Shown in pieces: positions 1 through 64,000 of a DNA stretch of 64,000 nt (positions are counted from its first letter, which is position 1; every line of letters starts with the position of its first letter). The stretch is from positions 1-64,000 of the forward strand of contig JAQUVX010000002.1 in assembly GCA_028693165.1 (NCBI GenBank), given 5' to 3'. Both the position numbers and the translations under genes were made by a program. The DNA comes from Lachnospiraceae bacterium (GTDB lineage Bacteria; Bacillota; Clostridia; Lachnospirales; Lachnospiraceae). The notes below the pieces were generated by a model. That model saw only the letters and a list, made by a program, of their open reading frames with translations. It was not told the origin of the DNA and searched no databases.

Positions 1-55
1 GTCAAAACTACGATAGACACAGAAAGTTAGTACGCTTTTCATAAAAATAAATAAG

Positions 56-91
56 TCCCAGAAACTATTGATTTTTCAACGGTTTCTGGGA
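56..91 (-). terminator. Intrinsic terminator after truA
   Basis: A 10-bp perfect stem (TCCCAGAAAC pairing with GTTTCTGGGA, loop about 16 nt) lies 120 bp past the truA stop. On the minus strand it is followed by a T-rich stretch, and the plus side is also T-rich, so it may work both ways. It probably ends the ecfA1-ecfA2-ecfT-truA transcript. Confidence 0.7.
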
Positions 92-211
92 TTTTCATCG
101 TAATAAAGTGTCAAAGATGGGATTATATTACACGCTCTCGCGTGTGTCAAGCACTTTCTTCCCTTATTTACCTGTTTTTTTCGGCCTGTATGCAGGCTGT
201 CCGGCTTTTGT

Positions 212-1342
212 TCACACGCCGCTTCCGGCATCTGCCGCGCAGTACCAGGAAGGGAATTCTGCCGCCGTTCGCTCCGCCATGCAGTGAATCTCCATGATCG
301 CCATATTTTCATCATCGTCCAGCATCATCATGGCCTCTCCCATCGCTTCCGGAGCCAGCTCCTGAATCTCATAATAACCGTAGCGGTCCCCGCTGTGCAG
401 GCGGTTCTTTTCCAGATCGATGACCAATACCCGGCGGGCACCGTTCTGAAATGCATGATGAATATTGCGGCGAAGCAGGCCATCCCACTCCGCGTCAGAA
501 CACCGCTCAATCAGGAAATAGGCTGTGCCGTCCTCCTTGATATGAGACTGCAGAATATCATAATTCCAGTGCAGATTTTCACTGTAATGCCACTGGGGAA
601 GCTCTGTCTCATACTCCAGACTGACCAGCGTAAGCCCTCTGGCCAGCGCCGTCTGGCCTGCCTGCTGCCGGTCACGCGCCTCGATAATCGCCGCCACATG
701 CTCCGGCGGATAGACTCCCATGCCGGCCTTCATCAGGGTTCCGGCGATGATCCGCACCATATTATAGAGGAAACCACTTCCGCTGATGCAAATCGTGATC
801 ATATCCTCTTCTTTTGTAATGTCCAGGCTGTACACCGTCCGCACCGTCTCCTCCGCCTGGGTACGCACCGTGCAGAAGCTCTTAAAATCGTGCTCTCCCA
901 CCAGATACTGCGCCGCCTGCCGCATGGCCTCCACATCCAGAGGCACGTAACAGAAATGCGAGTACAGCCGCTCCAGCGGCATGGCAATTTTTCGATTTAA
1001 AATTTTGTATTCATAAGTCTTTGTGCAGTTGGCCTTCCGCGGATGCCAGCTAAGCGGCACCTCCTCAGAGGACTGAATGCGGATATCGTCCGGAAGGCGC
1101 TGGTTCAATGCAAAGCAGATCTTGTCCGCAGGCATCCGGTTCTCCGTGTCAAACACCGCCACATTCCCTCTGGCATGAACACCAGAATCCGTTCTGCTGG
1201 CTCCGATCACCACGATCGGTTCCCGCATCAGGTCACTCAGCGTGCGGTTCAGCACCTCCTCGATGGTGACCCCGTTGGGCTGGAGCTGCCAGCCGCAGTA
1301 GTTGGTGCCGTCGTAGGCCACCACCAGTTTTACCCGTTTCAT
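212..1342 (-). CDS. truA: tRNA pseudouridine(38-40) synthase TruA with a C-terminal extension
   Basis: TruA converts uridines 38-40 of the tRNA anticodon stem-loop to pseudouridine in the cytoplasm. The catalytic-Asp motif RTDSGVHA is near residue 50, the N-terminal VAYDGTNYCGWQ is typical, and the core ends around residue 245 with AGQTALARGLTLVSLEY. The protein is 376 aa, about 130 longer than the usual 245-270 aa. The extra C-terminal part (about 246-376) is not part of the TruA fold and I do not recognise it. The gene follows ecfT by 24 bp and is last in the ECF transcription unit, an arrangement common in Firmicutes. Confidence 0.95.
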   Translation of the reverse strand: MKRVKLVVAYDGTNYCGWQLQPNGVTIEEVLNRTLSDLMREPIVVIGASRTDSGVHARGNVAVFDTENRMPADKICFALNQRLPDDIRIQSSEEVPLSWHPRKANCTKTYEYKILNRKIAMPLERLYSHFCYVPLDVEAMRQAAQYLVGEHDFKSFCTVRTQAEETVRTVYSLDITKEEDMITICISGSGFLYNMVRIIAGTLMKAGMGVYPPEHVAAIIEARDRQQAGQTALARGLTLVSLEYETELPQWHYSENLHWNYDILQSHIKEDGTAYFLIERCSDAEWDGLLRRNIHHAFQNGARRVLVIDLEKNRLHSGDRYGYYEIQELAPEAMGEAMMMLDDDENMAIMEIHCMAERTAAEFPSWYCAADAGSGV

Positions 1343-1366
1343 AACCTGCTCCTCTTTCTATTCATT

Positions 1367-2173
1367 TCAGAACGTCAAACCATTGCGCAGCACAAACACG
1401 ACGACAAGATAGACTGCATACACCACATAGGTGATCCGGTCACGCGCCGCATAGTGCAGCGGTTTCATCTTGCTTCGGCCCTCACCGCCGTGATAACAGC
1501 GTGCCTCCATAGCCATAGCCAGATCCGTCGCCCGGCGAAAAGCCGAGATAAACAGCGGCACCAGAAGCGGCACCATGCTCTTCGCTTTCTGGATCAGGTT
1601 CCCGCTCTCAAAATCCGCTCCGCGGGCCATCTGCGCCTTCATGATCTTGTCCGTCTCTTCCACTAAGATCGGAATAAAACGCAGCGCGATGGACATCATC
1701 ATGGAAATCTCATGTACCGGAACTCCAATTTTATTCAAAAACCCAAGACTCTTCTCAAGTCCGTCCGTCAATTCATTTGGTGTGGTCGTCAGCGTCATGA
1801 TCGAGGAGCCGAGCACCAGATAGATCAGACGCAGTCCCATAAAGCCTGCGATCCGCAGTCCCTCCCAGGTCAGTTTCAGAAACCAGATCTGGAAGATGAC
1901 CGTGCCCGGCGTCAGAAACAGATTGAAGCTGACACTGATCAGCAGCAGAAATACAATGGCTTTCAACCCACGCACGATAAATTTAAAAGGAACCTTTGAC
2001 AATCTGACCGCGCTGATCAGAAAAACCGTCGCGACCACATAGGCCACAATGCTGTTGGCCATAAACAGCGATATGATGAACACCAGCGTCCCAAACAGCT
2101 TGGTGCGCGGGTCCATCCGGTGCAGCAGTGAATCGACCGGATAATATTGTCCTAATGTAATGTCTCGTATCAT
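1367..2173 (-). CDS. ecfT: ECF transporter transmembrane component EcfT
   Basis: This is the shared membrane subunit of energy-coupling-factor transporters, which pairs with two EcfA ATPases and interchangeable vitamin-binding S components. The 268-aa protein has about five to six hydrophobic segments and the coupling motifs ARG (QMARGADFE, about residue 185) and a second near ARCYHGGEGR (about 225). Its start overlaps the ecfA2 stop by 4 bp (ATGA), indicating translational coupling. No S component is encoded nearby, as expected for a group II shared module. Confidence 0.95.
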   Translation of the reverse strand: MIRDITLGQYYPVDSLLHRMDPRTKLFGTLVFIISLFMANSIVAYVVATVFLISAVRLSKVPFKFIVRGLKAIVFLLLISVSFNLFLTPGTVIFQIWFLKLTWEGLRIAGFMGLRLIYLVLGSSIMTLTTTPNELTDGLEKSLGFLNKIGVPVHEISMMMSIALRFIPILVEETDKIMKAQMARGADFESGNLIQKAKSMVPLLVPLFISAFRRATDLAMAMEARCYHGGEGRSKMKPLHYAARDRITYVVYAVYLVVVFVLRNGLTF

Positions 2174-3033
2174 TTCTCTGTATTGTCCTTCCCAAGCAGC
2201 GCAAGAATCGCCGTCTTCGCCTCTTCCACCGTCGTGATCTCGTCGTCGATCGGAACCCCGTGCTCCTTCAGATGATGCACAATATACGTGATCTGCGGCG
2301 CAGCCAGCCCGATACGCTCCAGCTCCTTATAATGCCGGAACACCTCCTTCGGCGGTGCGTCAAACAGCTTCTCTCCCTGATTCATGACCATAATCCGGTC
2401 TGCATACTGCGCGATATCCTCCATGCTGTGGGAGACCAGAATAATCGTCATGTTCTTCTCCTTGTGCAGCGCAGAGATCTCATCCAGAATCTCGTCCCGG
2501 CCCTTCGGGTCAAGCCCAGCCGTCGGCTCGTCCAGAATCAGCACATCCGGCTGCATCGCCAGCACGCCGGCGATCGCCACACGGCGCTTCTGTCCTCCAG
2601 AAAGCTCAAAGGGAGACTGCTCCCACAGCTTTTCCTCCAGTCCGACCTGACGCAGAGCTTCGCGCGCCCGCGCCTCGATCTCCTCTTTTGGAAGACCCTG
2701 ATTCTTCGGGCCGAAGCATACGTCAGAAAATACATCCACCTCAAACAGCTGATGTTCCGGATACTGGAACACCAGTCCCACCTTGCTGCGGAGTGCCTTC
2801 ATATCATATCCGGCCTGGTAAATATTTTCCCCATTATAATAGATCGTTCCGCTGGTCGCCCGCAAAAGCCCATTCAGATGCTGAATCAATGTAGATTTGC
2901 CCGAACCGGTATGGCCGATCAGTCCGATAAACTGGCCGTCCTCAATCTCAAAATTCACGTCCCGGAGTGCATACTGCTCAAAGGCAGTGCCCTCACCATA
3001 AATATAATTAACATGTTCTGCCTTAATTGACAT
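2170..3033 (-). CDS. ecfA2: ECF transporter ATP-binding protein EcfA2
   Basis: ATPase subunit of the ECF vitamin/micronutrient importer, 287 aa. Walker A is GHTGSGKST (about residue 40), the signature is LSGGQKRRVAIAG, and Walker B is DVLILDEPTAGLDP. The sequence resembles the second ECF ATPase (EcfA', CbiO2). It starts with an AGGAGG/AAAGGA ribosome-binding site just upstream, 78 bp after ecfA1, and overlaps ecfT by 4 bp. It works as a heterodimer with EcfA1. Confidence 0.95.
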   Translation of the reverse strand: MSIKAEHVNYIYGEGTAFEQYALRDVNFEIEDGQFIGLIGHTGSGKSTLIQHLNGLLRATSGTIYYNGENIYQAGYDMKALRSKVGLVFQYPEHQLFEVDVFSDVCFGPKNQGLPKEEIEARAREALRQVGLEEKLWEQSPFELSGGQKRRVAIAGVLAMQPDVLILDEPTAGLDPKGRDEILDEISALHKEKNMTIILVSHSMEDIAQYADRIMVMNQGEKLFDAPPKEVFRHYKELERIGLAAPQITYIVHHLKEHGVPIDDEITTVEEAKTAILALLGKDNTEK

Positions 3034-3111
3034 TCCTTTTACTTCCTCCTGTAACGTCCGAGCCGCTTTCCGGTCCCGGCGTCTCTTTGAAGCTGTCCTG
3101 CTTTCATCCCG

Positions 3112-3999
3112 TCAGGCATCCAGATGCACCGTATCCGGGTACCGCTCCTTCATCATCGGAAGCAGTACCTTCATCAGTTCCTCCATGGTCAGAATTCCAT
3201 CCGGCATCGCAACCCCGGCCTCCTTAAGCTCCCAGGCAAGCTCCGTCACCTGCGGAACATCCAGCCGATAGGACTTAAGCTCCTTCACCCGCGAAAACAG
3301 TTCCCGCGGCGTCCCATCCATGACCAGCCGCCCATCATCCATGACGATCACCCGGTCTGCATGAATCGCCTCTTCCATATAATGTGTGATCAGAAGTACG
3401 GTGATCCCTTCCTTCCGATTCAGCTCATGCAGCGTCGCGATCACTTCCTTGCGGCCATTCGGGTCCAGCATCGCCGTCGGTTCATCCAGAATGATGCACT
3501 GCGGCTTCATCGCCATAACACCGGCAATCGCCACACGCTGCTTCTGACCGCCCGACAATTTATTCGGCGATTTCATGCGGTAGGCCGTCATACCGACCGC
3601 CTCCAGGCTCTCATCCACGCGCTTCCAGATCTCGTCCGTCGGCACGCCCAGATTCTCCGGGCCAAACCCCACATCCTCCTCAACCACATTGCCGATGATC
3701 TGATTGTCCGGGTTCTGGAACACCATCCCGGCTGTCTTTCTAATATCCCAGATGTGGCTGTCGTCCGCCGTATTCATCCCGGAGATCACCACCGTGCCAT
3801 CCGTCGGAAGCAGGATTCCATTGATCTGCTTGGCAAAGGTCGATTTGCCCGAACCATTATGCCCCAGAATCGCAACAAAATCACCCGTCTTGATATCCAG
3901 CGTCAATTCGTCTATCGCCCGGTTTACTTCCTCCACCTGGTCCTCTTCGTCCCTGCGGATGTAGTCATATATTAATTTGGAAGCTTTGATAATTCCCAT
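3112..3999 (-). CDS. ecfA1: ECF transporter ATP-binding protein EcfA1
   Basis: First ATPase of the ECF module (CbiO1-like), 295 aa. Walker A is GHNGSGKST, the signature is LSGGQKQRVAIAG, and Walker B is CIILDEPTAMLDP. I placed the start at MGIIKASKLI because a GGAAGG-like site precedes it. The frame is open 13 codons further up, but homologs begin at about this point. It is the first gene of the ecfA1-ecfA2-ecfT-truA unit and has a good promoter match about 65 bp upstream. Confidence 0.95.
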   Translation of the reverse strand: MGIIKASKLIYDYIRRDEEDQVEEVNRAIDELTLDIKTGDFVAILGHNGSGKSTFAKQINGILLPTDGTVVISGMNTADDSHIWDIRKTAGMVFQNPDNQIIGNVVEEDVGFGPENLGVPTDEIWKRVDESLEAVGMTAYRMKSPNKLSGGQKQRVAIAGVMAMKPQCIILDEPTAMLDPNGRKEVIATLHELNRKEGITVLLITHYMEEAIHADRVIVMDDGRLVMDGTPRELFSRVKELKSYRLDVPQVTELAWELKEAGVAMPDGILTMEELMKVLLPMMKERYPDTVHLDA

Positions 4000-4061
4000 A
4001 TTGGACTTCCTTTCCTGCCAGTCTGTATCGCATAGCACGCCTTGTTTTTATACGTCCCTCA

Positions 4062-4090
4062 ATTTTACGCGATATCCCGTGTGCCGTCAA
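4062..4090 (-). promoter_or_regulatory. Predicted promoter of ecfA1-ecfA2-ecfT-truA
   Basis: On the minus strand a -35 TTGACG, 17-nt spacer and -10 TAAAAT lie about 65 bp upstream of the ecfA1 start. This suggests the ECF unit is transcribed independently here instead of by read-through from rplQ, which is far away in this genome. It is a consensus match only. Confidence 0.6.
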
Positions 4091-4152
4091 GCATTCGGAG
4101 GTGTTTTTCCAATCTTTTTCGGCTTTCCGCCATCCTGATCACTTCGTTTCTC

Positions 4153-5268
4153 TCAGCTCTTCGTTCTGTCTGTACTTTTCCCAAGCGCCCACGGCAGGTA
4201 TCGGTTCAGGAACCGGCATATCCCACACTCCGTCATCAGAATCAACGCCAGAATCACACCGCATTCCAGATAATAACGAACTCCGATGGCCGGGCACATC
4301 CCCCAGACACCCGCCAATCCCAGCCGAAAGACCGGCACCAGAAGCCATTCATTGTGCGTACACATAATGATCAGCGAATTTCTTCCGATCCAGGCGATCG
4401 GCTCCAGCGAAATTCTGCGTTCCAGCAGCCGGAACAGCTCCAGGAAAAGAATTGCTGCCGCCAGCGTGTCGATATATAGAAGAATCGGATGATGATCAAA
4501 ATTCAGGGAACGGAAGTCTGGAAAAAATACGCCCGAAATCAACACGGTCACCGCTACGCCAATCAACACCACGGCAAAACCGGCTCGCTGACTTTGTTCT
4601 CTCTTCCTTTTCAACCTATACTGCTCGATCCACGGTATCACATCACTTCCAAGCAGCATCAGTCCAACCGCCACAAGGCTGCGGGCCATCACATAAAGAT
4701 AATCGTATCCCCAGATCCACGGAAATACAGATATTTCATAAAGTTCGCTGTAATGCAGCATTGTAAGCAGCGGCAGCGCCACATACGCTGCCACTATAGA
4801 AACCAAAAGCATCAGCGCTCTCCCCCAACGTGGCCAGCGTGTCACCCAGAAAAAGAGCAGCTCTGCAAAAAACAGAGCCGGCAAAAACCAGAGCGTCCCT
4901 GTCCCCAGAAAGGTCACGAACTCGCGAATCGCCGGTTCTGCCTGTTCCCGCAGGGTCCCACCAATCATGTGCGCCACTACAAGCTTGATTCCAAGCGCCG
5001 CCGCGCTGAAAAAAGCATAAGGCACCAACAGACGTTTCGCTTTCTTCGCCGCAAAGGTCCGAAAGGCTGCAAACGTCCGCTGTTCTTTTGCCGTTGCCGC
5101 CAACGCACTTAAATATCCGCTCATCACAAAAAACAGCCCAACCATAAAGGGAGCCAGCCACCTCCACACGGCATTCTCGCCGAGCCCCATGGCTCCGAAG
5201 ATGTGAGACAACACAATCAGGCAGATTCCAATTGCTTTTACTGCGTCGATATCATTGAATCGCTTCAT
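4153..5268 (-). CDS. Membrane acyltransferase, acyltransferase-3 / fucose 4-O-acetylase type
   Basis: This 371-aa integral membrane protein has about ten hydrophobic segments. Its N-terminus, FNDIDAVKAIGICLIVLSH, matches the acyltransferase-3 family (R/D...D..K.I.I..V..SH), where the conserved His is catalytic. The family moves acetyl or similar acyl groups onto extracellular sugars or cell-wall glycans; the substrate here is unknown. The start is ATG at 5268, because GAGGTGA stands 7 nt before it; the frame is open 41 codons further but lacks family similarity there. The 3' end is 154 bp before the ecfA1 start. Confidence 0.85.
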   Translation of the reverse strand: MKRFNDIDAVKAIGICLIVLSHIFGAMGLGENAVWRWLAPFMVGLFFVMSGYLSALAATAKEQRTFAAFRTFAAKKAKRLLVPYAFFSAAALGIKLVVAHMIGGTLREQAEPAIREFVTFLGTGTLWFLPALFFAELLFFWVTRWPRWGRALMLLVSIVAAYVALPLLTMLHYSELYEISVFPWIWGYDYLYVMARSLVAVGLMLLGSDVIPWIEQYRLKRKREQSQRAGFAVVLIGVAVTVLISGVFFPDFRSLNFDHHPILLYIDTLAAAILFLELFRLLERRISLEPIAWIGRNSLIIMCTHNEWLLVPVFRLGLAGVWGMCPAIGVRYYLECGVILALILMTECGICRFLNRYLPWALGKSTDRTKS

Positions 5269-5330
5269 GGCAACGCTCACCTCTTCCGTTTTCATTATCC
5301 TTGGATGAATCGAATCCGTTCGCCAATCGC

Positions 5331-5903
5331 TCACTCCATCTTCTCCGCAAAGTCCCCAACCGTTTCCGCTCTCGCAGCCAACACCAGCCATCTTTTCAAG
5401 ATCTCTGTATCCTTCTCCTGATAAATTCGATTTTGCAAATTCATCGGAACTTCCCCCAAAAAGCCAAGAAGTTCCAGAATCGCTTCCGCCTTACCCTCTG
5501 CCTTGCTATCCTCAATCATATCCTTAATCGCCTTACACATATCATATCCTCCTTCCGGATTCTGCACATTCTTCTTCATCTCACCAAGCTCCTCCGTGCC
5601 GGTCACTTCGGCGATCACGTCGAATGCATCGTCCGCGAGGTTGGAAAAATCCAGTTCATGTTCAAATACATACGTCTTTAAGTCCTGTTTACTCTCGGAA
5701 TGCTGAATAAAACCAAATACAGATCTCAGATCCGTCCGAAATAGCTCCGGATTCGCAAACTTCCGTACCTCGATCAAATTCATCCGATAATTGTTCGTCA
5801 TGGAACGGACTTCCTCCGGCATCTTTGTAAAATCAATCAGCCCATGCAGATCCAGCGCCCCATCCCACGGTTCCCTGCCCCAATACAGGAAATCATGTTC
5901 CCA
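5331..5903 (-). pseudogene. Remnant of an Rpn / PD-(D/E)XK transposase-like nuclease
   Basis: The reading frame is open from a TAA at 5904-5906 down to 5331 and has no start codon at its true beginning. Codons upstream of the first ATG still encode family-like sequence (FLYWGREPWDGALDLHGLID), and the rest (NNYRMNLIEVR, a middle GG.DMCKAIKDM, Lys/Glu-rich C-terminus) matches the C-terminal part of the Rpn / PDDEXK_2 family. The N-terminal catalytic half is missing, so I call it a truncated pseudogene. An internal ATG at 5822 could give a 163-aa product, but it would lack the nuclease core. Confidence 0.65.
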
Positions 5904-6069
5904 TTATACAAAATACGTACCGAAACTTCAACTTGTTTGACCCTGCAATGCTTTTTGTTTGCTTCTAATCTGCTTGAAATTGTTGGAAGAACTTCCAAAT
6001 ATTACTAAGATATAGCTATCAATCAGAAATGTATTTTTATAATACTATAGTTTTGGTCGGATTACAACA

Positions 6070-6108
6070 GAAAAAAGATTCGGGTCGTTCCTTCAAAACG
6101 CCCGAATC
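6070..6108 (-). terminator. Intrinsic terminator after pxpA
   Basis: The stem GATTCGGGC...GCCCGAATC-like (arms 6077-6085 and 6100-6108) is followed on the minus strand by TTTTTT. It overlaps the last codons of pxpA and probably ends the liv-to-pxpA operon. Confidence 0.8.
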
Positions 6109-6848
6109 TCCACCCCCGCCCTTACAAGCTCCTGGGAAATCTTCTGCACAAACGCCAGTGCCTTCACACCATCCCCATGGACACAGACCGAATCGGCCTG
6201 GATGTCGATCTCAGTTCCATCAACGGCGGTAACCTTGCCGTCCTTTGCCATGCGGATCACCCGGGCAACGGCCTCATCCTCGTCCTCGATCATGGCACCT
6301 GCCTGGCTGCGGGGAACGAGGCTGCCGTCGCTCTGATAGGCGCGGTCTGCGAACACCTCACTGGCATAGGGCAGACCAATCTCCTTCGCCGCCTCGATCA
6401 TCTGACTGCCGCTCAGTGCCAGAAGCACCAGACTTTTGTCGACTGCCTGAATCCCCGCTGCAATCGCACGGGCGAGCGCCAGATCTTTTCCTGCCATATT
6501 ATAGAGTGCACCATGCGGTTTGACATGATTGAGGCGCAGCCCCCTCGCATCACAGAATCCCTTCAATGCGCCAATCTGGTATACAATATACGCCTTTGCC
6601 TCATCCGGCGTCACAACCATATTTCTTCTTCCAAATCCGATCAGATCCGGGAATCCCGGGTGGGCCCCCACATGAATACGATGCTCACTGCACAATGCAA
6701 CCGTCCTGTCCATCACCAGCGGATCACCCGCGTGAAAGCCGCAGGCCACATTCGCGGAGGTGATATAGGGAAGCACCTCACTGTCCATTCCAATCTTATA
6801 TGCGCCAAAACTCTCACCCAGATCACAATTCAGATCTATCGCTGCCAT
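6093..6848 (-). CDS. pxpA: 5-oxoprolinase subunit A (LamB/YcsF family)
   Basis: PxpA is one of three subunits of prokaryotic ATP-dependent 5-oxoprolinase, which opens 5-oxoproline (pyroglutamate) to glutamate. The 251-aa protein begins IDLNCDLGESFG and carries NVACGFHAGDP (about residue 45) and NHVKPHGALYN (about 115), all family hallmarks. The start is ATG at 6848 with GGGAGG upstream; the frame is open 19 codons further but that part is low-complexity. It is last in the operon, 73 bp after the DUF1445 gene. pxpB and pxpC lie just upstream, so the three subunits are all present. Confidence 0.95.
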   Translation of the reverse strand: MAAIDLNCDLGESFGAYKIGMDSEVLPYITSANVACGFHAGDPLVMDRTVALCSEHRIHVGAHPGFPDLIGFGRRNMVVTPDEAKAYIVYQIGALKGFCDARGLRLNHVKPHGALYNMAGKDLALARAIAAGIQAVDKSLVLLALSGSQMIEAAKEIGLPYASEVFADRAYQSDGSLVPRSQAGAMIEDEDEAVARVIRMAKDGKVTAVDGTEIDIQADSVCVHGDGVKALAFVQKISQELVRAGVEIRAF

Positions 6849-6921
6849 ACTGCATCCTCCCTTTCCTGCTCTCCCGCCGGACGCTTTTCCTGCTTTCCCA
6901 TCCACTCTCAGCCCGTCCGCC

Positions 6922-7719
6922 TCACAATTTCAGTTCCGCATTTCTCGCATCCGTGATAAACATATGCCCCGGCGCATGGGTAATCACAAACGGCGGCTTC
7001 GAGTTCATAACCACATTCTGCGGTGTCACGCCGCACGGCCAGAATACCGGCACCTCCCCCTCATGAATGGTCACCCTGTCACCGAAATCCGGATGCATCA
7101 GATCCACAATTCCGATTGCCTCCGGGCAGCCGATCTGCACCGGTGCTCCATGCACCCGCGGCATACCGGCCGTGATCGAAACTGCGGCCGGGACAAGATG
7201 ATGTGGGATCGGACGCATGCTGACTACCATATTTCCCGAAAATACTCCCGCCGCCGCGCAGGGAATGTTCGTCTTATACATCGGCACATTCACACCTTCC
7301 TCGATCTGGCGCACCGGAATTCCCGCCTGCAAAAGATCCGTCTCGAACGAGAAGCTGCACCCGATCAGAAAGCTTACCAGCTCCTGCCCGGACTGCTCAA
7401 AAAATGCCGACACATCGGTATATTCTCCTGTCATTTTCCCGTGCTCATAGACCCGATAGCGCGGCAGATCTTTTGCAATATCACTTCCCGCTCCAAACAC
7501 CGGAAACGTCCTGCTTCCTGCATCCGACACCTCCAGAAGCGGACAGGATTTCGGATTGCGCTGACAAAACAGCAGGAAATCATAAGCCAGCTCCTTTGGC
7601 AGCACCACCAGATTGCCCTGTGCATACCCGCTGCACATTCCCGTGGTCGGTTCTGTGATCTTCCCCTCCCGGATCAGCTGCCGCACACGGGATGGTTTCC
7701 AGCTCTCATATTCACTCAT
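6922..7719 (-). CDS. DUF1445 protein (YcsI-like), related to the N-terminal half of D-glutamate cyclase
   Basis: The 265-aa protein belongs to the DUF1445 'putative hydro-lyase' family: RQLIREGKITEPTTGMCSGYAQGN at the N-terminus, FLIGCSFSFE (about 120), and GEVPVFWPCGVTPQ (about 225). The same domain forms the N-terminal half of mammalian mitochondrial D-glutamate cyclase (DGLUCY), which makes 5-oxo-D-proline. Bacillus ycsI sits in a comparable ycsF-ycsI-kipI-kipA cluster. The start overlaps the pxpC stop by 4 bp. I infer a role in cyclising or processing D-glutamate/5-oxoproline; its exact reaction is not shown by sequence. Confidence 0.85.
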   Translation of the reverse strand: MSEYESWKPSRVRQLIREGKITEPTTGMCSGYAQGNLVVLPKELAYDFLLFCQRNPKSCPLLEVSDAGSRTFPVFGAGSDIAKDLPRYRVYEHGKMTGEYTDVSAFFEQSGQELVSFLIGCSFSFETDLLQAGIPVRQIEEGVNVPMYKTNIPCAAAGVFSGNMVVSMRPIPHHLVPAAVSITAGMPRVHGAPVQIGCPEAIGIVDLMHPDFGDRVTIHEGEVPVFWPCGVTPQNVVMNSKPPFVITHAPGHMFITDARNAELKL

Positions 7720-8807
7720 TGCACGTCACCTCCGCATAATGTCAGTAATTCCTGTCTGATCTTTGCCAGCCGCCCCGCCATAAGCCGCGTGGCCGCCACC
7801 GCCTCCTGCGGCGTCACAAATCGAAATCCCACGAGCTCGCCCGGCCTGCGCTGCGCCAGTCTCGGCAGATCTGCGCTGATGACTGTAGCGATCTTGGCAT
7901 AGCCGCCCGTGGTCTGATGATCCGCCATCATGACAATCGGCATCCCATCGGATGCCACCTGTACCGAACCCGCCACGATTCCATCTGAAATCATGTCTGA
8001 GCCGTGATATGTCTCAATCGCCGCCCCAGTCAGTTTGCATGCCATCCGATTTGATTGGGCACTCAGCTGAAAGGCCGTCTGTTCAAAGACACGAAGACCC
8101 GCTTCTGTAAACGCTTCCGCCTGCGGCCCGACCACTGCGCGCAAGATCGGATACGGAACAGAGTCCGCCACGCGCGTCCCGCTCGCCGGAAGCGGATATT
8201 TCTCCGCAGCCGCCACCCACTCTGCCACATGTTTCTCGAGCTTTTTCCGGATATGGTTGTTGGCCCTCGGCGAGCTTAAGCTGCACAGCTGATCTCCCGC
8301 CCGCAGTGCCCTTCCCTCCAGCCCTCCAATATGGCAGTTCAAGCTGGTCGAACGGCTTCCCATGAGAAGCGGTGCATTGATTCCGCCGTGTACTGCAAGA
8401 TAAGTGCGCAGACCGGCAGCTGCTGTCCCAAGCTTCAGGACATCGCCCGGCCGCAGAATCAGCGGACAATACATCGGCACCGACACGCCATTGATCTGCG
8501 GCATCATATCTGCTCCCGCCAGCGCGACGATCTCATGACTGCTGAAACGAATCTCGGCTCCGCGCAGCGTCATCTCAAGCACCGCCGGTGCCACAGCTTC
8601 ACCGCCGCCATCACTCGCCGCACCGCGGACTGTATTCCTTCTCCCCTGCTCCATACTGCTTCCAAGATTCCCCGCCAGCAGATTTGCAATCTGATAACTA
8701 TAGCAGTCACACACGCCATTTTCCTGGTACCCGCGGCTCGCACCGCCGCGGTGTCCCTGATCCTGAATCGTCGTCAGGGCTCCCGCCTCCAGAATCTCCA
8801 TAGCCAT
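7716..8807 (-). CDS. pxpC: 5-oxoprolinase subunit C (KipA / biotin-dependent carboxyltransferase family)
   Basis: PxpC pairs with PxpB in 5-oxoprolinase. The 363-aa protein has the N-terminal ALTTIQDQGHRGG motif, the central RVLPG-like region replaced by a diverged segment, and VASDGMPIVMMADHQTTGGYAKIATV typical of the family near residue 300. The usual GVPxSGAMD after the first motif reads ENGVCD here, a departure at a conserved site. The start is ATG at 8807, preceded by GAGGTGAG; the frame is open 24 codons further. It follows pxpB by 16 bp and overlaps the DUF1445 gene. Confidence 0.9.
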   Translation of the reverse strand: MAMEILEAGALTTIQDQGHRGGASRGYQENGVCDCYSYQIANLLAGNLGSSMEQGRRNTVRGAASDGGGEAVAPAVLEMTLRGAEIRFSSHEIVALAGADMMPQINGVSVPMYCPLILRPGDVLKLGTAAAGLRTYLAVHGGINAPLLMGSRSTSLNCHIGGLEGRALRAGDQLCSLSSPRANNHIRKKLEKHVAEWVAAAEKYPLPASGTRVADSVPYPILRAVVGPQAEAFTEAGLRVFEQTAFQLSAQSNRMACKLTGAAIETYHGSDMISDGIVAGSVQVASDGMPIVMMADHQTTGGYAKIATVISADLPRLAQRRPGELVGFRFVTPQEAVAATRLMAGRLAKIRQELLTLCGGDVQ

Positions 8808-8823
8808 AGTGCTCACCTCACTT

Positions 8824-9513
8824 TTACAGCCCTTCTGCGGCCTCATATTCCCGGAATTGCGCCTCGCTGATCGGCACAAACCGGATTACATCCCCGGCCT
8901 CATAGCGGGTCTTTCCGCCAGCCATGGGGTCAAACAGCTTCCACGGCGTCCGTCCGATCAGCTGCCAGCCACCCGGCGAGTCCATCGGATAGATTCCCGT
9001 CTGCTCTCCGCCGATTCCCACCGATCCCGCCGGAATCCGTGTCCGCGGATTTGAAAGCCGCGGCGTGAAGATACGCGCGTCCATTCCGCCAAGATACGGA
9101 AAACCAGGCAGAAAGCCCAGCATATAAATGCGATAATTCCGCCCGGAATGAATGTGAATCACTTCCTCCGTACTCAGCCCCGCATGTTCTGCCACAAAGC
9201 CCAGATCCTCTCCATAGCTCCCGCCATAACACACCGGAATCTCCACCAGATGCCCGCCTGCATCGCCAGCCGCCGCACTGCCGTGCGCTGCCGCCAATCC
9301 CTCAAGAATCCCGCACATCGTCTCATATTCTGTCACAAGCGGATCATAGCAGACAAGCAGGGACGCAAACGCCGGCACACATTCCCGAAATCCAGGCACC
9401 GTCTCCGCCGAAAGAAGTGCCGCAAACGCCATCACCTTCCGGTTCGTCTCCTCCTCAATCCGACTCCCAAATTCCACCAGAACCGCCTGATCTCCAACCG
9501 GTTTCATCACCAT
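8824..9513 (-). CDS. pxpB: 5-oxoprolinase subunit B (KipI family)
   Basis: PxpB is the cyclophilin-fold subunit of 5-oxoprolinase. The 229-aa protein starts with PVGDQAVLVEFG and carries the hallmark LGFLPGFPYLGGMD (about residue 130) and RIPAGSVGIGGEQTGIYP (about 160). In Bacillus the homolog KipI was first described as an inhibitor of the sporulation kinase KinA; the enzyme role is better supported in this context. AGGAGGG stands 8 nt before the start, and the gene follows the DUF4392 gene by 14 bp. Confidence 0.93.
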   Translation of the reverse strand: MVMKPVGDQAVLVEFGSRIEEETNRKVMAFAALLSAETVPGFRECVPAFASLLVCYDPLVTEYETMCGILEGLAAAHGSAAAGDAGGHLVEIPVCYGGSYGEDLGFVAEHAGLSTEEVIHIHSGRNYRIYMLGFLPGFPYLGGMDARIFTPRLSNPRTRIPAGSVGIGGEQTGIYPMDSPGGWQLIGRTPWKLFDPMAGGKTRYEAGDVIRFVPISEAQFREYEAAEGL

Positions 9514-9527
9514 AGCTGCGTCCCTCC

Positions 9528-10607
9528 TTATCCCGCCTGCGCATCAAAGAAGCCTTTCTCCAGAACCTCGCCAAACCAGTGCTCCGAATTGTGCGAATAG
9601 CGAACTGCATAAGATGTGCACTGCCGCATCAGACTCACGATCCCGGTATTCATGCGGGTATTGAATCCATCGATCCCCGGAAGCAGCGATCCGGTCATGT
9701 CGATCATCCCGCTGCGCGCCGCGACCCGCATAACCTCCGCCTCCATCTCCTCCCGGTGCAGGATCTCCATATCCTTTTTCAAATAAGCAAGCGCTGCCAT
9801 CAGTCCATAGCAGCCCCAGTCCGAACAGGTCGCCGTGATAATGTGATCTGTGGTACTCGCCGCCAGGATTCCCCCGCCGCAGCCGCACTGGCATTCGCCG
9901 TGATCCGTAAACGGAACGTATTTCCGGATATGCTCCGCAATCGCTCCCATTCCGATCTCATTGCCCAGATCGCCGATGGCGATATTCAAAATTCCGCGTT
10001 CTTTCAAATGGTTCCACAGCACATCCGACTTCGCCTCAAGCGCAGTCACATCCTTCCCGACCGCATTGTGATAATGACCGCAGGCGTTTGCCCCCGGTGC
10101 CTCCACCGAGATCACAGCGGCCGGAACAATCGACGCCAACAGCGCTTCCGCCTGTGCATCCGCCTCATCTGCGTTCTTCGTGAATGCCACTACGCCCATG
10201 CTGAGCGGCAGCTCCATGACCGCCTTAAGATCCTCATAGATGTGAAGGCCCACCACGCTGGCACATTTTTTGACTGCCTCCACACTGTCCGCCGGGCAGA
10301 CGATAATTGGCTTGGCCTGAAACGCCAGAACCAGCGCCCGGGAAAGCAGCAGTGCACTGACCATGCCGTCCATCTCCGGTACCTTGTGGGGGAGCAAAAC
10401 GAAACCCGTCAGAATAAAGACTGCCTCTCCTTCCTTCACCGCACCGCACAGCGCCTCTGCCGCATGCATGGTCAGCGGTTCCCCTGTATAGGTCCGGCTC
10501 CCGGCATACAGAATTCTACAGACACCGTAGCCCCGCGGATCCAGATTCATAAGCGTATCCAAATTCTCCCCGACATTCCACTTTTCCAGCTCTTCCCTGT
10601 TCATCAT
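9528..10607 (-). CDS. DUF4392 glutamate-cyclase-domain protein (C-terminal half of DGLUCY)
   Basis: The 359-aa protein matches the D-glutamate-cyclase-like C-terminal family (DUF4392): ILTGFVLLP (about residue 70), ETDG-like PEMDGMVSALLLSRAL (about 80), ISVEAPGANACGHYHNA (about 170) and IGIGDLGNEIGMG-like (about 215, here IAIGDLGNEIGMG). In mammals this domain is fused behind a DUF1445 domain; here the two are separate genes three positions apart. The start is ATG at 10607, because AGGAGG precedes it by 8 nt; the frame is open 28 codons further. Likely activity: conversion of D-glutamate to 5-oxo-D-proline, inferred from the family. Confidence 0.87.
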   Translation of the reverse strand: MMNREELEKWNVGENLDTLMNLDPRGYGVCRILYAGSRTYTGEPLTMHAAEALCGAVKEGEAVFILTGFVLLPHKVPEMDGMVSALLLSRALVLAFQAKPIIVCPADSVEAVKKCASVVGLHIYEDLKAVMELPLSMGVVAFTKNADEADAQAEALLASIVPAAVISVEAPGANACGHYHNAVGKDVTALEAKSDVLWNHLKERGILNIAIGDLGNEIGMGAIAEHIRKYVPFTDHGECQCGCGGGILAASTTDHIITATCSDWGCYGLMAALAYLKKDMEILHREEMEAEVMRVAARSGMIDMTGSLLPGIDGFNTRMNTGIVSLMRQCTSYAVRYSHNSEHWFGEVLEKGFFDAQAG

Positions 10608-10687
10608 GTCCTCATCCTCCTGCTGCCCGTTCCATTTTTCATAACCGCTTTTTGCAATCCATTCTCTATCTGCATTCACCGTCCGGA

Positions 10688-11548
10688 TCAAAGATCGAAG
10701 ATACTGCTCCTCCCCGTATACTCCAGATATTCGCAGATTACCGCGTCCTGAATCAGCTTCAGTGTCTCCGGATCTTTCCCGCCAGCCTTCACGCCGTCCA
10801 CCTCACACGCGTGCAGGCAGAAATTGGAGGAAGAAGTCACGATAATCTCATCCGCATCCATCAGCTCCTTCAGCGTAAACGCACGCTCCATCACCTGAAT
10901 TCCCAGCCGATAGCACGCCGCAATCATATGCGTCTTGGAAATTCCCCGCAGAATCAGATTATCATTCGGATGAGAAATAAACACGCCGTCCTTCAAAATC
11001 GACACATTGCTGTGTGCGCACTCGGTCACCAGATCTGCGCGGTGCAGCACCGTTTCATCCGCCCCCAGCCGCTCCGCCTCCTGCGCCGCCATCACGGACG
11101 GAAGCAGATTCAGCGTCTTGATGTTGCAGTGATAGAAACGGGTATCCTCCCGCGTGATCAGCTTGATCGCGTGATCCGGGTTCTTCAGTTTGTTCGGCCG
11201 GATCATCACCCAGAGCTTGCCCTTCATGTCCTCGCTGTACACATGGTTGCGGGAAGCCGCTCCACGCGTCACCTGCCAGTATACAAAATGCGTATCCCCC
11301 TCCACCTTCGCAAGCAACTCCGTCAAAAGTCTCCCCAGCTCCTCTTTCTCCATGGGAATCTTGATGTCCAGCGCCTTCGCACTGGAATAGAAGCGATCCA
11401 GATGATCCCGTAGCAGATACACCTTGTGGTTTCCGCCCACCGTCGCGTCATACACGCCATCCCCGAAGAAATGTACTCTGTCATTAAATGGTACCGTCAA
11501 CGCATCCGGCGTTCCGATCGCGCCATCATAATATGCTAATTCTTTCAT
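10688..11548 (-). CDS. dat: D-amino-acid transaminase (class IV aminotransferase)
   Basis: This PLP enzyme family swaps amino groups between D-amino acids and 2-oxo acids, typically D-alanine + 2-oxoglutarate to pyruvate + D-glutamate. The 286-aa protein has the fold-type IV Lys in HCNIKTLNLLPS (about residue 145), an early FGDGVYD, and TSSSNFCLHACEVDG near residue 250. It is closer to D-amino-acid transaminase than to branched-chain IlvE, although the two families are related and substrate choice cannot be settled from sequence. It overlaps the kinase-like gene by 4 bp and precedes the cyclase gene by 80 bp. Confidence 0.88.
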   Translation of the reverse strand: MKELAYYDGAIGTPDALTVPFNDRVHFFGDGVYDATVGGNHKVYLLRDHLDRFYSSAKALDIKIPMEKEELGRLLTELLAKVEGDTHFVYWQVTRGAASRNHVYSEDMKGKLWVMIRPNKLKNPDHAIKLITREDTRFYHCNIKTLNLLPSVMAAQEAERLGADETVLHRADLVTECAHSNVSILKDGVFISHPNDNLILRGISKTHMIAACYRLGIQVMERAFTLKELMDADEIIVTSSSNFCLHACEVDGVKAGGKDPETLKLIQDAVICEYLEYTGRSSIFDL

Positions 11549-12183
11549 GATTTTCCTCCAAATTTCAATTGAATATAGGTCTCAATCAACGTCACACATG
11601 CATCCAGCCCCAGCCGCGACGTATCCAGACAGAGATCATAATTCTCCGGATTCTTCCACCGCCGGCCGGTGTGATACACATAGTAGGAATTCCGATACTT
11701 ATCCAGGCGATTGATATATTTTTCCGCTTCGGCCCGCTGGATTCCCTGCCGCTCCATCTCCCGCTTCACGCGAAATTCATACGGCGCGTCCAGATACACC
11801 GACAGCACATTGTCCTTATCCCGCAGCACAAAATCCGCCGCGCGCCCCACGCAAATGTAGGATTCATGCTCCAGCAGCTCCCGCAGAATTTTCGCCTGAT
11901 AATGAAACAGATTCTGATCCGACACGAAATTCCCGCTCTCCGGCGGAATGATCTCGCCGTTGTAGATACGCTGCGAAACCCGGTACAGCAGCGTCTTTTT
12001 CGTATTTTCATCGGCATTTGCAAAAATGGTCTCGTTGATTCCGCTGTCGTCGGAGGCCAGCCTCAAAAGCTTCCGGTCATACAGGTCAATCCCGTAATGC
12101 TCCGCCAGCTTCTTTCCAATATAGCTTCCACCCCCGCTTCCGCAGGTGCGGGTAATCGCAATCGCAAATCGTTTTTCTTCCAT
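11545..12183 (-). CDS. Cytidylate-kinase-like family protein
   Basis: A 212-aa P-loop protein of the cytidylate-kinase-like family (Cmk-like 2), which is abundant in Clostridia. The P-loop region TRTCGSGGGSYIGKKLAEH lies near the N-terminus and is followed by DRKLLRLAS, FVSDQNLFHYQA and VGRAADFVLRD. The true substrate of this family is unknown; nucleotide monophosphate phosphorylation is assumed from the fold only. It sits between livF (9 bp) and the transaminase gene (4-bp overlap), so it is translated as part of the D-glutamate/5-oxoproline operon. Confidence 0.85.
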   Translation of the reverse strand: MEEKRFAIAITRTCGSGGGSYIGKKLAEHYGIDLYDRKLLRLASDDSGINETIFANADENTKKTLLYRVSQRIYNGEIIPPESGNFVSDQNLFHYQAKILRELLEHESYICVGRAADFVLRDKDNVLSVYLDAPYEFRVKREMERQGIQRAEAEKYINRLDKYRNSYYVYHTGRRWKNPENYDLCLDTSRLGLDACVTLIETYIQLKFGGKS

Positions 12184-12192
12184 GTTCCCCTC

Positions 12193-12891
12193 CTACTGAC
12201 CGAGATACGCCTTCCTGACCCGGTCATCCTTCAGCAGTTCTCTGGCATCGCCCTCGATGGTAATGTCACCCGTCTCCAGCACGTAGGCCCGATTGGAGAT
12301 GGACAGCGCCATCTTCGCATTCTGCTCGACCAGCAGAATGGTAATCCCCTGCTTATTGACCTCTTTGATAATGGAAAATATTTCCTTTACCAGCAGCGGC
12401 GAAAGCCCCATTGACGGCTCATCCATGAGGATCATCTTGGGCTTGCCCATCAGCGCGCGCCCCACGGCCAGCATCTGCTGCTCACCGCCTGACAAGGTGC
12501 CCGCCAACTGTCTGCGCCGTTCCTTCAGCCGCGGAAACCGCTCATAGACCTCCGCCATGGTCGCCGCCATATCCTTCACATCTGCAAATGCACCCATCTC
12601 CAGATTCTCTTCCACCGTCATCTGTGCAAATATGTGACGTCCTTCCGGCACATGCGCCAGCTTCAGATTGATGATCCGGCTCGGCTCCGTCTTTCGAAGA
12701 TCCGATCCGTCAAATGTTATCTCGCCCGTGTCCGCCTTCTGCAGTCCCGAAATGGTGCGCAGTATCGTCGTCTTGCCCGCTCCGTTTGCTCCGATCAGCG
12801 ACACGATCTCTCCGTCTCTGACCTGCAGCGAAACGCCGTGGATGGCATGAACAGCTCCGTAGGATACCTCCAAATTTTTTACCTCAAGCAT
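12193..12891 (-). CDS. livF: Branched-chain amino acid ABC transporter ATPase LivF
   Basis: Second ATPase of a LIV-type (HAAT) importer, 232 aa: Walker A GANGAGKTT, signature LSGGEQQMLAVGRAL, Walker B MILMDEPSMGLSP. The start chosen is MLEVKNLEVSYG at 12891, which overlaps livG by 8 bp and has GAGGAGG upstream inside livG; ten further open codons upstream are Arg-rich and unlikely. LIV-type systems carry leucine/isoleucine/valine but also other amino acids and amides, so the cargo may match the downstream D-amino-acid genes. Confidence 0.95.
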   Translation of the reverse strand: MLEVKNLEVSYGAVHAIHGVSLQVRDGEIVSLIGANGAGKTTILRTISGLQKADTGEITFDGSDLRKTEPSRIINLKLAHVPEGRHIFAQMTVEENLEMGAFADVKDMAATMAEVYERFPRLKERRRQLAGTLSGGEQQMLAVGRALMGKPKMILMDEPSMGLSPLLVKEIFSIIKEVNKQGITILLVEQNAKMALSISNRAYVLETGDITIEGDARELLKDDRVRKAYLGQ

Positions 12892-13732
12892 CCGCCTGCA
12901 CCTCCTCATCCTCGTCTTCATCCTTGCCCAGATAAGCCTCGATTACCTTCGGATTGTTGGCAACTTCCCCCGGTGTTCCCGAAGCGATGGTCGTGCCAAA
13001 ATCCAGCACCTGAATCCGCTCACAGATCTTCATCACCAGGCTCATGTCATGCTCGATCAGCAGCACGGAAATCTTGAATTCATTCCGAATATAATTGATG
13101 ATCTCCAAAAGCTCCTCCGTCTCCGTCGGGTTCATCCCTGCTGCCGGTTCATCCAGAAGCAGCAGCTTCATATCTGTCGCCAACGCCCTGGCGATCTCCA
13201 GCCGGCGCTGCTGTCCATAAGGCAGATTGGATGCCGCATAATCTTCCTTTCCGCTCAGATGCACGATCTTCAAGAGTTCTTTGGCCCGCTCCGTGATTTT
13301 CTCTTCCTCGCGCCAGTACGTCGGTGTGCGGAAAATCGCGTGTACAAGTCCGTAGGTCAGCTCCGCATTCATCGCCGCCTTGACATTGTCGATGACCGAC
13401 ATTTTCTTGAATAACCGAATGTTCTGAAAGGTTCTCGCAATTCCGGCCTCCACGATCTGACAGGTCTTCTTGCCGTTCATACATTCACCGTTTAAGTAAA
13501 AGGAACCTTCCGTCGGCCGGTAAACCCCCGTGATCAAATTGAACACCGTAGTCTTGCCCGCACCGTTTGGCCCGATCAGACCGACCAGCTCCGACTGACC
13601 GATCTCCATATTAAATCCATCCACCGCCTTCAGACCGCCGAACTGGATTCCCAGGTTCTGCGCCTTCAGCACCGGAACCGTTGCCGACGCTGTTGCTGTT
13701 GCTTCCGTCGTTGCTGCCATCGCTTCTGCCAT
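12884..13732 (-). CDS. livG: Branched-chain amino acid ABC transporter ATPase LivG
   Basis: First LIV-type ATPase, 282 aa: Walker A GPNGAGKTTVFNLITG, signature LPYGQQRRLEIARAL, Walker B LLLLDEPAAGMNP, C-terminal LGKD. The first 20 residues are an unusual Ala/Thr-rich leader before VLKAQNLGIQFGG, and the C-terminus is acidic (DEDEDEE), both absent from the typical 255-aa protein. It follows livM by 2 bp and overlaps livF. Confidence 0.95.
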   Translation of the reverse strand: MAEAMAATTEATATASATVPVLKAQNLGIQFGGLKAVDGFNMEIGQSELVGLIGPNGAGKTTVFNLITGVYRPTEGSFYLNGECMNGKKTCQIVEAGIARTFQNIRLFKKMSVIDNVKAAMNAELTYGLVHAIFRTPTYWREEEKITERAKELLKIVHLSGKEDYAASNLPYGQQRRLEIARALATDMKLLLLDEPAAGMNPTETEELLEIINYIRNEFKISVLLIEHDMSLVMKICERIQVLDFGTTIASGTPGEVANNPKVIEAYLGKDEDEDEEVQADA

Positions 13733-13734
13733 GC

Positions 13735-14796
13735 CTACACACCTGCCTTTCCCTTCTCATGTGCCTCGTCCTGTACGTTCGCCCGCACTGTACCCTGCAC
13801 CGCGTCCTGTGCTGCACCGCGCCCGCCTCTGCCGGTAAGCCGTTTCAAAAGCCGGGTCAGCGAGAATTCCCAGTCACCGAAGATTCCCGCCGGTTTGAAG
13901 ATCATGACCAGCACCAGCACCACCGAGTAAGCCAGCATCCGGTACTGTGAGAACTGACGCATCATCTCAGGCAGCGAGGAAAGGAATGCCGCACCGATCA
14001 CCGATCCGGTCAAAGATCCGATTCCGCCAATGATGACCTCCGACAGCAGCTCCGCCGAGTACATAAAGTTGAAGTTGGTCGGAATCATAGCCGTCATATA
14101 ATGCGCGTAGATTCCGCCGCCTATCCCCGCGAAAAACGCCGATACCACAAAGGTCATGACCTTATAATACGTCACATTGATTCCCGAAGCCGCCGCCGCG
14201 ATATAATCCTCCCGGATCGCCTTGACTGTCCGCCCAAACCGGCTGCGTACAAACATATACATAATGGTCACGCAGACCACCATAATCCAGAAGCACCAGT
14301 AGAAATTCGACAGCTTCAGGATTCCGCTCATGGTCTTGCCGCCCCCGGTGATCGCAAAATTGCAGAAACACACGCGGATAATTTCCGCAAATGCCACCGT
14401 CACGATTGCCAGATAATCGCCGCGCAGCCGCAGTGCCGGAACCCCCACGGCCAGCCCCGCCAGGCCTGCCGCAATGCCGCCAGCCAGCAGCGCCACCAGG
14501 AAAAGTCCGATATCCGGAAGCCCCTTTCCCGCCAGTGCATTGGAGACGATCGCGGAAGCGTACGCGCCGACCGAGACGAATCCTGCATGGCCGAGAGAAA
14601 ACTCACCCATACAGCCCACCACCAGATTCAGCGATGCCACCATGATGATTGTGTAACAGGCCGTAGTGCAGATTCCCTTGAAATACTGGGTGGAGGAACC
14701 AAAGATCTTCGATTCAAATACCGCCATCAACAGCAGGAAGATCATAAAGATCCCGAGAAAGTTGATGAGATAGGACACTTTATCACTTTTTTTCAT
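13735..14796 (-). CDS. livM: Branched-chain amino acid ABC transporter permease LivM
   Basis: Permease of the LIV-type importer, 353 aa with about nine hydrophobic segments and the family motif GNFSLGH-like GEFSLGHAGFVSVGAYASA (about residue 65). The start is ATG at 14796 with GGAGG upstream; the frame is open 11 codons further. The C-terminal 35 residues (Gly/Arg/Ala-rich) extend past the membrane core. It follows livH by 13 bp. Confidence 0.95.
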   Translation of the reverse strand: MKKSDKVSYLINFLGIFMIFLLLMAVFESKIFGSSTQYFKGICTTACYTIIMVASLNLVVGCMGEFSLGHAGFVSVGAYASAIVSNALAGKGLPDIGLFLVALLAGGIAAGLAGLAVGVPALRLRGDYLAIVTVAFAEIIRVCFCNFAITGGGKTMSGILKLSNFYWCFWIMVVCVTIMYMFVRSRFGRTVKAIREDYIAAAASGINVTYYKVMTFVVSAFFAGIGGGIYAHYMTAMIPTNFNFMYSAELLSEVIIGGIGSLTGSVIGAAFLSSLPEMMRQFSQYRMLAYSVVLVLVMIFKPAGIFGDWEFSLTRLLKRLTGRGGRGAAQDAVQGTVRANVQDEAHEKGKAGV

Positions 14797-14809
14797 AAGC
14801 TTACCTCCA

Positions 14810-15700
14810 TCAGACTTTCTCGCCCACATTCTTGCCGAGAATGCCGGACGGTTTTACCAGAAGAATCACGATCAGCGTGGCATAGGTGATCGCCTCGTAC
14901 CAGCCCGGAGCGAATAATTTCACAAAAATCTCAATCAGGCCGACCAGCACGCCGCCCAGCATTGCCCCCGGGATAATGCCGATGCCGCCGAGTACCGCGG
15001 CGATAAAGGCCTTGATGCCCATCATCGATCCCATATCGTTGGTCACCCGCGGATACTTCGCACAATACATAAGCGCTGCAACCGCCGCCAGTGCCGAACC
15101 GATTGCAAAGGTATAGGTGATGACCCGGTTCACATTGATTCCCGCCAGAATCGAAGCATCCCGATCCTGCGGCACCGCGCGCATGGCCTTGCCCATTTTC
15201 GTCTTTTTGATGAAAAGCTGTAGTCCCAGCATCATGACCACGCCGATAACGATCGTCAGGATCACGTTCAGCGGAAGCGGCACGCCCAGGAAATTGACAC
15301 TCGGCAGACTGAAAATCTTCTGCACATTGTGCGGCTTCGCACCAAACAGCAGCATGGCCAGATTTTCCAGAAACAGGCTCATCGCCATCGCCGTGATCAG
15401 CGCCGACATAGCCCCCGCCTTACGGACCGGCTTATAGGCAATCACCTCAACCAGCACACCCACCGCGGAGCACACCACAATCGAGATGAACACCGCCAGC
15501 CACGCCGGCATCCCCACGTTGATCATCAGGGGAATCGTGTAAAATAATGTATAAGATCCAATCATGATGAAATCGCCATGTGCGAAATTAATCATGCGGA
15601 TAATGCCATAGACCATGGTGTACCCGAGTGCAATCAGTGCATAGATCGCACCCTGATTCAGCCCATTGATTAAGCTTTGAATAAAGAGAGAAAATGTCAT
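14810..15700 (-). CDS. livH: Branched-chain amino acid ABC transporter permease LivH
   Basis: Second LIV-type permease, 296 aa. It starts with NGLNQGAIYALIALGYTMVYG and IRMINFAHGDFIMIGSY, the LivH signature, and has about eight membrane segments. GGAGG precedes ATG 15700; 31 extra open codons upstream are not family-like. It lies 129 bp after livJ; that gap may allow higher expression of the binding protein than of the membrane parts, but no clear terminator is visible there. Confidence 0.95.
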   Translation of the reverse strand: MTFSLFIQSLINGLNQGAIYALIALGYTMVYGIIRMINFAHGDFIMIGSYTLFYTIPLMINVGMPAWLAVFISIVVCSAVGVLVEVIAYKPVRKAGAMSALITAMAMSLFLENLAMLLFGAKPHNVQKIFSLPSVNFLGVPLPLNVILTIVIGVVMMLGLQLFIKKTKMGKAMRAVPQDRDASILAGINVNRVITYTFAIGSALAAVAALMYCAKYPRVTNDMGSMMGIKAFIAAVLGGIGIIPGAMLGGVLVGLIEIFVKLFAPGWYEAITYATLIVILLVKPSGILGKNVGEKV

Positions 15701-15829
15701 GCTGTGCTTCCTCCGTTTCTTTGTGTTTGGAACTTCTTCCCGTCTTCCCTGAACAAGGAAATGTGCATTTCGACCGGATAGGCCGCCATGCACATTTCAT
15801 AATCTGTTGTTCCACACTTGCGCTCAGAA

Positions 15830-17089
15830 TCAGCTCTGCTCGCCCGACGGAGACAAGGTCATCAGCCATTTCACTTTGCCGTTGTCGTAGGTGTTGATTG
15901 CTACGGATTTCTCCGGATCTCCATTCCCGTCCAGCGTGAAGGTTCCGCCGACACCGGTAAAGGTCATTTCGGTCATTCCCTTCACCAGGCTTGCGGTATC
16001 TGCTCCGCCGCCGTTCTTTGCCGCCTCAACCATCATGTAGATTGCATCGTAGTACAAGGCCGCACATGCATTCAGGCTATCCTCCCCGTAGGCCTTCGTA
16101 TACTTGGATACAAAGTTTGCAACTGCCGGTGCGGTATCCTCAGAAGAATAATGGTTGGTAAAGTAGCAGTTTGCGAAGCTGTCTTCCAAACCGCTGGTGT
16201 CTGCGCCGTCCCAGCCGTCACCGCCCATGATCGCACCGTCAAACCCTGCATCCCGCGCTGCGCCTACCAGAAGCGGTACCGTGTCAAGGAAACACGGATA
16301 GAACAGGAAGTCGGCTCCATTTGCCACAACCTGCGATGCCTGTGCGGTAAAATCAGTATCCTTGGTCGTACACTCACCGGTGTATACAACCTCGATGCCA
16401 TTGGCCTCGGCATTCTCGACAAAGGCATCCTTCAGACCATTGGAATAATCATCGTCCTTCGCATAAATGATCGCCGCCTTGGTCCAGCCCTTCTCCTTTG
16501 CAAAACTCGCTGCCATCTTCCCCTGATATGGATCGATGAAGCAGTCACGGAAAATAGTGCCGCCCTTTAAGGTCACGTCCTTATTGGTCGCGCCAGTTGC
16601 CAGAAGAAGCATATTGTCCTTGGATGCCTGCTCTGCGATGGGAAGGGTTACCGAGGAGAAGAAGCAGCCGATGATTGCCGACGGATCCTCTGCCATCAGG
16701 CTGTTGTATGCATTGATGGCCTGCTTCGCATCACTGGCATCATCCACACCCTTTCCCCCATTTAATATTTCTACCTTATACTCGGAATCACTTGCATTGA
16801 TCTCCTCCGCCGCCATGGTAATCGCATTCTGTGCGCCTTCCCCATAGATTGCGGAACCGCCGGTCAGAGAACAGATCACACCGACCCTGACCGTCTTGTC
16901 ATCGGATGCCGGAGCGGCTGTACTGCCACCTGCTGCACCGCCGGCTGCGGTCGTCTCTGCCGCCGTACTGCCTGCCGCCGCGGTTGCTGCTCCGCCCGCT
17001 GCGCTCTGCTGTGCCGAAGATCCACAACCCGCCAGTAATGTCGCCACCATGGCCGCACTCAGTGCTACGGATAACATTCTCTTTTTCAT
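15830..17089 (-). CDS. livJ: Branched-chain-type amino acid ABC transporter substrate-binding lipoprotein
   Basis: A 419-aa extracellular lipoprotein: signal peptide with lipobox LLAGC (Cys22), an Ala/Gly/Thr-rich flexible linker to about residue 65, then a type I periplasmic-binding fold (VRVGVICSLTGGSAIYGEGAQNA..., AIIGCFFSSVTLPIAEQ, MGGDGWDG). The family binds branched-chain amino acids or related compounds; pocket specificity cannot be read here. It is the first gene of the operon, with a strong promoter and a hairpin-bearing leader upstream. Confidence 0.93.
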   Translation of the reverse strand: MKKRMLSVALSAAMVATLLAGCGSSAQQSAAGGAATAAAGSTAAETTAAGGAAGGSTAAPASDDKTVRVGVICSLTGGSAIYGEGAQNAITMAAEEINASDSEYKVEILNGGKGVDDASDAKQAINAYNSLMAEDPSAIIGCFFSSVTLPIAEQASKDNMLLLATGATNKDVTLKGGTIFRDCFIDPYQGKMAASFAKEKGWTKAAIIYAKDDDYSNGLKDAFVENAEANGIEVVYTGECTTKDTDFTAQASQVVANGADFLFYPCFLDTVPLLVGAARDAGFDGAIMGGDGWDGADTSGLEDSFANCYFTNHYSSEDTAPAVANFVSKYTKAYGEDSLNACAALYYDAIYMMVEAAKNGGGADTASLVKGMTEMTFTGVGGTFTLDGNGDPEKSVAINTYDNGKVKWLMTLSPSGEQS

Positions 17090-17160
17090 AATTGATTCCT
17101 CCTCTTTTTTCGATTCGCATAAAGTCCGCTGCTTTCAAAGCTCCGCCAACCGGTAAGCCC

Positions 17161-17212
17161 AAAAGAAAAGAGGCCCACAGCCGCAGAATTCGTTCTGCGA
17201 CGGGACCTCTTT
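17161..17212 (-). terminator. Intrinsic terminator hairpin inside the liv operon leader (possible attenuator)
   Basis: On the minus strand, AAAGAGG(T)CCC pairs with GGGCCTCTTT around an inner CGCAGAA-CGAA-TTCTGCG stem, followed by TTTTCTTTT. It starts about 20 nt past the predicted transcription start and ends about 75 nt before livJ, so it would stop most transcripts unless an anti-terminator acts. It could also back-stop read-through from the upstream gene. Confidence 0.75.
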
Positions 17213-17238
17213 GTTCTCTCGTTCTTTATGTTGAGGGA

Positions 17239-17267
17239 ATTATAACATCCTCATTTTTAAATGACAA
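17239..17267 (-). promoter_or_regulatory. Predicted promoter of the liv - D-glutamate/5-oxoproline operon
   Basis: Minus strand: -35 TTGTCA, 17-nt spacer, -10 TATAAT with an upstream TG (extended -10). A near-consensus sigma-A promoter about 150 bp before livJ. Confidence 0.8.
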
Positions 17268-17356
17268 GTCTTTTTTCGAGTTCTTGTTTTTCTTCTGTAT
17301 CATTCCGTTTTTTATATTCTTTTTTCCTGTAATTTCTTTTTTTGTAAGGTTTAGAG

Positions 17357-17395
17357 CAAAAAATCCGAAAGAATCATTGGCGCAGGCCATCGGAT
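17357..17395 (-). terminator. Weak terminator at the end of the 287-aa cell-wall-binding gene
   Basis: ATCCGA pairs with TCGGAT around a small inner GGC-GCC stem and is followed by TTTTTT on the minus strand. The stem spans the stop codon of the gene. Confidence 0.5.
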
Positions 17396-18237
17396 CCCAA
17401 CACATAGCCATCCACCTCCGCATCATGCGCCATCGTGCCATCTGCGTTCAAATAATAATATTTCCCAGGCAGATCCATGATCCATCCGGTCTGCATACTG
17501 CCGTCCTTCGCCATATAATACCACGCATCATCCCACACGATCCACCCGGTCGCCATACGTCCGTCCGTATCACTCAGATAATAGCGTTTTCCGTCCCGCT
17601 CCTGCCAGCCCAGCAGGCGATAGCCGTTCTCGTCCAGGAGATACCAGTCTCCCCGGATCAGCTGCCAGCCGCCCGGAAGAAACTCACCGTCACCATCCTC
17701 GTATTTGCTGCCCTCCAGATAGTTGCGCCATTTTCCTTCGGTAATCCCCTGTACGGTCTTCCCGCGGAAATCTACCGTCTGGGACGCCGTCCAATCACCA
17801 TAGTTCACATAAGCCAGTTCGCTGGTCTTCGGCGTCGCCCGCACCACGAAGAAATAAGAATGCAGATCGTTCATATATTCAGAGAAATCACAGCTTGTAT
17901 CCGACGTTCGCCTGGACATAACACACTCTGCCTCCGTCATGCTCTCATCCTCAAAATCAATCGTCCGCCAGTTCTCCTCGTCCCGATCCACAAAATCCGC
18001 CACATAAAGCTTAACCTGATATTCATGCGCCTTGCTGACAGAGGACCATTTGCCCACTGTGTCCGTCTCCCACCACACGTGCTTCGGCGTGCCAAGCTCC
18101 ACTGTATCCACCGCCCGGTCTTCTGCATAAACCGGTCTGCTCATCGCCATACTGCCGATTACCGTCATTCCAAAGGCCACAAGCAAAACGATCCTTCTCC
18201 GAATGCTTCCTACCCTTTTTTCTGCACTTCCGCTCAC
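17374..18237 (-). CDS. Secreted cell-wall-binding repeat protein with an Fn3-like domain (287 aa)
   Basis: A GTG start at 18237 is indicated by GGAGG 6 nt upstream; an ATG further up lacks such a site. The N-terminus carries a signal peptide (RRRIVLLVAFGMTVIG..., likely cleaved after VYA, about residue 38). A beta-sandwich, Fn3-like segment (about 45-150; KWSSVSKAHEYQVKLY ... YFFVVRATPK) is followed by about five cell-wall-binding repeats of the GW.x.GxWYYL type (about 175-275). Such repeats hold proteins on wall polymers. No catalytic domain is visible. It is related to the proteins at 18397 and 39980. Confidence 0.85.
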   Translation of the reverse strand: MSGSAEKRVGSIRRRIVLLVAFGMTVIGSMAMSRPVYAEDRAVDTVELGTPKHVWWETDTVGKWSSVSKAHEYQVKLYVADFVDRDEENWRTIDFEDESMTEAECVMSRRTSDTSCDFSEYMNDLHSYFFVVRATPKTSELAYVNYGDWTASQTVDFRGKTVQGITEGKWRNYLEGSKYEDGDGEFLPGGWQLIRGDWYLLDENGYRLLGWQERDGKRYYLSDTDGRMATGWIVWDDAWYYMAKDGSMQTGWIMDLPGKYYYLNADGTMAHDAEVDGYVLGSDGLRQ

Positions 18238-18330
18238 TGTTTTCCTCCATTTACATTCCCTGACTGGCTCACCAGCACCTGATCTGGTTTCACTATACCA
18301 GAAAACTATGAAAAATCTGTGATAAGAAAC

Positions 18331-18381
18331 TGCAAAAACACCTCCACAGAAGCATCCTGCCGATGCCTCCATGAAGGTGTT
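18331..18381 (-). terminator. Terminator after the 430-aa cell-wall-binding gene
   Basis: On the minus strand AACACCTTCA...TGGAGGTGTT with an inner GGCATC/GATGCT pairing forms a long imperfect hairpin followed by TTTTT, 16 bp after the stop at 18397. Confidence 0.75.
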
Positions 18382-18396
18382 CCATGATCCGTTTTC

Positions 18397-19689
18397 TTAT
18401 CTTACCCACACACCGTCTGCATTCACATAAAAGGTGTCAATGTTTGTATTCACTGCCTTGTTGCCTGCACCCGGATAGAAATAGTACCAGTTTCCGTCCA
18501 CCTGATTCCAACCCTCAGCCATGGCTCCGTCTGCCGTAAAGTAATACGTCTTCCCGCCGATATCCATCCAATGATTCTTCACCAGACATCCGTAAAAGGT
18601 ATCCTGCGTCGGATTCAGATAATACCAGCGCTGGCCCGCCTGAATCCAGCCGATCTGCATATCGCCGCTTCCAGTCAGATAAAACGTCTGGCCGCCGACA
18701 TTCTGCCAGCCGGTCAGCATACGACCGTCGCTCTGGAACAGATACCACTTATCCGCCACCTTCAGCCAGCCATTCTTCTGATAGGAACCATCCGGGAAAT
18801 AATAATACCAGTTATTGTCTCTCTTCTGCCAGCCCACCGTCATGTTGCCGCTCGGGCTGGATGTATTTCCACCGCCCGGACCGCCGCTGGTGATACCGGA
18901 ACTGCCGGAGCCACTCTGGCCGGAGCCATCCGAGACATCCTCTTTGGCCAGATAAATCTCATCCGAATCCACCCATTCACTCTTGGTTCCACTGTCATCC
19001 TGCTTGTTCGTCTTGGCGATCGTGCGCACGCGGAAGGTATACGTTCCCGCGGAAGTCATATAAGGATAGAAGTTGTAGCTGCGTGAAGTTGTCTCCACCG
19101 AATGAATCTTGTTTGAACCGCGGCGAAGCACCACCTCGTAGTTGCCTGTTCCACCTTCTTCCGGCTCTTCCCAGCGTGCAGTTCCTTTGGAATTGTCTTT
19201 CCAGTAGGCATCCTCCGGCGCCGGAAAGGTTCCCTTGATCGCCCGTACCTTCAGACGAACCACCAGATCATCACCCTTCTTCGATGCACTCACAAAGGTA
19301 CCATAGCGAATGCTCACGTTGCTGGAGCGGTAAGTCCCTTTAAACCTGTAATCATCGTTATCCGCGCTGTTCGGTGTCAGAGTAACCTTCATCTCCGGCG
19401 TATCCCCGACCTTCATGGTTTTGCTTGTGGAGGTGGTCCACTCTGCTGAGGTAATGCTGTACTTGGTGGATGAATTGGAGATACAAATATCTCCATCCGA
19501 AACCGTTCCGCTGTCTCCGTCATTGCTGTAATCAATACTTGGCAGTGTTGTCTCAGATTCCAGTTCTGAGTTGATGCGAAGCGTCACACTGGAAACCGTC
19601 TTATCCGATGCCATCGCAGGCATCGCTCCCAATGTACTGATCGCCAGAGCCATCACCAGGGCCCAGGATATACCGTTTTTTCTACTCAT
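18397..19689 (-). CDS. Secreted cell-wall-binding repeat protein, N-domain + Fn3-like + repeats (430 aa)
   Basis: The signal peptide ends near AMASDK (about residue 28). Residues 30-150 form an unrecognised beta-rich domain (VTLRINSE ... KVGDTPEMKVTL ... LVVRLKVRAIKG). Residues 155-245 are Fn3-like (ARWEEPEEGGTGNYEVVLRRG ... YTFRVRTI). A Gly/Ser linker follows, then about six wall-binding repeats (GWxxxxxxWYYYxPDG) from residue 290 to the end. The start is ATG 19689 with GGGAG upstream. The same layout appears in the protein at 39980, including the DN.F and VVRL stretches, so both belong to one family. Confidence 0.85.
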   Translation of the reverse strand: MSRKNGISWALVMALAISTLGAMPAMASDKTVSSVTLRINSELESETTLPSIDYSNDGDSGTVSDGDICISNSSTKYSITSAEWTTSTSKTMKVGDTPEMKVTLTPNSADNDDYRFKGTYRSSNVSIRYGTFVSASKKGDDLVVRLKVRAIKGTFPAPEDAYWKDNSKGTARWEEPEEGGTGNYEVVLRRGSNKIHSVETTSRSYNFYPYMTSAGTYTFRVRTIAKTNKQDDSGTKSEWVDSDEIYLAKEDVSDGSGQSGSGSSGITSGGPGGGNTSSPSGNMTVGWQKRDNNWYYYFPDGSYQKNGWLKVADKWYLFQSDGRMLTGWQNVGGQTFYLTGSGDMQIGWIQAGQRWYYLNPTQDTFYGCLVKNHWMDIGGKTYYFTADGAMAEGWNQVDGNWYYFYPGAGNKAVNTNIDTFYVNADGVWVR

Positions 19690-19741
19690 AAGACTCCCTC
19701 TTTTCTGCATATAATCGAACACAAACATTCTTTATAACTCT

Positions 19742-19770
19742 ATTATAGACGGCATACTTTATAAGGTCAA
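19742..19770 (-). promoter_or_regulatory. Predicted promoter of the 430-aa cell-wall-binding gene
   Basis: Minus strand -35 TTGACC, 17-nt spacer, -10 TATAAT, about 50 bp before the start codon. Confidence 0.75.
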
Positions 19771-19962
19771 CTTACGATATTCTTACCGTGACATGCTCTC
19801 GCCACTTATACTATGTATTGAAGAGGGAGCTTCCTTCTCAATTGCTCTAATGGGCAAAGTATCAAAAGGCTATCCCCGCGTATCCCGCGGTTTTGTTTTT
19901 TATATACATGCACCACTGGGTGCATCGTTCTGTCCGGATACGAACCTATTTTCTCAGTGCGG

Positions 19963-21065
19963 TTACGCACATAAAAGTCTTTTCCCTTCCTCACGGATAT
20001 TGATTGCCGCATTCAGATCGCGATCCATCCTGTTTCCGCATTCACAGATATAGACTCGCTCTGATAAGGCCAGGTCTTGTTTGATTTTCCCACAACAACT
20101 GCATTTTTTACTAGACGGATAATATCGATCTACTTTGACCAGCTTTTTTCCCTGCCTTTCCAGTTTATAGCTCAGCATATTCAAGAAAGAACCGTAGCTG
20201 TTATCCATAACCCCGCGCCCCAGATGTAGTCCCATGCTCATATCTTTTAAGTTCAGATTCTCCACGCATACAGCATCATACATTCCGGCTAACCTTGTAC
20301 TCAGTTTATGCTGGAAATCTTTCCTCTGATTCTTGATTTTCTGATGAATCCCTGCCACTTTCCTGCGCTGTTTTACATAGTTTCGGCTTTTCTTCTCACA
20401 GTGGGAAAGCTTCCTCTGTTCCCTTACAAGCCTCTCATCTGCTTATAGCACATCGGATATTCGGCTCTGGTACCATCTGAAAATACCGCCATTCCATCCA
20501 TCGCAAAGTCGATCCCCAGAAGTTGTCCCCGACCCGTATGCGGTTCTATCACTTGGCTTTCGTAATAGTACAGCAGGCTGGCATAGTATTCTCCCGATGG
20601 CTCCTGTGTGATGGTCACTGATTTCAGTTGGTACTCATCCGGTATTTCCCGGTGAACTACGATTTTGACGCTCTTCAGCTTCGGCAGCTGAATTCTTCTA
20701 TTCAGGAGCTTAATATTTCCATTTACCAGATTTGTGGTATAGCTCGCACTTCCACGATGCTTTGACTTGAATTTCGGAAATCCGGCAGCCGGTTCCCGAA
20801 AAAACTTCTTATACGCCGCTTCCAAATGCAGCTGCACATTGGCCAGTGCCAGTGAATCCACTTCTTTCAGCCACGGAAACTCTTTCTTGTACATAGCAGG
20901 CGTCGTATGAAACATCTTTTTATTCTTTTGATACTCATCAATCTTATCTGCCAGCATTCGATTATAGAGGAACCGGCAACATCCAAACGTCTTCGCCAGC
21001 TGGATCCGCTGGTCCTCGGTCGGATAAATACGAAAGCGATATGCGATATTCAAACTACTTCTCAC
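19963..21065 (-). pseudogene. tnpB: RNA-guided TnpB nuclease gene broken by a one-base frameshift
   Basis: The N-terminal part (213 codons from 21065) ends at a TAA at 20424-20426. The next frame, open from about 20442 to 19963, continues the protein at once (ERLVREQRKLSHCEKK). A one-base loss near 20436-20440 explains this. All three RuvC acidic positions are kept: Asp in LLGIDFAMDG, Glu in VCVENLNLKDM, Asp in MDRDLNAAINI. The zinc-binding CSCCG and CECGN motifs are also present. I see no slippery heptamer, so a mutation or sequencing error is likelier than programmed frameshifting. It overlaps tnpA by 11 bp. Confidence 0.85.
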
Positions 21066-21456
21066 CCTGACTTTCTATATACGAACGAATCGTGTCAACA
21101 GAAACCCCACCGGTACTGATCAGGCAGAAGCTCTGACTCCAGAACGCCTCTTTCCAAAGCTTTTCCCGAATCTGAGGATACTCTTTTTTCAGCAGTCTGC
21201 TGCTTGCCGACTTATAGGCATTAATGAACCTGCTCAGTTCCGATTTTGGTTGTGCGCGGAACATCACATGCACATGATCCCTGTCATGATTCCATTCCTC
21301 AAGTGTGATTCCGTAGGAAGGTGCTATATAACAAAAAATCCCCTTTGCACGGCCAGAGATCGTATCATCAAAGACCTTACGACGGGACTTGACAACCATA
21401 ATCAGGTGATAACACAGAAGATATACTGAATGTGCATTATTATCCATGGTTCTCAT
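21055..21456 (-). CDS. tnpA: IS200/IS605 Y1 transposase TnpA
   Basis: A 133-aa HUH-type single-strand transposase. The metal-binding HVH sits in HDRDHVHVMF (about residue 65), and the nucleophile Tyr is in IRSYIESQGEK at the C-terminus. The start is ATG at 21456 because AAGGAGG lies 8 nt upstream; an ATG seven codons earlier has no such site. The protein looks intact, so the element may still be mobile even if tnpB is broken. Confidence 0.92.
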   Translation of the reverse strand: MRTMDNNAHSVYLLCYHLIMVVKSRRKVFDDTISGRAKGIFCYIAPSYGITLEEWNHDRDHVHVMFRAQPKSELSRFINAYKSASSRLLKKEYPQIREKLWKEAFWSQSFCLISTGGVSVDTIRSYIESQGEK

Positions 21457-21490
21457 ATAATCAGCCTCCTTATTCATATCGACTGATTAT

Positions 21491-21519
21491 ATTATAGCAT
21501 ATTTCCGCACGCAGAACAA
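21491..21519 (-). promoter_or_regulatory. Predicted promoter of tnpA
   Basis: Minus strand -35 TTGTTC, 17-nt spacer, -10 TATAAT, ending about 35 bp before tnpA. The -35 lies in a GAACACTTGTTC palindrome near the presumed left end. Confidence 0.6.
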
Positions 21520-21636
21520 GTGTTCTTTTTTCTTTTTCATAAGACTTTTTATAAGACACATAACACAGAGAAAAAGCAAAAGAGCAATTCATCCCCCACC
21601 TATAGAGGAAGGGGAATTCTTGCCGTTTTTGTTAAA

Positions 21637-21676
21637 CTAAAAAAAAGCTGTCGTACGAATTGCTTCGCACAACAGC
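21637..21676 (-). terminator. Terminator of the ribosomal protein superoperon
   Basis: Minus strand GCTGTTGTGCGAAG...CGTACGACAGC stem followed by TTTTTTTT, 16 bp past the rplQ stop. Confidence 0.85.
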
Positions 21677-21691
21677 CTCTCCATTCCTTTA

Positions 21692-22228
21692 TTAAACCAG
21701 CTCTAACAGCACTTCCATAGCACCGTCGCCGTGGCGCAGACCGATCTTAACGATACGGGTATAGCCACCGTTACGGGATGTATACTTCGGAGCAACCTCA
21801 TCAAAGAGCTTTGCCGGAAGATCTACAGATTTGGTGTTCTTCTTTCTGCCTGCTGCTGCGGTCGGAACCTCAGTAACATCATACAGAACTTTGAGCATCT
21901 GACGTCTTGCATGCAGTCTGGAAGGATTATCTTTCTTGATCTCCTTCTGAACTTCATCATAAACGGTAACTTTCTTGCCGTTTACTACTTCTTTGACTCT
22001 CTTGCCGTCTTTGTCCTTGCGGGCAACCTTAGCGGTAACGGTAACAGTCTCAAAGTTGTCTTTCTCTTTTACAGCCAAAGCGATCAGACCTTCAGCAACT
22101 TTGCGGATCTCTTTTGCTCTTGCCTCAGTGGTCTTGATGCTTCCATGATACAGCAGTGCAGTTACCTGGCTGCGAATCATTGCTTTTCTCTGGCTGGAAG
22201 TTCTTCCAAGCTTTCTATAACCTGCCAT
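21692..22228 (-). CDS. rplQ: 50S ribosomal protein L17 (bL17), long form
   Basis: bL17 lies near the peptide exit tunnel. The N-terminal part (GYRKLGRTSSQRKAMIRSQ) and C-terminal end (GGYTRIVKIGLRHGDGAMEVLLELV) are standard. At 178 aa it is about 50-60 residues longer than the common 113-130 aa form, with extra charged sequence between about residues 58 and 95 and again near 115-130. The start is ATG 22228 with GGAGG upstream. It is the last gene of the superoperon, 181 bp after rpoA. Confidence 0.97.
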   Translation of the reverse strand: MAGYRKLGRTSSQRKAMIRSQVTALLYHGSIKTTEARAKEIRKVAEGLIALAVKEKDNFETVTVTAKVARKDKDGKRVKEVVNGKKVTVYDEVQKEIKKDNPSRLHARRQMLKVLYDVTEVPTAAAGRKKNTKSVDLPAKLFDEVAPKYTSRNGGYTRIVKIGLRHGDGAMEVLLELV

Positions 22229-22409
22229 TTTTATTTCCTCCATAAAATGTGGAGTGCAGCCGCGTGCCCTGTGGTCTTACCGTACCGCATCATCCAATAA
22301 TTTTGTAACGTAGCAATCCCTGCACTTTGGACTTACGGGATCACCACCTTTAAAACGGGAAACCCGAACTACGCTTCGCTTCGTTTGGGCAGCACTCGTT
22401 TCGCTTGCT

Positions 22410-23369
22410 TTACTCTTCGCTCGGGTTGAGCTGAAGTCCTAACTCTTTTAACTTTGCAAGAACTTCCTCAAGGGACTTCCTTCCAAGGTTACGAACCTTC
22501 ATCATATCCTCCGGAGTTCTGTTGCACAGTTCCTCCACAGTATTGATTCCGGCTCTCTTCAGGCAATTGTAGGAACGAACAGACAGTTCCAGTTCATCAA
22601 TGTTCATCTCCAGAACTTTCTCTTTCTCGTTGTCTTCCTTCTCTACCATGATCTCAGCGGTCTTGGCATTCTCAGAAAGGTCGATGAAAAGGTTCAGGTG
22701 CTCGCTGAGGACTTTCGCCGCAAGGCTGACAGCCTCGTCCGGAGCCAGAGTTCCATTGGTAAACACATCCAGGGTCAGTTTATCGTAATCGGTAACCTGT
22801 CCTACACGGGTGTTCTGAATTGCCATGTTGACACGCTCTACCGGAGTGTAAATAGAGTCGATTGCAATAACTCCGATCGGCAGCTCGTCATTCTTATTCT
22901 TGTCCGCGCTTACATATCCACGACCTTTTGTGATCGTCAGTTCCATATAGAACTTGCTGTCAGCTCCACCGCTTAAGGTAGCGATGACCTGCTCCGGATT
23001 CATGATTTCGATGTCCGGATCAGCCTGGATATCAGCAGCAGTAATCACGCCTTCACCTGCAAATTCGATGTAGGCGGTCTTCACTTCATTGCTGTCGCTG
23101 TTGTTCTTAATAGATAAGCTCTTGATGTTCATGATGATTTCAGTTACATCTTCCTTTACTCCAGGAATAGAACTGAACTCATGCAAAACGCCGTCGATTT
23201 TCACCTGACTAACTGCTGCACCCGGCAGAGAAGAAAGCATAATTCTTCTCAGGGAGTTGCCCAACGTAGTGCCGTAGCCTCTCTCAAGTGGTTCAACTAC
23301 AAACTTGCCATATTTCTTATCATCTGAAATCTCAACAATCTCAATGTTTGGTTTCTCAAAATCGAACAC
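22410..23369 (-). CDS. rpoA: DNA-directed RNA polymerase subunit alpha
   Basis: The 319-aa alpha subunit starts core-enzyme assembly through its N-terminal domain ([27 protein letters not shown], about residues 27-55) and contacts UP elements and activators through its C-terminal domain ([21 protein letters not shown], about 260-280). Length is normal. It lies between rpsD (52 bp) and rplQ (181 bp). The spacer to rplQ is unusually long for this operon. Confidence 0.98.
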
Positions 23370-23421
23370 GACTATAGCCCCTCCTTTTGGGTATTTTATC
23401 GAGGGAATTTGACTCTAATTA

Positions 23422-24015
23422 TTATTTGGAGTACAACTCGACGATAAGCATCTCGTTTACCGGAACATCAATCTCTTCTCTGGACGGCAGCTCTTTTACG
23501 GTACCACGCAGGTTCTCCTGGTCAACATCCAACCAAGCCGGAACCATACGTCCACCGGTCATCTCGATGATATCTTTGTATCTCTGAGAAGCTTTGCACT
23601 TCTCTTTTACTTCAATAACATCACCAGCCTTTACCAGGTAAGACGGGATGTTTACACATTTACCGTTTACAAGGATATGCTTGTGATCTACGATCTGTCT
23701 GGTCTCACGTCTGGTGCGGCCGAATCCCATGCGGAATACAACGTTGTCCAGTCTTCTCTCCAGGAGAATCATCATGTTCTCACCGGTCTGACCATCCATC
23801 TTCTCAGCCTTGGTGTAGTAGTTACGGAAAGGTTTCTCCAATACACCGTAGATGAATTTAGCTTTCTGTTTCTCACGTAACTGGAGACCGTACTCACTTA
23901 CTTTTCTATTAGCTCTCTTTAATTCTCTGTTTGATTTTTTATCAATTCCTAAATAGATCGGATCTAAACCAAGAGATCTACATCTTTTAAGAACAGGAAC
24001 TCTATCTACTGCCAC
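23422..24015 (-). CDS. rpsD: 30S ribosomal protein S4 (uS4)
   Basis: 197-aa assembly-initiating 30S protein with the S4 RNA-binding domain ([23 protein letters not shown], about residues 95-120). The N-terminus is [19 protein letters not shown], lacking the first-Cys zinc motif of some S4 forms. It lies in the alpha operon, 15 bp after rpsK. In other bacteria S4 represses this operon; no binding site was identified here. Confidence 0.98.
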
Positions 24016-24030
24016 TTTTAGTACCTCCTA

Positions 24031-24429
24031 TTAGACTCTTCTACGTTTTGGCGGGCGACATCCGTTGTGTGGAACCGGAGTTACGTCCTTAATACTAGTT
24101 ACCTCAATACCGCATGCAGAAAGCGCACGAATCGCTGCTTCACGGCCTGAACCAGGTCCTTTTACCATAACGTCTACAGATTTCAAACCATGTACTAAAG
24201 CTGCTTTAGCAGCAGTTTCTGCAGCCATCTGAGCTGCATATGGAGTAGATTTCCTTGAACCTCTAAATCCCAGACCACCGGCACTTGCCCAAGACAATGC
24301 ATTACCCTGAGTATCGGTTAAGGTAACGATCGTGTTGTTAAAAGAAGACTGGATATGTGCCTGTCCGCGTTCAACGTTTTTCTTTACACGCTTTTTTGTC
24401 ACTTTTTTAGTGGACACTTTTTTAGCCAT
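24031..24429 (-). CDS. rpsK: 30S ribosomal protein S11 (uS11)
   Basis: 132-aa platform protein of the 30S subunit that binds near the anticodon-stem region of the E site. It contains [18 protein letters not shown] and ends with [18 protein letters not shown], both diagnostic. A Lys-rich N-terminus ([16 protein letters not shown]) is typical for Clostridia. It lies 150 bp after rpsM; that spacer holds a small palindromic element. Confidence 0.98.
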
Positions 24430-24579
24430 TTTAAACTAACCTACTTTCTTCTTACTTTGAATCCTGTTTCCTGTTTTTAAAACATGCAACGTGATTCTTT
24501 CAACTGTGTCAGACGGAAGTTCTTTTCCTTCCAGTCAAAGAACAAAGTTCATACTAAGCTCGTTTCACTCGCTAAGTAT

Positions 24580-24948
24580 TTACTTTTTCTTATTTGCAAC
24601 GGTCTTACGAGGACCCTTACGAGTTCTTGCATTGGTTTTGGTCTTCTGACCACGAACCGGCAGACCTTTTCTATGACGGATTCCGCGATAGCAGCCAATC
24701 TCCTGCAGTCTCTTGATGTTCATAGCAATCTCTCTACGAAGATCACCTTCAACAGTCTGAGACTCTGCAATTACTGCTGCGAGCTTTTTAACTTCGTCAT
24801 CGGTCAGATCCTTAACACGAGTGTCAGGATTCACGCCAGCTTCTGCAAGAATGCGGGTTGCACTTGTTCTACCAATACCGTAGATATAAGTCAAGCCGAT
24901 CTCAACACGTTTTTCTCTTGGTAAATCAACACCTGAAATACGAGCCAT
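24580..24948 (-). CDS. rpsM: 30S ribosomal protein S13 (uS13)
   Basis: 122-aa head protein of the 30S subunit that contacts the P-site tRNA and 50S bridge. It begins [26 protein letters not shown] and ends with the usual basic tail ([18 protein letters not shown]). Length and motifs are normal. It follows rpmJ by 33 bp in the alpha operon. Confidence 0.98.
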
Positions 24949-24981
24949 TTGTGTCGTACACCTCCTATACTTTTTTGTTTT

Positions 24982-25095
24982 TTAACCTTGTCTCTGTTTG
25001 TGCTTAGGATTTTCACAGATTACTCTGATACTGCCTTTGCGTTTGATGATTTTGCACTTTTCGCAAATCGGTTTTACTGATGATCTCACCTTCAC
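24982..25095 (-). CDS. rpmJ: 50S ribosomal protein L36 (bL36), GTG start
   Basis: 37-aa zinc-binding ribosomal protein: starts [15 protein letters not shown], with Cys11 and Cys14, then [11 protein letters not shown] with the third Cys and the His that complete the zinc site. It begins with GTG, preceded by AAGGAGA. It is the first gene after the internal promoter at 25204-25232 and leads rpsM-rpsK-rpsD-rpoA-rplQ. Confidence 0.96.
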
Positions 25096-25203
25096 GGCAA
25101 TTCTCCTTTCTACTTGCATATATCCATTTTACTAGATATATCGTTCCAGCCAGGCTTAATTTTGGACAAACTTCACCTAACATTTCAACAAAGTCGCCAT
25201 GAT

Positions 25204-25232
25204 ATTATAACATCGCTGGACCGATATTGCAA
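25204..25232 (-). promoter_or_regulatory. Internal promoter of the alpha operon (rpmJ-rplQ)
   Basis: Minus strand -35 TTGCAA, 17-nt spacer, -10 TATAAT with upstream TG (extended -10). It lies in the 201-bp gap between infA and rpmJ and gives a leader of about 100 nt. The match is close to consensus, so the alpha genes can be made independently of the S10 promoter. Confidence 0.8.
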
Positions 25233-25296
25233 GCACTTTTTTGCTCTTTTTTTGTTTTAATGCCTGCTCTGTGCCATGCGCAATTTGCTTCGCAAA

Positions 25297-25515
25297 TTAC
25301 TTGTCTCTCCAGATGATTCTTCCCTTGCTCAAATCATAAGGGGACATCTCGATGGTCACTTTATCACCCGGCAGGATACGGATGTAGTTCATCCGAAGCT
25401 TGCCGCTGATGTGGGCCAGAACCTCATGGCCGTTCTCCAGCTGAACCTGGAACATCGCGTTTGGCAGTTTCTCTATTACCGTTCCTTCAATTTCAATTAC
25501 ATCTGCTTTTGACAT
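25297..25515 (-). CDS. infA: Translation initiation factor IF-1
   Basis: 72-aa S1-like OB-fold factor that binds the 30S A site during initiation. The sequence [39 protein letters not shown]... is diagnostic (quoted here in part), with [22 protein letters not shown] at the C-terminus. It lies 12 bp after the KOW protein gene. A small hairpin (AATTTGC-ttc-GCAAATT) just after its stop may reduce read-through into rpmJ. Confidence 0.98.
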
Positions 25516-25527
25516 GCATTTTACCTC

Positions 25528-25782
25528 CTAAATACTGCAATGGCTTTTTACGTAGTTTTTTAATTCCCTGCGGACGTTCTCGTCCGTCACGGGAGAATCC
25601 AGTAAGCGTGGCGTCTGATCCACCTGGATATGTTTCTTGTTCTTCCGTTTCGGGCTGCTGACCGGCCGATTCTTCCCATCTGATATGGTAACGTATTCTC
25701 CCTCATCGGTCATTATGATAAAATACCGGTCTTTGTCATGTCCGGCCAATGATTTCGCCGGACATCCCATCTCATAGCGCAT
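25528..25782 (-). CDS. KOW-domain RNA-binding protein (L14e-like)
   Basis: An 84-aa protein found at this operon position in many Clostridia. The N-terminal part (GCPAKSLAGHDKDRYFIIMTDEGEYVTISDGKNRPV) is a KOW/SH3-like barrel resembling archaeal/eukaryotic L14e, followed by a Lys-rich linker and a short helix (RRELKNYVKSH). The role is unknown; ribosome or RNA binding is inferred from the fold and neighbours. It lies 15 bp after map and 12 bp before infA. Confidence 0.85.
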   Translation of the reverse strand: MRYEMGCPAKSLAGHDKDRYFIIMTDEGEYVTISDGKNRPVSSPKRKNKKHIQVDQTPRLLDSPVTDENVRRELKNYVKSHCSI

Positions 25783-25797
25783 CCTGTTTCACCGCCT

Positions 25798-26547
25798 TTA
25801 CAAAGACAGAATCTCAGGTTCGCCGTCTGTGATCAGAACCGTATTCTCATAATGTGCCGACAGAGAATCGTCCTCCGTCACAACCGTCCAGTCATCATCC
25901 ATCCACAACACATCCGGCGTACCGATATTGATCATCGGCTCAATGGCCAGGGTCATGCCCGGCATCAGCTTGATTCCGTGCCGCTTCTGTGCGAAATTCG
26001 GCACTTCCGGTTCCTCATGCAGATGGGTACCGATTCCATGGCCCACCAGGTCTCTCACGACTCCGTAGCCGAAGCTCTCCGCATATGCCTGAATTGCAGA
26101 GGAGATATCATTGAGATGATTGCCAGCTTTTGCATATTTAATCCCCTGAAAGAAGGATTCTCTGGTGACCTCGATCAGTTTCTGTGCCTCCGGCGTGGCG
26201 TTTCCGACCGCATGGGTCCTGGCCGCATCCGAATGATAGCCGCGATAGATCACACCTGCATCCAGGCTGACGATATCGCCATCCTGAAGAATCCGATGTT
26301 TGCTGGGAATTCCATGCACGACCTCTTCGTTTACCGAAACACAGATCGAGGCTGGATAACCATTATAGTTTTTAAAAGAAGGCACACATTCGTATCCGCG
26401 GATCAGCTTCTCGCCCAGACGGTCAATATCCAGTGTGGACATCCCCGGCTTCAAGGCTGCTCCCAGTTCCTCATGTACCCTAGCCAGAATTCTTCCGGCT
26501 TCGCGCATCAATGCGATTTCTCTTGCAGACTTTATGGATACTGGCAT
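25798..26547 (-). CDS. map: Methionine aminopeptidase, type I
   Basis: Removes the N-terminal Met from new proteins. The 249-aa sequence carries the metal ligands in DAGVIYRGYHSDAARTHAVG (two Asp, about residues 95-110), GHGIGTHLHEEPEVPNF (His, about 168), TLAIEPMINIG (Glu, about 202) and HYENTVLITDG (Glu, about 233). Length is normal for type I. It lies 3 bp after adk, a standard Firmicutes arrangement. Confidence 0.97.
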   Translation of the reverse strand: MPVSIKSAREIALMREAGRILARVHEELGAALKPGMSTLDIDRLGEKLIRGYECVPSFKNYNGYPASICVSVNEEVVHGIPSKHRILQDGDIVSLDAGVIYRGYHSDAARTHAVGNATPEAQKLIEVTRESFFQGIKYAKAGNHLNDISSAIQAYAESFGYGVVRDLVGHGIGTHLHEEPEVPNFAQKRHGIKLMPGMTLAIEPMINIGTPDVLWMDDDWTVVTEDDSLSAHYENTVLITDGEPEILSL

Positions 26548-26550
26548 AGG

Positions 26551-27195
26551 TTACGCTCCCAGAACATCTGTGATGTCCTTAAATACTTCATTCAAATTCT
26601 TGGTTCCGTCTACCGTCACAAGAATGCCTGCATTCTTATAGTAAGCAATCAGCGGCTGCGTCTGCTCATGGTACACGGTAAGGCGCTTCTGAACCGTCTC
26701 CGGCTTGTCGTCATCACGCAGCACCAGCTTCTCGCCGCAGACATCACAGATGTCCGCTTTCTTCGGCGGATTGTATACAATGTGATAGGTTGCACCGCAG
26801 CTCAAGCAGGCTCTTCTGCCAGACATGCGGGTTACAATCGCCTCATCCGGAACGTTTACATCGATGGCATAATCCATCTTCTCGCCGCGTTCGGAAAGTG
26901 CTTTTGTCAGGCTTTCTGCCTGCGGGATTGTTCTCGGGAAACCGTCGAGCACATATCCATTGGCACAGTCTGCTGCACTGATACGGTCTAACAGCATGCC
27001 GATCGTCACGTCATCCGGAACGAGCTGTCCCTGATCCATGTAAGACTTCGCCTTCATGCCCAGTTCTGTGCCGCCCTTGATGTTGGCGCGGAAAATATCT
27101 CCGGTGGAAATATGCGGAATTTCATACTTTTCTGCAATCTTCTTTGCCTGAGTGCCTTTGCCGGCACCCGGAGCTCCTAACATAATAATCTTCAT
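26551..27195 (-). CDS. adk: Adenylate kinase (zinc-lid type)
   Basis: Interconverts ATP + AMP and 2 ADP. The 214-aa protein has the P-loop GAPGAGKGTQAKKIAEKY at the N-terminus, DGFPRTIPQAE (about 83) and a long-form LID with four Cys (CLSCGATYH ... DICDVCG, about 128-153) that binds zinc, typical for Gram-positive enzymes. It lies between secY (70 bp, containing a hairpin) and map (3 bp). Confidence 0.97.
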   Translation of the reverse strand: MKIIMLGAPGAGKGTQAKKIAEKYEIPHISTGDIFRANIKGGTELGMKAKSYMDQGQLVPDDVTIGMLLDRISAADCANGYVLDGFPRTIPQAESLTKALSERGEKMDYAIDVNVPDEAIVTRMSGRRACLSCGATYHIVYNPPKKADICDVCGEKLVLRDDDKPETVQKRLTVYHEQTQPLIAYYKNAGILVTVDGTKNLNEVFKDITDVLGA

Positions 27196-27218
27196 AAGGA
27201 TATCCCCTCCATTTACAA

Positions 27219-27255
27219 AGAGAGCCGCTGCCCATTTTTTGCGCAGCAGCTCTCT
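27219..27255 (-). other. Hairpin in the secY-adk spacer
   Basis: A 13-bp stem with one mismatch (AGAGAGCTGCTGC with GCAGCGGCTCTCT, loop about 11 nt) occupies the middle of the 70-bp spacer. No U-run follows, so it looks like an RNA-processing or partial attenuation element instead of a full terminator. Confidence 0.6.
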
Positions 27256-27265
27256 TTACGAACGC

Positions 27266-28582
27266 TTAATCATTCAAAAAGCCTTTATAGTTCCGTACGA
27301 TCATCTGAGACTCGACTGCTTTGATGGTCTCCAGGATAACGCTTACGATAATGATCAGAGAAGTTCCCATAAAGGAAAGTCTGCTTACCGTGAACAGTCC
27401 GGATATCATGATCGGGATGATGCTGATAATAATCAGACCTATCGCGCCGATAAAAACAATATAGTTCAGGATCTTATCCAGATAATCCGACGTTGGTTTA
27501 CCCGGACGAATGCCTGGAATAAATCCACCGGATTTCTTCATGTTGTTAGCCACTTCCAACGGGTTGAAGGTAATGGATGTGTAGAAATATGCAAAAAGTA
27601 TAATCAACACAAGGTAAATTACCAAACCGATGGAATAAATCGGCGTCTCCGGTTTAAACCAGGAAGACGAGTTCAGCATCATCAGGATCTTGCCGCCAAT
27701 GGTGGTATAATCCGGATGGAAGAACTGAGCAATAACAACCGGGAACGACATGATGGAGGACGCAAAGATTACCGGGATAACACCAGCGGTGTTGATCTTT
27801 AACGGAATGTGGGAAGCCTGGCCGCCCACCATCTTTCTTCCAACCATCTTCTTGGAATACTGCACCGGAATTCTGCGTTCACCATCCTGAAGGATGATAA
27901 CAAATATAACCATTGCGAAGACAACTGCCAGCATAATGATTGCGATTGTTACCGCAGCTCCGATATTCTTGCCTCTCAGGAATCTGGTGTACATCGTATT
28001 GATATCTTCCGGAAGTGAGGAAACAATGTTGAACAGCAGGACGATGGAAATACCATTGCCCACGCCTCTCTCCGTGATTCGCTCACCAATCCACATCAGA
28101 AATGCACTGCCTGCCGTCATCGTAACAACAGCAATGAGAATCGACCAGACGTTATAAACCTTCAGCAGACCCTGTCCGCCGAATCCAACTGCCATAGCAA
28201 TGGACTCGATCAGCGCCAGGCCAACCGTCAGATAACGGGTATACTCGGCAATCTTCTTTCTTCCGTCCTCACCATCACGCTGCATCTCTTCCAGTTTCGG
28301 AATTGCGATGGTTAACAGCTGCATGATGATGGAAGATGTGATATACGGGGTAATGCTCAATGCGAATATTGACATGGAGGTAAAGGAACCACCTGTCATC
28401 GTATTGAAAAATCCAAAAGCGTCATTCGACTGACTTGCAAAGAAGTCAGCAAAATAAGAAGTGTTAACTCCAGGAATCGGCAGCTCCGATCCAAAACGGA
28501 TCACTACCAACATCAGGAAGGTGAAGATCAGTTTTACTCTGATCTCCTTAACCTTCCATGCATTTCGGAGTGTCTTCAACAT
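27266..28582 (-). CDS. secY: Protein translocase subunit SecY
   Basis: Channel-forming subunit of the SecYEG translocon, 438 aa with ten membrane segments. The N-terminus (RNAWKVKEIRVKLIFTFLML), the plug-region FNTMTGGSFTSMSIFALSITPYI and the C-terminal FNPLEVANNMKKSGGFIPGIRPG loop are diagnostic. It follows rplO by 1 bp; such coupling of the translocon to ribosomal genes is standard. Confidence 0.98.
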   Translation of the reverse strand: MLKTLRNAWKVKEIRVKLIFTFLMLVVIRFGSELPIPGVNTSYFADFFASQSNDAFGFFNTMTGGSFTSMSIFALSITPYITSSIIMQLLTIAIPKLEEMQRDGEDGRKKIAEYTRYLTVGLALIESIAMAVGFGGQGLLKVYNVWSILIAVVTMTAGSAFLMWIGERITERGVGNGISIVLLFNIVSSLPEDINTMYTRFLRGKNIGAAVTIAIIMLAVVFAMVIFVIILQDGERRIPVQYSKKMVGRKMVGGQASHIPLKINTAGVIPVIFASSIMSFPVVIAQFFHPDYTTIGGKILMMLNSSSWFKPETPIYSIGLVIYLVLIILFAYFYTSITFNPLEVANNMKKSGGFIPGIRPGKPTSDYLDKILNYIVFIGAIGLIIISIIPIMISGLFTVSRLSFMGTSLIIIVSVILETIKAVESQMIVRNYKGFLND

Positions 28583-28583
28583 A

Positions 28584-29024
28584 TTAGATCACCTCGCAGG
28601 TTCCACCTAAAGCTTCAATTTTTGCCTTTGCACCTTCACTGAATGCATCTGCCTTTACGGTCAGCTTTTTGGTTAATTCTCCGTTTCCAAGGATCTTAAC
28701 GCCGTCTCTCGGATTCTTAACGATTCCACACTCCATCAGAGACTCTACGGTTACCACTGCATCGTTCTCGAAGCACTCAAGCGCCTCAACGTTGATACCA
28801 ACGATAACTTTGGTGTTGCGATTTGTAAATCCTCTCTTCGGAAGACGTCTGTATAATGGCATCTGACCGCCTTCAAAACCTGGTCTCGGAGCACCAGAAC
28901 GTGCCTTCTGACCCTTATGGCCCTTACCAGCAGTTTTACCATTACCTGAACCATGACCGCGGCCTCTTCTGAAATTATCACTGTGCTTAGAACCAGCAGC
29001 AGGCTGTAAATTAGATAAATCCAT
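28584..29024 (-). CDS. rplO: 50S ribosomal protein L15 (uL15)
   Basis: 146-aa late-assembly 50S protein. It begins [39 protein letters not shown] (quoted in part), giving the Gly/Lys-rich N-terminal arm, followed by [20 protein letters not shown] and the globular C-terminus. Normal length. It lies 26 bp after rpmD and touches secY. Confidence 0.98.
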
Positions 29025-29050
29025 TGCACTGCACCTCCTTACTTCTATAA

Positions 29051-29233
29051 TTAGATTTCTTCTACTTTAACCAAATGCTTTACGTGCCAAATCATACCTC
29101 TAACAGCTTCGTTGTCCGGAAGCTCTACGGTCTTGTTTACTTTACGAAGACCCATAGCCTCAACGGTTGCTTTCTGTTTCGGAATTGCACCGATTGGGGA
29201 TTTGACTAACGTTACTTTTAATCTCTCTGCCAT
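29051..29233 (-). CDS. rpmD: 50S ribosomal protein L30 (uL30)
   Basis: 60-aa 50S protein: [33 protein letters not shown] is diagnostic. Short bacterial form of normal length. It lies between rpsE (13 bp) and rplO (26 bp). Confidence 0.97.
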
Positions 29234-29246
29234 TTCTTTGTCCTCC

Positions 29247-29756
29247 TTAGCCTAAAATCTCTTCTACAGATTTGCCGCGAAGTTTCGCATACTCTTCCGG
29301 AGTCTTAAGCTGAGTCAGGCCGCTGATAACAGCAAGAACTACGTTGGTCTTGTTGTTAGAACCCAAAGACTTAGCACGGATGTTCTTAATACCTGCCAGC
29401 TCCAGTACGGAACGAGCCGGGCCGCCTGCGATGATACCGGTACCTTCCGGAGCCTTCTTCATCAGTACGGAAGAGCTGCCGAACTTACCAACATGGTCGT
29501 GCGGAATACTCTTGTTTTCGTCTACCGAAATCTCTACGAGATTCTTCATAGCTGCCTCTTTTCCTTTGCGGATTGCTTCCGGAACTTCACCAGCTTTACC
29601 AAGACCTGCGCCTACGTGACCATTACCATCACCTACTACTACCAGAGCAGAGAATCTCATGGTACGTCCACCTTTAACGGTCTTCGATACACGCTTGATT
29701 GCTACTACATTGTCATTTAATTCAAACTGACTTGGGTCAATAATTGTACGCTTCAT
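29247..29756 (-). CDS. rpsE: 30S ribosomal protein S5 (uS5)
   Basis: 169-aa 30S protein involved in decoding fidelity and mRNA unwinding at the entry site. It has [46 protein letters not shown] (in part; double-stranded-RNA-binding-like domain) and the C-terminal [15 protein letters not shown]. The spectinomycin-loop region looks standard. It lies 16 bp after rplR. Confidence 0.98.
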
Positions 29757-29772
29757 GCCGTTCTCCTCTCTA

Positions 29773-30141
29773 CTAGAATTTCAGACCAGCCTCGCGGGCT
29801 GCGTCTGCAAGTGCCTGAACTTTACCCTGGTAAATGAAACCGCCTCTGTCGAAAACGACTTCCTCGATACCCTTTTCCAGTGCTCTCTTAGCGATCAGAG
29901 TTCCAACATAGGAAGCTGCAGCTACATCATTGGTGTGCTCCAGTTCGGTCTTTGCTTCCTTCTCTGCGGTGGATGCTGCTACCAAAGTATTGCCGACTGC
30001 ATCGTCAATAATTTGAGCATACATATGATTATTGCTTCTGAACACAGCCAGACGCGGTCTCTCTGCAGTACCTGCAAAGCGGTTGCGTAATCTGGTGTGC
30101 TTTTTAACGCGAACTTCGCTTCTTGATTTCTTACTAACCAT
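29773..30141 (-). CDS. rplR: 50S ribosomal protein L18 (uL18)
   Basis: 122-aa 5S-rRNA-binding protein of the central protuberance. It carries [20 protein letters not shown] (about residues 28-48) and the C-terminal [26 protein letters not shown] typical for the family. Normal length. It lies 18 bp after rplF. Confidence 0.98.
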
Positions 30142-30159
30142 CTTCGTATTCTCCTTAAA

Positions 30160-30702
30160 TTATTTCTTACCAGTCTTACCAACTTTACGTCTGATAGTCT
30201 CATCAGCATACTTGATTCCCTTGCCCTTGTAAGGCTCAGGTCTTCTCTTGTCTCTGATCTCTGCAGCGTACTGGCCAACTTTTTCTTTATCGATACCTTT
30301 AACCGTAATCTTATTCTGTCCTTCAAGAACGGTCTCCAGACCTTCTGGATCTTCCATCTCTACCGGATGAGAATATCCCAGGTTAAGGGTTAATTTCTTT
30401 CCCTGTTTTGCAGCTCTGTAACCTACACCGTTTACTTCCAGAACTTTCTCATAGCCGCTGGTAACACCAACTACCATGTTGTTGATCAGGGTTCTGGTCA
30501 GACCATGTAAAGATTTCATCTTCTTCAAATCACTCGGTCTGGTTACTACGATATGTCCATCTTCTTCTTTGATGTCCATCTCTGCCGGAAGCTCTCTCTC
30601 AAGAGTTCCCTTAGGACCTTTTACAGTCACTTTGTTATTCTCTGCAATCGTTACAGTTACACCTGCCGGGATTGCGATAGGCATTCTTCCAATACGTGAC
30701 AT
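30160..30702 (-). CDS. rplF: 50S ribosomal protein L6 (uL6)
   Basis: 180-aa 50S protein near the factor-binding site. It begins [15 protein letters not shown] and ends with [31 protein letters not shown] (in part), with [15 protein letters not shown] in the middle. Normal length. It is separated from rpsH by an unusually long 191-bp spacer. Confidence 0.98.
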
Positions 30703-30893
30703 GCCATTTACCTCCTACTTAAATTTTCGGAAAGCGTCTTATGCGCCTTCTGTTTTCAGTTGCTGTTGTCGCCTTGCCAGTCCCTCATCCACTCAACTAA
30801 ACTCAGCTATCGCCTTCGGCTCTGCTTCGTTAAGGTTCGGGATGGGCTTTCACACTAAATTCGCGCTCTGCGCGCTCATTAAGTGTTCAATGC
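30703..30893 (-). other. Long spacer between rpsH and rplF with a GC-rich palindrome
   Basis: These 191 bp carry no convincing ORF. A hairpin built around CGCGCAGAGCGCG (30853-30888, with imperfect AT-rich outer arms) is the main feature. Most other spacers in the operon are under 50 bp, so this looks like inserted sequence or a regulatory RNA element. Confidence 0.5.
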
Positions 30894-31295
30894 CTACCAA
30901 ACAAACGCTAAAACCTCACCGCCTACACCCAGCTGACGAGCTTCCTTATCGGTAATTACGCCCTGGCTTGTAGAAATGATTGCTGTTCCAAGACCGCCAA
31001 GTACCTTCGGCATGTCTTCCTTGTTTGCGTATACACGCAGACCCGGTTTGGAAATTCTCTTGATTCCGCTGATGATCTTCTCATTCTTGTCAGCACCGTA
31101 TTTCAGGGAAATACGGATGTTCTGGAATGCGCCGTCTTCAACGAGATCATACTTCTGAACATAACCCTCTTTTACCAGGATGTCGGCGATAGCCAGTTTC
31201 ATCTTGGATGAAGGTACGTCTACTGTATCATGTTTAGCAGTATTTGCATTACGAATTCTGGTAAGCATATCTGCAATTGGATCACTCATAGTCAT
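30894..31295 (-). CDS. rpsH: 30S ribosomal protein S8 (uS8)
   Basis: 133-aa 30S assembly protein. It has [23 protein letters not shown] and the C-terminal [33 protein letters not shown]. Known in other bacteria as a repressor of the spc operon. It lies 48 bp after rpsN and before the long spacer to rplF. Confidence 0.98.
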
Positions 31296-31343
31296 AGTGG
31301 ATATTCCTCCTTGTTTAATGTTGGTCGGTTTCCTGTTGGACCT

Positions 31344-31529
31344 TTACCAGCTAGCCTTTTTAACACCCGGAATCTGACCTTTGTAAGCCAGCTCACGGAA
31401 GCAAATACGGCAAATACCATATTTTCTCAAATATGCATGCGGACGTCCGCAGATTCTGCAACGGTTATATTCTCTGCTGGAGAATTTAGCCGGACGCTGC
31501 TGCTTAATCTTCATAGAAGTTTTAGCCAT
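31344..31529 (-). CDS. rpsN: 30S ribosomal protein S14, zinc (type Z) form
   Basis: 61-aa uS14 with four zinc Cys: C24 and C27 (CRICG), C40 and C43 (CRICF). This short type-Z form is usual in Gram-positive bacteria and depends on zinc, unlike the longer zinc-free form. It lies between rplE (15 bp) and rpsH (48 bp). Confidence 0.98.
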
Positions 31530-31544
31530 GGATCTTTCCTCCTG

Positions 31545-32084
31545 TTATTTTGCGAATGGCATATTGAATAATGTCAAAAGTTCACGAGCTTCTTCATCGG
31601 TCTTGGCAGTGGTAACGAAGATGATGTCCATACCTCTTACCTTGTCAACTTTATCGTATTCAACCTCAGGGAAGATCAACTGCTCTTTGATGCCCAGAGC
31701 GTAGTTGCCTCTGCCATCAAATGCGTTCGGGTTTACACCACGGAAGTCACGTACACGCGGCAGGGCCAGGTTGATCAGACGATCTGCGAACTCATACATT
31801 TTCTCACCGCGCAGGGTAACCTTACATCCGATCGGCATACCTTCTCTAAGTTTGAAGTTTGCTACGGATTTCTTTGCCTTGGTGGTAACAGCTTTCTGGC
31901 CGGTAATCAGCTCCAGGTCTCTTACTGCGGAGTCCAGAACCTTTGCGTTCTCTTTTGCTTCACCAACACCCATGTTGATAACGATCTTGTTTAATTTCGG
32001 TACTTCCATGACGTTTTTATAGCTGAATTTTTTGATCAGGGCATCAACCATCTCGCTCTGATACTGTTCTTTTAATCTTGCCAA
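31545..32084 (-). CDS. rplE: 50S ribosomal protein L5 (uL5)
   Basis: 179-aa 5S-rRNA-binding protein that forms a bridge to S13. It carries [21 protein letters not shown] and the C-terminal [26 protein letters not shown]. Normal length. It follows rplX by 21 bp. Confidence 0.98.
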
Positions 32085-32105
32085 CTTTCGTTCCTCCTCT
32101 CTGAA

Positions 32106-32414
32106 TTAGTCGATTACTTTACCGCTTGCCTTAGCAACGCGGACTTTCTTACCGTCTTTTACTTCGAAGCCAACTCTGGTAGCTTTTCCATCAACAACCA
32201 GCATAACATTTGAAATGTCCATAGCTGCTTCCTGATGAATGATGCCGCCCTGTGGGTTGCCTGCGCCCGGTTTGGAGTGCTTGGTAACCATGTTGCAGCC
32301 CTCTACCAGAACTTTGCCATCTTTTACCTGCATTACCTTGCCGGTCTTATCTTTATCTTTTCCTGCGATAACCTTTACCAGGTCGTCTTTTTTGATTTTC
32401 TGCACAGTCGACAC
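32106..32414 (-). CDS. rplX: 50S ribosomal protein L24 (uL24)
   Basis: 102-aa early-assembly 50S protein with an N-terminal KOW motif ([20 protein letters not shown]) and [29 protein letters not shown]. Normal length. It lies 4 bp after rplN. Confidence 0.98.
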
Positions 32415-32418
32415 CTCC

Positions 32419-32787
32419 TTACAGTACTTCTGGAGCCAGAGATACGATTTTCATGAACTGCTTCTCACGTAATTCTCTCGCTACCGGCCCAAAGATACGG
32501 GTTCCTCTTGGGGTCTTATCATCTTTAATAATAACTGCTGCATTCTCATCGAACTTAATATAAGAGCCATCTTTACGACGTGCACCTTTTACAGTACGCA
32601 CAACTACGGCCTTAACTACGTCGCCTTTTTTTACAACGCCACCTGGTGTTGCATCTTTAACGGAAGCGACGATTACATCACCAATATTCGCATATCTTCT
32701 TGTAGATCCGCCCATAACACGAATGCAAAGCAACTCTTTTGCTCCGGTGTTATCAGCAACCTTCAGTCTGGTTTCCTGCTGAATCAT
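32419..32787 (-). CDS. rplN: 50S ribosomal protein L14 (uL14)
   Basis: 122-aa 50S protein that contacts 16S rRNA at the interface and is the docking site of RsfS. Begins [24 protein letters not shown] and ends [20 protein letters not shown]. Normal length. It lies 21 bp after rpsQ. Confidence 0.98.
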
Positions 32788-32808
32788 GCCTGATACTCCT
32801 TCCTGTTT

Positions 32809-33063
32809 TTACTTCGCTTTCTCGATAATTTCAACCAGTCTCCATCTCTTGTCCTTAGACAACGGTCTGGTCTCCATAACTTTAACGGTATCGCCAATGC
32901 CGCACTCATTCTTCTCATCATGAGCTTTTAACTTAACGGTCTTTTTTACGATCTTGCCGTATAACGGATGTTTGATATGGTCTTCGATTGCAACGACGAT
33001 GGTCTTGTCCATCTTATCGCTTACGACTTTACCAACGCGGGTTTTTCTTAAATTTCTCTCCAC
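32809..33063 (-). CDS. rpsQ: 30S ribosomal protein S17 (uS17)
   Basis: 84-aa OB-fold primary binder of 16S r[35 protein letters not shown] and [23 protein letters not shown]. Normal length. It lies 22 bp after rpmC. Confidence 0.98.
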
Positions 33064-33085
33064 GGTCTTATTCTCCTTTCAAACC

Positions 33086-33301
33086 TTATGCCAGTTTAGA
33101 TTTCTCTGTAATAACAGTCTGAATTCTAGCAATATTCTTGCGAACTTCTTTGATTCTGCTGGTATTATCTAACTGGTTGGTTGCATTCTGGAATCTTAAG
33201 TTGAAAAGTTCTTTCTTTGCAGCTACTAATTCTTCATTCAACTCTGCAGCTGACTTTGCGTTTAAACCTTCTACGAATTTATTAGTTTTCACTGTTATCA
33301 C
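33086..33301 (-). CDS. rpmC: 50S ribosomal protein L29 (uL29)
   Basis: 71-aa helical hairpin protein near the exit tunnel, part of the signal-recognition/trigger-factor docking site. [44 protein letters not shown] is diagnostic (in part). Its first codons overlap the end of rplP by 20 nt. Confidence 0.97.
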
Positions 33302-33719
33302 CGCCTTCTAAATCTGCTTTAGCAGCAATCTTACATTTGCATGGTAACTTGTGCATAGCAAGACGTAATGCTTCACGAGCAGCCTCTTCCGGTACACCGG
33401 CGATCTCGAACATTACTCTGCCTGGTTTAACAACTGCTACCCAGTACTCCAGGGCGCCTTTACCAGAACCCATACGAGTCTCTGCTGGCTTTGCAGTTAC
33501 AGGTTTGTCTGGGAAGATCTTGATCCAAACTTTACCACCACGTTTGATGTAACGGGTCATGGCAACACGGGCTGCCTCGATCTGGTTGGATTTGATCCAG
33601 CACGGCTCAGTAGCGACCAAACCGAACTCACCATAGTTAATCTGATTTCCTCTTAAAGCTTTGCCGGCCATAGAACCACGGAACTGTTTGCGGCGCTTTA
33701 CTCTCTTAGGCATTAACAT
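33282..33719 (-). CDS. rplP: 50S ribosomal protein L16 (uL16)
   Basis: 145-aa 50S protein near the A and P sites. [23 protein letters not shown] and the C-terminal [29 protein letters not shown] are diagnostic. ATG at 33719 shares one base with the rpsC stop (TAATG) and has GGGAG about 9 nt upstream; an ATG two codons later is the alternative. The acidic tail (LEGGDNSEN) overlaps rpmC. Confidence 0.98.
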
Positions 33720-34375
33720 TATTTATCGCTCCCTTCCTTGTTTCCTCTAGCAGGAAGTATCTCGCCTTTGTAGATCCAAACCTTAACGCCAAGCTTGCCG
33801 TAGGTTGTATCTGCTTCTGCGAATCCATAGTCAATATCTGCTCTTAATGTCTGTAACGGAATGGTACCCTCGCTGTAGAACTCGGTACGAGCAATATCAG
33901 CGCCACCAAGACGTCCGCCAACAGCGGTCTTGATTCCCTTGATACCAGACTTCATAGAACGACCCATGGTGGACTTCATCGCACGACGGAAGGACACACG
34001 GTTCTCCAGCTGCTGTGCAATGCTCTCAGCTACTAACTGAGCATCACGGTCCGGTCTCTTGATCTCTTTGATGTCGATAAATACTTTCTTATCAGTCAGT
34101 TTCTGAACTTCGCCTTTCAGCTTTTCGATCTCAGCGCCGCCCTTACCGATTACAACGCCCGGCTTTGCGGTGAAGATGATCACTTTAACTCTGTCAGAAG
34201 CTCTTTCAATCTCAATTTTGGAAATTCCTGCGCTATACAGTTTCTTTTTCAGGAAAGTACGGATATTATAATCCTCTACCAGGCAATCAGCGAAGTTGCC
34301 TTCTGCATACCACTTGGAATCCCAGTCTTTAATAACACCGACTCTTAAGCCGTGTGGATTAACTTTCTGTCCCAT
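33719..34375 (-). CDS. rpsC: 30S ribosomal protein S3 (uS3)
   Basis: 218-aa 30S protein at the mRNA entry tunnel, with a KH domain ([21 protein letters not shown], about residues 63-85) and the C-terminal [26 protein letters not shown]. Normal length. It lies 9 bp after rplV and overlaps rplP by 1 bp. Confidence 0.98.
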
Positions 34376-34384
34376 ATTTGCCTC

Positions 34385-34771
34385 CTATCTTTCATTCAGC
34401 ACAACAGTGATATGGCTCATTCTCTTCTCGATTCTGTAAGCTCTACCCTGTGCTCTCGGTTTTACTCTCTTCATGGTCGGTCCCTTGTCTGCGAAGCACT
34501 CTTCTACATACAGTTTAGCCGGATCCATTCCATTATTGTTCTCAGCGTTTGCGATAGCTGATTCCAATAATTTTTTAATTAAAGAAGAAGCATATCTGGG
34601 ATTGTAAGTTACAATACCAAGTGCCGTCTGTGCATCTTTGCCTCTGATGGCATCTAAAACGAAACATGCTTTCTGAACAGATACGCGTGCGTAAGATAAC
34701 TTTGCGCTCGGTCTGGTATCCTTCTGGGCATTTCTCTCTCTCTTAATTTGACTTCTATGTCCTTTAGCCAT
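34385..34771 (-). CDS. rplV: 50S ribosomal protein L22 (uL22)
   Basis: 128-aa exit-tunnel protein. ARVSVQKACFVLDAIRGKDAQTALGIVTY and the beta-hairpin MKRVKPRAQGRAYRIEKRMSHITVVL are standard. The hairpin lines the macrolide site and shows no deletion. It lies 29 bp after rpsS. Confidence 0.98.
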   Translation of the reverse strand: MAKGHRSQIKRERNAQKDTRPSAKLSYARVSVQKACFVLDAIRGKDAQTALGIVTYNPRYASSLIKKLLESAIANAENNNGMDPAKLYVEECFADKGPTMKRVKPRAQGRAYRIEKRMSHITVVLNER

Positions 34772-34800
34772 TGCTAATAACCTCCTTTCGATCCTGACGA

Positions 34801-35079
34801 TTATCGTTTGGATTTCTTCTCGTCTTTTCCATGTCCTCTGTAAGTTCTGGTAGCTACGAACTCACCCAGCTTATGTCCAACCATATCTTCGGTCACATAT
34901 ACCGGAACGTGCTTTCTGCCATCATGAACTGCGATTGTATGTCCAACCATCTGCGGGAAGATTGTGGAGCGGCGGGACCAGGTTTTGATTACCTGATGCT
35001 GTCCTGCTGCGTTCATTGCATCAACTTTTTTAAGCAGATGCGCGTCTGCAAATGGTCCTTTTTTTAATGAACGTGCCAT
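34801..35079 (-). CDS. rpsS: 30S ribosomal protein S19 (uS19)
   Basis: 92-aa head protein that pairs with S13. [23 protein letters not shown] and [25 protein letters not shown] are diagnostic. Normal length. It lies 19 bp after rplB. Confidence 0.98.
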
Positions 35080-35098
35080 AAGTTTTGATCCTCCTTAA

Positions 35099-35944
35099 TT
35101 ATTTAATGGTTTTGCCATCGCGTCTTCTTACAATCATCTTGTTCGACTGCTTGTTTTTCTTACGGGTCTTCAGTCCCAGTGCCGGCTTGCCCCAAGGTGT
35201 GCAAGGACCTGGACGACCGATACCGGTCTTACCTTCACCACCACCATGCGGATGGTCATTCGGGTTCATAACAGAACCGCGGACGGTAGGACGGAATCCC
35301 ATATGACGCTTTCTACCAGCTTTACCAAGGTTGATCAGGTTGTGCTCGCCGTTGCCTACAACGCCGATGGTAGCACGACAAATGATCGGAACCATTCTCA
35401 TCTCGCCGGACGGGAGTCTTAAGGTTGCATATTTGCCTTCTTTAGCCATTAACTGAGCAGAGTTACCAGCGGAACGAACCAGCTGACCACCCTTGCCCGG
35501 ATACAGCTCGATGTTATGAATCTGAGCACCAACCGGGATGTTTGCCAGCGGTAAGCAGTTTCCTACTTTTGCCTCGGCAGTCTCGCCGCTCACAACCTTC
35601 ATTCCATCAGTCAAACCAGCCGGAGCCAGGATGTAGGTCTTGGTACCGTCTGCGTAGCAGATCAGTGCGATGTTAGCAGTTCTGTTCGGATCATACTCAA
35701 TACCAATAACCGTTGCGATCATACCGTCTTTGCTGTTTCTCTTAAAATCGATGATTCTGTATTTTCTCTTAGCACCGCCTCCGCGATGTCTAACAGTGAT
35801 TTTACCCTGATTATTACGTCCTGCAGTCTTGCTTAAGGAAGTAACCAGTGCCTTCTCCGGAGTAGATTTGGTGATTTCTTTGAAATCAGAACCGGTCATC
35901 TGTCTTCTGGAAGGTGTATATGGGTTATATGTTTTGATTCCCAT
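35099..35944 (-). CDS. rplB: 50S ribosomal protein L2 (uL2)
   Basis: 281-aa 50S protein close to the peptidyl-transferase centre. It contains [46 protein letters not shown] (with the conserved His) and the basic C-terminus. The start is ATG at 35944 ([14 protein letters not shown]); nine further open codons are not conserved. It lies 132 bp after rplW. Confidence 0.98.
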
Positions 35945-36076
35945 GACTTTAACTCCTTTCGATTCGTACACGTTTCACATGTTCTTCAACACGTCCGCGT
36001 GTATCTTTTTATCACAGCGCAGTATAGTTGTTTCACTGTCGGCTGTATAGTTATCTTGCAGATTCACTGCATTTGA

Positions 36077-36376
36077 TTATAAACCTGCGAATACCTCGAT
36101 CTCTTTGCTGTCCTCAGTTAACTGTACGATAGCTTTCTTGGTAGCTGCAGTCTTGCCGAAGGTAGTTCCGCGTCTCTTGTTCTTGCCTTCGTTGTTCATG
36201 GTGTTTACACTCTTAACTTTGGTTCCCGGGAACATCTTCTCAACCGCGTCTTTGATCATGGTCTTGTTTGCCTCGGTGTGAACCAGGAAAGTGTATTTCT
36301 TAGAAGCCATTGCGTTCATGCTCTTCTCGGTTACAACCGGTTTGAGAATGACATCATAGTATTGAACGTTTGCCAT
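36077..36376 (-). CDS. rplW: 50S ribosomal protein L23 (uL23)
   Basis: 99-aa exit-site protein that docks trigger factor and [46 protein letters not shown] (in part) is diagnostic. Its start overlaps the rplD stop by 1 bp. Confidence 0.98.
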
Positions 36377-36996
36377 TATGCGTACACCTCCTCAATATTT
36401 GCAACAGCTGTCTTGGTAGCTACTACAGTGTTGTATTTCAGAATGTCAAATACGTTGATCGTATTAACATAAGCAGTCTTAACAGACGGGATGTTCTTTG
36501 CAGACTTCACTACATTGTCGCTGTCCTCGCCTACTACTACCAGAGCTTTGGAAACCTTCAGATTGTTCAGAACAGTCTGGAACTTCTTGGTCTTGATCTC
36601 GTCCAGCTTCAGCTCGTCAACAACGATGAATTTGTTCTCCAGCACTCTGCTGGTCAGAGCGGATTTCAGAGCTGCTCTCTTCTCTTTTTTGTTCAGTGTA
36701 ATGGTGTAATCTCTCGGAGCCGGAGCAAATACTACGCCGCCGCCTGTCCACTGCGGAGATCTGGTTGAACCCTGTCTTGCATGACCGGTTCCTTTCTGTC
36801 TCCACGGTTTTCTTCCACCACCGGATACCTCAGCGCGGGTTTTTGCTTTCTGTGTACCCTGACGCTTGTTTGCAAGCTGTGCAACGACTGCCAGATGTAC
36901 CAGGTGCTCGTTAACCTCTACACCGAATACAGCGTCGTTCAAATCCATCTTGCCAACTTCATTACCTTCCATATTGTAAACAGATACGTTTGCCAT
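36376..36996 (-). CDS. rplD: 50S ribosomal protein L4 (uL4)
   Basis: 206-aa exit-tunnel protein; in proteobacteria it also represses the S10 operon. The extended loop [24 protein letters not shown] (about residues 70-93) and [19 protein letters not shown] are diagnostic. Normal length. It lies 28 bp after rplC. Confidence 0.98.
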
Positions 36997-37024
36997 CTGT
37001 GTGTTCCTCCTTTCTCATCAAAGC

Positions 37025-37660
37025 TTATTTGCAAGCTTTCACTGTTTCTTTGATCGTGATTAAAGATTTCTTCGGTCCTGGAACAGCGCCCTTAACCAGA
37101 ATCAGGTTGTTCTCGTTGTCTACACGAACGATCTCAAGATTCTGAACGGTTACCTGCTTGCTGCCCATGTGTCCTGGCATCTTCTTGCCCTTGAATACCT
37201 TGCTCGGGTCGGAAGCGGAACCATTGGAACCGGCATGACGGTGGAACTTGGAACCATGAGCCATCGGTCCTCTGGACTGGCCATGTCTCTTGATTGCACC
37301 CTGGAAACCTTTACCCTTGGAAACAGCAGTTGCATCAATCTTATCGCCTGCAGCGAAGATATCAGCTTTGATTTCGTCCTTTACAGAATACTCTTCTGCA
37401 TTGTCGAAACGGAATTCTCTAACAAATCTCTTGTAGGAAACACCAGCTTTGTCAAAGTGTCCCTTAACCGGCTTGCTGACCAGCTTCTCTCTCTTGTCAA
37501 CAAAACCAACCTGTACAGCTTTGTAACCATCATTCTCTTCGTTCTTAACCTGAGTTACTACACACGGGCCAGCCTGAAGAACGGTTACCGGAACCAGCAC
37601 TCCATCTTCGTTGAAGATCTGAGTCATTCCGACTTTGGTAGCTAAAATAGCTTTCTTCAT
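37025..37660 (-). CDS. rplC: 50S ribosomal protein L3 (uL3)
   Basis: 211-aa early-assembly 50S protein reaching the peptidyl-transferase centre. [31 protein letters not shown] and the central loop [36 protein letters not shown] (each in part) are diagnostic. Normal length. It lies 51 bp after rpsJ. Confidence 0.98.
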
Positions 37661-37711
37661 TCTTTCTTCCTCCTTACAGCGGATTACCTTTTACAGCAAT
37701 CATACTAAAGC

Positions 37712-38029
37712 TTATTTCTGTTTCATTTTGATGTCGATATAAACACCAGCCGGCATTTCCAGTTTGCTTAATGCATCAACTGTCTTCTGGCTTGGGGTGA
37801 TGATATCGATGAGTCTCTTGTGAGTTCTCTGCTCGAACTGCTCTCTGGAATCTTTGTACTTGTGTACTGCTCTCAGAATCGTTACTACTTCCTTCTTGGT
37901 CGGTAACGGTACCGGTCCGCTCACCTGAGCCCCTGTCTTCTTTACGGTCTCGATGATTTTTCCAGCAGACTGATCAATCAACTGATGATCGTAAGCTTTT
38001 AATGTGATTCTCATTACTTGACTTGCCAT
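37712..38029 (-). CDS. rpsJ: 30S ribosomal protein S10 (uS10)
   Basis: 105-aa 30S head protein that also acts as the antitermination partner Nus[21 protein letters not shown] and [37 protein letters not shown] (in part) are diagnostic. The start is ATG at 38029 (MASQVMRIT), with AGGAGG 10 nt upstream; the frame is open 29 codons further but runs into the leader. First gene of the superoperon. Confidence 0.98.
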
Positions 38030-38258
38030 AAAAAAAGTCGCCTCCTTTTCGCACTTTAGTTGAAGTACGACAAGCGGTGACTGTACACATCTCCGTGTGT
38101 GTCGCGTCGGACCCACACTGCGTTACTGCATAATATAACTCTACAGCTGTTCAATTGGTACAGTGACTTGTCGTCAGTTTCCTAACTTGACATTCGCTCC
38201 ACGGAACACCTGCCACAACGGGCAGCAACCTCACGCTTCACAGCTATCATGTCACAGC
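38030..38258 (-). other. Structured leader of the S10 operon
   Basis: About 230 nt separate the predicted start site from rpsJ. A long-range pairing joins 38158-38172 and 38069-38086 (ACTGTAC with GTACAGT and GACAAG with CTTGTC), enclosing about 70 nt with smaller stems. It probably serves transcription or translation control. No known family could be assigned by eye. Confidence 0.55.
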
Positions 38259-38264
38259 CTTAGT

Positions 38265-38293
38265 ATAATAACATAAATGGAATATAAAAGCAA
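38265..38293 (-). promoter_or_regulatory. Predicted promoter of the S10-spc superoperon
   Basis: Minus strand -35 TTGCTT, 17-nt spacer, -10 TATTAT with upstream TG (extended -10). It sits between the terminator of the upstream cell-wall-binding gene and the leader. With the spacer rest, the gene-free stretch 38030-38411 is accounted for. Confidence 0.7.
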
Positions 38294-38351
38294 GCACTTT
38301 TTTAAGTTTTTTTGCTGTTTTTTTCTGTCGGTTTCCCTGTGCTTTTTCACG

Positions 38352-38389
38352 TAATAATGGAGCGAAAGTTTCCCTTCGCTCCATTATAA
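38352..38389 (-). terminator. Hairpin after the 463-aa cell-wall-binding gene
   Basis: Stem ATAATGGAGCGAA with TTCGCTCCATTAT, loop about 9 nt, 23 bp past the stop. The flanking sequence is AT-rich on both sides, but no long T-run is present. Confidence 0.6.
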
Positions 38390-38411
38390 TAGCCTGATTT
38401 CATTGCCCCAA

Positions 38412-39803
38412 TCAGTCCTGATCGATATCCCAGTCTGGTTCCTCCGGGCTGGTGTAGGTACCGCCGTCCACCGTCTCATCGTCTTCCTTGATCAGCACAC
38501 CGCCGCTGTTCGTCTTATACTTCACACCATCACGGTCCTTCACGGTCGTACCCTTCGCAATATGTCCGGAAGTGTTGATCACGTAGTTCTTACTGTTAGA
38601 ACCACTGTTAATGGTAAACACCTCATATTTGCTTCCGGAGTCCGCCTTCTGCAGCTTGCCCATGTAATACAGGTAGTTGTCGTACACACCGGTATAACCG
38701 CGCCCGGTAGAGCTGAAATAATAATGGCTGGTATCACCTGACTCATTGATATTGAACTTGCCCTTCATCATACAGCTCTGCTCACGGGTTCCGAAATAGT
38801 AGGACGTGTACTCCGATTCGTCACTGTCTGTATAGATCTTCTGCAGTCCGTATACCGGAACTCCATCCTCATCAAACAGATAGGTGTTGCCGTTGATCCG
38901 CTCGAAGTCCTTCGTTCTCGCCGATCCCCTGGCCGGTCCAACCTTCGGGACTCCCTTGTTGCTGAAGTAGAACCATTCTACATCGTGGTCGTAATTGTTC
39001 TGCAAATCCTCCGGCGGCTCTGCGGAATACCAGCCCACGCGCACCTGTCCGTTGGAATCCACATAGCGGTAATCCTCAATCGTGTCCGAATCATCGCCGG
39101 TCACACACACCCAGCCGGTCTGCATCGCACCGTCTTCCCGCAGGCAGTAGTACACGCCGTTGATCTTCTTCTGCTTGATGTTGTCATTGCTGCTGTTCTC
39201 ATCCGGCACTGCTTTCTTGCCGTTGGTCGCAAAATAGTACCAGTACTGATCATCAGTTACCGTATCAAACGGCCCGGAATGATTGTCGTTATCGTCGTCC
39301 GCATAGGAATCCGGCGGGTCCAGCTTCTTCCATCCGGTCACCATCACGCCGTTCGGCTCGCAGTAGTACATGTCATCCAGAATCCATCCGGTCTCCATGG
39401 CCCCCGTGTCACTGAAGTGATACCACTTGCCGTCGATCTGCTCCCACTTGTCCTTGATGTTCTTTCCGCTCTGGCTAAAATAATACCAGTCATATCCGGA
39501 ATCGCTGTTGCTGTTGGTCACCTGCAGCCACTTGTTCGACACCATAAGACCGCTTGCGTCTACATAATAATTATCACTGTCGACCCAGGCATCCACAGCC
39601 ATCGTGCCGTTGGAGTTCAGATAGCGCCAGTATCCGTCTGCGCCCTGCCGCCATGCATCCGAAACACGGCCGCCCGAAGAATTGTAATACACCCAGGTAT
39701 TCCCCTCCTGTGTCCATCCTGTAGCTGCCATTGCGGAAATCCCCACCGTTCCCAGGCTCATTGCTGCTGCAAGAACAAGCACAGCCAAACCATATTTTTT
39801 CAT
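38412..39803 (-). CDS. Secreted protein made almost entirely of cell-wall-binding repeats (463 aa)
   Basis: After a signal peptide (cleavage near AMAATG, about residue 27), the protein is a chain of about ten wall-binding repeats of the GW/AW...YWRYLNSNGTM type, with aromatic-rich cores (WYYFSQSGK, WYHFSDTGAM, YYFATNGK). The last 120 residues are more diverged (TSYYFGTREQ, HYYFSSTGRGY), and the tail is acidic (DDETVDGG, DWDIDQD). No enzyme domain is visible. It may be a wall-surface structural or adhesion protein. It has its own promoter and terminator. Confidence 0.85.
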   Translation of the reverse strand: MKKYGLAVLVLAAAMSLGTVGISAMAATGWTQEGNTWVYYNSSGGRVSDAWRQGADGYWRYLNSNGTMAVDAWVDSDNYYVDASGLMVSNKWLQVTNSNSDSGYDWYYFSQSGKNIKDKWEQIDGKWYHFSDTGAMETGWILDDMYYCEPNGVMVTGWKKLDPPDSYADDDNDNHSGPFDTVTDDQYWYYFATNGKKAVPDENSSNDNIKQKKINGVYYCLREDGAMQTGWVCVTGDDSDTIEDYRYVDSNGQVRVGWYSAEPPEDLQNNYDHDVEWFYFSNKGVPKVGPARGSARTKDFERINGNTYLFDEDGVPVYGLQKIYTDSDESEYTSYYFGTREQSCMMKGKFNINESGDTSHYYFSSTGRGYTGVYDNYLYYMGKLQKADSGSKYEVFTINSGSNSKNYVINTSGHIAKGTTVKDRDGVKYKTNSGGVLIKEDDETVDGGTYTSPEEPDWDIDQD

Positions 39804-39845
39804 ATGTCTGCTCCTTTACCTCATTCCTTAGTATCTCTAACCTAC

Positions 39846-39874
39846 ATTGTAACAACATATAGTTAATTATTCAA
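39846..39874 (-). promoter_or_regulatory. Predicted promoter of the 463-aa cell-wall-binding gene
   Basis: Minus strand -35 TTGAAT, 17-nt spacer, -10 TACAAT with TG upstream, about 45 bp before the start codon. Confidence 0.6.
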
Positions 39875-39898
39875 CAAAAATATGCAAAAATATTATAG

Positions 39899-39939
39899 AA
39901 ATGCGTGGAACACAGATATCGACCGTGCTCCACGCATTT
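39899..39939 (-). terminator. Terminator after the 379-aa cell-wall-binding gene
   Basis: An 11-bp perfect stem, AAATGCGTGGA with TCCACGCATTT, followed by an AT-rich stretch on the minus strand, 40 bp past the stop. Confidence 0.75.
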
Positions 39940-39979
39940 AGACTGTCAAAAACGGGTCATGCCAGGCTGCAAAGCAGCA

Positions 39980-41119
39980 TTAATGCTGAGGACCTGCTAC
40001 AATGACACGGCTTCCGCCTGAGGAAGATCCACTGGATACGCCGGGGCCGCCTGAACCGCCTGAGCTGTTTCCGGAAGGCCGATTCGGTGATTCAGCCGGG
40101 GCAGGGGCCTGCGCAGATGCCTGTGCGCCGCTCTGTCCGGCACCCTGCTGCCATACACCGTTCGCATCCACATAGAATCCGTCCGGCGTTGTCGTATTGA
40201 CATACATAGCGCCGTCCGCTCCCAGATAGTAGTAAACACCCTTCCACTGAACCCATCCGGTTGACATATAGCCGTTGCTTGCAAAGAAATACCACTTTCC
40301 GCTGATCATCTCCCAGCTGTTGCGCGGATAGGAGCCATCTGGCTTCACATACCACCAGCCTCGTCCATCCTGCTTCCATCCTGCTGTATGGGAGTTCGGC
40401 GTATAATCCGAGCATGAGGAACTGTGTCCACTGGAATGATCATCACGATTGCTGCGGTCTACGTCGTAATCATCGGACCAGTCGGACCACTCGCCCTGAT
40501 CGCTGCCGTCCAGACCTCTGACACGGAAGTAGTAGCTTCCACTGTGGTCCATATTGCTGCTGAAACTGTAATGGCGGCTGCTGGTGCGCTCACTGGTCAC
40601 CTTATGGTCGCCGCGATAAAGCTGGACTTCATAACGCTCTGCGCCATCTACGTCATCCCAACGCGCGGTTCTTCCATCCCACCAGAGATTGTCGACAACA
40701 TCAATATCCCGGTTGCCGGCCACCCGGTTCAGCCTTACCACGATCTCCATGCTGTTGCCGTCGTCCAGAATCTTTGCCGACTTATAGGAGGCGCCCATGC
40801 CGTGCAGGGAAAAATGACTGCTTCCCGAGCAGGTGAACTTGTTATCTGTACTGGAGGCCCACAGCTCGATCACAACACGCGGCGTGTCCCCCTTGCCCCA
40901 ATAGGATTCATCATTCTGGTAGCCCGCAGTACGAACCATATAAAGGTCGCTGTCTGCCGTCACCTGGATGTCACCTAAGGTGTCCCCCGCCGACGGCTGG
41001 GTGCCGCTGAAATTCAGACGGACATTGCGTATATCCTGTGCATAGGAAACACTGGAAAACGCCGCCGCCAGCGACAATGCTGCGGTCATACCCATCAGCC
41101 ACTTTGTCATTCTTCTCAT
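39980..41119 (-). CDS. Secreted cell-wall-binding repeat protein, N-domain + Fn3-like + repeats (379 aa)
   Basis: The signal peptide is cleaved near SYAQD (about residue 27). Residues 30-135 form the same unrecognised domain seen at 18397 (GKGDTPRVVIEL ... DNKFTCSGSS ... EIVVRLNRVAG). Residues 148-215 are Fn3-like (ARWDDVDGAERYEVQLYRG ... SYYFRVRGLDG). After a Ser/Asp-rich linker come about four wall-binding repeats (about 245-322), and a Pro/Ala then Gly/Ser tail of about 55 residues. The start is ATG with GAGGAGG upstream. No enzyme motif; probably a surface protein. Confidence 0.85.
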   Translation of the reverse strand: MRRMTKWLMGMTAALSLAAAFSSVSYAQDIRNVRLNFSGTQPSAGDTLGDIQVTADSDLYMVRTAGYQNDESYWGKGDTPRVVIELWASSTDNKFTCSGSSHFSLHGMGASYKSAKILDDGNSMEIVVRLNRVAGNRDIDVVDNLWWDGRTARWDDVDGAERYEVQLYRGDHKVTSERTSSRHYSFSSNMDHSGSYYFRVRGLDGSDQGEWSDWSDDYDVDRSNRDDHSSGHSSSCSDYTPNSHTAGWKQDGRGWWYVKPDGSYPRNSWEMISGKWYFFASNGYMSTGWVQWKGVYYYLGADGAMYVNTTTPDGFYVDANGVWQQGAGQSGAQASAQAPAPAESPNRPSGNSSGGSGGPGVSSGSSSGGSRVIVAGPQH

Positions 41120-41182
41120 TCTTGTTCCTCCTCGTTTTTGTCATGTGCGCCGTTTCACGATCCCACACTGATTCTGCGTATA

Positions 41183-41211
41183 ATTATACACCTCATCAGG
41201 CCATTACTCAA
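41183..41211 (-). promoter_or_regulatory. Predicted promoter of the 379-aa cell-wall-binding gene
   Basis: Minus strand -35 TTGAGT, 17-nt spacer, -10 TATAAT, about 65 bp upstream of the start. Confidence 0.65.
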
Positions 41212-41254
41212 GCACCTCTTTCACGCAAAAGCGCCGCAAAGCGGCAGGTAATGC

Positions 41255-41284
41255 TTGACGTTTCCTCCCAGGCATCTGTATAAT
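41255..41284 (+). promoter_or_regulatory. Predicted promoter of the RlmI-like methyltransferase gene
   Basis: Plus strand -35 TTGACG, 18-nt spacer, -10 TATAAT, about 60 bp before ATG 41344. Divergent to the promoter of the neighbouring cell-wall-binding gene. Confidence 0.65.
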
Positions 41285-41343
41285 GGACGTACGGAATTAT
41301 AACATCGGGAAACACGATATCCCCGGAAAGGCTGGAAAACAAA

Positions 41344-42207
41344 ATGTGGATTGCAGATAACTGGAACGATTATCAGGTCATTGACTGTTCCAATGGAGAA
41401 AAATTAGAGAGATGGGGGGATTATCTTCTGGTACGTCCGGATCCGCAGGTCATCTGGGACACCCCGAAGACGCACAAAGGCTGGCGCAATATGAACGGAC
41501 ACTATCACCGCAGTGCCAAGGGCGGCGGAGAATGGGAGTTCTTTGATCTGCCGGAGCAGTGGACGATTCATTACGGAACGCTGACCTTCAATTTAAAGCC
41601 GTTCAGCTTCAAGCATACCGGACTTTTCCCGGAACAGGCCGCCAACTGGGACTGGTTTGGAGAAAAGATCCGCAAAGCCGGACGCCCGGTCAAGGTTCTC
41701 AATCTGTTTGCCTACACCGGCGGCGCCACGCTGGCCGCAGCAGCAGCGGGCGCACAGGTTACCCATGTGGATGCCTCCAAGGGCATGGTTTCCTGGGCCA
41801 AGGAGAACGCCGCTTCCTCCGGGCTCGCGGAATCTTCTATTCGCTGGCTGGTGGATGACTGCATGAAATTCGTCGAGCGCGAGATCCGCCGCGGCAATCA
41901 CTACGATGCCATCATCATGGATCCGCCGTCCTACGGCCGCGGACCGAAAGGCGAGATCTGGAAGATCGAAGATGCGATTCATCCGCTGGTCAAGCTGTGT
42001 GCACAGCTTCTGTCCGATGACCCGCTGTTCTTCCTGATCAATTCCTACACGACCGGTCTGGCTCCTGCCGTTCTTACCTATATGATATCCGTTGAGCTGC
42101 TTCCCAAATACGGCGGCCACGTGGATTCCCAGGAGATCGGCCTTCCGGTAAAGGAAAGCGGACTTGTCCTGCCCTGCGGTGCTTCCGGGCGGTGGTCAAA
42201 GAATTAA
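41344..42207 (+). CDS. RlmI/RlmK-like SAM-dependent methyltransferase
   Basis: A 287-aa class I methyltransferase, one of the few plus-strand genes. The SAM site is VLNLFAYTGGATLAAAAAGA (about residues 118-137), followed by VTHVDASKGMVSWAKEN, and the catalytic-loop motif is IIMDPPSYGRGPKGEIW (about 195). It belongs to the COG1092 group, whose studied members (RlmI, RlmK) methylate 23S rRNA, but it lacks their N-terminal PUA domain; the N-terminus is instead a short beta-rich segment. The target is therefore uncertain; RNA is likely. Confidence 0.88.
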   Translation: MWIADNWNDYQVIDCSNGEKLERWGDYLLVRPDPQVIWDTPKTHKGWRNMNGHYHRSAKGGGEWEFFDLPEQWTIHYGTLTFNLKPFSFKHTGLFPEQAANWDWFGEKIRKAGRPVKVLNLFAYTGGATLAAAAAGAQVTHVDASKGMVSWAKENAASSGLAESSIRWLVDDCMKFVEREIRRGNHYDAIIMDPPSYGRGPKGEIWKIEDAIHPLVKLCAQLLSDDPLFFLINSYTTGLAPAVLTYMISVELLPKYGGHVDSQEIGLPVKESGLVLPCGASGRWSKN

Positions 42208-42225
42208 ACTCAGTTTCTGCGCAAT

Positions 42226-42270
42226 AAAAAAGCGAGAGTCCATGGCAGGCTGCCATGCCTCTCGCTTTTC
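42226..42270. terminator. Bidirectional terminator between the methyltransferase gene and yajC
   Basis: A long stem AAGCGAGAG...CTCTCGCTT with an inner ATGGCAG/CTGCCAT stem, flanked by A-run and T-run, lies between the convergent genes and can end transcription both ways. Confidence 0.85.
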
Positions 42271-42287
42271 TATTGTCTCCGAACCGC

Positions 42288-42581
42288 TTATGCTTCCGGC
42301 TTCTCAACCTGTACGATCGCTGCCTTCTGCATCGGGATACGGCAGTTTTTGTTGTTGCCGAACTCCACGATCACAGTATCATCGGTCATGTCGATCACAA
42401 CACCGTAAAATCCGCTGGTTGTCAGAATGCTGTCGCCGATTGCGATGCTGGATAACAGCTCCTGCTGTTTCTTCTTCTCTTTCTGCTGCGGACGAATCGC
42501 CATAAAATACATCAAAGCCAAAAAGAAAATGATATAACCGATCAAAAACGTTGGGGAAATTCCACCTGCACCTACTAACAT
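42288..42581 (-). CDS. yajC: Preprotein translocase subunit YajC
   Basis: 97-aa single-pass membrane protein that joins SecDF. One hydrophobic segment (FLIGYIIFFLALMYFM, about residues 12-28) is followed by the diagnostic IRPQQKEKKKQQELL and a small beta-rich domain (SIAIGDSILTTSGFYGVV). Last gene of the scfA-scfB-secDF-tgt-yajC unit, 76 bp after tgt. Confidence 0.96.
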   Translation of the reverse strand: MLVGAGGISPTFLIGYIIFFLALMYFMAIRPQQKEKKKQQELLSSIAIGDSILTTSGFYGVVIDMTDDTVIVEFGNNKNCRIPMQKAAIVQVEKPEA

Positions 42582-42657
42582 AAAATCCTCCTTGTGGTTC
42601 GGCTGTCGCCTCGCTGCAGCCGCCTCTTTTTTTAATTATTGCATCCGTATTATCGGA

Positions 42658-43797
42658 TCAATCCTGTGGACCCGCCGCCATCCTGCCGAGCTTTTCTGCC
42701 TTATAAGCTTCATAGCGGTGTTCCTCGATTGCGTCGCGAATCTCTTCCATCATTGTATTATAAAAATACAGATTGTGCAAGACGCATAATCTCATTCCCA
42801 GCATTTCTTTCGCCTTGAACAGATGGCGGATATACGCTCTGCTGTAAGAGCGGCATGCCGGGCACTGGCACCCCTCCTCGATCGGACGCGGATCCAGCTC
42901 GTATTTCTGATTCAGCAAATTCAGCTTGCCGAAGTTCGTGTAAACATGGCTGTGGCGGCCGTTTCTCGACGGATATACGCAGTCAAAGAAATCGACGCCG
43001 CGGCTGACACCCTCTAGAATGTTCGCCGGGGTTCCGACTCCCATCAGGTACGTCGGCTTGTCCTGCGGCAGATACGGCACCGTCACATCCAGAATATGAT
43101 ACATTTCCTCATGACTCTCGCCGACCGCCAGACCACCGATCGCATACCCGTCCAGATTCATATCCCGGATCGTCTTTGCATGGCTGATGCGAATCTCATC
43201 CACCACGCCGCCCTGATTGATGCCAAACAGAAGCTGCTTTTGGTTGATGGTATCCGGAAGCTCATTGAGCCGCGCCATCTCCTTCTGGCAGCGTTCCAGC
43301 CAGCGCGTCGTGCGGTCCACGGAATTCTGGATATAGTGGAAATCCGCATGGCTCGGCGGGCATTCATCAAACGCCATGGCAATCGTAGAAGCCAGATTCG
43401 ACTGGATCTGCATGCTCTCCTCCGGCCCCATGAAAATCTTGTGACCATCGATATGCGAATTGAAATACACGCCTTCTTCTTTGATTTTGCGCAGTCCAGA
43501 TAAGGAAAATACCTGAAATCCGCCGGAATCGGTCAGAATCGGCTTGTCCCAGTTCATGAACTTGTGAAGACCGCCAAACTGCTTGATCAGTTTATCGCCG
43601 GTGCGTACATGAAGATGGTAGGTATTGGAAAGCTCTACCTGCGTCTTGATTTCGCACAGGTCATCGGTGGAAACTGCCCCTTTGATGGCAGCCACCGTAC
43701 CTACATTCATGAAAACCGGTGTCTGGATGGTTCCGTGCACGGTCTGAACCTCAGCCCGCTTTGCACGTCCATCCGTCGTAATCAGTTTATATTTCAT
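42658..43797 (-). CDS. tgt: tRNA-guanine transglycosylase
   Basis: Exchanges guanine 34 for the queuosine precursor preQ1 (or queuine) in GUN anticodons. The 379-aa protein has DSGGFQVFSL (Asp near residue 90), GGLAVGE (about 228), catalytic FDCVYPSRNGRH (about 265) and zinc ligands CQCPACRSYSRAYIRHL (about 305-320). Normal bacterial length. It lies between secDF (9 bp) and yajC, a common grouping. Confidence 0.97.
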   Translation of the reverse strand: MKYKLITTDGRAKRAEVQTVHGTIQTPVFMNVGTVAAIKGAVSTDDLCEIKTQVELSNTYHLHVRTGDKLIKQFGGLHKFMNWDKPILTDSGGFQVFSLSGLRKIKEEGVYFNSHIDGHKIFMGPEESMQIQSNLASTIAMAFDECPPSHADFHYIQNSVDRTTRWLERCQKEMARLNELPDTINQKQLLFGINQGGVVDEIRISHAKTIRDMNLDGYAIGGLAVGESHEEMYHILDVTVPYLPQDKPTYLMGVGTPANILEGVSRGVDFFDCVYPSRNGRHSHVYTNFGKLNLLNQKYELDPRPIEEGCQCPACRSYSRAYIRHLFKAKEMLGMRLCVLHNLYFYNTMMEEIRDAIEEHRYEAYKAEKLGRMAAGPQD

Positions 43798-43806
43798 ATG
43801 ATTTTC

Positions 43807-45939
43807 CTATTTAGCTTTCTGCTGCTTCTTGTTCTTCCAGGTTGTCATCACGTACCACAGTGCACCGGTTACGCATACGGAGGAATACGTTCCGCAGACG
43901 ATACCAACCATCAGAGGCAGTGCGAATTCGCGAATCGAGGATACGCCGAGCAGGAACAGTACGAAGACCATGACAAAGGTGGTCAGGGACGTGTTGATGC
44001 TTCTGGTAACCGTCTGGGTAATACTTAAGTTTACCACATCCTCCAGACTCTGCTTATGTGTCTTCAGCGCCATATTCTCACGGATACGGTCGAAGATTAC
44101 AATGGTCGCATTGATGGAGTAACCAACGATCGTCAGCATACATGCGATGAAGGTGGATCCGACGGACCATTTCGCAATCGCATAGAAAGTCAGCACAACC
44201 AGTACATCGTGCACCAGTGCCAGAATCGCGCTGGCTGCAAACTTGATATCCTTAAACCGGAGCCAAATATACAAAAGCATCAGAACGGTCGCGATAACAA
44301 CCGCCGCAACTGCATCCTGCTTCATCTCCGCACTGACTGCACCGGAGATGCTCTCGGCCGTGATCTTCTCAGCCTCGACGCCAAAGTTCTCGACCATGGC
44401 ATCTTCCATCGCCTGTCTCTGATCTACGTTCAGAGTCTTGGTCTTGATAATGACTTCGTTCGTTCCGCTTACCTTCTGTGTCTGTACATCAGCATCGCCG
44501 GTAATGCCGGAGACAACCGGAACCACCTTTGTGGAAATATCTTCCATACTCATGTCCTCGTTGAAGGTCACGTTGGTGGAAGTACCGCCGGTGAAGTCCA
44601 TACCATAGTTCAGGATACGGCCCATCTGTCCGTTGTTGACCGCCATGCCTACCCAGCCGGCCACAACCACTGCGATCGAGAGGATAAAGCAGATATTCTT
44701 CTTGCCCAGGAAGTTGATGATCTTGCCATCCTTCTTGACGCCGTAGAATTTCGGATTCTCAAAGCCCACATTGTACAGGGAGTACAGCGCGCCTTTGGTG
44801 ACAAACAATGCGGTAATCATGGAAAGCACAATACCGATTGCCAATGTGGTTGCGAAGCCCTTTACGGTACCGGAACCACGGAAGTACAACACTGCAGCCG
44901 CGATCAATGTGGTCACGTTGCCATCCACGATTGCGGACAATGCCTTTGCAAATCCGGTCTTGATCGCGGAACGTACCGTCTTGCCAAGACCAATCTCCTC
45001 TTTGATACGGGTAAAGATAATAACATTCGCATCCACCGCCATGCCGACAGACAGGATGATACCTGCGATACCCGGCAGAGTCAGGGTCACCTCAAATGCG
45101 GACAGCAGGATCAGGATCAGGCCCACATACAGGCTCAATGCCAGAACTGCAGCAACACCAGGAATCAGGTACGCCACGATCATGAACAGTGCCACGATGC
45201 CAAAACCGATTGCGCCGGCCTTTAAGCTGGTTGCGATCGCTTCCTGGCCCAGCTTTGCACCAACGACGTTGGAACGCAGCTCTTCCAGCTCCAGAGACAA
45301 AGAACCGATGCGGATGGTAGAAGCCAGATTCTCTGCTTCATCATAATCCTGCATGCCGTCGATCTGGCACTGGCCGCCTGTGATCGCCTCACGTACCGTC
45401 GGGTTGGAGTAAACCATTCCATCATAGATGATGGCGATCCGCTTGCCCACATTTGCCGTGGTTGCATCCGCGAATGCCTTGGTTCCTTCTTCCGTGAAGG
45501 TCAGGCTTACCACGTAAGTCTTCATGCCGTTCTGATCCACGATGCCGGCCTTGGCAGATGCCACCTGGTCACCGGTCAGGATCACTTTTCCGGACTCGTC
45601 TGTAAACATCAGGGAACCTGGTTTGCCAAGCTCCTCAAGAATTGCATTTGCGTCAGAAACACCCGGGATATCAATGTTGATTCGGTTGTCTCCCTCCTGA
45701 TACACCTCAGCCTCGGTGCTGTAGTTCTGTACTCTCTGCTGAAGCTTGTAGATCGTGTCCGACATTTCCTCTGCCGTCGGATCTGTCTCTACTGTCTGAT
45801 ACGTGATGCTGACACCGCCTGCCAGGTCCAGTCCGAGCTTGATATCATCCATGGTATCATAGCCAAAGAATCCGAACAGGACGACTGCCGCCAGAAGTAC
45901 CAGCAGGCCCAGCAGGCCTTTTCCTTTACTGCTTTTCAT
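43807..45939 (-). CDS. secDF: Fused protein translocase SecDF
   Basis: Proton-driven accessory of Sec export, with SecD and SecF joined in one 710-aa chain of about twelve membrane segments. SecD part: DIKLGLDLAGGVSITYQ (N-terminus), GIAGIILSVGMAVDANVIIFTRIKEE (about 300). SecF part: MDFTGGTSTNVTF (about 450) and YSINATIVIFDRIRENM (about 620). The start is ATG 45939 (MKSSKGKGLL) with GAGGAG upstream, 10 bp after scfB; nine more open codons overlap scfB and are unlikely. Confidence 0.96.
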   Translation of the reverse strand: MKSSKGKGLLGLLVLLAAVVLFGFFGYDTMDDIKLGLDLAGGVSITYQTVETDPTAEEMSDTIYKLQQRVQNYSTEAEVYQEGDNRINIDIPGVSDANAILEELGKPGSLMFTDESGKVILTGDQVASAKAGIVDQNGMKTYVVSLTFTEEGTKAFADATTANVGKRIAIIYDGMVYSNPTVREAITGGQCQIDGMQDYDEAENLASTIRIGSLSLELEELRSNVVGAKLGQEAIATSLKAGAIGFGIVALFMIVAYLIPGVAAVLALSLYVGLILILLSAFEVTLTLPGIAGIILSVGMAVDANVIIFTRIKEEIGLGKTVRSAIKTGFAKALSAIVDGNVTTLIAAAVLYFRGSGTVKGFATTLAIGIVLSMITALFVTKGALYSLYNVGFENPKFYGVKKDGKIINFLGKKNICFILSIAVVVAGWVGMAVNNGQMGRILNYGMDFTGGTSTNVTFNEDMSMEDISTKVVPVVSGITGDADVQTQKVSGTNEVIIKTKTLNVDQRQAMEDAMVENFGVEAEKITAESISGAVSAEMKQDAVAAVVIATVLMLLYIWLRFKDIKFAASAILALVHDVLVVLTFYAIAKWSVGSTFIACMLTIVGYSINATIVIFDRIRENMALKTHKQSLEDVVNLSITQTVTRSINTSLTTFVMVFVLFLLGVSSIREFALPLMVGIVCGTYSSVCVTGALWYVMTTWKNKKQQKAK

Positions 45940-45949
45940 GTTATTCTCC

Positions 45950-47350
45950 TCACTCTTCTTCGGCAAGCGCCGCTTTTATCATAATCGCACACTCAATCCG
46001 CTTCTTCTGCATCTCGCAGCCGATGTCATAAGCGTCCGTAATGCTTCCATGGAAATTGTAGGAATTCGCCGCGCAGCCTCCGCTGCAGTAAAATCTCGCG
46101 AAACAGTTCCTGCATTTCTCCTTGGCATATACGTTGCAAAGCTTGAATTCGTCCCGGATATCGGTTCGTACAATGCCTGTGTCCACATTGCCCATCAGGA
46201 AATCTTCCTGACCCACAAACTGATGGCAGGGATAGAAATCGCCCCACGGGGTAACCGCCAGATATTCCGTACCGGAGCCGCATCCTGACAGCCGTTTCGC
46301 CACACACGGTCCCTGGTTCAAATCCATCATGAAATGGAAGAAATTGAAACCTCTTCCTTCTTTCTTACGCTTGATGTACTCCACCGCCAGCTTGTCGTAT
46401 TCTTCAAGGATCTGCGGCAGATCTTCCTCGCGGATCGCATAAGGCTCCTCCGGCGGACTCACCACCGGCTCGATGGACATCTGGTCGAATCCAAGATCCG
46501 CAAACAGCTTCACATCCTCCGCAAAATCGAGATTGTAGTGGGTAAAGGTTCCGCGCACATAATAGTCTTTCCCTGCACGGCTCTTCGCAAACTTCTGGAA
46601 TTTCGGAACGATGATATCGTAGCTGCTTCCATGTCCGTTGCGAGTCGGACGCATGCGGTCATTGATCTCCTTGCGGCCATCGAGGCTCAGCACAACATTG
46701 CTCATCTCGCGGTTGCAGAACTCCATGATCTCGTCGTTTAACAGCACACCGTTGGTCGTCAGGGTAAAGCGGAAGCGCTTATTGTGTGCTTCCTCCTGGG
46801 AGCGGCCATACGCGACGAGCTGCTTTACCACATCCCAGTTCATCAGCGGTTCACCGCCAAAGAAATCCACCTCCAGATTCCGGCGGTTGCCGGAGTTGGC
46901 GATCAGGAAATCCAGTGCTTTCCTTCCCACCTCATAGCTCATCAGAGCACGTCTTCCGTGATATTCTCCTTCTTCTGCAAAGCAGTACAGACAGCCCAGA
47001 TTACAGTCGTGCGCGATATGCAGACACAAAGCCTTCACCACGGTCTCACGCTTTTTGAAATCCGTCACATAAGTCTGATAAATGTCCTTCGTATAAAGCT
47101 CCTCGGCGTCAATCAGCTCCTGAACCTCTGAAAGCGCCTCCTCGACCTCCCCGGACGGATAGGTCTTTGCAAGCTCCTCCGCCACAGTATCCCGTATCTC
47201 CTGCGGAACCGGTGCCGCCGCAGCCAGCTCCTGCATCGTCGGTTCCAGCATGGCAATGGCATCATACACCACATCGTCCACCACGTGAACCGAGCCGCTG
47301 GCAATATCCATCACGATATTGTAACCATTATTTTTATATTGATGAATCAC
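45950..47350 (-). CDS. scfB: SCIFF-type radical SAM maturase (thioether-forming)
   Basis: A 466-aa radical SAM/SPASM enzyme. Residues 1-95 resemble the peptide-recognition (RRE-like) region of the SCIFF partner family. The SAM-cluster cysteines are C116, C120 and C123 (DCNLGCLYCF). The SPASM region near the C-terminus carries CGSGTEYLAV, YPCHQF, CRNCFARFYCSGGCAAN and a last GCEMQ Cys set for two more iron-sulfur clusters. Members such as CteB/Tte1186 form Cys-to-Thr thioether bonds in the precursor. The precursor gene lies 142 bp upstream. Confidence 0.93.
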   Translation of the reverse strand: MIHQYKNNGYNIVMDIASGSVHVVDDVVYDAIAMLEPTMQELAAAAPVPQEIRDTVAEELAKTYPSGEVEEALSEVQELIDAEELYTKDIYQTYVTDFKKRETVVKALCLHIAHDCNLGCLYCFAEEGEYHGRRALMSYEVGRKALDFLIANSGNRRNLEVDFFGGEPLMNWDVVKQLVAYGRSQEEAHNKRFRFTLTTNGVLLNDEIMEFCNREMSNVVLSLDGRKEINDRMRPTRNGHGSSYDIIVPKFQKFAKSRAGKDYYVRGTFTHYNLDFAEDVKLFADLGFDQMSIEPVVSPPEEPYAIREEDLPQILEEYDKLAVEYIKRKKEGRGFNFFHFMMDLNQGPCVAKRLSGCGSGTEYLAVTPWGDFYPCHQFVGQEDFLMGNVDTGIVRTDIRDEFKLCNVYAKEKCRNCFARFYCSGGCAANSYNFHGSITDAYDIGCEMQKKRIECAIMIKAALAEEE

Positions 47351-47405
47351 AGTTTTCTCCTTATCTAAGTACCCAAATTCCGGCTATATTTTCAATACAG
47401 ATATA

Positions 47406-47460
47406 GGCAGACAAGAAAGACCCCTACAATCCGGGACCATAGGGGTCTTTCTTGTCTGCC
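47406..47460 (-). terminator. 21-bp perfect hairpin between the SCIFF precursor and its maturase
   Basis: Arms 47406-47426 and 47440-47460 pair perfectly (GGCAGACAAGAAAGACCCCTA) around a 13-nt loop, 32 bp past the scfA stop. No U-run follows on the minus strand. It could be an attenuator or an RNA stabiliser that keeps precursor mRNA more abundant than maturase mRNA. Confidence 0.7.
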
Positions 47461-47492
47461 TCATCTCTGTATCCAGTTGTGAACCGATCTGC

Positions 47493-47639
47493 TTATCTGT
47501 TCGCGTTCTCACAGGTCTGGTTTCCAACGGTGCAGGAAGTCTTGCATGCGGACTGGCAGGAAGTCTGGCACTCGCCGCAGCCGCCCTTTTTCATGGATTC
47601 TTTCAGGGTCTTGTTATTTAAAGTTTTTACATGTTTCAT
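47493..47639 (-). CDS. scfA: SCIFF ranthipeptide precursor (six cysteines in forty-five residues)
   Basis: A 48-aa peptide gene, MKHVKTLNNKTLKESMKKGG followed by a Cys-rich core. Cysteines are at 21, 24, 28, 32, 36 and 43, the exact SCIFF pattern, and the core (CGECQTSCQSACKTSC) is nearly the family consensus. The N-terminal part is the leader read by the maturase; the core receives thioether bridges. ATG has AGGAGG about 9 nt upstream. The function of SCIFF peptides is unknown, although the system is almost universal in Clostridia. Next to secDF here, as in many relatives. Confidence 0.95.
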   Translation of the reverse strand: MKHVKTLNNKTLKESMKKGGCGECQTSCQSACKTSCTVGNQTCENANR

Positions 47640-47673
47640 GTCTTTTCGCCTCCTATGCTTACAATTCCTTGCG

Positions 47674-47702
47674 ATTATACCATAAGTCTACGCGCTTCGC
47701 AA
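47674..47702 (-). promoter_or_regulatory. Predicted promoter of the scfA-scfB-secDF-tgt-yajC unit
   Basis: Minus strand -35 TTGCGA, 17-nt spacer, -10 TATAAT, 35 bp before scfA. The -35 is just past the stop of the deacetylase gene. Confidence 0.65.
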
Positions 47703-47709
47703 GTCAAAA

Positions 47710-49074
47710 TTAGTTCGGCCGGAATCTGCTGTAGGCTTTGCCCGGAAGCATCCCGCCGCGATAAGAAGCCAGCTCACTGACCGTGACCAGCTGATATCCC
47801 CGGCTCACCAGCTCCGGGATCAGTGTCTGACTCGCAGCGGCCGTCGCTTCATACAGATCATGCATCAGAATAATATCCCCGTCCTGCACCTGATCCAGCA
47901 CGGTCTGAATCGTATTCTGCGTATCCCGCGTCTTCCAGTCCAGCGTATCGATCGACCACATCACCGCGGGCATGGAGACCGCTCCCACAACATCCATCCC
48001 CGCATCACAGCGGGCACCGCCGCAGGGGCGCATAAGCACCGGCGAGATTCCGCTCGAATCCGACACCACCTGATTGGTGCGCGCCAGCTGTTCTGCGAGT
48101 GCCATCGGCTCCACCTTCGTCATCAGCGTATGATCGTAGGTATGGTTGCCGACCTCGCAGCCCTGCTCTGCCATCTGTTTTACGATGCCGCTGTTCTTCT
48201 CCACCTGTTTTCCTACCATGAAAAAGGTGGCTTTGCCCCCAGCCGCTTTCAGCGCCTCAAGGATCTTGGGTGTCTCCGTGGAAGATGGTCCGTCGTCATA
48301 GGTCAATGCAATCATCGGCTTTGCCGGATCGATGCCGCCCGCATAAGAGGTCTTGCCTTCCTGCTTTTTCACCACCGAGATGCGCAGTCCGTCCATGCGC
48401 AGTCCCACGCCGGACGCTCCCGCCTCCTCGCCGTTCATCACCCAGTCCGTCCACGCCTCATCCTGAAGCACGCTATAGAGAATGTCGTAATATTCCCCCA
48501 GCTCCCCCGTCAGCTGCATCCGAACCGCCTCCAGCGGCATGTCCTGATCAATCCTGCCGCCGTCGCTGCCATCCTCCTGCCAGTCCAGCCAGCCGCTTCC
48601 GCTTAGATTTACCTGATATGTAATGGTTCCCGTCATGCCCTCCGGCTGATTGTGCAGCGTTGCCCGTATCGCCGTCACGCTGTTTCCGACCGGTGCCATA
48701 CAGTACGAATTATCCGCAAAGAAATGACTCCACCCTCTTTCCTTAACGTAAATCCCGTAGATCGCGCCCACATCCGGAAGATCTTCCAGCCTTTTCTTTG
48801 CCGCCTCTTCCTTTTCTGCCTCGGCCTCGGAAGCCACCTTCACACGCTCTGCCTCGATCGAAGCCAGTTCAATCTGCTTCGCATCCGTCTTCTTCGCCGC
48901 CCTGCTTCGTACTGCCGCCGCAATACTGCCGGCAATCACACAAATTGCCAGCGCAAAAAAGCAGCACAAGATACGCATCCTGCGCACATGGCGAAGCCGC
49001 TCTTCTTTTCTTCTGCGCCGTCGTTCCTGACGTTCCCGCAGTTGTTCTTCTGTCAATTCTTCTTCCATATTCAT
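47710..49074 (-). CDS. Membrane-anchored polysaccharide deacetylase with ChW domain
   Basis: A 454-aa protein with an unusual layout. A charged, coiled-coil-like cytoplasmic N-terminus (EEQLRERQERRRRRKEE) is followed by one membrane segment (ILCCFFALAICVIAGSIAAAV, about 35-55) and a second coil. Then come two ChW units (GSGWLDWQEDGSDGG and AWTDWVMNGEEAGASG, about 155-235) and a NodB deacetylase domain (about 250-440: TYDDGPS, HTYDH metal site, IILMHD). The motif usually RPPYG reads RPCGGA. It probably deacetylates peptidoglycan or another wall glycan. ATG 49074 is assumed; a TTG at 49086 in frame is the alternative. Confidence 0.85.
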   Translation of the reverse strand: MNMEEELTEEQLRERQERRRRRKEERLRHVRRMRILCCFFALAICVIAGSIAAAVRSRAAKKTDAKQIELASIEAERVKVASEAEAEKEEAAKKRLEDLPDVGAIYGIYVKERGWSHFFADNSYCMAPVGNSVTAIRATLHNQPEGMTGTITYQVNLSGSGWLDWQEDGSDGGRIDQDMPLEAVRMQLTGELGEYYDILYSVLQDEAWTDWVMNGEEAGASGVGLRMDGLRISVVKKQEGKTSYAGGIDPAKPMIALTYDDGPSSTETPKILEALKAAGGKATFFMVGKQVEKNSGIVKQMAEQGCEVGNHTYDHTLMTKVEPMALAEQLARTNQVVSDSSGISPVLMRPCGGARCDAGMDVVGAVSMPAVMWSIDTLDWKTRDTQNTIQTVLDQVQDGDIILMHDLYEATAAASQTLIPELVSRGYQLVTVSELASYRGGMLPGKAYSRFRPN

Positions 49075-49135
49075 GTTCTTCTGCAACGCTCCCCCACCAG
49101 AAATTCTACCATGATACTGTTTTCATACTATATAT

Positions 49136-49163
49136 AGTATAACAATTCGTCACGGCCTGTCAA
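49136..49163 (-). promoter_or_regulatory. Predicted promoter of the deacetylase gene
   Basis: Minus strand -35 TTGACA, 16-nt spacer, -10 TATACT, with an AT-rich stretch (TATATATAG) right after, about 60 bp before the start. Confidence 0.7.
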
Positions 49164-49179
49164 TAGACTTCGCATACCG

Positions 49180-49227
49180 AAAAAGAGCGAAGAGTGCTCA
49201 ATTCGACGCACGCCTCGCTCTTTTTTG
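49180..49227. terminator. Terminator after the Cys-rich membrane protein gene
   Basis: AAAAAGAGCGA...TCGCTCTTTTTT stem with a GC-rich imperfect centre, flanked by A- and T-runs, 15 bp past the stop at 49242. Confidence 0.75.
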
Positions 49228-49241
49228 TCATACAGAACCAA

Positions 49242-49382
49242 TCAGTGGCAGGAATCTCCGCCCTTGCAGCCCGGACATCCGCAGCCGCAGCCGGACTTTC
49301 CAGCTTTGGCATCCTTTACCTTCTTAACAATCACCGCGATCACTGCCGCAGCAATCACAATCCCTATAATCCAGTCAATCAT
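49242..49382 (-). CDS. Small Cys-rich membrane protein (FeoB-associated type)
   Basis: A 46-aa protein: one membrane helix (IDWIIGIVIAAAVIAVIV, residues 2-19), a Lys-rich stretch, and a Cys-rich tail SGCGCGCPGCKGGDSCH with five Cys and a final His. This fits the FeoB-associated Cys-rich membrane protein family, thought to take part in ferrous iron import, but no feo gene is visible nearby. GAGAGG lies about 8 nt before ATG. It has its own promoter, and a Fur-like site lies next to the -35. Confidence 0.8.
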   Translation of the reverse strand: MIDWIIGIVIAAAVIAVIVKKVKDAKAGKSGCGCGCPGCKGGDSCH

Positions 49383-49438
49383 TCATATGCCTCTCTTTCT
49401 TGCATCGATCTATATCAGGTGCCCTTATTTTCATGATC

Positions 49439-49467
49439 ATTATACTGCATCTCATCATTCCTGTCAA
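49439..49467 (-). promoter_or_regulatory. Predicted promoter of the Cys-rich membrane protein gene
   Basis: Minus strand -35 TTGACA, 17-nt spacer, -10 TATAAT, about 55 bp before the start codon. Consensus match at both boxes. Confidence 0.75.
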
Positions 49468-49474
49468 TAATTTT

Positions 49475-49493
49475 GATAATGGTTTTCATTTTC
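49475..49493. promoter_or_regulatory. Candidate Fur box
   Basis: GATAATGGTTTTCATTTTC matches 15 of 19 positions of the classical Fur box (GATAATGATAATCATTATC). It lies 7 bp upstream of the -35 of the Cys-rich protein gene. Confidence 0.5.
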
Positions 49494-49523
49494 TTTATTG
49501 TGGGGCGTAATTTCCTGTGACAC

Positions 49524-49562
49524 AAAAAAAGAATTCCAGGAACACCATGGTTCCCGGAACTC
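49524..49562 (-). terminator. Terminator of rpoBC
   Basis: On the minus strand GAGTTCCGGGAAC-catg-GTGTTCCTGGAATTC forms an imperfect stem with a CATG-containing loop, followed by TTTTTTT, 14 bp past the rpoC stop. Confidence 0.85.
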
Positions 49563-49575
49563 TCGTTATCGTTTA

Positions 49576-52500
49576 TTAAATCTCATCCTCAGAGTCTGCA
49601 CCCGTTTCATCAATATCGAACACTTCCGGTGCCTCCTCTGCCAGATCTGCATCATCATTCAGCAGGATCTCCTCGTCGTCTCCGAACAAAATCTCATCGT
49701 CCAGCTCGATGTCGGAATCCAGTTTCACGGAGCGGTAACGCTTCATGCCGGTACCAGCCGGAATCAGCTTACCAATCAGAACGTTCTCCTTCAGTCCAAT
49801 CAGATGGTCAACCTTGCCGTTGATCGCCGCCTCGGTCAGAACCTTGGTCGTCTCCTGGAAGGATGCCGCTGACAGGAAGGAATCTGTCGCCAGGGATGCC
49901 TTGGTGATACCAAGCATAACCTGCTTGCCGTCTGCCGGCTCCTTGCCCTCCGCGATCAGCGCTTCGTTCATCTCATTGTAATCCAGAATGTTCATGGATA
50001 CGCCCGGCAGCACATTGCTGTCGCCGCCTTCCTCGATTCGGATCTTCTTAAGCATCTGACGTACAATCATCTCAACGTGCTTATCATTGATTTCTACACC
50101 CTGCAGACGATATACACGCTGTACTTCACGGATCATGTAATCCTGTACGGCACGCACGCCCTTAATCTTCAGAATATCATGCGGGTTGACGCTACCTTCG
50201 GTCAGCTCATCACCGGCCTCGATCACCTGCTCATCCTGAACCTTGATTCTGGAACCGTAAGGAATCAGATAGGTCTTGGAATTGCCATCCGACGGATCGG
50301 TTACCACGATCTCGCGCTTCTTCTTGGTATCTTTCAGTGCCACCACACCGGCAAACTCGGAAATGATCGCGAGTCCCTTCGGCTTACGTGCCTCGAACAG
50401 CTCCTCGACACGAGGAAGACCCTGTGTGATATCTCCACCAGCTACACCGCCGGTATGGAAGGTACGCATGGTCAGCTGTGTACCAGGCTCACCGATAGAC
50501 TGTGCCGCAATGATGCCGACAGCCTCGCCCACCTGTACAGGCTGGCCGGTTGCCATGTTGGCGCCATAACATTTCGCGCAGACACCCACGTGAGACTTAC
50601 AGGTCAGCACGGTACGGATCTTGACGGAATCGCGTCCCAGCTTCTCCAGAACCTTCATAACACCAGCTGCACGCTTCGGTGTACACATATGGTTTGCCTT
50701 TACAATCACTTCGCCGGTATCCGGATCAGTGATGGTCTCTGCAATATAACGGCCGGTAATACGCTCCTGAAGACCCTCGATCGTCTCTTTTCCATCCATA
50801 AATGCTTTGATCTCCATGAACGGAATCTCTTTGCCTTCGCAGCAGTCCACATCACGGACAATCAAATCCTGTGATACGTCTACCAGACGGCGAGTCAGGT
50901 AACCCGAGTCAGCGGTACGCAGTGCCGTATCGGACAGACCTTTACGTGCACCATGTGCAGAGATGAAATACTCCAGTACGTCCAGTCCCTCACGGAAATT
51001 GGACTTGATCGGCAGCTCGATGGTATGACCGGTTGTATCGGCCATAAGTCCTCGCATACCTGCCAGCTGTTTGATCTGCTTATCAGATCCTCGTGCACCG
51101 GAATCAGCCATCATATAGATGTTGTTGTATTTATCCAGACCGGTCAGCAGGTCATGGGTCAGCTGCTCATCGGTGTTCTTCCAGGTCTCGATAACCTCTT
51201 TGTAACGCTCTTCCTCGGTGATCAAACCACGGCGATAGTTTTTCGCGATACGGTCAACCGTTGCCTGTGCGTCAGCGATCAGCTTCGGCTTGGACTCCGG
51301 CACCGTCATATCGGAAATGGATACGGTCATGGCTGCCTTGGTAGAATATTTATAACCGATTGCCTTGATGTCATCCAGCGTTACTGCGGTCTGCGTAGCA
51401 CCATGTACATTGATGACTTTCTCAAGGATCTGCTTTAACTGCTTCTTGCCTACGTGGAAATCAACCTCCAGCAGCAGGTCATTGCCCTCTGCGCTTCTGT
51501 CTACGAAGCCCAGATCCTGCGGAATGATCTCATTGAAAATGAAGCGGCCAACGGTGGACTCAACCACGCCGGTCTTGACGGTACCATCCGGCATCGTCTT
51601 GCTGACTCTGGCTTTGATGCGGGTATGCAGGGTTACTGCACTGTTCTCATACGCCAGAATCGCTTCGTTGACACTCTTGAATACCATGCCTTCGCCCTTT
51701 GCACCAGGACGCTCCTGTGTCAGATAATAGATACCAAGTACCATATCCTGAGAAGGAACGGCTACCGGGCCACCATCGGACGGCTTTAACAGGTTGTTCG
51801 GAGACAGCAGCAGGAAACGGCACTCTGCCTGAGCCTCTACGGAAAGTGGAAGATGTACTGCCATCTGGTCACCATCAAAGTCTGCGTTGAACGCGGTACA
51901 TACCAGCGGATGCAGCTTGATTGCCTTACCCTCAACCAGGATCGGCTCAAACGCCTGGATACCCAGTCTGTGCAGGGTAGGTGCTCGGTTTAACATAACC
52001 GGATGCTCTTTGATGACATCCTCAAGTACGTCCCAGACCTCGGTCTGCAGACGCTCTACCATCTTCTTCGCGCTCTTGATGTTGTGAGCGGTGCCATTCT
52101 GAACCAGCTCTTTCATAACAAACGGTTTGAACAGCTCGATCGCCATCTCTTTCGGAAGACCGCACTGATAAATCTTCAGCTCCGGTCCAACGACGATAAC
52201 GGAACGTCCGGAATAGTCAACTCGCTTACCAAGCAGGTTCTGGCGGAAACGGCCCTGTTTACCTTTCAGCATATCGGAAAGGGATTTCAGTGCCCGGTTT
52301 CCAGGACCGGTTACCGGTCTGCCGCGTCTGCCATTGTCGATCAGCGCGTCAACCGCTTCCTGCAGCATACGCTTCTCGTTGCGCACGATGATATCCGGTG
52401 CACCCAGCTCCAAAAGACGGGCCAGACGGTTGTTGCGGTTGATGATTCTTCTATATAAGTCGTTTAAGTCAGAGGTTGCAAAACGGCCGCCGTCCAGCTG

Positions 52501-53247
52501 TACCATAGGACGGATATCCGGCGGGATAACCGGGACCACAGTCATCACCATCCACTCCGGCTTATTGCCGGAATTGCGGAATGCTTCTACAACTTCCAGT
52601 CTCTTGATGATTCTTGCACGTTTCTGTCCGCTGGAATCCTTCAAGTCGCGTTTCAGCTCCTCAGATTCCTTCTCCAGATCGATGGACCGAAGCAGTTCCA
52701 TCACAGCCTCGGCACCCATTCCAACACGGAAGTTGCCGTAGCCCCACTTCTCCACTTCTTCACGGTACTCTTTCTCAGAAAGGACCTGCTTGTACTGCAG
52801 GCTGGTGTCTTTCTTGTCCAGAACGATATAGGACGCGAAGTACAGAACCTTCTCCAGAATACGCGGAGAAATGTCCAGAATCAGACCCATACGGCTCGGA
52901 ATTCCCTTAAAGTACCAGATATGAGATACAGGAGCAGCCAGCTGGATATGGCCGATACGCTCTCTGCGGACGCTGGATTTGGTTACCTCCACTCCGCAGC
53001 GGTCACAGATAACACCTTTGTATCTGATCTTTTTGTATTTGCCGCAATGACATTCCCAGTCTTTGCTCGGTCCGAAAATGCGTTCGCAGAACAGACCGTC
53101 ACGCTCCGGCTTCAGAGTACGATAGTTGATGGTCTCCGGTTTTTTCACCTCACCGTGGGACCACTCCAGAATCTTCTCCGGAGAAGCCAGGCCAATCTTA
53201 ATGGCATCAAATGTCAATGGCTGATATGTTTCATTTGTCTCAGGCAT
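49576..53247 (-). CDS. rpoC: DNA-directed RNA polymerase subunit beta'
   Basis: The 1223-aa subunit holds the catalytic Mg2+ in [14 protein letters not shown] (about residue 455). It has the N-terminal zinc site (CHCGKYK ... CDRCGVEV, about 66-85) and the second one ([15 protein letters not shown], about 870). The bridge-helix region [20 protein letters not shown] is intact. Length is normal for Clostridia. It lies 18 bp after rpoB and ends in an acidic tail. Confidence 0.98.
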
Positions 53248-53265
53248 GAGCGATACTCCCTTCTA

Positions 53266-56200
53266 TTATTCTTCATCAGAGGACTTGGCGTCCGTTTCAT
53301 CAAGTTCGATGTCATCGTCTTCAAAATCAACGGCATCATCTTCCTCTTCTTCAACGGCAATCAGCTCGCCTCCCTGGAATTCCTGCTTCTGATAGCCGAA
53401 CTCTCCAAAGGATTCTTCCCGATTGAAGTTGCGGTCGCCCTCGATAATCGAGCGCAGATCCGTCTCGCCGAAATCGACGGTCTCGCCGATCTCTACCTCT
53501 GTATTGTCATCACGCAGCACTCTCACGTCCAGTCCCAGAGACTGAAGCTCTTTCAAGAGCACCTTGAAGGACTCCGGAATACCCGGCTCCGGGATATTCT
53601 CGCCCTTGATGATCGCCTCGTACGTCTTTACACGGCCGATCACGTCATCGGACTTAACGGTCAGGATCTCCTGCAGCGTGTAGGATGCACCATACGCCTC
53701 CAGAGCCCAAACCTCCATCTCACCGAAACGCTGTCCGCCGAACTGTGCCTTACCACCCAACGGCTGCTGGGTAACCAGGGAGTATGGACCGGTGGAACGC
53801 GCATGGATCTTATCGTCTACCAGATGATGGAGTTTCAGGTAATGCATGTGGCCGATCGTAACCGCGCTGTCAAAATACTCGCCGGTACGTCCGTCACGCA
53901 GTCTCACTTTACCGTCACGGCTCAGCGGAACACCCTTCCACAACTCACGGTGATCCAGATGATCAGCCAGATAATCCATCAGTTCCGGTTTCAGTGTATC
54001 TTTATATTTCTCCTGGAATTCCTCCCAGGAACTGTTTACAAAATCATTAGCAACATCCAGTGTGTCCATGATGTCGATCTCGTTCGCGCCATCGAAGACC
54101 GGAGTCGCAATGTTGAAGCCAAGGGCCTTCGCCGCAAGACTTAAGTGGATCTCAAGCACCTGACCAATGTTCATACGGGAAGGTACGCCCAGCGGGTTCA
54201 GCACGATATCCAGCGGACGGCCATTCGGCAGGAACGGCATATCCTCGACCGGAAGTACACGGGAAACAACACCCTTGTTGCCGTGACGTCCTGCCATCTT
54301 ATCGCCGACAGAAATCTTACGCTTCTGAGCAATGTAAATGCGGACCGTCTGGTTCACGCCAGGAGCCAGCTCGTCGCCGTTCTCTCTGGTAAATACTTTT
54401 GCATCCACGATGATACCATAAGCACCATGCGGAACCTTCAGGGATGTATCTCTTACCTCTCTTGCCTTCTCGCCAAAGATCGCACGCAGCAGACGCTCTT
54501 CCGCAGTCAGCTCGGTCTCACCCTTCGGGGTAACCTTACCAACCAGAATATCTCCGGCACGCACTTCTGCTCCGATACGGATGATACCTCTCTCGTCCAG
54601 ATCCTTCAGCGCATCATCGCCGACACCTGGTACGTCACGGGTAATCTCTTCCGGTCCCAGCTTGGTATCACGGGCCTCCGCCTCGTATTCCTCGATATGA
54701 ACAGAAGTATAAACATCCTCCTGCACCAGACGCTCGGAAAGCAGAACCGCATCCTCGTAGTTGTAACCCTCCCAGGTCATGAATCCGATCAGTGGATTCT
54801 TGCCCAGCGCAATCTCGCCGTTCTGTGTGGACGGACCGTCTGCGATCACTTCACCAGCCTCCACATGGTCGTTCTTGTAAACGATCGGCTTCTGGTTGTA
54901 GCAGTTGGACTGGTTGCTTCTCTTAAATTTGGTCAGATGGTAGACATCTCTGGCACCATTGTCATCTCTCTTGATAATGATCTCGTTGGATGCGGAACGC
55001 TCAATCACGCCGGCATGTCTTGCCACGACGCAGACACCAGAGTCAACAGCCGCCTTGCCCTCAATACCTGTACCGACAACCGGTGCTTCGGTATTCAGAA
55101 GCGGAACTGCCTGACGCTGCATGTTGGAACCCATCAGCGCACGGTTTGCATCATCGTTCTCCAGGAACGGAATCATGGAAGTCGCCACAGAGAACACCAT
55201 CTTCGGGGATACATCCATCAGATCGATCGCTTTCTTCTGGAATGCGGAAGTCTCCTCGCGGAAACGGCCGGAGACGTTGTTGTGAACGAAATGACCATCG
55301 TCATCCAGCGGCTCATTTGCCTGAGCCACGACGAAATTATCCTCTTCGTCTGCTGTCAGGTAGACAACCTCTTCGGTAACAATCGGGTTGTCCGGATTGC
55401 TCTTATCTACAATACGGTACGGAGCCTCGATAAAGCCGTACTGATTCACTCTCGCATAGGTAGCCAGGGAGTTGATCAGACCGATGTTCGGTCCCTCAGG
55501 AGTCTCGATCGGGCACATACGTCCATAATGGGTATAGTGTACATCTCGAACCTCGAATCCGGCACGGTCTCTTGACAGACCGCCAGGTCCCAGTGCAGAC
55601 AGACGTCTCTTATGGGTCAGCTCAGCCAGCGGGTTGTTCTGATCCATAAACTGGGACAGCTGGGAACTTCCGAAGAATTCCTTCACCGCTGCGGTAACCG
55701 GCTTGATGTTGATCAGAGACTGGGGCGTAATGCCATCCATATCCTGGGTGGTCATACGCTCTCTTACCACACGCTCCATACGGGACAGACCGATACGATA
55801 CTGGTTCTGCAAAAGTTCACCGACCGCACGGATACGACGGTTGCCCAGATGATCGATATCATCTGCGTTGCCGATCTCGCCTTCCAGATGCATGTTGTAG
55901 TTGATGGAAGCAATGATGTCTTCCTTTGTAATGTGCTTCGGAATCAGTTCGCCGATATTTCTCTGAATCTGTTCCTTCAGCGCTTCCTGATCAGAACCAG
56001 CTTCTTCCAGAATAGTTTTCAGCACCGGATAATATACTAACTCTGTAACACCGGCCTCCTTCGGGTCAAACTCCACGAACGATGCCAGGTCTACCATCAT
56101 GTTGGAGAGAACCTTGTAGTTGTGATCCGGTCCCTGGATGAACACGAACGGAACCGCTGCGTTCTGCAGGGTAACCGCCAGATCCTTATCCACGGTGGTA

Positions 56201-57132
56201 CCAGCCTCAGCCAGAACCTCACCGGTCGTCACATCCACCACGTCCTCTGACAGCACATGGCCTTTGATCCGGTTTTTGAAGTGAAGCTTCTTATTAAATT
56301 TATATCTGCCGACTTTGGCCAGGTCATAACGACGCGGGTCAAAGAACATGCTGTTCAACAGGCTCTCTGCACTATCAACGGATAACGGCTCGCCCGGACG
56401 GATCTTGCGGTACAGCTCTAACAGACCATCCTGGTAATTCTCGGAGGTATCCTTTCCAAAGCTTGCCAAGAGCTTTGGCTCCTCACCAAACAGATTGATG
56501 ATCTCTGCGTTGGTTCCATAACCAAGCGCACGTACCAGTACCGTAACCGGAACCTTACGGGTACGATCTACGCGTACATAAAAGATATCATTGGAATCTG
56601 TCTCGTACTCCAGCCATGCACCACGGTTCGGGATCACGGTACAGGAATACAGTTCCTTACCAATCTTATCATGTCCGATACCATAGTAAATGCCAGGAGA
56701 ACGCACAAGCTGGCTGACAATAACACGCTCTGCTCCGTTGATCACGAAGGAGCCGGTATCTGTCATCAGCGGAAGATCACCCATGAAAATCTCATGCTCG
56801 TTGATCTCTTCTTTATCCTTATTGTAAAGTCTTACCCTTACTTTTAAAGGTGCTGCATAAGTAGCGTCGCGTTCTTTGCATTCTTCGATGTTGTATTTGA
56901 CTTCATCTTTACATAATGTAAAATCCACAAACTCCAGGCTTAAGTGGCCGGCAAAGTCCGAGATTGGGGAGATATCTTCAAATACTTCTTTCAATCCATC
57001 ATCGAGGAACCACTGATAGGAGTCTTTTTGAATCTCAATCAGGTTCGGCATCTCAAGAACTTCTTTCTGTCTTGAGTAGCTCATTCTAACGCTTTTACCG
57101 GCTGGTACCGGACGCATTCTGCTTTTCTCCAT
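53266..57132 (-). CDS. rpoB: DNA-directed RNA polymerase subunit beta
   Basis: A 1288-aa subunit. The rifampicin region [30 protein letters not shown] (in part, about residue 480-510) shows the susceptible-type residues. [11 protein letters not shown] and the C-terminal [22 protein letters not shown] are diagnostic. The start is ATG 57132 ([14 protein letters not shown]), matching clostridial homologs; the frame is open 27 codons further into the leader. The C-terminal tail is strongly acidic. No rplL/rplJ precede it in the window; the gene has its own promoter. Confidence 0.98.
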
Positions 57133-57216
57133 TGACGTTTCACCCCTGTTTTCTAATCGATTTTCCGGCATTTTTTGGGCGCAAAAAGCCCATGATGCCA
57201 CAATAGTGCACACTCC

Positions 57217-57245
57217 ATAATATCACAGCGCTGTCAAGGTGTCAA
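57217..57245 (-). promoter_or_regulatory. Predicted promoter of rpoBC
   Basis: Minus strand -35 TTGACA, 17-nt spacer, -10 TATTAT with TG upstream (extended -10), giving a leader of about 75 nt. A second TTGACA 2 bp downstream lacks a well-placed -10. Confidence 0.75.
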
Positions 57246-57256
57246 GTATTTTTATC

Positions 57257-57285
57257 TTGCAATTTTGCACAAAAAATGGTATACT
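57257..57285 (+). promoter_or_regulatory. Predicted promoter of the 148-aa membrane protein gene
   Basis: Plus strand -35 TTGCAA, 17-nt spacer, -10 TATACT. The -35 boxes of this and the rpoB promoter are only about 11 bp apart, back to back. Confidence 0.75.
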
Positions 57286-57337
57286 ATCTTGGCAGGTTTC
57301 CTGCTATTACATAAAGAACTTAATGGAGGTATTCCCC

Positions 57338-57784
57338 ATGCAGACAGTTTTAAACGTTTTGCTGGTTATTTTGGTCATTGCAGCGGTTGTTCTGGCGGTC
57401 CTGTATTTTCTCGGGAGAAAGCTTGAGAAGCGTCAGGTCGAGCAGGAACAGCTCATGGAGGCGGCCAAGCAGACCGTATCCATGCTTGTCATCGACAAGA
57501 AGAAGATGAAGCTCAAAGAAGCCGGCCTTCCGAAGATCGTTTATGAGCAGACGCCAAAGTATATGCGTTGGGCCAAGGTTCCGGTTGTTAAGGCAAAGGT
57601 TGGTCCAAAGGTTATGACACTGATGGCAGATGAGCGTGTATTCGCATCTCTTCCGATCAAGACCGAGGTTAAGGTCGTTGTCAGCGGCATCTACATTACC
57701 GAGATCAAGAGCGTCCGCGGCGGTTCCATTCCGGCTGCCCCAAAGAAAAAGGGCTTTTTCGCCCGCTTCAAAAAAGACAAATAA
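57338..57784 (+). CDS. Small membrane-anchored protein of unknown function (148 aa)
   Basis: One N-terminal membrane helix (VLLVILVIAAVVLAVLYFL, residues 6-24) is followed by a charged coil (EKRQVEQEQLMEAAKQ) and a conserved-looking soluble part with LVIDKKKMKLKEAGLPKIV and YMRWAKVPVVKAKVGPKVMTLMADE. The end is basic (KKKGFFARFKKDK). I recognise no catalytic motif; the protein looks like a lineage-specific family. The start is ATG 57338 with GGAGG 8 nt upstream, where earlier in-frame codons precede the promoter's transcript and can be dismissed. It is divergent from rpoB. Confidence 0.8.
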   Translation: MQTVLNVLLVILVIAAVVLAVLYFLGRKLEKRQVEQEQLMEAAKQTVSMLVIDKKKMKLKEAGLPKIVYEQTPKYMRWAKVPVVKAKVGPKVMTLMADERVFASLPIKTEVKVVVSGIYITEIKSVRGGSIPAAPKKKGFFARFKKDK

Positions 57785-57799
57785 GATTTGCACAGCATT

Positions 57800-57835
57800 A
57801 AAATGGCGTGACCACTTCGGCGGTCACGCCATTTT
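57800..57835. terminator. Bidirectional terminator
   Basis: A 14-bp perfect stem, AAAATGGCGTGACC with GGTCACGCCATTTT, loop ACTTCGGC, between the convergent 148-aa protein gene and the DUF1934 gene. Confidence 0.9.
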
Positions 57836-57852
57836 TGTCTTCATCCCTACTG

Positions 57853-58293
57853 CTACAGTTCCAGCTTCGCGCATTCTCTGGAATGCACATCCACTGTGAT
57901 ATTGCAGTCCGAAACATGATCGTAATTGATATCCAGCGAATAATCCACAGAGACCTTTAAGCTGTCTTCCTGCTCTTCCAGTTCAATCTTGTTGGTGCAA
58001 AGCCCCACAATCATCTCCCCCATCGGCGTGACGTAGCGCGTCATGTTCTTCCGGTTCCGCTCAAACACCATATGAGCATCGGTAATTCCGCTCTTGCGGA
58101 CATCGAGCTTCTCCGGAGAGATCTTTAAGGTGTTGCGGACGCTTCCCGCAAAGTCCTCCATCATCTCGTCGTATACCAGATAGTGATTTCCGTTTTTCAG
58201 GAAATAATCGCCGGTTGTGATGACTTCCACGTCATCATGTTCTCCATCCATCATCTGAAGTCCGCTGATCCGGATCAGGACATCTCTTGTCAT
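57853..58293 (-). CDS. DUF1934 beta-barrel protein
   Basis: A 146-aa cytoplasmic protein of the DUF1934 (YwiB-like) family, a lipocalin-like barrel: VLIRISGLQMMDGEHDDVEVITTGDYFLKNGNHYLVYDE (in part), MTRYVTPMGEMIVGLCTNKIE and the C-terminal VDYSLDINYDHVSDCNITV. The role is unknown. It starts 2 bp after murI, so it is translated with the cell-wall genes ddl and murI. Confidence 0.88.
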   Translation of the reverse strand: MTRDVLIRISGLQMMDGEHDDVEVITTGDYFLKNGNHYLVYDEMMEDFAGSVRNTLKISPEKLDVRKSGITDAHMVFERNRKNMTRYVTPMGEMIVGLCTNKIELEEQEDSLKVSVDYSLDINYDHVSDCNITVDVHSRECAKLEL

Positions 58294-58295
58294 AT

Positions 58296-59123
58296 TTAAT
58301 ATTCCTCAATGTTAATTTTTCTGGTTTCTTTCACTTCACTGGGCAGGATCGATGTGGCAAAATCCGTGAATTTCTCTGCCAGATCGCTGACAAAGAACTG
58401 ATACTTCTCCCCTGTCAGCGGGGCATCCGCCTCGCGGTTTAATCCCTGCGCCTTTAACAGCTCTTTCAACTCAAGCGCTGTTTCGTAGGCCGGATTGACC
58501 AGGGTCACATCCTCTCCCATCAGCCGTCCGATCGTCGAGCGAAGCAGCGGATAATGGGTGCAGCCAAGCACCAGCGTGTCGATATATTTGCTCTTGAGCA
58601 CGCTTAAATAGCGGGATGCAATCTCGTCGGTTACCGAATCATGCAGCAGCCCTTCCTCCACCAGCGGAACAAACAGCGGACAGGATTTGCCGGTCACCTC
58701 AATATCCTGACGCAGCTTCTTCATCACTTCCGTATAAATGCCGCTGCCGACCGTCCCCTCCGTTCCGATCACGCCGATCTTGCCGTTGCGGGTCGCTCGC
58801 ACTGCGGTCCGGGCTCCTGCATTGATCACTCCGATGATCGGAATATCTGATTCCTTCTGTACGGTCTCAAGTGCATGCGCGCTGGCCGTATTGCAGGCAA
58901 TGACAATCGCCTTCACATGTTCTGTGCGCAGAAAGCGGATGATCTGCCGGGAATAGCGGATGACCGTATCCTTTGATTTGCTGCCGTAGGGCACGCGCGC
59001 CGTATCTCCAAAATATACGATCCGCTCCTCCGGGATCTGCCGCATAATCTCGCGGGCAACAGTCAGGCCGCCCACACCGGAATCAAATACGCCAACCGGC
59101 GCATTGTTATCTAACATAGCCAT
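58296..59123 (-). CDS. murI: Glutamate racemase
   Basis: Makes D-glutamate for peptidoglycan. The 275-aa protein has VGVFDSGVGGLTVAREI (catalytic Asp, about residue 14), IVIACNTASAHALE (first catalytic Cys, about 75) and TLVLGCTHYPLLRS (second Cys and His, about 185). The start is ATG 59123 with GGAGG five bases upstream. It lies 44 bp after ddl and 2 bp before the DUF1934 gene. It can supply the D-glutamate handled by the operon at 6093-17089. Confidence 0.97.
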   Translation of the reverse strand: MAMLDNNAPVGVFDSGVGGLTVAREIMRQIPEERIVYFGDTARVPYGSKSKDTVIRYSRQIIRFLRTEHVKAIVIACNTASAHALETVQKESDIPIIGVINAGARTAVRATRNGKIGVIGTEGTVGSGIYTEVMKKLRQDIEVTGKSCPLFVPLVEEGLLHDSVTDEIASRYLSVLKSKYIDTLVLGCTHYPLLRSTIGRLMGEDVTLVNPAYETALELKELLKAQGLNREADAPLTGEKYQFFVSDLAEKFTDFATSILPSEVKETRKINIEEY

Positions 59124-59167
59124 GTCTTCCTCCACAACCATTTGTAATCCGTTTGCCTCTTCCCGCC

Positions 59168-60226
59168 TTATCGCTCAAACGCAAGGGTGATGAGCTGATC
59201 AATCAGTTCCTTCTTCGGAATCCCCGCTGCCTCCCAGAGCATCGGGTACATGCTGATAGCCGTGAAGCCGGGAAGCGTATTAATCTCGTTAAACACGACC
59301 TCTCCGTCTTCCGTCACAAAGAAGTCCACGCGCGCCAGGCCATACCCGTCCACCGCATTGAAAATCTTCTCAGCCGCTTTCCGCACGCGCTGGGCAGAAT
59401 CTCCCGGAAGGGTCGGATTCGTGTCCGTGCGGGAATCTTCGTTATAATATTTTGCCTCAAAATCGTAGAATTCCGCCGCTGCTCTGATCTCACCCACACC
59501 GGAGGACTGCACCGGCTTCTGGCCGCCGCCAAGCACCGCACACTCCACCTCGTGTCCGACGATCATCTCCTCCACCAGGATCTTGCGGTCGTGATGGGCT
59601 GCCTCGAGAAGTCCGGCAATCAGTTCCTCGCGGTTCTCCGCCTTGCTGACTCCGCGGGAAGAACCTGCGTTAGACGGCTTAACAAAGACCGGATAGGAAA
59701 ATCTGTCCTCAATCCTTCTCACGATGCTGTCCATATCTTTCTTCATCTTCCAGCTCATAACCGGGACATAGGCCGCCTGGCGGATGCCCAGATCGTTCAC
59801 GATGATCTTGGTATACAGCTTATCCATGGAAACCGCGGATGCCAGTACACCGCATCCAACATAAGGAAGCCTCGCCAGTTCAAGCAGACCCTGCACGGTT
59901 CCGTCCTCACCGAACGGCCCGTGAAGCACCGGGAACACCACATCAATCTTCTCTTCCCAGGTGATGCCATTCTCCGTAAGGATCACGCAGCGTCTTGTCG
60001 CGTCCGGGATCAGCGCCGCTTCGATCGGGCTGTTGTACCACGCGCCGGAGCGGATATCCCCCACCGACTCCGCCTTGACCCAGTGTCCTTCCTCTGTAAT
60101 TCCAATTAAAATCAGTTCATAGCGCTCGGTGTCGATCTGGTCGATCACATTGGCTGCCGACATGCAGGATACAATGTGCTCCGACGACTGCCCCCCAAAC
60201 AGAACTGCAAGTTTTTTCTTGTTCAT
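59168..60226 (-). CDS. ddl: D-alanine-D-alanine ligase
   Basis: ATP-grasp ligase forming the D-Ala-D-Ala of peptidoglycan, 352 aa. It has LAVLFGGQSSEHIVS (N-terminus), VFPVLHGPFGEDGTVQGLLEL (about 95), VFVKPSNAGSSRGVSK (about 175), EFYDFEAKYYNED (omega loop, about 255) and the metal-binding VVFNEINTLPGFTAISMYP (about 310). The omega loop Y.FEAKY fits D-Ala ligases, not D-lactate forms. First gene of ddl-murI-DUF1934. Confidence 0.96.
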   Translation of the reverse strand: MNKKKLAVLFGGQSSEHIVSCMSAANVIDQIDTERYELILIGITEEGHWVKAESVGDIRSGAWYNSPIEAALIPDATRRCVILTENGITWEEKIDVVFPVLHGPFGEDGTVQGLLELARLPYVGCGVLASAVSMDKLYTKIIVNDLGIRQAAYVPVMSWKMKKDMDSIVRRIEDRFSYPVFVKPSNAGSSRGVSKAENREELIAGLLEAAHHDRKILVEEMIVGHEVECAVLGGGQKPVQSSGVGEIRAAAEFYDFEAKYYNEDSRTDTNPTLPGDSAQRVRKAAEKIFNAVDGYGLARVDFFVTEDGEVVFNEINTLPGFTAISMYPMLWEAAGIPKKELIDQLITLAFER

Positions 60227-60321
60227 TCCTTCACCCTCCCGATGATGTTCAATATCTGATTAATTATATCATATCTGTCAATACTTAAACACAGAAAAGC
60301 ATGAAAAAGGAGTCCCTTCTT

Positions 60322-61032
60322 ATGAGAATAAATAAAAATAACCGTTTTACCCTTCTGTCCGCGGCGCTTGCCTGCTTTCTGCTGGCACTTCTTCTTTCCA
60401 TGAACCAGATGCAAAGCGGACGGGAAGCACTGGCTGCACGTCTGGCCCCCTCCATGCTGCGTTTTCATATTCTGGCAAACAGCGACAGCAGCCGTGATCA
60501 GACGGTCAAGCTGGAGGTGCGCAGCCTGCTTCTGGATTATATTTCCAGCCACTTAAGCGCCGGTTCTGACAAAGAAGCGACCCGTTCTTACTTATCCGAT
60601 CACCGCGCAGAGCTGGAGGCCGCCGCCGACCGCTATCTGGAGGAAAAGGGATTTGATTATCAGACGACGCTTCAGCTGACCAACTGCTATTTTCCGACGC
60701 GGGTCTATGATGACCTCGTCATTCCCTGTGGCTATTACGATGCCGCCCGCATCGTCCTCGGAAAGGGGGACGGACACAACTGGTGGTGCGTCCTCTACCC
60801 ACGGTTCTGCTTTGTGGATGCCGCCTGCAAGGAGATCCCCAAAGAAAGCCGATCCGCTCTGCTCTCGCAACTACAACAGGACGATGCCCTCGCTCTGGAA
60901 GATCATCGTCCTGTCATTGAAATCCGTTTTCTCCTGTTTCCTTCGCTGAAAGCGATTCCGGTTACTCCACCGTCGCCTGACCGTCAATCGCCCAGTCGTA
61001 GGTCTCCATCGCCTGCCAGAGATTTAAGTTAG
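60322..61032 (+). CDS. spoIIR: Stage II sporulation protein R
   Basis: SpoIIR is secreted from the forespore into the intermembrane space and triggers SpoIIGA to process pro-sigma-E in the mother cell. The 236-aa protein has an N-terminal membrane/signal helix (LLSAALACFLLALLLSM), the conserved RFHILANSDSSRDQTVKLEVR (about 45-65) and GHNWWCVLYPRFCFVD (about 155). ATG 60322 is chosen as AAAAAGGAG lies 8 nt upstream. Its last 71 bp overlap the convergent TolC-like gene, giving an odd Pro/Ser/Arg-rich tail. Confidence 0.93.
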   Translation: MRINKNNRFTLLSAALACFLLALLLSMNQMQSGREALAARLAPSMLRFHILANSDSSRDQTVKLEVRSLLLDYISSHLSAGSDKEATRSYLSDHRAELEAAADRYLEEKGFDYQTTLQLTNCYFPTRVYDDLVIPCGYYDAARIVLGKGDGHNWWCVLYPRFCFVDAACKEIPKESRSALLSQLQQDDALALEDHRPVIEIRFLLFPSLKAIPVTPPSPDRQSPSRRSPSPARDLS

Positions 61033-62164
61033 CCGACTCCTTCGCCGCCTTTTTCTGATAGTAGGACAGCATCTGCCCCACATAATCCGCTTCGGAAGTA
61101 AGGCCATTCTGGTACATGCGCTCTGCCGCGCCCCGGTTCGACTCGCCGGCGGCCAATCCGGTTACCGCCGCATCGTATGCCGCCTTTTTATCCTGTACCT
61201 CCTGATATAAACGCTGCATCTCGATCGTCAGCTTCTGATCGCCCTCATCGATGATTCTGCTGCGGTTTTCTGTCTGGGAATTGGTCTTGCCCTCCGCAGA
61301 CGTCCGCTGCCCGATCAGCGTATAATTGTTGCCGATCGCTTTTTTCGTATCCGCCTCCAGATTCATGCCTGCCAGACGATTGATGTCAAATTCCGGCACA
61401 GGCCGGATATCCGGATTGCTGTCCGAATCATAGCCCAGCAGCAGGCAGATCGTCCTGCGGGTACTGTCCTGCTGGTTTTGAAGCGCCATCAGCTGGGACT
61501 GCGCTGATAAAAGGCCGTTCTTTGCGGAAAGCACTTCCTTCTCTGTCACCAGCCCAAGCGCAAGCCGGTGCTGCATGATCTCATACTGCTTCTGACTGAG
61601 CTGAACCACCGCCTCCAGCGTCGCTATATTCTGGCGGATCGTATCGTAGCCGATCACGGCACTCTGTACGCCGGCCACAACCTTCTTCTGCACCTTCCGC
61701 AGCTCCGAAGAATTTTTGTTGGTATCATTGTCCCACTTGTTGACCATATCACGGATCGATTTCACAGAGGATTTCATGACTCCGCTGTTGTAGGTAAGCA
61801 CTCCGCCATTCGCAAAATCTCCCAGGGCAAAATATTCATCTGCCTCATCCTCCAGAAGTCTGGTCTGGCTCTCCATCTCGGTCAGAATATTTTTGTAATC
61901 CTCCCTGGAATCCTCATAGGTTTTCCAAAGCTCGGAAATCGTCGGGTTGTACTCCCGCACGCGATCGTTGATTTCATCATATTCCAAAACATTATCCTGA
62001 AGTCTTGCCAGCTGTTCCGCGGTATAACGCGGCAGCTCCGGCTCGGCTCCAGGCCCGCTCGGAGCAGCTCCGGCCAGCGCCTGTAGCGGGGCTGCCGCAA
62101 GAATTCCGGCCACAGCCAGCGCAGTAAGCCGGATGCTTCTGCTTCGTTTCATGTGGCTTCTCAT
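60962..62164 (-). CDS. TolC-like secreted protein 1
   Basis: A 400-aa protein: signal peptide (LTALAVAGILAAAPLQALAGAAP), then long helical stretches with the outer-membrane-efflux (TolC) pattern: LQDNVLEYDEINDRVREYNPTI, two TolC repeats with QYEIMQHRLALGLVTEKEVLSAKNGLLSAQSQL (in part) and RMYQNGLTSEADYVGQMLSYYQKK. A typical outer-membrane beta-barrel strand pattern is not obvious. It lies in tandem with a related gene and downstream of an RND pump gene. Start ATG 62164 with GGAGGAGG upstream. Confidence 0.85.
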   Translation of the reverse strand: MRSHMKRSRSIRLTALAVAGILAAAPLQALAGAAPSGPGAEPELPRYTAEQLARLQDNVLEYDEINDRVREYNPTISELWKTYEDSREDYKNILTEMESQTRLLEDEADEYFALGDFANGGVLTYNSGVMKSSVKSIRDMVNKWDNDTNKNSSELRKVQKKVVAGVQSAVIGYDTIRQNIATLEAVVQLSQKQYEIMQHRLALGLVTEKEVLSAKNGLLSAQSQLMALQNQQDSTRRTICLLLGYDSDSNPDIRPVPEFDINRLAGMNLEADTKKAIGNNYTLIGQRTSAEGKTNSQTENRSRIIDEGDQKLTIEMQRLYQEVQDKKAAYDAAVTGLAAGESNRGAAERMYQNGLTSEADYVGQMLSYYQKKAAKESANLNLWQAMETYDWAIDGQATVE

Positions 62165-62187
62165 ACAGCCTCCTCCTCGCATCATAT

Positions 62188-63357
62188 CTATGAAGTGCTG
62201 GCCAGCCCGTTGACTGCCCAATCATAAGTTTCCATGGTCTGGAACAGATTCAGATCTGCAATCTGCACATCCAGTTGTGCGCTTTGTGTCGTATACTGCT
62301 GATTGTCGTACTGCATCTGGCTTGCATTTCCATGCTGATACTGCACCTGAACGCTTGTCAGATTGCGGTTTGCCAGATCCAGTGCCGCTGCGGCCTGATC
62401 ATAGGACAGCTTTGCTGCCAGCACATTCTGATAATTCGTCACCAGTGCGGAACCGATCTTCTGTTCATTGTCTGCGATTGTCTTTTCCAGACTTTCGCGG
62501 ACATTGGCACTGGTCGCATTTTGCAGCTTCTTTTTGTTCGCTTTCAGCGTATAATTATTTTCCAAAGCCTTCTCTTTGTCTGCCTGCGGATTCATCTGAT
62601 CAATCCTGCTGATGTCCGATTTCGGTACCGCCCGAATCTCCGGTGTATCCGAAAATCTCCATCCCAGCATCACCTGCAGCTTCTGCCGCACGGTCTCGAT
62701 CCCGGTCTGCGTTGACGCGATGGTCCGGTCTGCATTCTGCATGGTTTCCTGCGCGTTCAGCACATCCACCTGCGTTGCCAGGCCGGAAGCCTGTTTGCTC
62801 TGCGCGCTGCGCAGGGAAAGCTCCGCCTGCTTTTTCGCCAGCTCTGCCTGCTGAAGACTGAGCTGATCCTTCTCATAGGAGATCATGTTGCTCTGTGCAA
62901 CCGTGACCAGCGTTTTCTCCGCCGACTTATAGGTCAGGTAGGTAACCTCACTGTCTTCCAGTGTGTTATCTGCCTGCTTTTCCAGATTCTTTGCCTGCAC
63001 CTCGGCACTCAGCAGAGATCCAACCACATAGCCATAGGTCGGGTCCGATGAGTCCGGATAATCCAGACTGGCGTAAATCTCATCTGCCATATCCTGATAT
63101 TTCGATGCCACATCGTCCCGTGTGGTGCCGTATTCCCGCTTGAACTCTGCCAGATCGAGCTGATTGGTCTGAACCGTCGTATTGTACTCGTTGACCAGAT
63201 CCTCCAGCTCGCCATATTCCAGCACATTATCGCGAAGTCTTGCCCACTCCTCACCGGTGCGGGCAAACTCCGGGCTGGCAGCCAGCGCCCCGGTCGGGGC
63301 AGCTGTCAGCATGATACCGGCGAGGCCCAGCGGTAATGCTCGTTTCCAAATCTTCAT
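62188..63357 (-). CDS. TolC-like secreted protein 2
   Basis: A 389-aa protein homologous to its neighbour at 60962: signal peptide cleaved near ALAASPE, LRDNVLEYGELEDLVNEYNTTV, helical TolC repeats (LSLRSAQSKQASGLATQVDVLNAQETMQNA and LDLANRNLTSVQVQYQHGNASQMQYDN, each in part), and the shared end LNLFQTMETYDWAVNGLAS. ATG 63357 has GGGAGG upstream. It follows the RND gene by 42 bp and precedes the second copy by 23 bp, so all three form one operon. Confidence 0.87.
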   Translation of the reverse strand: MKIWKRALPLGLAGIMLTAAPTGALAASPEFARTGEEWARLRDNVLEYGELEDLVNEYNTTVQTNQLDLAEFKREYGTTRDDVASKYQDMADEIYASLDYPDSSDPTYGYVVGSLLSAEVQAKNLEKQADNTLEDSEVTYLTYKSAEKTLVTVAQSNMISYEKDQLSLQQAELAKKQAELSLRSAQSKQASGLATQVDVLNAQETMQNADRTIASTQTGIETVRQKLQVMLGWRFSDTPEIRAVPKSDISRIDQMNPQADKEKALENNYTLKANKKKLQNATSANVRESLEKTIADNEQKIGSALVTNYQNVLAAKLSYDQAAAALDLANRNLTSVQVQYQHGNASQMQYDNQQYTTQSAQLDVQIADLNLFQTMETYDWAVNGLASTS

Positions 63358-63399
63358 ATTCAATAAACCTCCCAATTTTCTCCAAACAGGTTACCTGAT

Positions 63400-64000
63400 T
63401 TAATCGTAGCTTGGCTCCGGTTTCTTCTTCCGGTTCATGATCGAATAGTAGATCGGCAGCATCAGCAGTGCAAGAATGGTGGATGCAACCAGACCGCCTA
63501 CGTCTACCAGCGCCAGACCCTGCATACTCTCACCGCTGTCGCCGTAGCCCATCGCCATCGGGATCATCGCCACGATTGTCGTCAGAGTCGTCATTAGAAT
63601 CGGGCGAAGACGTGTCGCTCCGGCCTCGATCAGTGCCGTATTCAGATCCATGGTCTGACGATACTGGTTCACGGTATCTACATATAGAATACCATTGTTA
63701 ACAACCGTACCGGTCAGCATCAAAAATCCCAGCAGAGATGCCATGTTGATGGCAACGTCGGCCACATACAAAAATCCAAAGGAACCAATCAGTGCGAACG
63801 GAATCGTCGTCATAACCATCAGGGAGAACTTCGGCGACTCAAACTGTGCTGCCATGACTACGAATACCAGGAATACTGCGGTAGCAATCGCACCAAACAG
63901 GTTTGCAAACTCCTCCGCCATCGCGGTATCCATCGAGTTCGTACCACGGGTAATGGTCGGTCCCATATGCTTTGATACGACCTCATCATACAGTTTGTTC
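63400..64000 (-). CDS. RND efflux transporter, C-terminal part (runs off the window)
   Basis: The last 199 residues of an AcrB/HAE1-type RND pump; the frame stays open to the window end. Membrane segments FGAIATAVFLVFVVMAAQFESP, IPFALIGSFGFLYVADVAINMASLLGFLMLTGTVVNNGILYVD and the loop GATRLRPILMTTLTTIVAMIPMAMG (each in part) match the C-terminal half of RND proteins. The N-terminal part and a possible membrane-fusion protein lie beyond the window. It is first in the visible part of the TolC-like operon. Confidence 0.92.
   Translation of the reverse strand, partial: NKLYDEVVSKHMGPTITRGTNSMDTAMAEEFANLFGAIATAVFLVFVVMAAQFESPKFSLMVMTTIPFALIGSFGFLYVADVAINMASLLGFLMLTGTVVNNGILYVDTVNQYRQTMDLNTALIEAGATRLRPILMTTLTTIVAMIPMAMGYGDSGESMQGLALVDVGGLVASTILALLMLPIYYSIMNRKKKPEPSYD

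Follow-up and report, generated by a model that had tools for sequence, protein, structure and literature searches.

A variant 5-oxoprolinase operon uniting separate DUF1445 and DUF4392 genes with a D-amino-acid type transaminase and an amino-acid importer

What could a bacterium do with an operon that holds, as two separate genes, the counterparts of both domains of the mammalian D-glutamate cyclase DGLUCY, together with 5-oxoprolinase genes, a transaminase and an importer? DUF1445 accompanies PxpABC in many genomes and DUF4392 has been named in the literature both as a part of a cyclase and as a phosphatase. An operon uniting DUF1445, DUF4392, Dat, a 5-oxoprolinase and an importer suggests a concrete substrate chain. 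It may explain the bacterial fate of D-glutamate and of D-5-oxoproline, a compound excreted by humans (PMC5339696), and its split genes could help to tell apart the roles of the two DGLUCY halves.

In the window (the whole stretch of 64,000 nucleotides that was analysed), Pfam and NCBIfam profiles reveal twelve co-directional, tightly spaced genes on the minus strand, between 6093 and 17089. Their order from livJ is livJHMGF, cytidylate-kinase-like, dat, DUF4392, pxpB, pxpC, DUF1445 and pxpA:

15830..17089, minus strand: livJ, amino-acid binding protein of the importer (PF13458 2.2e-47; aligned with 1usg)
14810..15700, minus strand: livH permease (BPD_transp_2; start by Shine-Dalgarno)
13735..14796, minus strand: livM permease (BPD_transp_2; start by Shine-Dalgarno)
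12884..13732, minus strand: livG ATPase (ABC_tran and BCA_ABC_TP_C, the branched-chain C-terminal domain)
12193..12891, minus strand: livF ATPase (ABC_tran; start by Shine-Dalgarno)
11545..12183, minus strand: cytidylate-kinase-like protein, between livF and dat (PF13189 5.7e-51)
10688..11548, minus strand: dat, class IV (D-amino-acid type) transaminase (PF01063 5.1e-41)
9528..10604, minus strand: DUF4392 / GLUCM-like_C, long clade with a CxCxC insert (PF14336 1.5e-85)
8824..9513, minus strand: pxpB (CT_C_D 6.3e-79; TIGR00370 over cut-off)
7716..8807, minus strand: pxpC (CT_A_B 7.5e-76; start by comparison with relatives)
6922..7719, minus strand: DUF1445 / D-Glu_cyclase (PF07286 3.6e-69)
6093..6848, minus strand: pxpA (LamB_YcsF 1.7e-106; start by Shine-Dalgarno)

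Starts were set by Shine-Dalgarno sequences; livG and pxpC, which show none, were assigned theirs by comparison with relatives. Adjacent genes are then at most about 130 bp apart, and in places they overlap by 4-8 bp. All the operon genes named in the original prediction lie where it placed them, on the minus strand, but its list missed the cytidylate-kinase-like gene (11545-12183). The murI that it reported elsewhere in the window corresponds to a PF01177 match at 58491-59045.

These closely spaced genes form one conserved run, since the same twelve-gene order recurs in seven loci besides the window (L008, L012, L028, L034, L069, L071 and L009, the last being broken within DUF1445 by a contig end). 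The core made of DUF4392, DUF1445 and Pxp genes is found in 18 further loci with other front ends, for example an alanine racemase, a Na/alanine symporter or a TRAP transporter. In the long DUF4392 clade, a Pxp gene adjoins in 17 of the 18 rows (the exception, L068, lies at a contig end) and Dat is present in 13/18. In a short second clade, Pxp and DUF1445 genes lie alongside in 9/12, and eight of these nine loci have Dat in the stretch; the Dat gene of L083 is on the opposite strand, about 3 kb off. The LIV importer, proposed to be dedicated to this pathway, likewise recurs alongside DUF4392/Pxp genes in other loci. Among the stretches read, Pxp genes stand beside DUF4392 in only 21 of 41 DUF4392 genomes. 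Within the genus, a single genome of 24 carries DUF4392, and it is the window's own.

Two further features precede livJ:

17239..17267, minus strand: promoter-like site TTGTCA-17-TATAAT with TG before the -10 box (11/12 consensus matches), upstream of livJ
17160..17212 (approximate), minus strand: leader hairpin followed by a T-rich tract, putative attenuator/terminator, between the promoter-like site and livJ

The region holds 14 promoter-like sites against 10.1 +/- 2.9 in shuffles, and that of livJ scores highest; its edge, 17267, was the right-hand limit of the original prediction. In the other seven operons of this type, the highest-scoring site preceding the leader hairpin agrees with the consensus at 9-12 of 12 positions, a count made without shuffle control. 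The strict terminator finder missed the livJ leaders of the window, L008, L028 and L069, so a folding test was run on hairpins picked by eye in the eight operons. The hairpin of the window, overlooked in the earlier description, is predicted at -29 kcal/mol (z -6.1), and the seven others have z values from -3.5 to -7.9. In L084 and L086, which carry a more distant LIV set, the strict finder detected no terminator upstream of livJ. The presence of a hairpin between the promoter-like site and livJ in all eight exact-type operons suggests attenuation. Within the window, the string AACRANGAGGTTTC occurs twice against 2.2 expected by chance, and exact copies turned up in only 3/123 loci; thus, what the leader hairpins conserve is their shape and position rather than their sequence. 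Rfam gave only a chance-level match to the livJ leader and, over the whole window, the S10 leader and nothing else. Two known kinds of leader, a pair of ANTAR-type hairpins and a T-box, were rejected because, by eye, neither accommodates all eight sequences.

The co-occurrence of DUF1445 and DUF4392, a check that came with the original prediction, was examined in a class sample and a family sample and reveals a strong association. In the class sample, DUF1445 occurs in 12/13 DUF4392 genomes versus 11/378 genomes without DUF4392 (Fisher 8e-16) and, in the family sample, in 24/30 versus 12/367 (Fisher 3e-24), the two samples sharing two DUF4392 genomes and the statistics taking genomes as independent though they are related. 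Matches below the PF14336 cut-off (G535 and G589 in the family, G247 in the class and a second match in G693) were left uncounted. Conversely, 23 of the 57 DUF1445 genomes are devoid of DUF4392, which rules out that DUF1445 is solely a cyclase half. PxpA is present in 22 of these 23 genomes (one as an end fragment) versus 2/25 genomes with neither family. In the DUF1445-only genomes of the class sample, Pxp genes lie beside DUF1445 in 7 of 11 stretches and none is seen in the other 4; in genomes with an unlinked DUF4392, Pxp genes were seen in 2/6 DUF1445 stretches. Furthermore, invertebrate relatives keep DUF4392 and not DUF1445, as described in PMC5339696; together with the DUF4392 protein TON_0340, which stands alone, this indicates that the two families need not always cooperate.

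The DUF4392 protein of the window falls in a divergent clade whose members carry a CxCxC insert and differ in the residues around the active site. TON_0340, which matches it at 1e-19, was used as the reference for the active site in place of the human DGLUCY sequence. The alignment shows that the six metal-binding acids of TON_0340 (residue list from PMC5132392) are kept, whereas the residues near the metal site differ: EAPG instead of ETPG, EMDG instead of ETDG and SDWGC instead of SNWGA, in addition to the insert. The insert is found in 18/18 rows of the long clade; a CxCxC string also occurs in L089. Given this divergence, it cannot be taken for granted that the protein is a cyclase. An AlphaFold model built from 7 sequences has a mean pLDDT of 65, and below 50 in the insert (213-250), too low for the geometry of the CxCxC to be read from it. 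The DUF4392 tree left out L013, whose DUF4392 is incomplete, and TON_0340; L088 and L089 are long branches and were given no weight. DUF1445 and DUF4392 are separate genes in the window, not one chain, and the longest open frame with an above-cut-off DUF4392 match in the genomes searched, 424 aa, is the window's own. The proposal that the two are the halves of DGLUCY thus holds in so far as they are separate-gene relatives that co-occur, but it has to accommodate a divergent DUF4392 and a DUF1445 that is not only a cyclase half.

What would this gene set do? With a probability of about 0.5, it is an operon for the use of an amino acid, running via D-glutamate with an alanine-type ligand, Dat, the cyclase pair and PxpABC. 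LivJHMGF would import an amino acid that is small and neutral, the best guess being alanine or D-alanine. By transamination with 2-oxoglutarate, Dat would convert it to a 2-oxo acid and form D-glutamate. From the latter, DUF1445 and DUF4392, as a separate-chain counterpart of DGLUCY and perhaps as a complex, would make 5-oxoproline by cyclisation, using a divalent metal. PxpABC would then open 5-oxoproline to glutamate, and the ATP spent at this step would make the whole route one-way.

The importer is complete in one run (binding protein, two permeases and two ATPases). Four ligand contacts of the leucine-binding protein (1usg) have aligned counterparts in LivJ: S79, T102 and Y150 are unchanged and E226 is replaced by Asp. 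Elsewhere in the pocket, W18 is replaced by Tyr, Y202 by Phe and Y276 by Cys, so that the ligand is not readable from the sequence. The signs of alanine come from the loci of relatives and are absent from the window itself. An alanine racemase gene lies within or beside three clusters (L040, L041 and L044), a Na/alanine symporter gene adjoins dat in L073 (by Pfam) and L083 (by sight) and lies downstream in L012, and Lrp/AsnC genes are near L040, L031 and L012. Since L083 also carries a serine-dehydratase beta gene, serine would fit as well as alanine.

The best NCBIfam model for Dat is TIGR01121, D-amino-acid transaminase (214 bits, below the cut-off of 277), and its closest solved relative is the Bacillus D-amino-acid aminotransferase 1DAA/3DAA (3e-48). 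Dat keeps the residues aligned with Y31, R98, H100 and K145 of 3daa, which comprise the Schiff-base lysine and the carboxylate-trap residues. As the genome has one MurI-family and one Alr-family gene, dat is probably unneeded for wall D-glutamate. PxpA scores 378.9 with NF003814 (cut-off 226) and falls below the narrower equivalog models NF003812, NF003813 and NF003815; PxpB scores 224.9 with TIGR00370 (cut-off 145.6), and PxpC 239.6 with TIGR00724 (cut-off 230.2) and 216 with the equivalog NF045499 (cut-off 500). By gene content, Dat and PxpABC fit a route through D-glutamate and 5-oxoproline, as had been proposed.

The recovery of glutamate from D-glutamate agrees with the gene set, but the original prediction left its stereochemistry unaddressed. 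The product of DGLUCY is 5-oxo-D-proline (PMC5339696) and PxpABC is described on 5-oxo-L-proline (PMC13274462). For the proposed route, the D-product and the L-substrate are in conflict. DUF4392/DUF1445 or a further step would have to invert the stereocentre, yielding L-glutamate, because the cycle would otherwise be futile. A more specific version is tentative and, on balance, doubtful: an ATP-driven, one-way D-to-L glutamate route via 5-oxoproline, in which the nitrogen of an imported (D-)amino acid would pass to D-glutamate, the new CxCxC DUF4392 clade and DUF1445 would both cyclise and invert, and PxpABC would release L-glutamate, under a leader terminator unmatched in Rfam.

The conflict would disappear if the D form were opened instead. 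The operon would then salvage both forms of 5-oxoproline after import, PxpABC opening the L form, DUF1445/DUF4392 the D form, and Dat draining D-glutamate to 2-oxoglutarate. This is unlikely, even if it gives a job to every enzyme and makes a racemase unnecessary. Known pxp operons do have their own 5-oxoproline uptake gene (PMC13274462). An NRAMP/YcsG-like gene was also noticed by sight in several DUF1445-Pxp clusters from genomes that lack DUF4392 (L097, L099, L103 and L104); none was found inside the twelve-gene runs (the window and four runs). However, the LivJ residues align with alpha-amino-acid contacts of the leucine-binding protein, and the alanine racemase and Na/alanine symporter neighbours fit salvage poorly. 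Furthermore, the direction reported for DGLUCY is cyclisation, not opening (PMC5339696).

It is quite unlikely that the long DUF4392 is no cyclase at all but a hydrolase or phosphatase that depends on a metal and may pair with the kinase-like protein, in an operon degrading another lactam or modified amino acid by PxpABC-type chemistry. TON_0340 was indeed reported as a weak Mn-dependent phosphatase (PMC5132392), and the changed active-site neighbours and constant insert of the long clade point the same way. So does the PF13189 gene, present in 8/8 operons of the exact type. As a general companion of LIV operons it was rejected: elsewhere in the genome, no PF13189 lies within 10 kb of PF13458, and the nearest pair outside the operon, two weak matches, is about 11 kb apart. 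Nevertheless, L040, L041 and L044 keep Dat, DUF4392, Pxp and DUF1445 without the kinase-like gene, the two DUF families co-occur here, and mammalian DGLUCY fuses them (PMC5339696). The preferred reading, use of an amino acid via D-glutamate, also has to face a last alternative.

Wall precursors require D-glutamate and Dat is its source in some Firmicutes, but a valve in which Dat would make peptidoglycan D-glutamate from D-alanine while the cyclase and PxpABC clear the excess is improbable, as a MurI-family gene is already present in the genome, DUF4392 is missing from 23/24 searched genomes of the genus and a dedicated importer would be superfluous for such a function.

How does the operon compare with known systems? 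The original prediction presented the combination as an undescribed unit, and the full gene combination was indeed not found in a search of open-access literature, which revealed no bacterial reaction assigned to DUF1445 either; but split DGLUCY homologues in neighbouring genes of gut bacteria had already been counted (GLUCM_HUMAN, 0 full and 6 split, in Table 1 of the preprint PMC11580864). Mammalian DGLUCY/GLUCM (C14orf159; 9030617O03Rik) has the DUF1445 and DUF4392 domains in common with the operon, and the six acids by which the DUF4392 family binds metal are kept. In the window, however, they are two genes with pxpB and pxpC between them, and DUF4392 is divergent with its CxCxC insert. 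TON_0340 of Thermococcus onnurineus (PDB 4fc5, 5gl4) shares the six acidic ligands but has ETPG/SNWG-type motifs and no CxCxC insert; it is not known to have a DUF1445, Pxp or Dat context. All five components of LIV/HAAT amino-acid ABC importers are matched by the window set, which, unlike them, adjoins cytidylate-kinase-like and 5-oxoproline genes.

The closest parallel is with the PxpABC operons, ycsF/ycsG/ycsI/kipI/kipA of B. subtilis and pxpTABC of C. glutamicum, which have PxpA, PxpB and a PxpC-family gene in common with it. A profile search finds a PF07286 match in B. subtilis, where ycsI is the DUF1445 gene. In Bacillus, ycsI lies within the 5-oxoprolinase operon (PMC10448178). The operon of the window is a new variant of the 5-oxoprolinase operon: it has a LIV ABC importer in place of the NRAMP/APC-type uptake gene of the known pxp operons, and it adds Dat, DUF4392 and a cytidylate-kinase-like protein to their set.

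A promoter-like site, the top scorer among the 14 found in the region, precedes twelve tightly packed genes recognized from open frames and family profile matches. These features and some of their neighbours in the window are:

17267-17239, minus strand: promoter-like site
17089-6093, minus strand: operon, in the order livJ, livH, livM, livG, livF (amino-acid ABC importer, LIV), cytidylate-kinase-like gene (PF13189), dat (D-amino-acid transaminase), DUF4392, pxpB, pxpC, DUF1445, pxpA
17374-18372 and 18397-19728, minus strand: two choline-binding/cell-wall repeat proteins, immediately upstream of the operon
19963-20358 and 20424-21065, minus strand: adjoining frames of a TnpB-type transposon protein, apparently in two pieces (Cas12f1-like TNB match in the C-terminal part, HTH_OrfB_IS605 match in the N-terminal part)
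38168-38249, minus strand: S10-Clostridia ribosomal protein leader (89.9 bits)

The original prediction had identified correctly all the genes that it named, but had overlooked the cytidylate-kinase-like gene, whose family has nine matches above cut-off in the window's genome, eight of them above 160 bits. Where starts are fixed by a Shine-Dalgarno sequence or by relatives, consecutive genes share 4-8 bp or stand at most ~130 bp apart. The G+C content of the operon is 0.555 versus 0.507 for the window.

DUF4392 exceeds the Pfam cut-off in 7/120 genomes of the family (30/397 in a larger, overlapping draw), 13/391 of the class and 1/24 of the genus, the latter being the window's own. Seven more loci came from a single protein-level scan of named genome contigs, and window proteins were matched to the open frames of 7 + 18 + 22 DUF4392 stretches. 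The expected conservation of the neighbourhood in relatives is borne out: the complete gene order is found in six loci from other genomes (L008, L012, L028, L034, L069, L071) and in L009, cut by the contig end. Acquisition of the operon by transfer, or its repeated loss, would fit the occurrence of DUF4392 in a single one of the 24 genus genomes and the higher G+C content of the operon.

DUF4392, DUF1445 and 5-oxoprolinase (Pxp) genes are together in 18 further loci (L010, L011, L014, L029, L031, L040, L041, L042, L044, L070, L073, L074, L078, L082, L083, L084, L085, L086), L029 having DUF1445 as an end fragment, and at a contig end in L072 DUF4392 is accompanied by PxpB. The front end varies: dat is accompanied by alanine racemase in L040, L041 and L044 and by a Na/alanine symporter in L073 (Pfam) and L083 (by sight), and in L084 and L070 a class I aminotransferase takes its place in the run. 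L084 and L086 carry lower-scoring relatives of LIV and of the kinase-like gene, in a different order and near another DUF4392 clade. L042 lacks dat, and a TRAP transporter adjoins its overlapping DUF1445 and DUF4392. Among the 41 genomes with DUF4392 above cut-off in either sample, the stretches read place Pxp genes beside it in 21 and not in 20, including G670, G503 and G632, where DUF4392 is near a contig end.

The immediate neighbours of pxpC/pxpB in L040 (2735-4558, Pfam) and L044 (3174-4960, by sight) include genes for biotin carboxylase and a biotin carrier, which raises the question whether the PxpBC of these loci could act with biotin, like urea carboxylase. In L083 (10329-11873), a serine dehydratase beta-chain gene (Pfam) then an alpha-like gene (by sight) lie between DUF4392 and dat, hinting that some clusters may act on serine.

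DUF1445 and DUF4392, relatives of the two domains of mammalian D-glutamate cyclase DGLUCY, had been proposed as families to be sought together, and they do travel together across genomes. DUF1445 is present in 12/13 class genomes with DUF4392 versus 11/378 without it, and in 24/30 versus 12/367 in the family sample (Fisher tests ignoring kinship; two DUF4392 genomes common to both samples). Seven DUF4392 genomes have no DUF1445 match: G045 and G670, which lack a PxpA match and in which the contig with DUF4392 is short or cut at its end (G045 shows DUF1445 as an end fragment), G063, which has PxpA, and G297, G693, G719 and G786, which do not. Invertebrates keep DUF4392 only, according to a DGLUCY paper (PMC5339696), which counts against strict pairing. 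Two genomes of the family sample without DUF4392 (G072, G777) have a second, lower-scoring DUF1445 copy.

PxpA occurs in 22/23 DUF1445-only genomes (one as an end fragment), 16/22 of the DUF4392 genomes entered in the PxpA search and 2/25 genomes with neither family, hand-picked from those listed without matches. Thus, DUF1445 is tied to 5-oxoproline genes generally, DUF4392 being an addition in a subset.

In the tree, DUF4392 splits into distinct clades. The one that holds the window protein comprises 18 rows (support 100/99), all with SDW and a CxCxC insert and 17 with an adjoining Pxp gene. A second clade comprises 12 short forms with SNWGAY, 9 of them Pxp-linked. Only L042 is linked among the 15 other short rows; two more rows are on long branches. 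These other short rows include a group of seven (L030, L032, L033, L075, L076, L077, L079) with SNWWGW in six and SNWWSW in one; none lies beside pxp genes, yet their genomes have PxpA (7/7) and DUF1445 (6/7). In L030, an aconitase C-terminal-domain gene (LeuD-like by sight) adjoins DUF4392. The Thermococcus onnurineus protein TON_0340, left outside the tree, has ETDG and SNWG motifs as in the short forms. PMC5132392 gives its metal-binding acids as Glu59, Asp61, Glu115, Asp157, Glu161 and Asp246. The window protein has counterparts for all six, with several residues of the flanking motifs changed; the two therefore share family and metal site, while their reactions may differ.

In all eight operons of the window's type, a stable hairpin and, after it, a U-rich stretch lie between a promoter-like site and livJ (z-scores -3.5 to -7.9 in a folding test, hairpins chosen by eye). 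The best promoter-like sites, of which the window's had a shuffle control, match at 9-12 of 12 positions and stand 17-163 nt before the hairpin; in the window, L008 and L034 alike, 26 nt separate the -10 box from the hairpin. As the adjacent upstream frame of L034 points the other way, its hairpin cannot be the terminator of that gene. The arrangement looks like transcription attenuation. In the window, too little RNA precedes the hairpin to encode a usefully long leader peptide, and the leader has no Rfam match beyond chance. A strict terminator finder gave no such site before livJ in L084 and L086. With the same finder, terminator-like hairpins, some of which may be terminators of upstream genes, lie 28-91 nt before the first gene in L031, L070, L072, L073, L082, L083 and L086, and none does in L014, L040, L041, L042, L044 and L085.

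In Dat, the lysine and all three carboxylate-trap positions known from the Bacillus D-amino-acid enzyme are conserved. LivJ keeps the equivalents of the ligand residues S79, T102 and Y150 of leucine-binding protein, has Asp for E226 and is changed at W18, Y202 and Y276. The kept positions and this Asp favour an alpha-amino acid over 5-oxoproline as predicted ligand, without naming it. Alanine racemase, Na/alanine symporters and Lrp/AsnC regulators accompany the clusters of relatives. Judged from these residues and genes, the favoured route, to which we give a probability of about 0.5, is that an alanine-type amino acid would be imported, D-glutamate formed by Dat and converted to 5-oxoproline by DUF1445 with DUF4392, and glutamate recovered by PxpABC.

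Stereochemistry is the weak point of this route: 5-oxo-D-proline is described as the DGLUCY product (PMC5339696) and PxpABC as acting on the L form (PMC13274462). Either PxpABC takes the D form too, which would do no more than regenerate D-glutamate, or DUF1445 or DUF4392 inverts the stereocentre, or the D branch runs in the opening direction. The last option belongs to the main rival, salvage of 5-oxoproline; with a LivJ that favours alpha-amino acids, it seems rather improbable. MurI- and Alr-family genes are present elsewhere in the genome, which makes a role in cell-wall supply less likely.

The combination of dat, DUF4392, DUF1445, PxpABC and LIV was not found described in the open-access library searched, which lacks most subscription papers. 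The DGLUCY fusion is already known, and Table 1 of a 2024 preprint (PMC11580864) counts six split DGLUCY homologues from gut bacteria. Operons that combine PxpABC with an uptake gene are also known; in Bacillus they include ycsI as well (PMC10448178). We would class the window's operon as a variant form of the 5-oxoprolinase operon in which DUF4392 comes from a clade of predicted enzymes.
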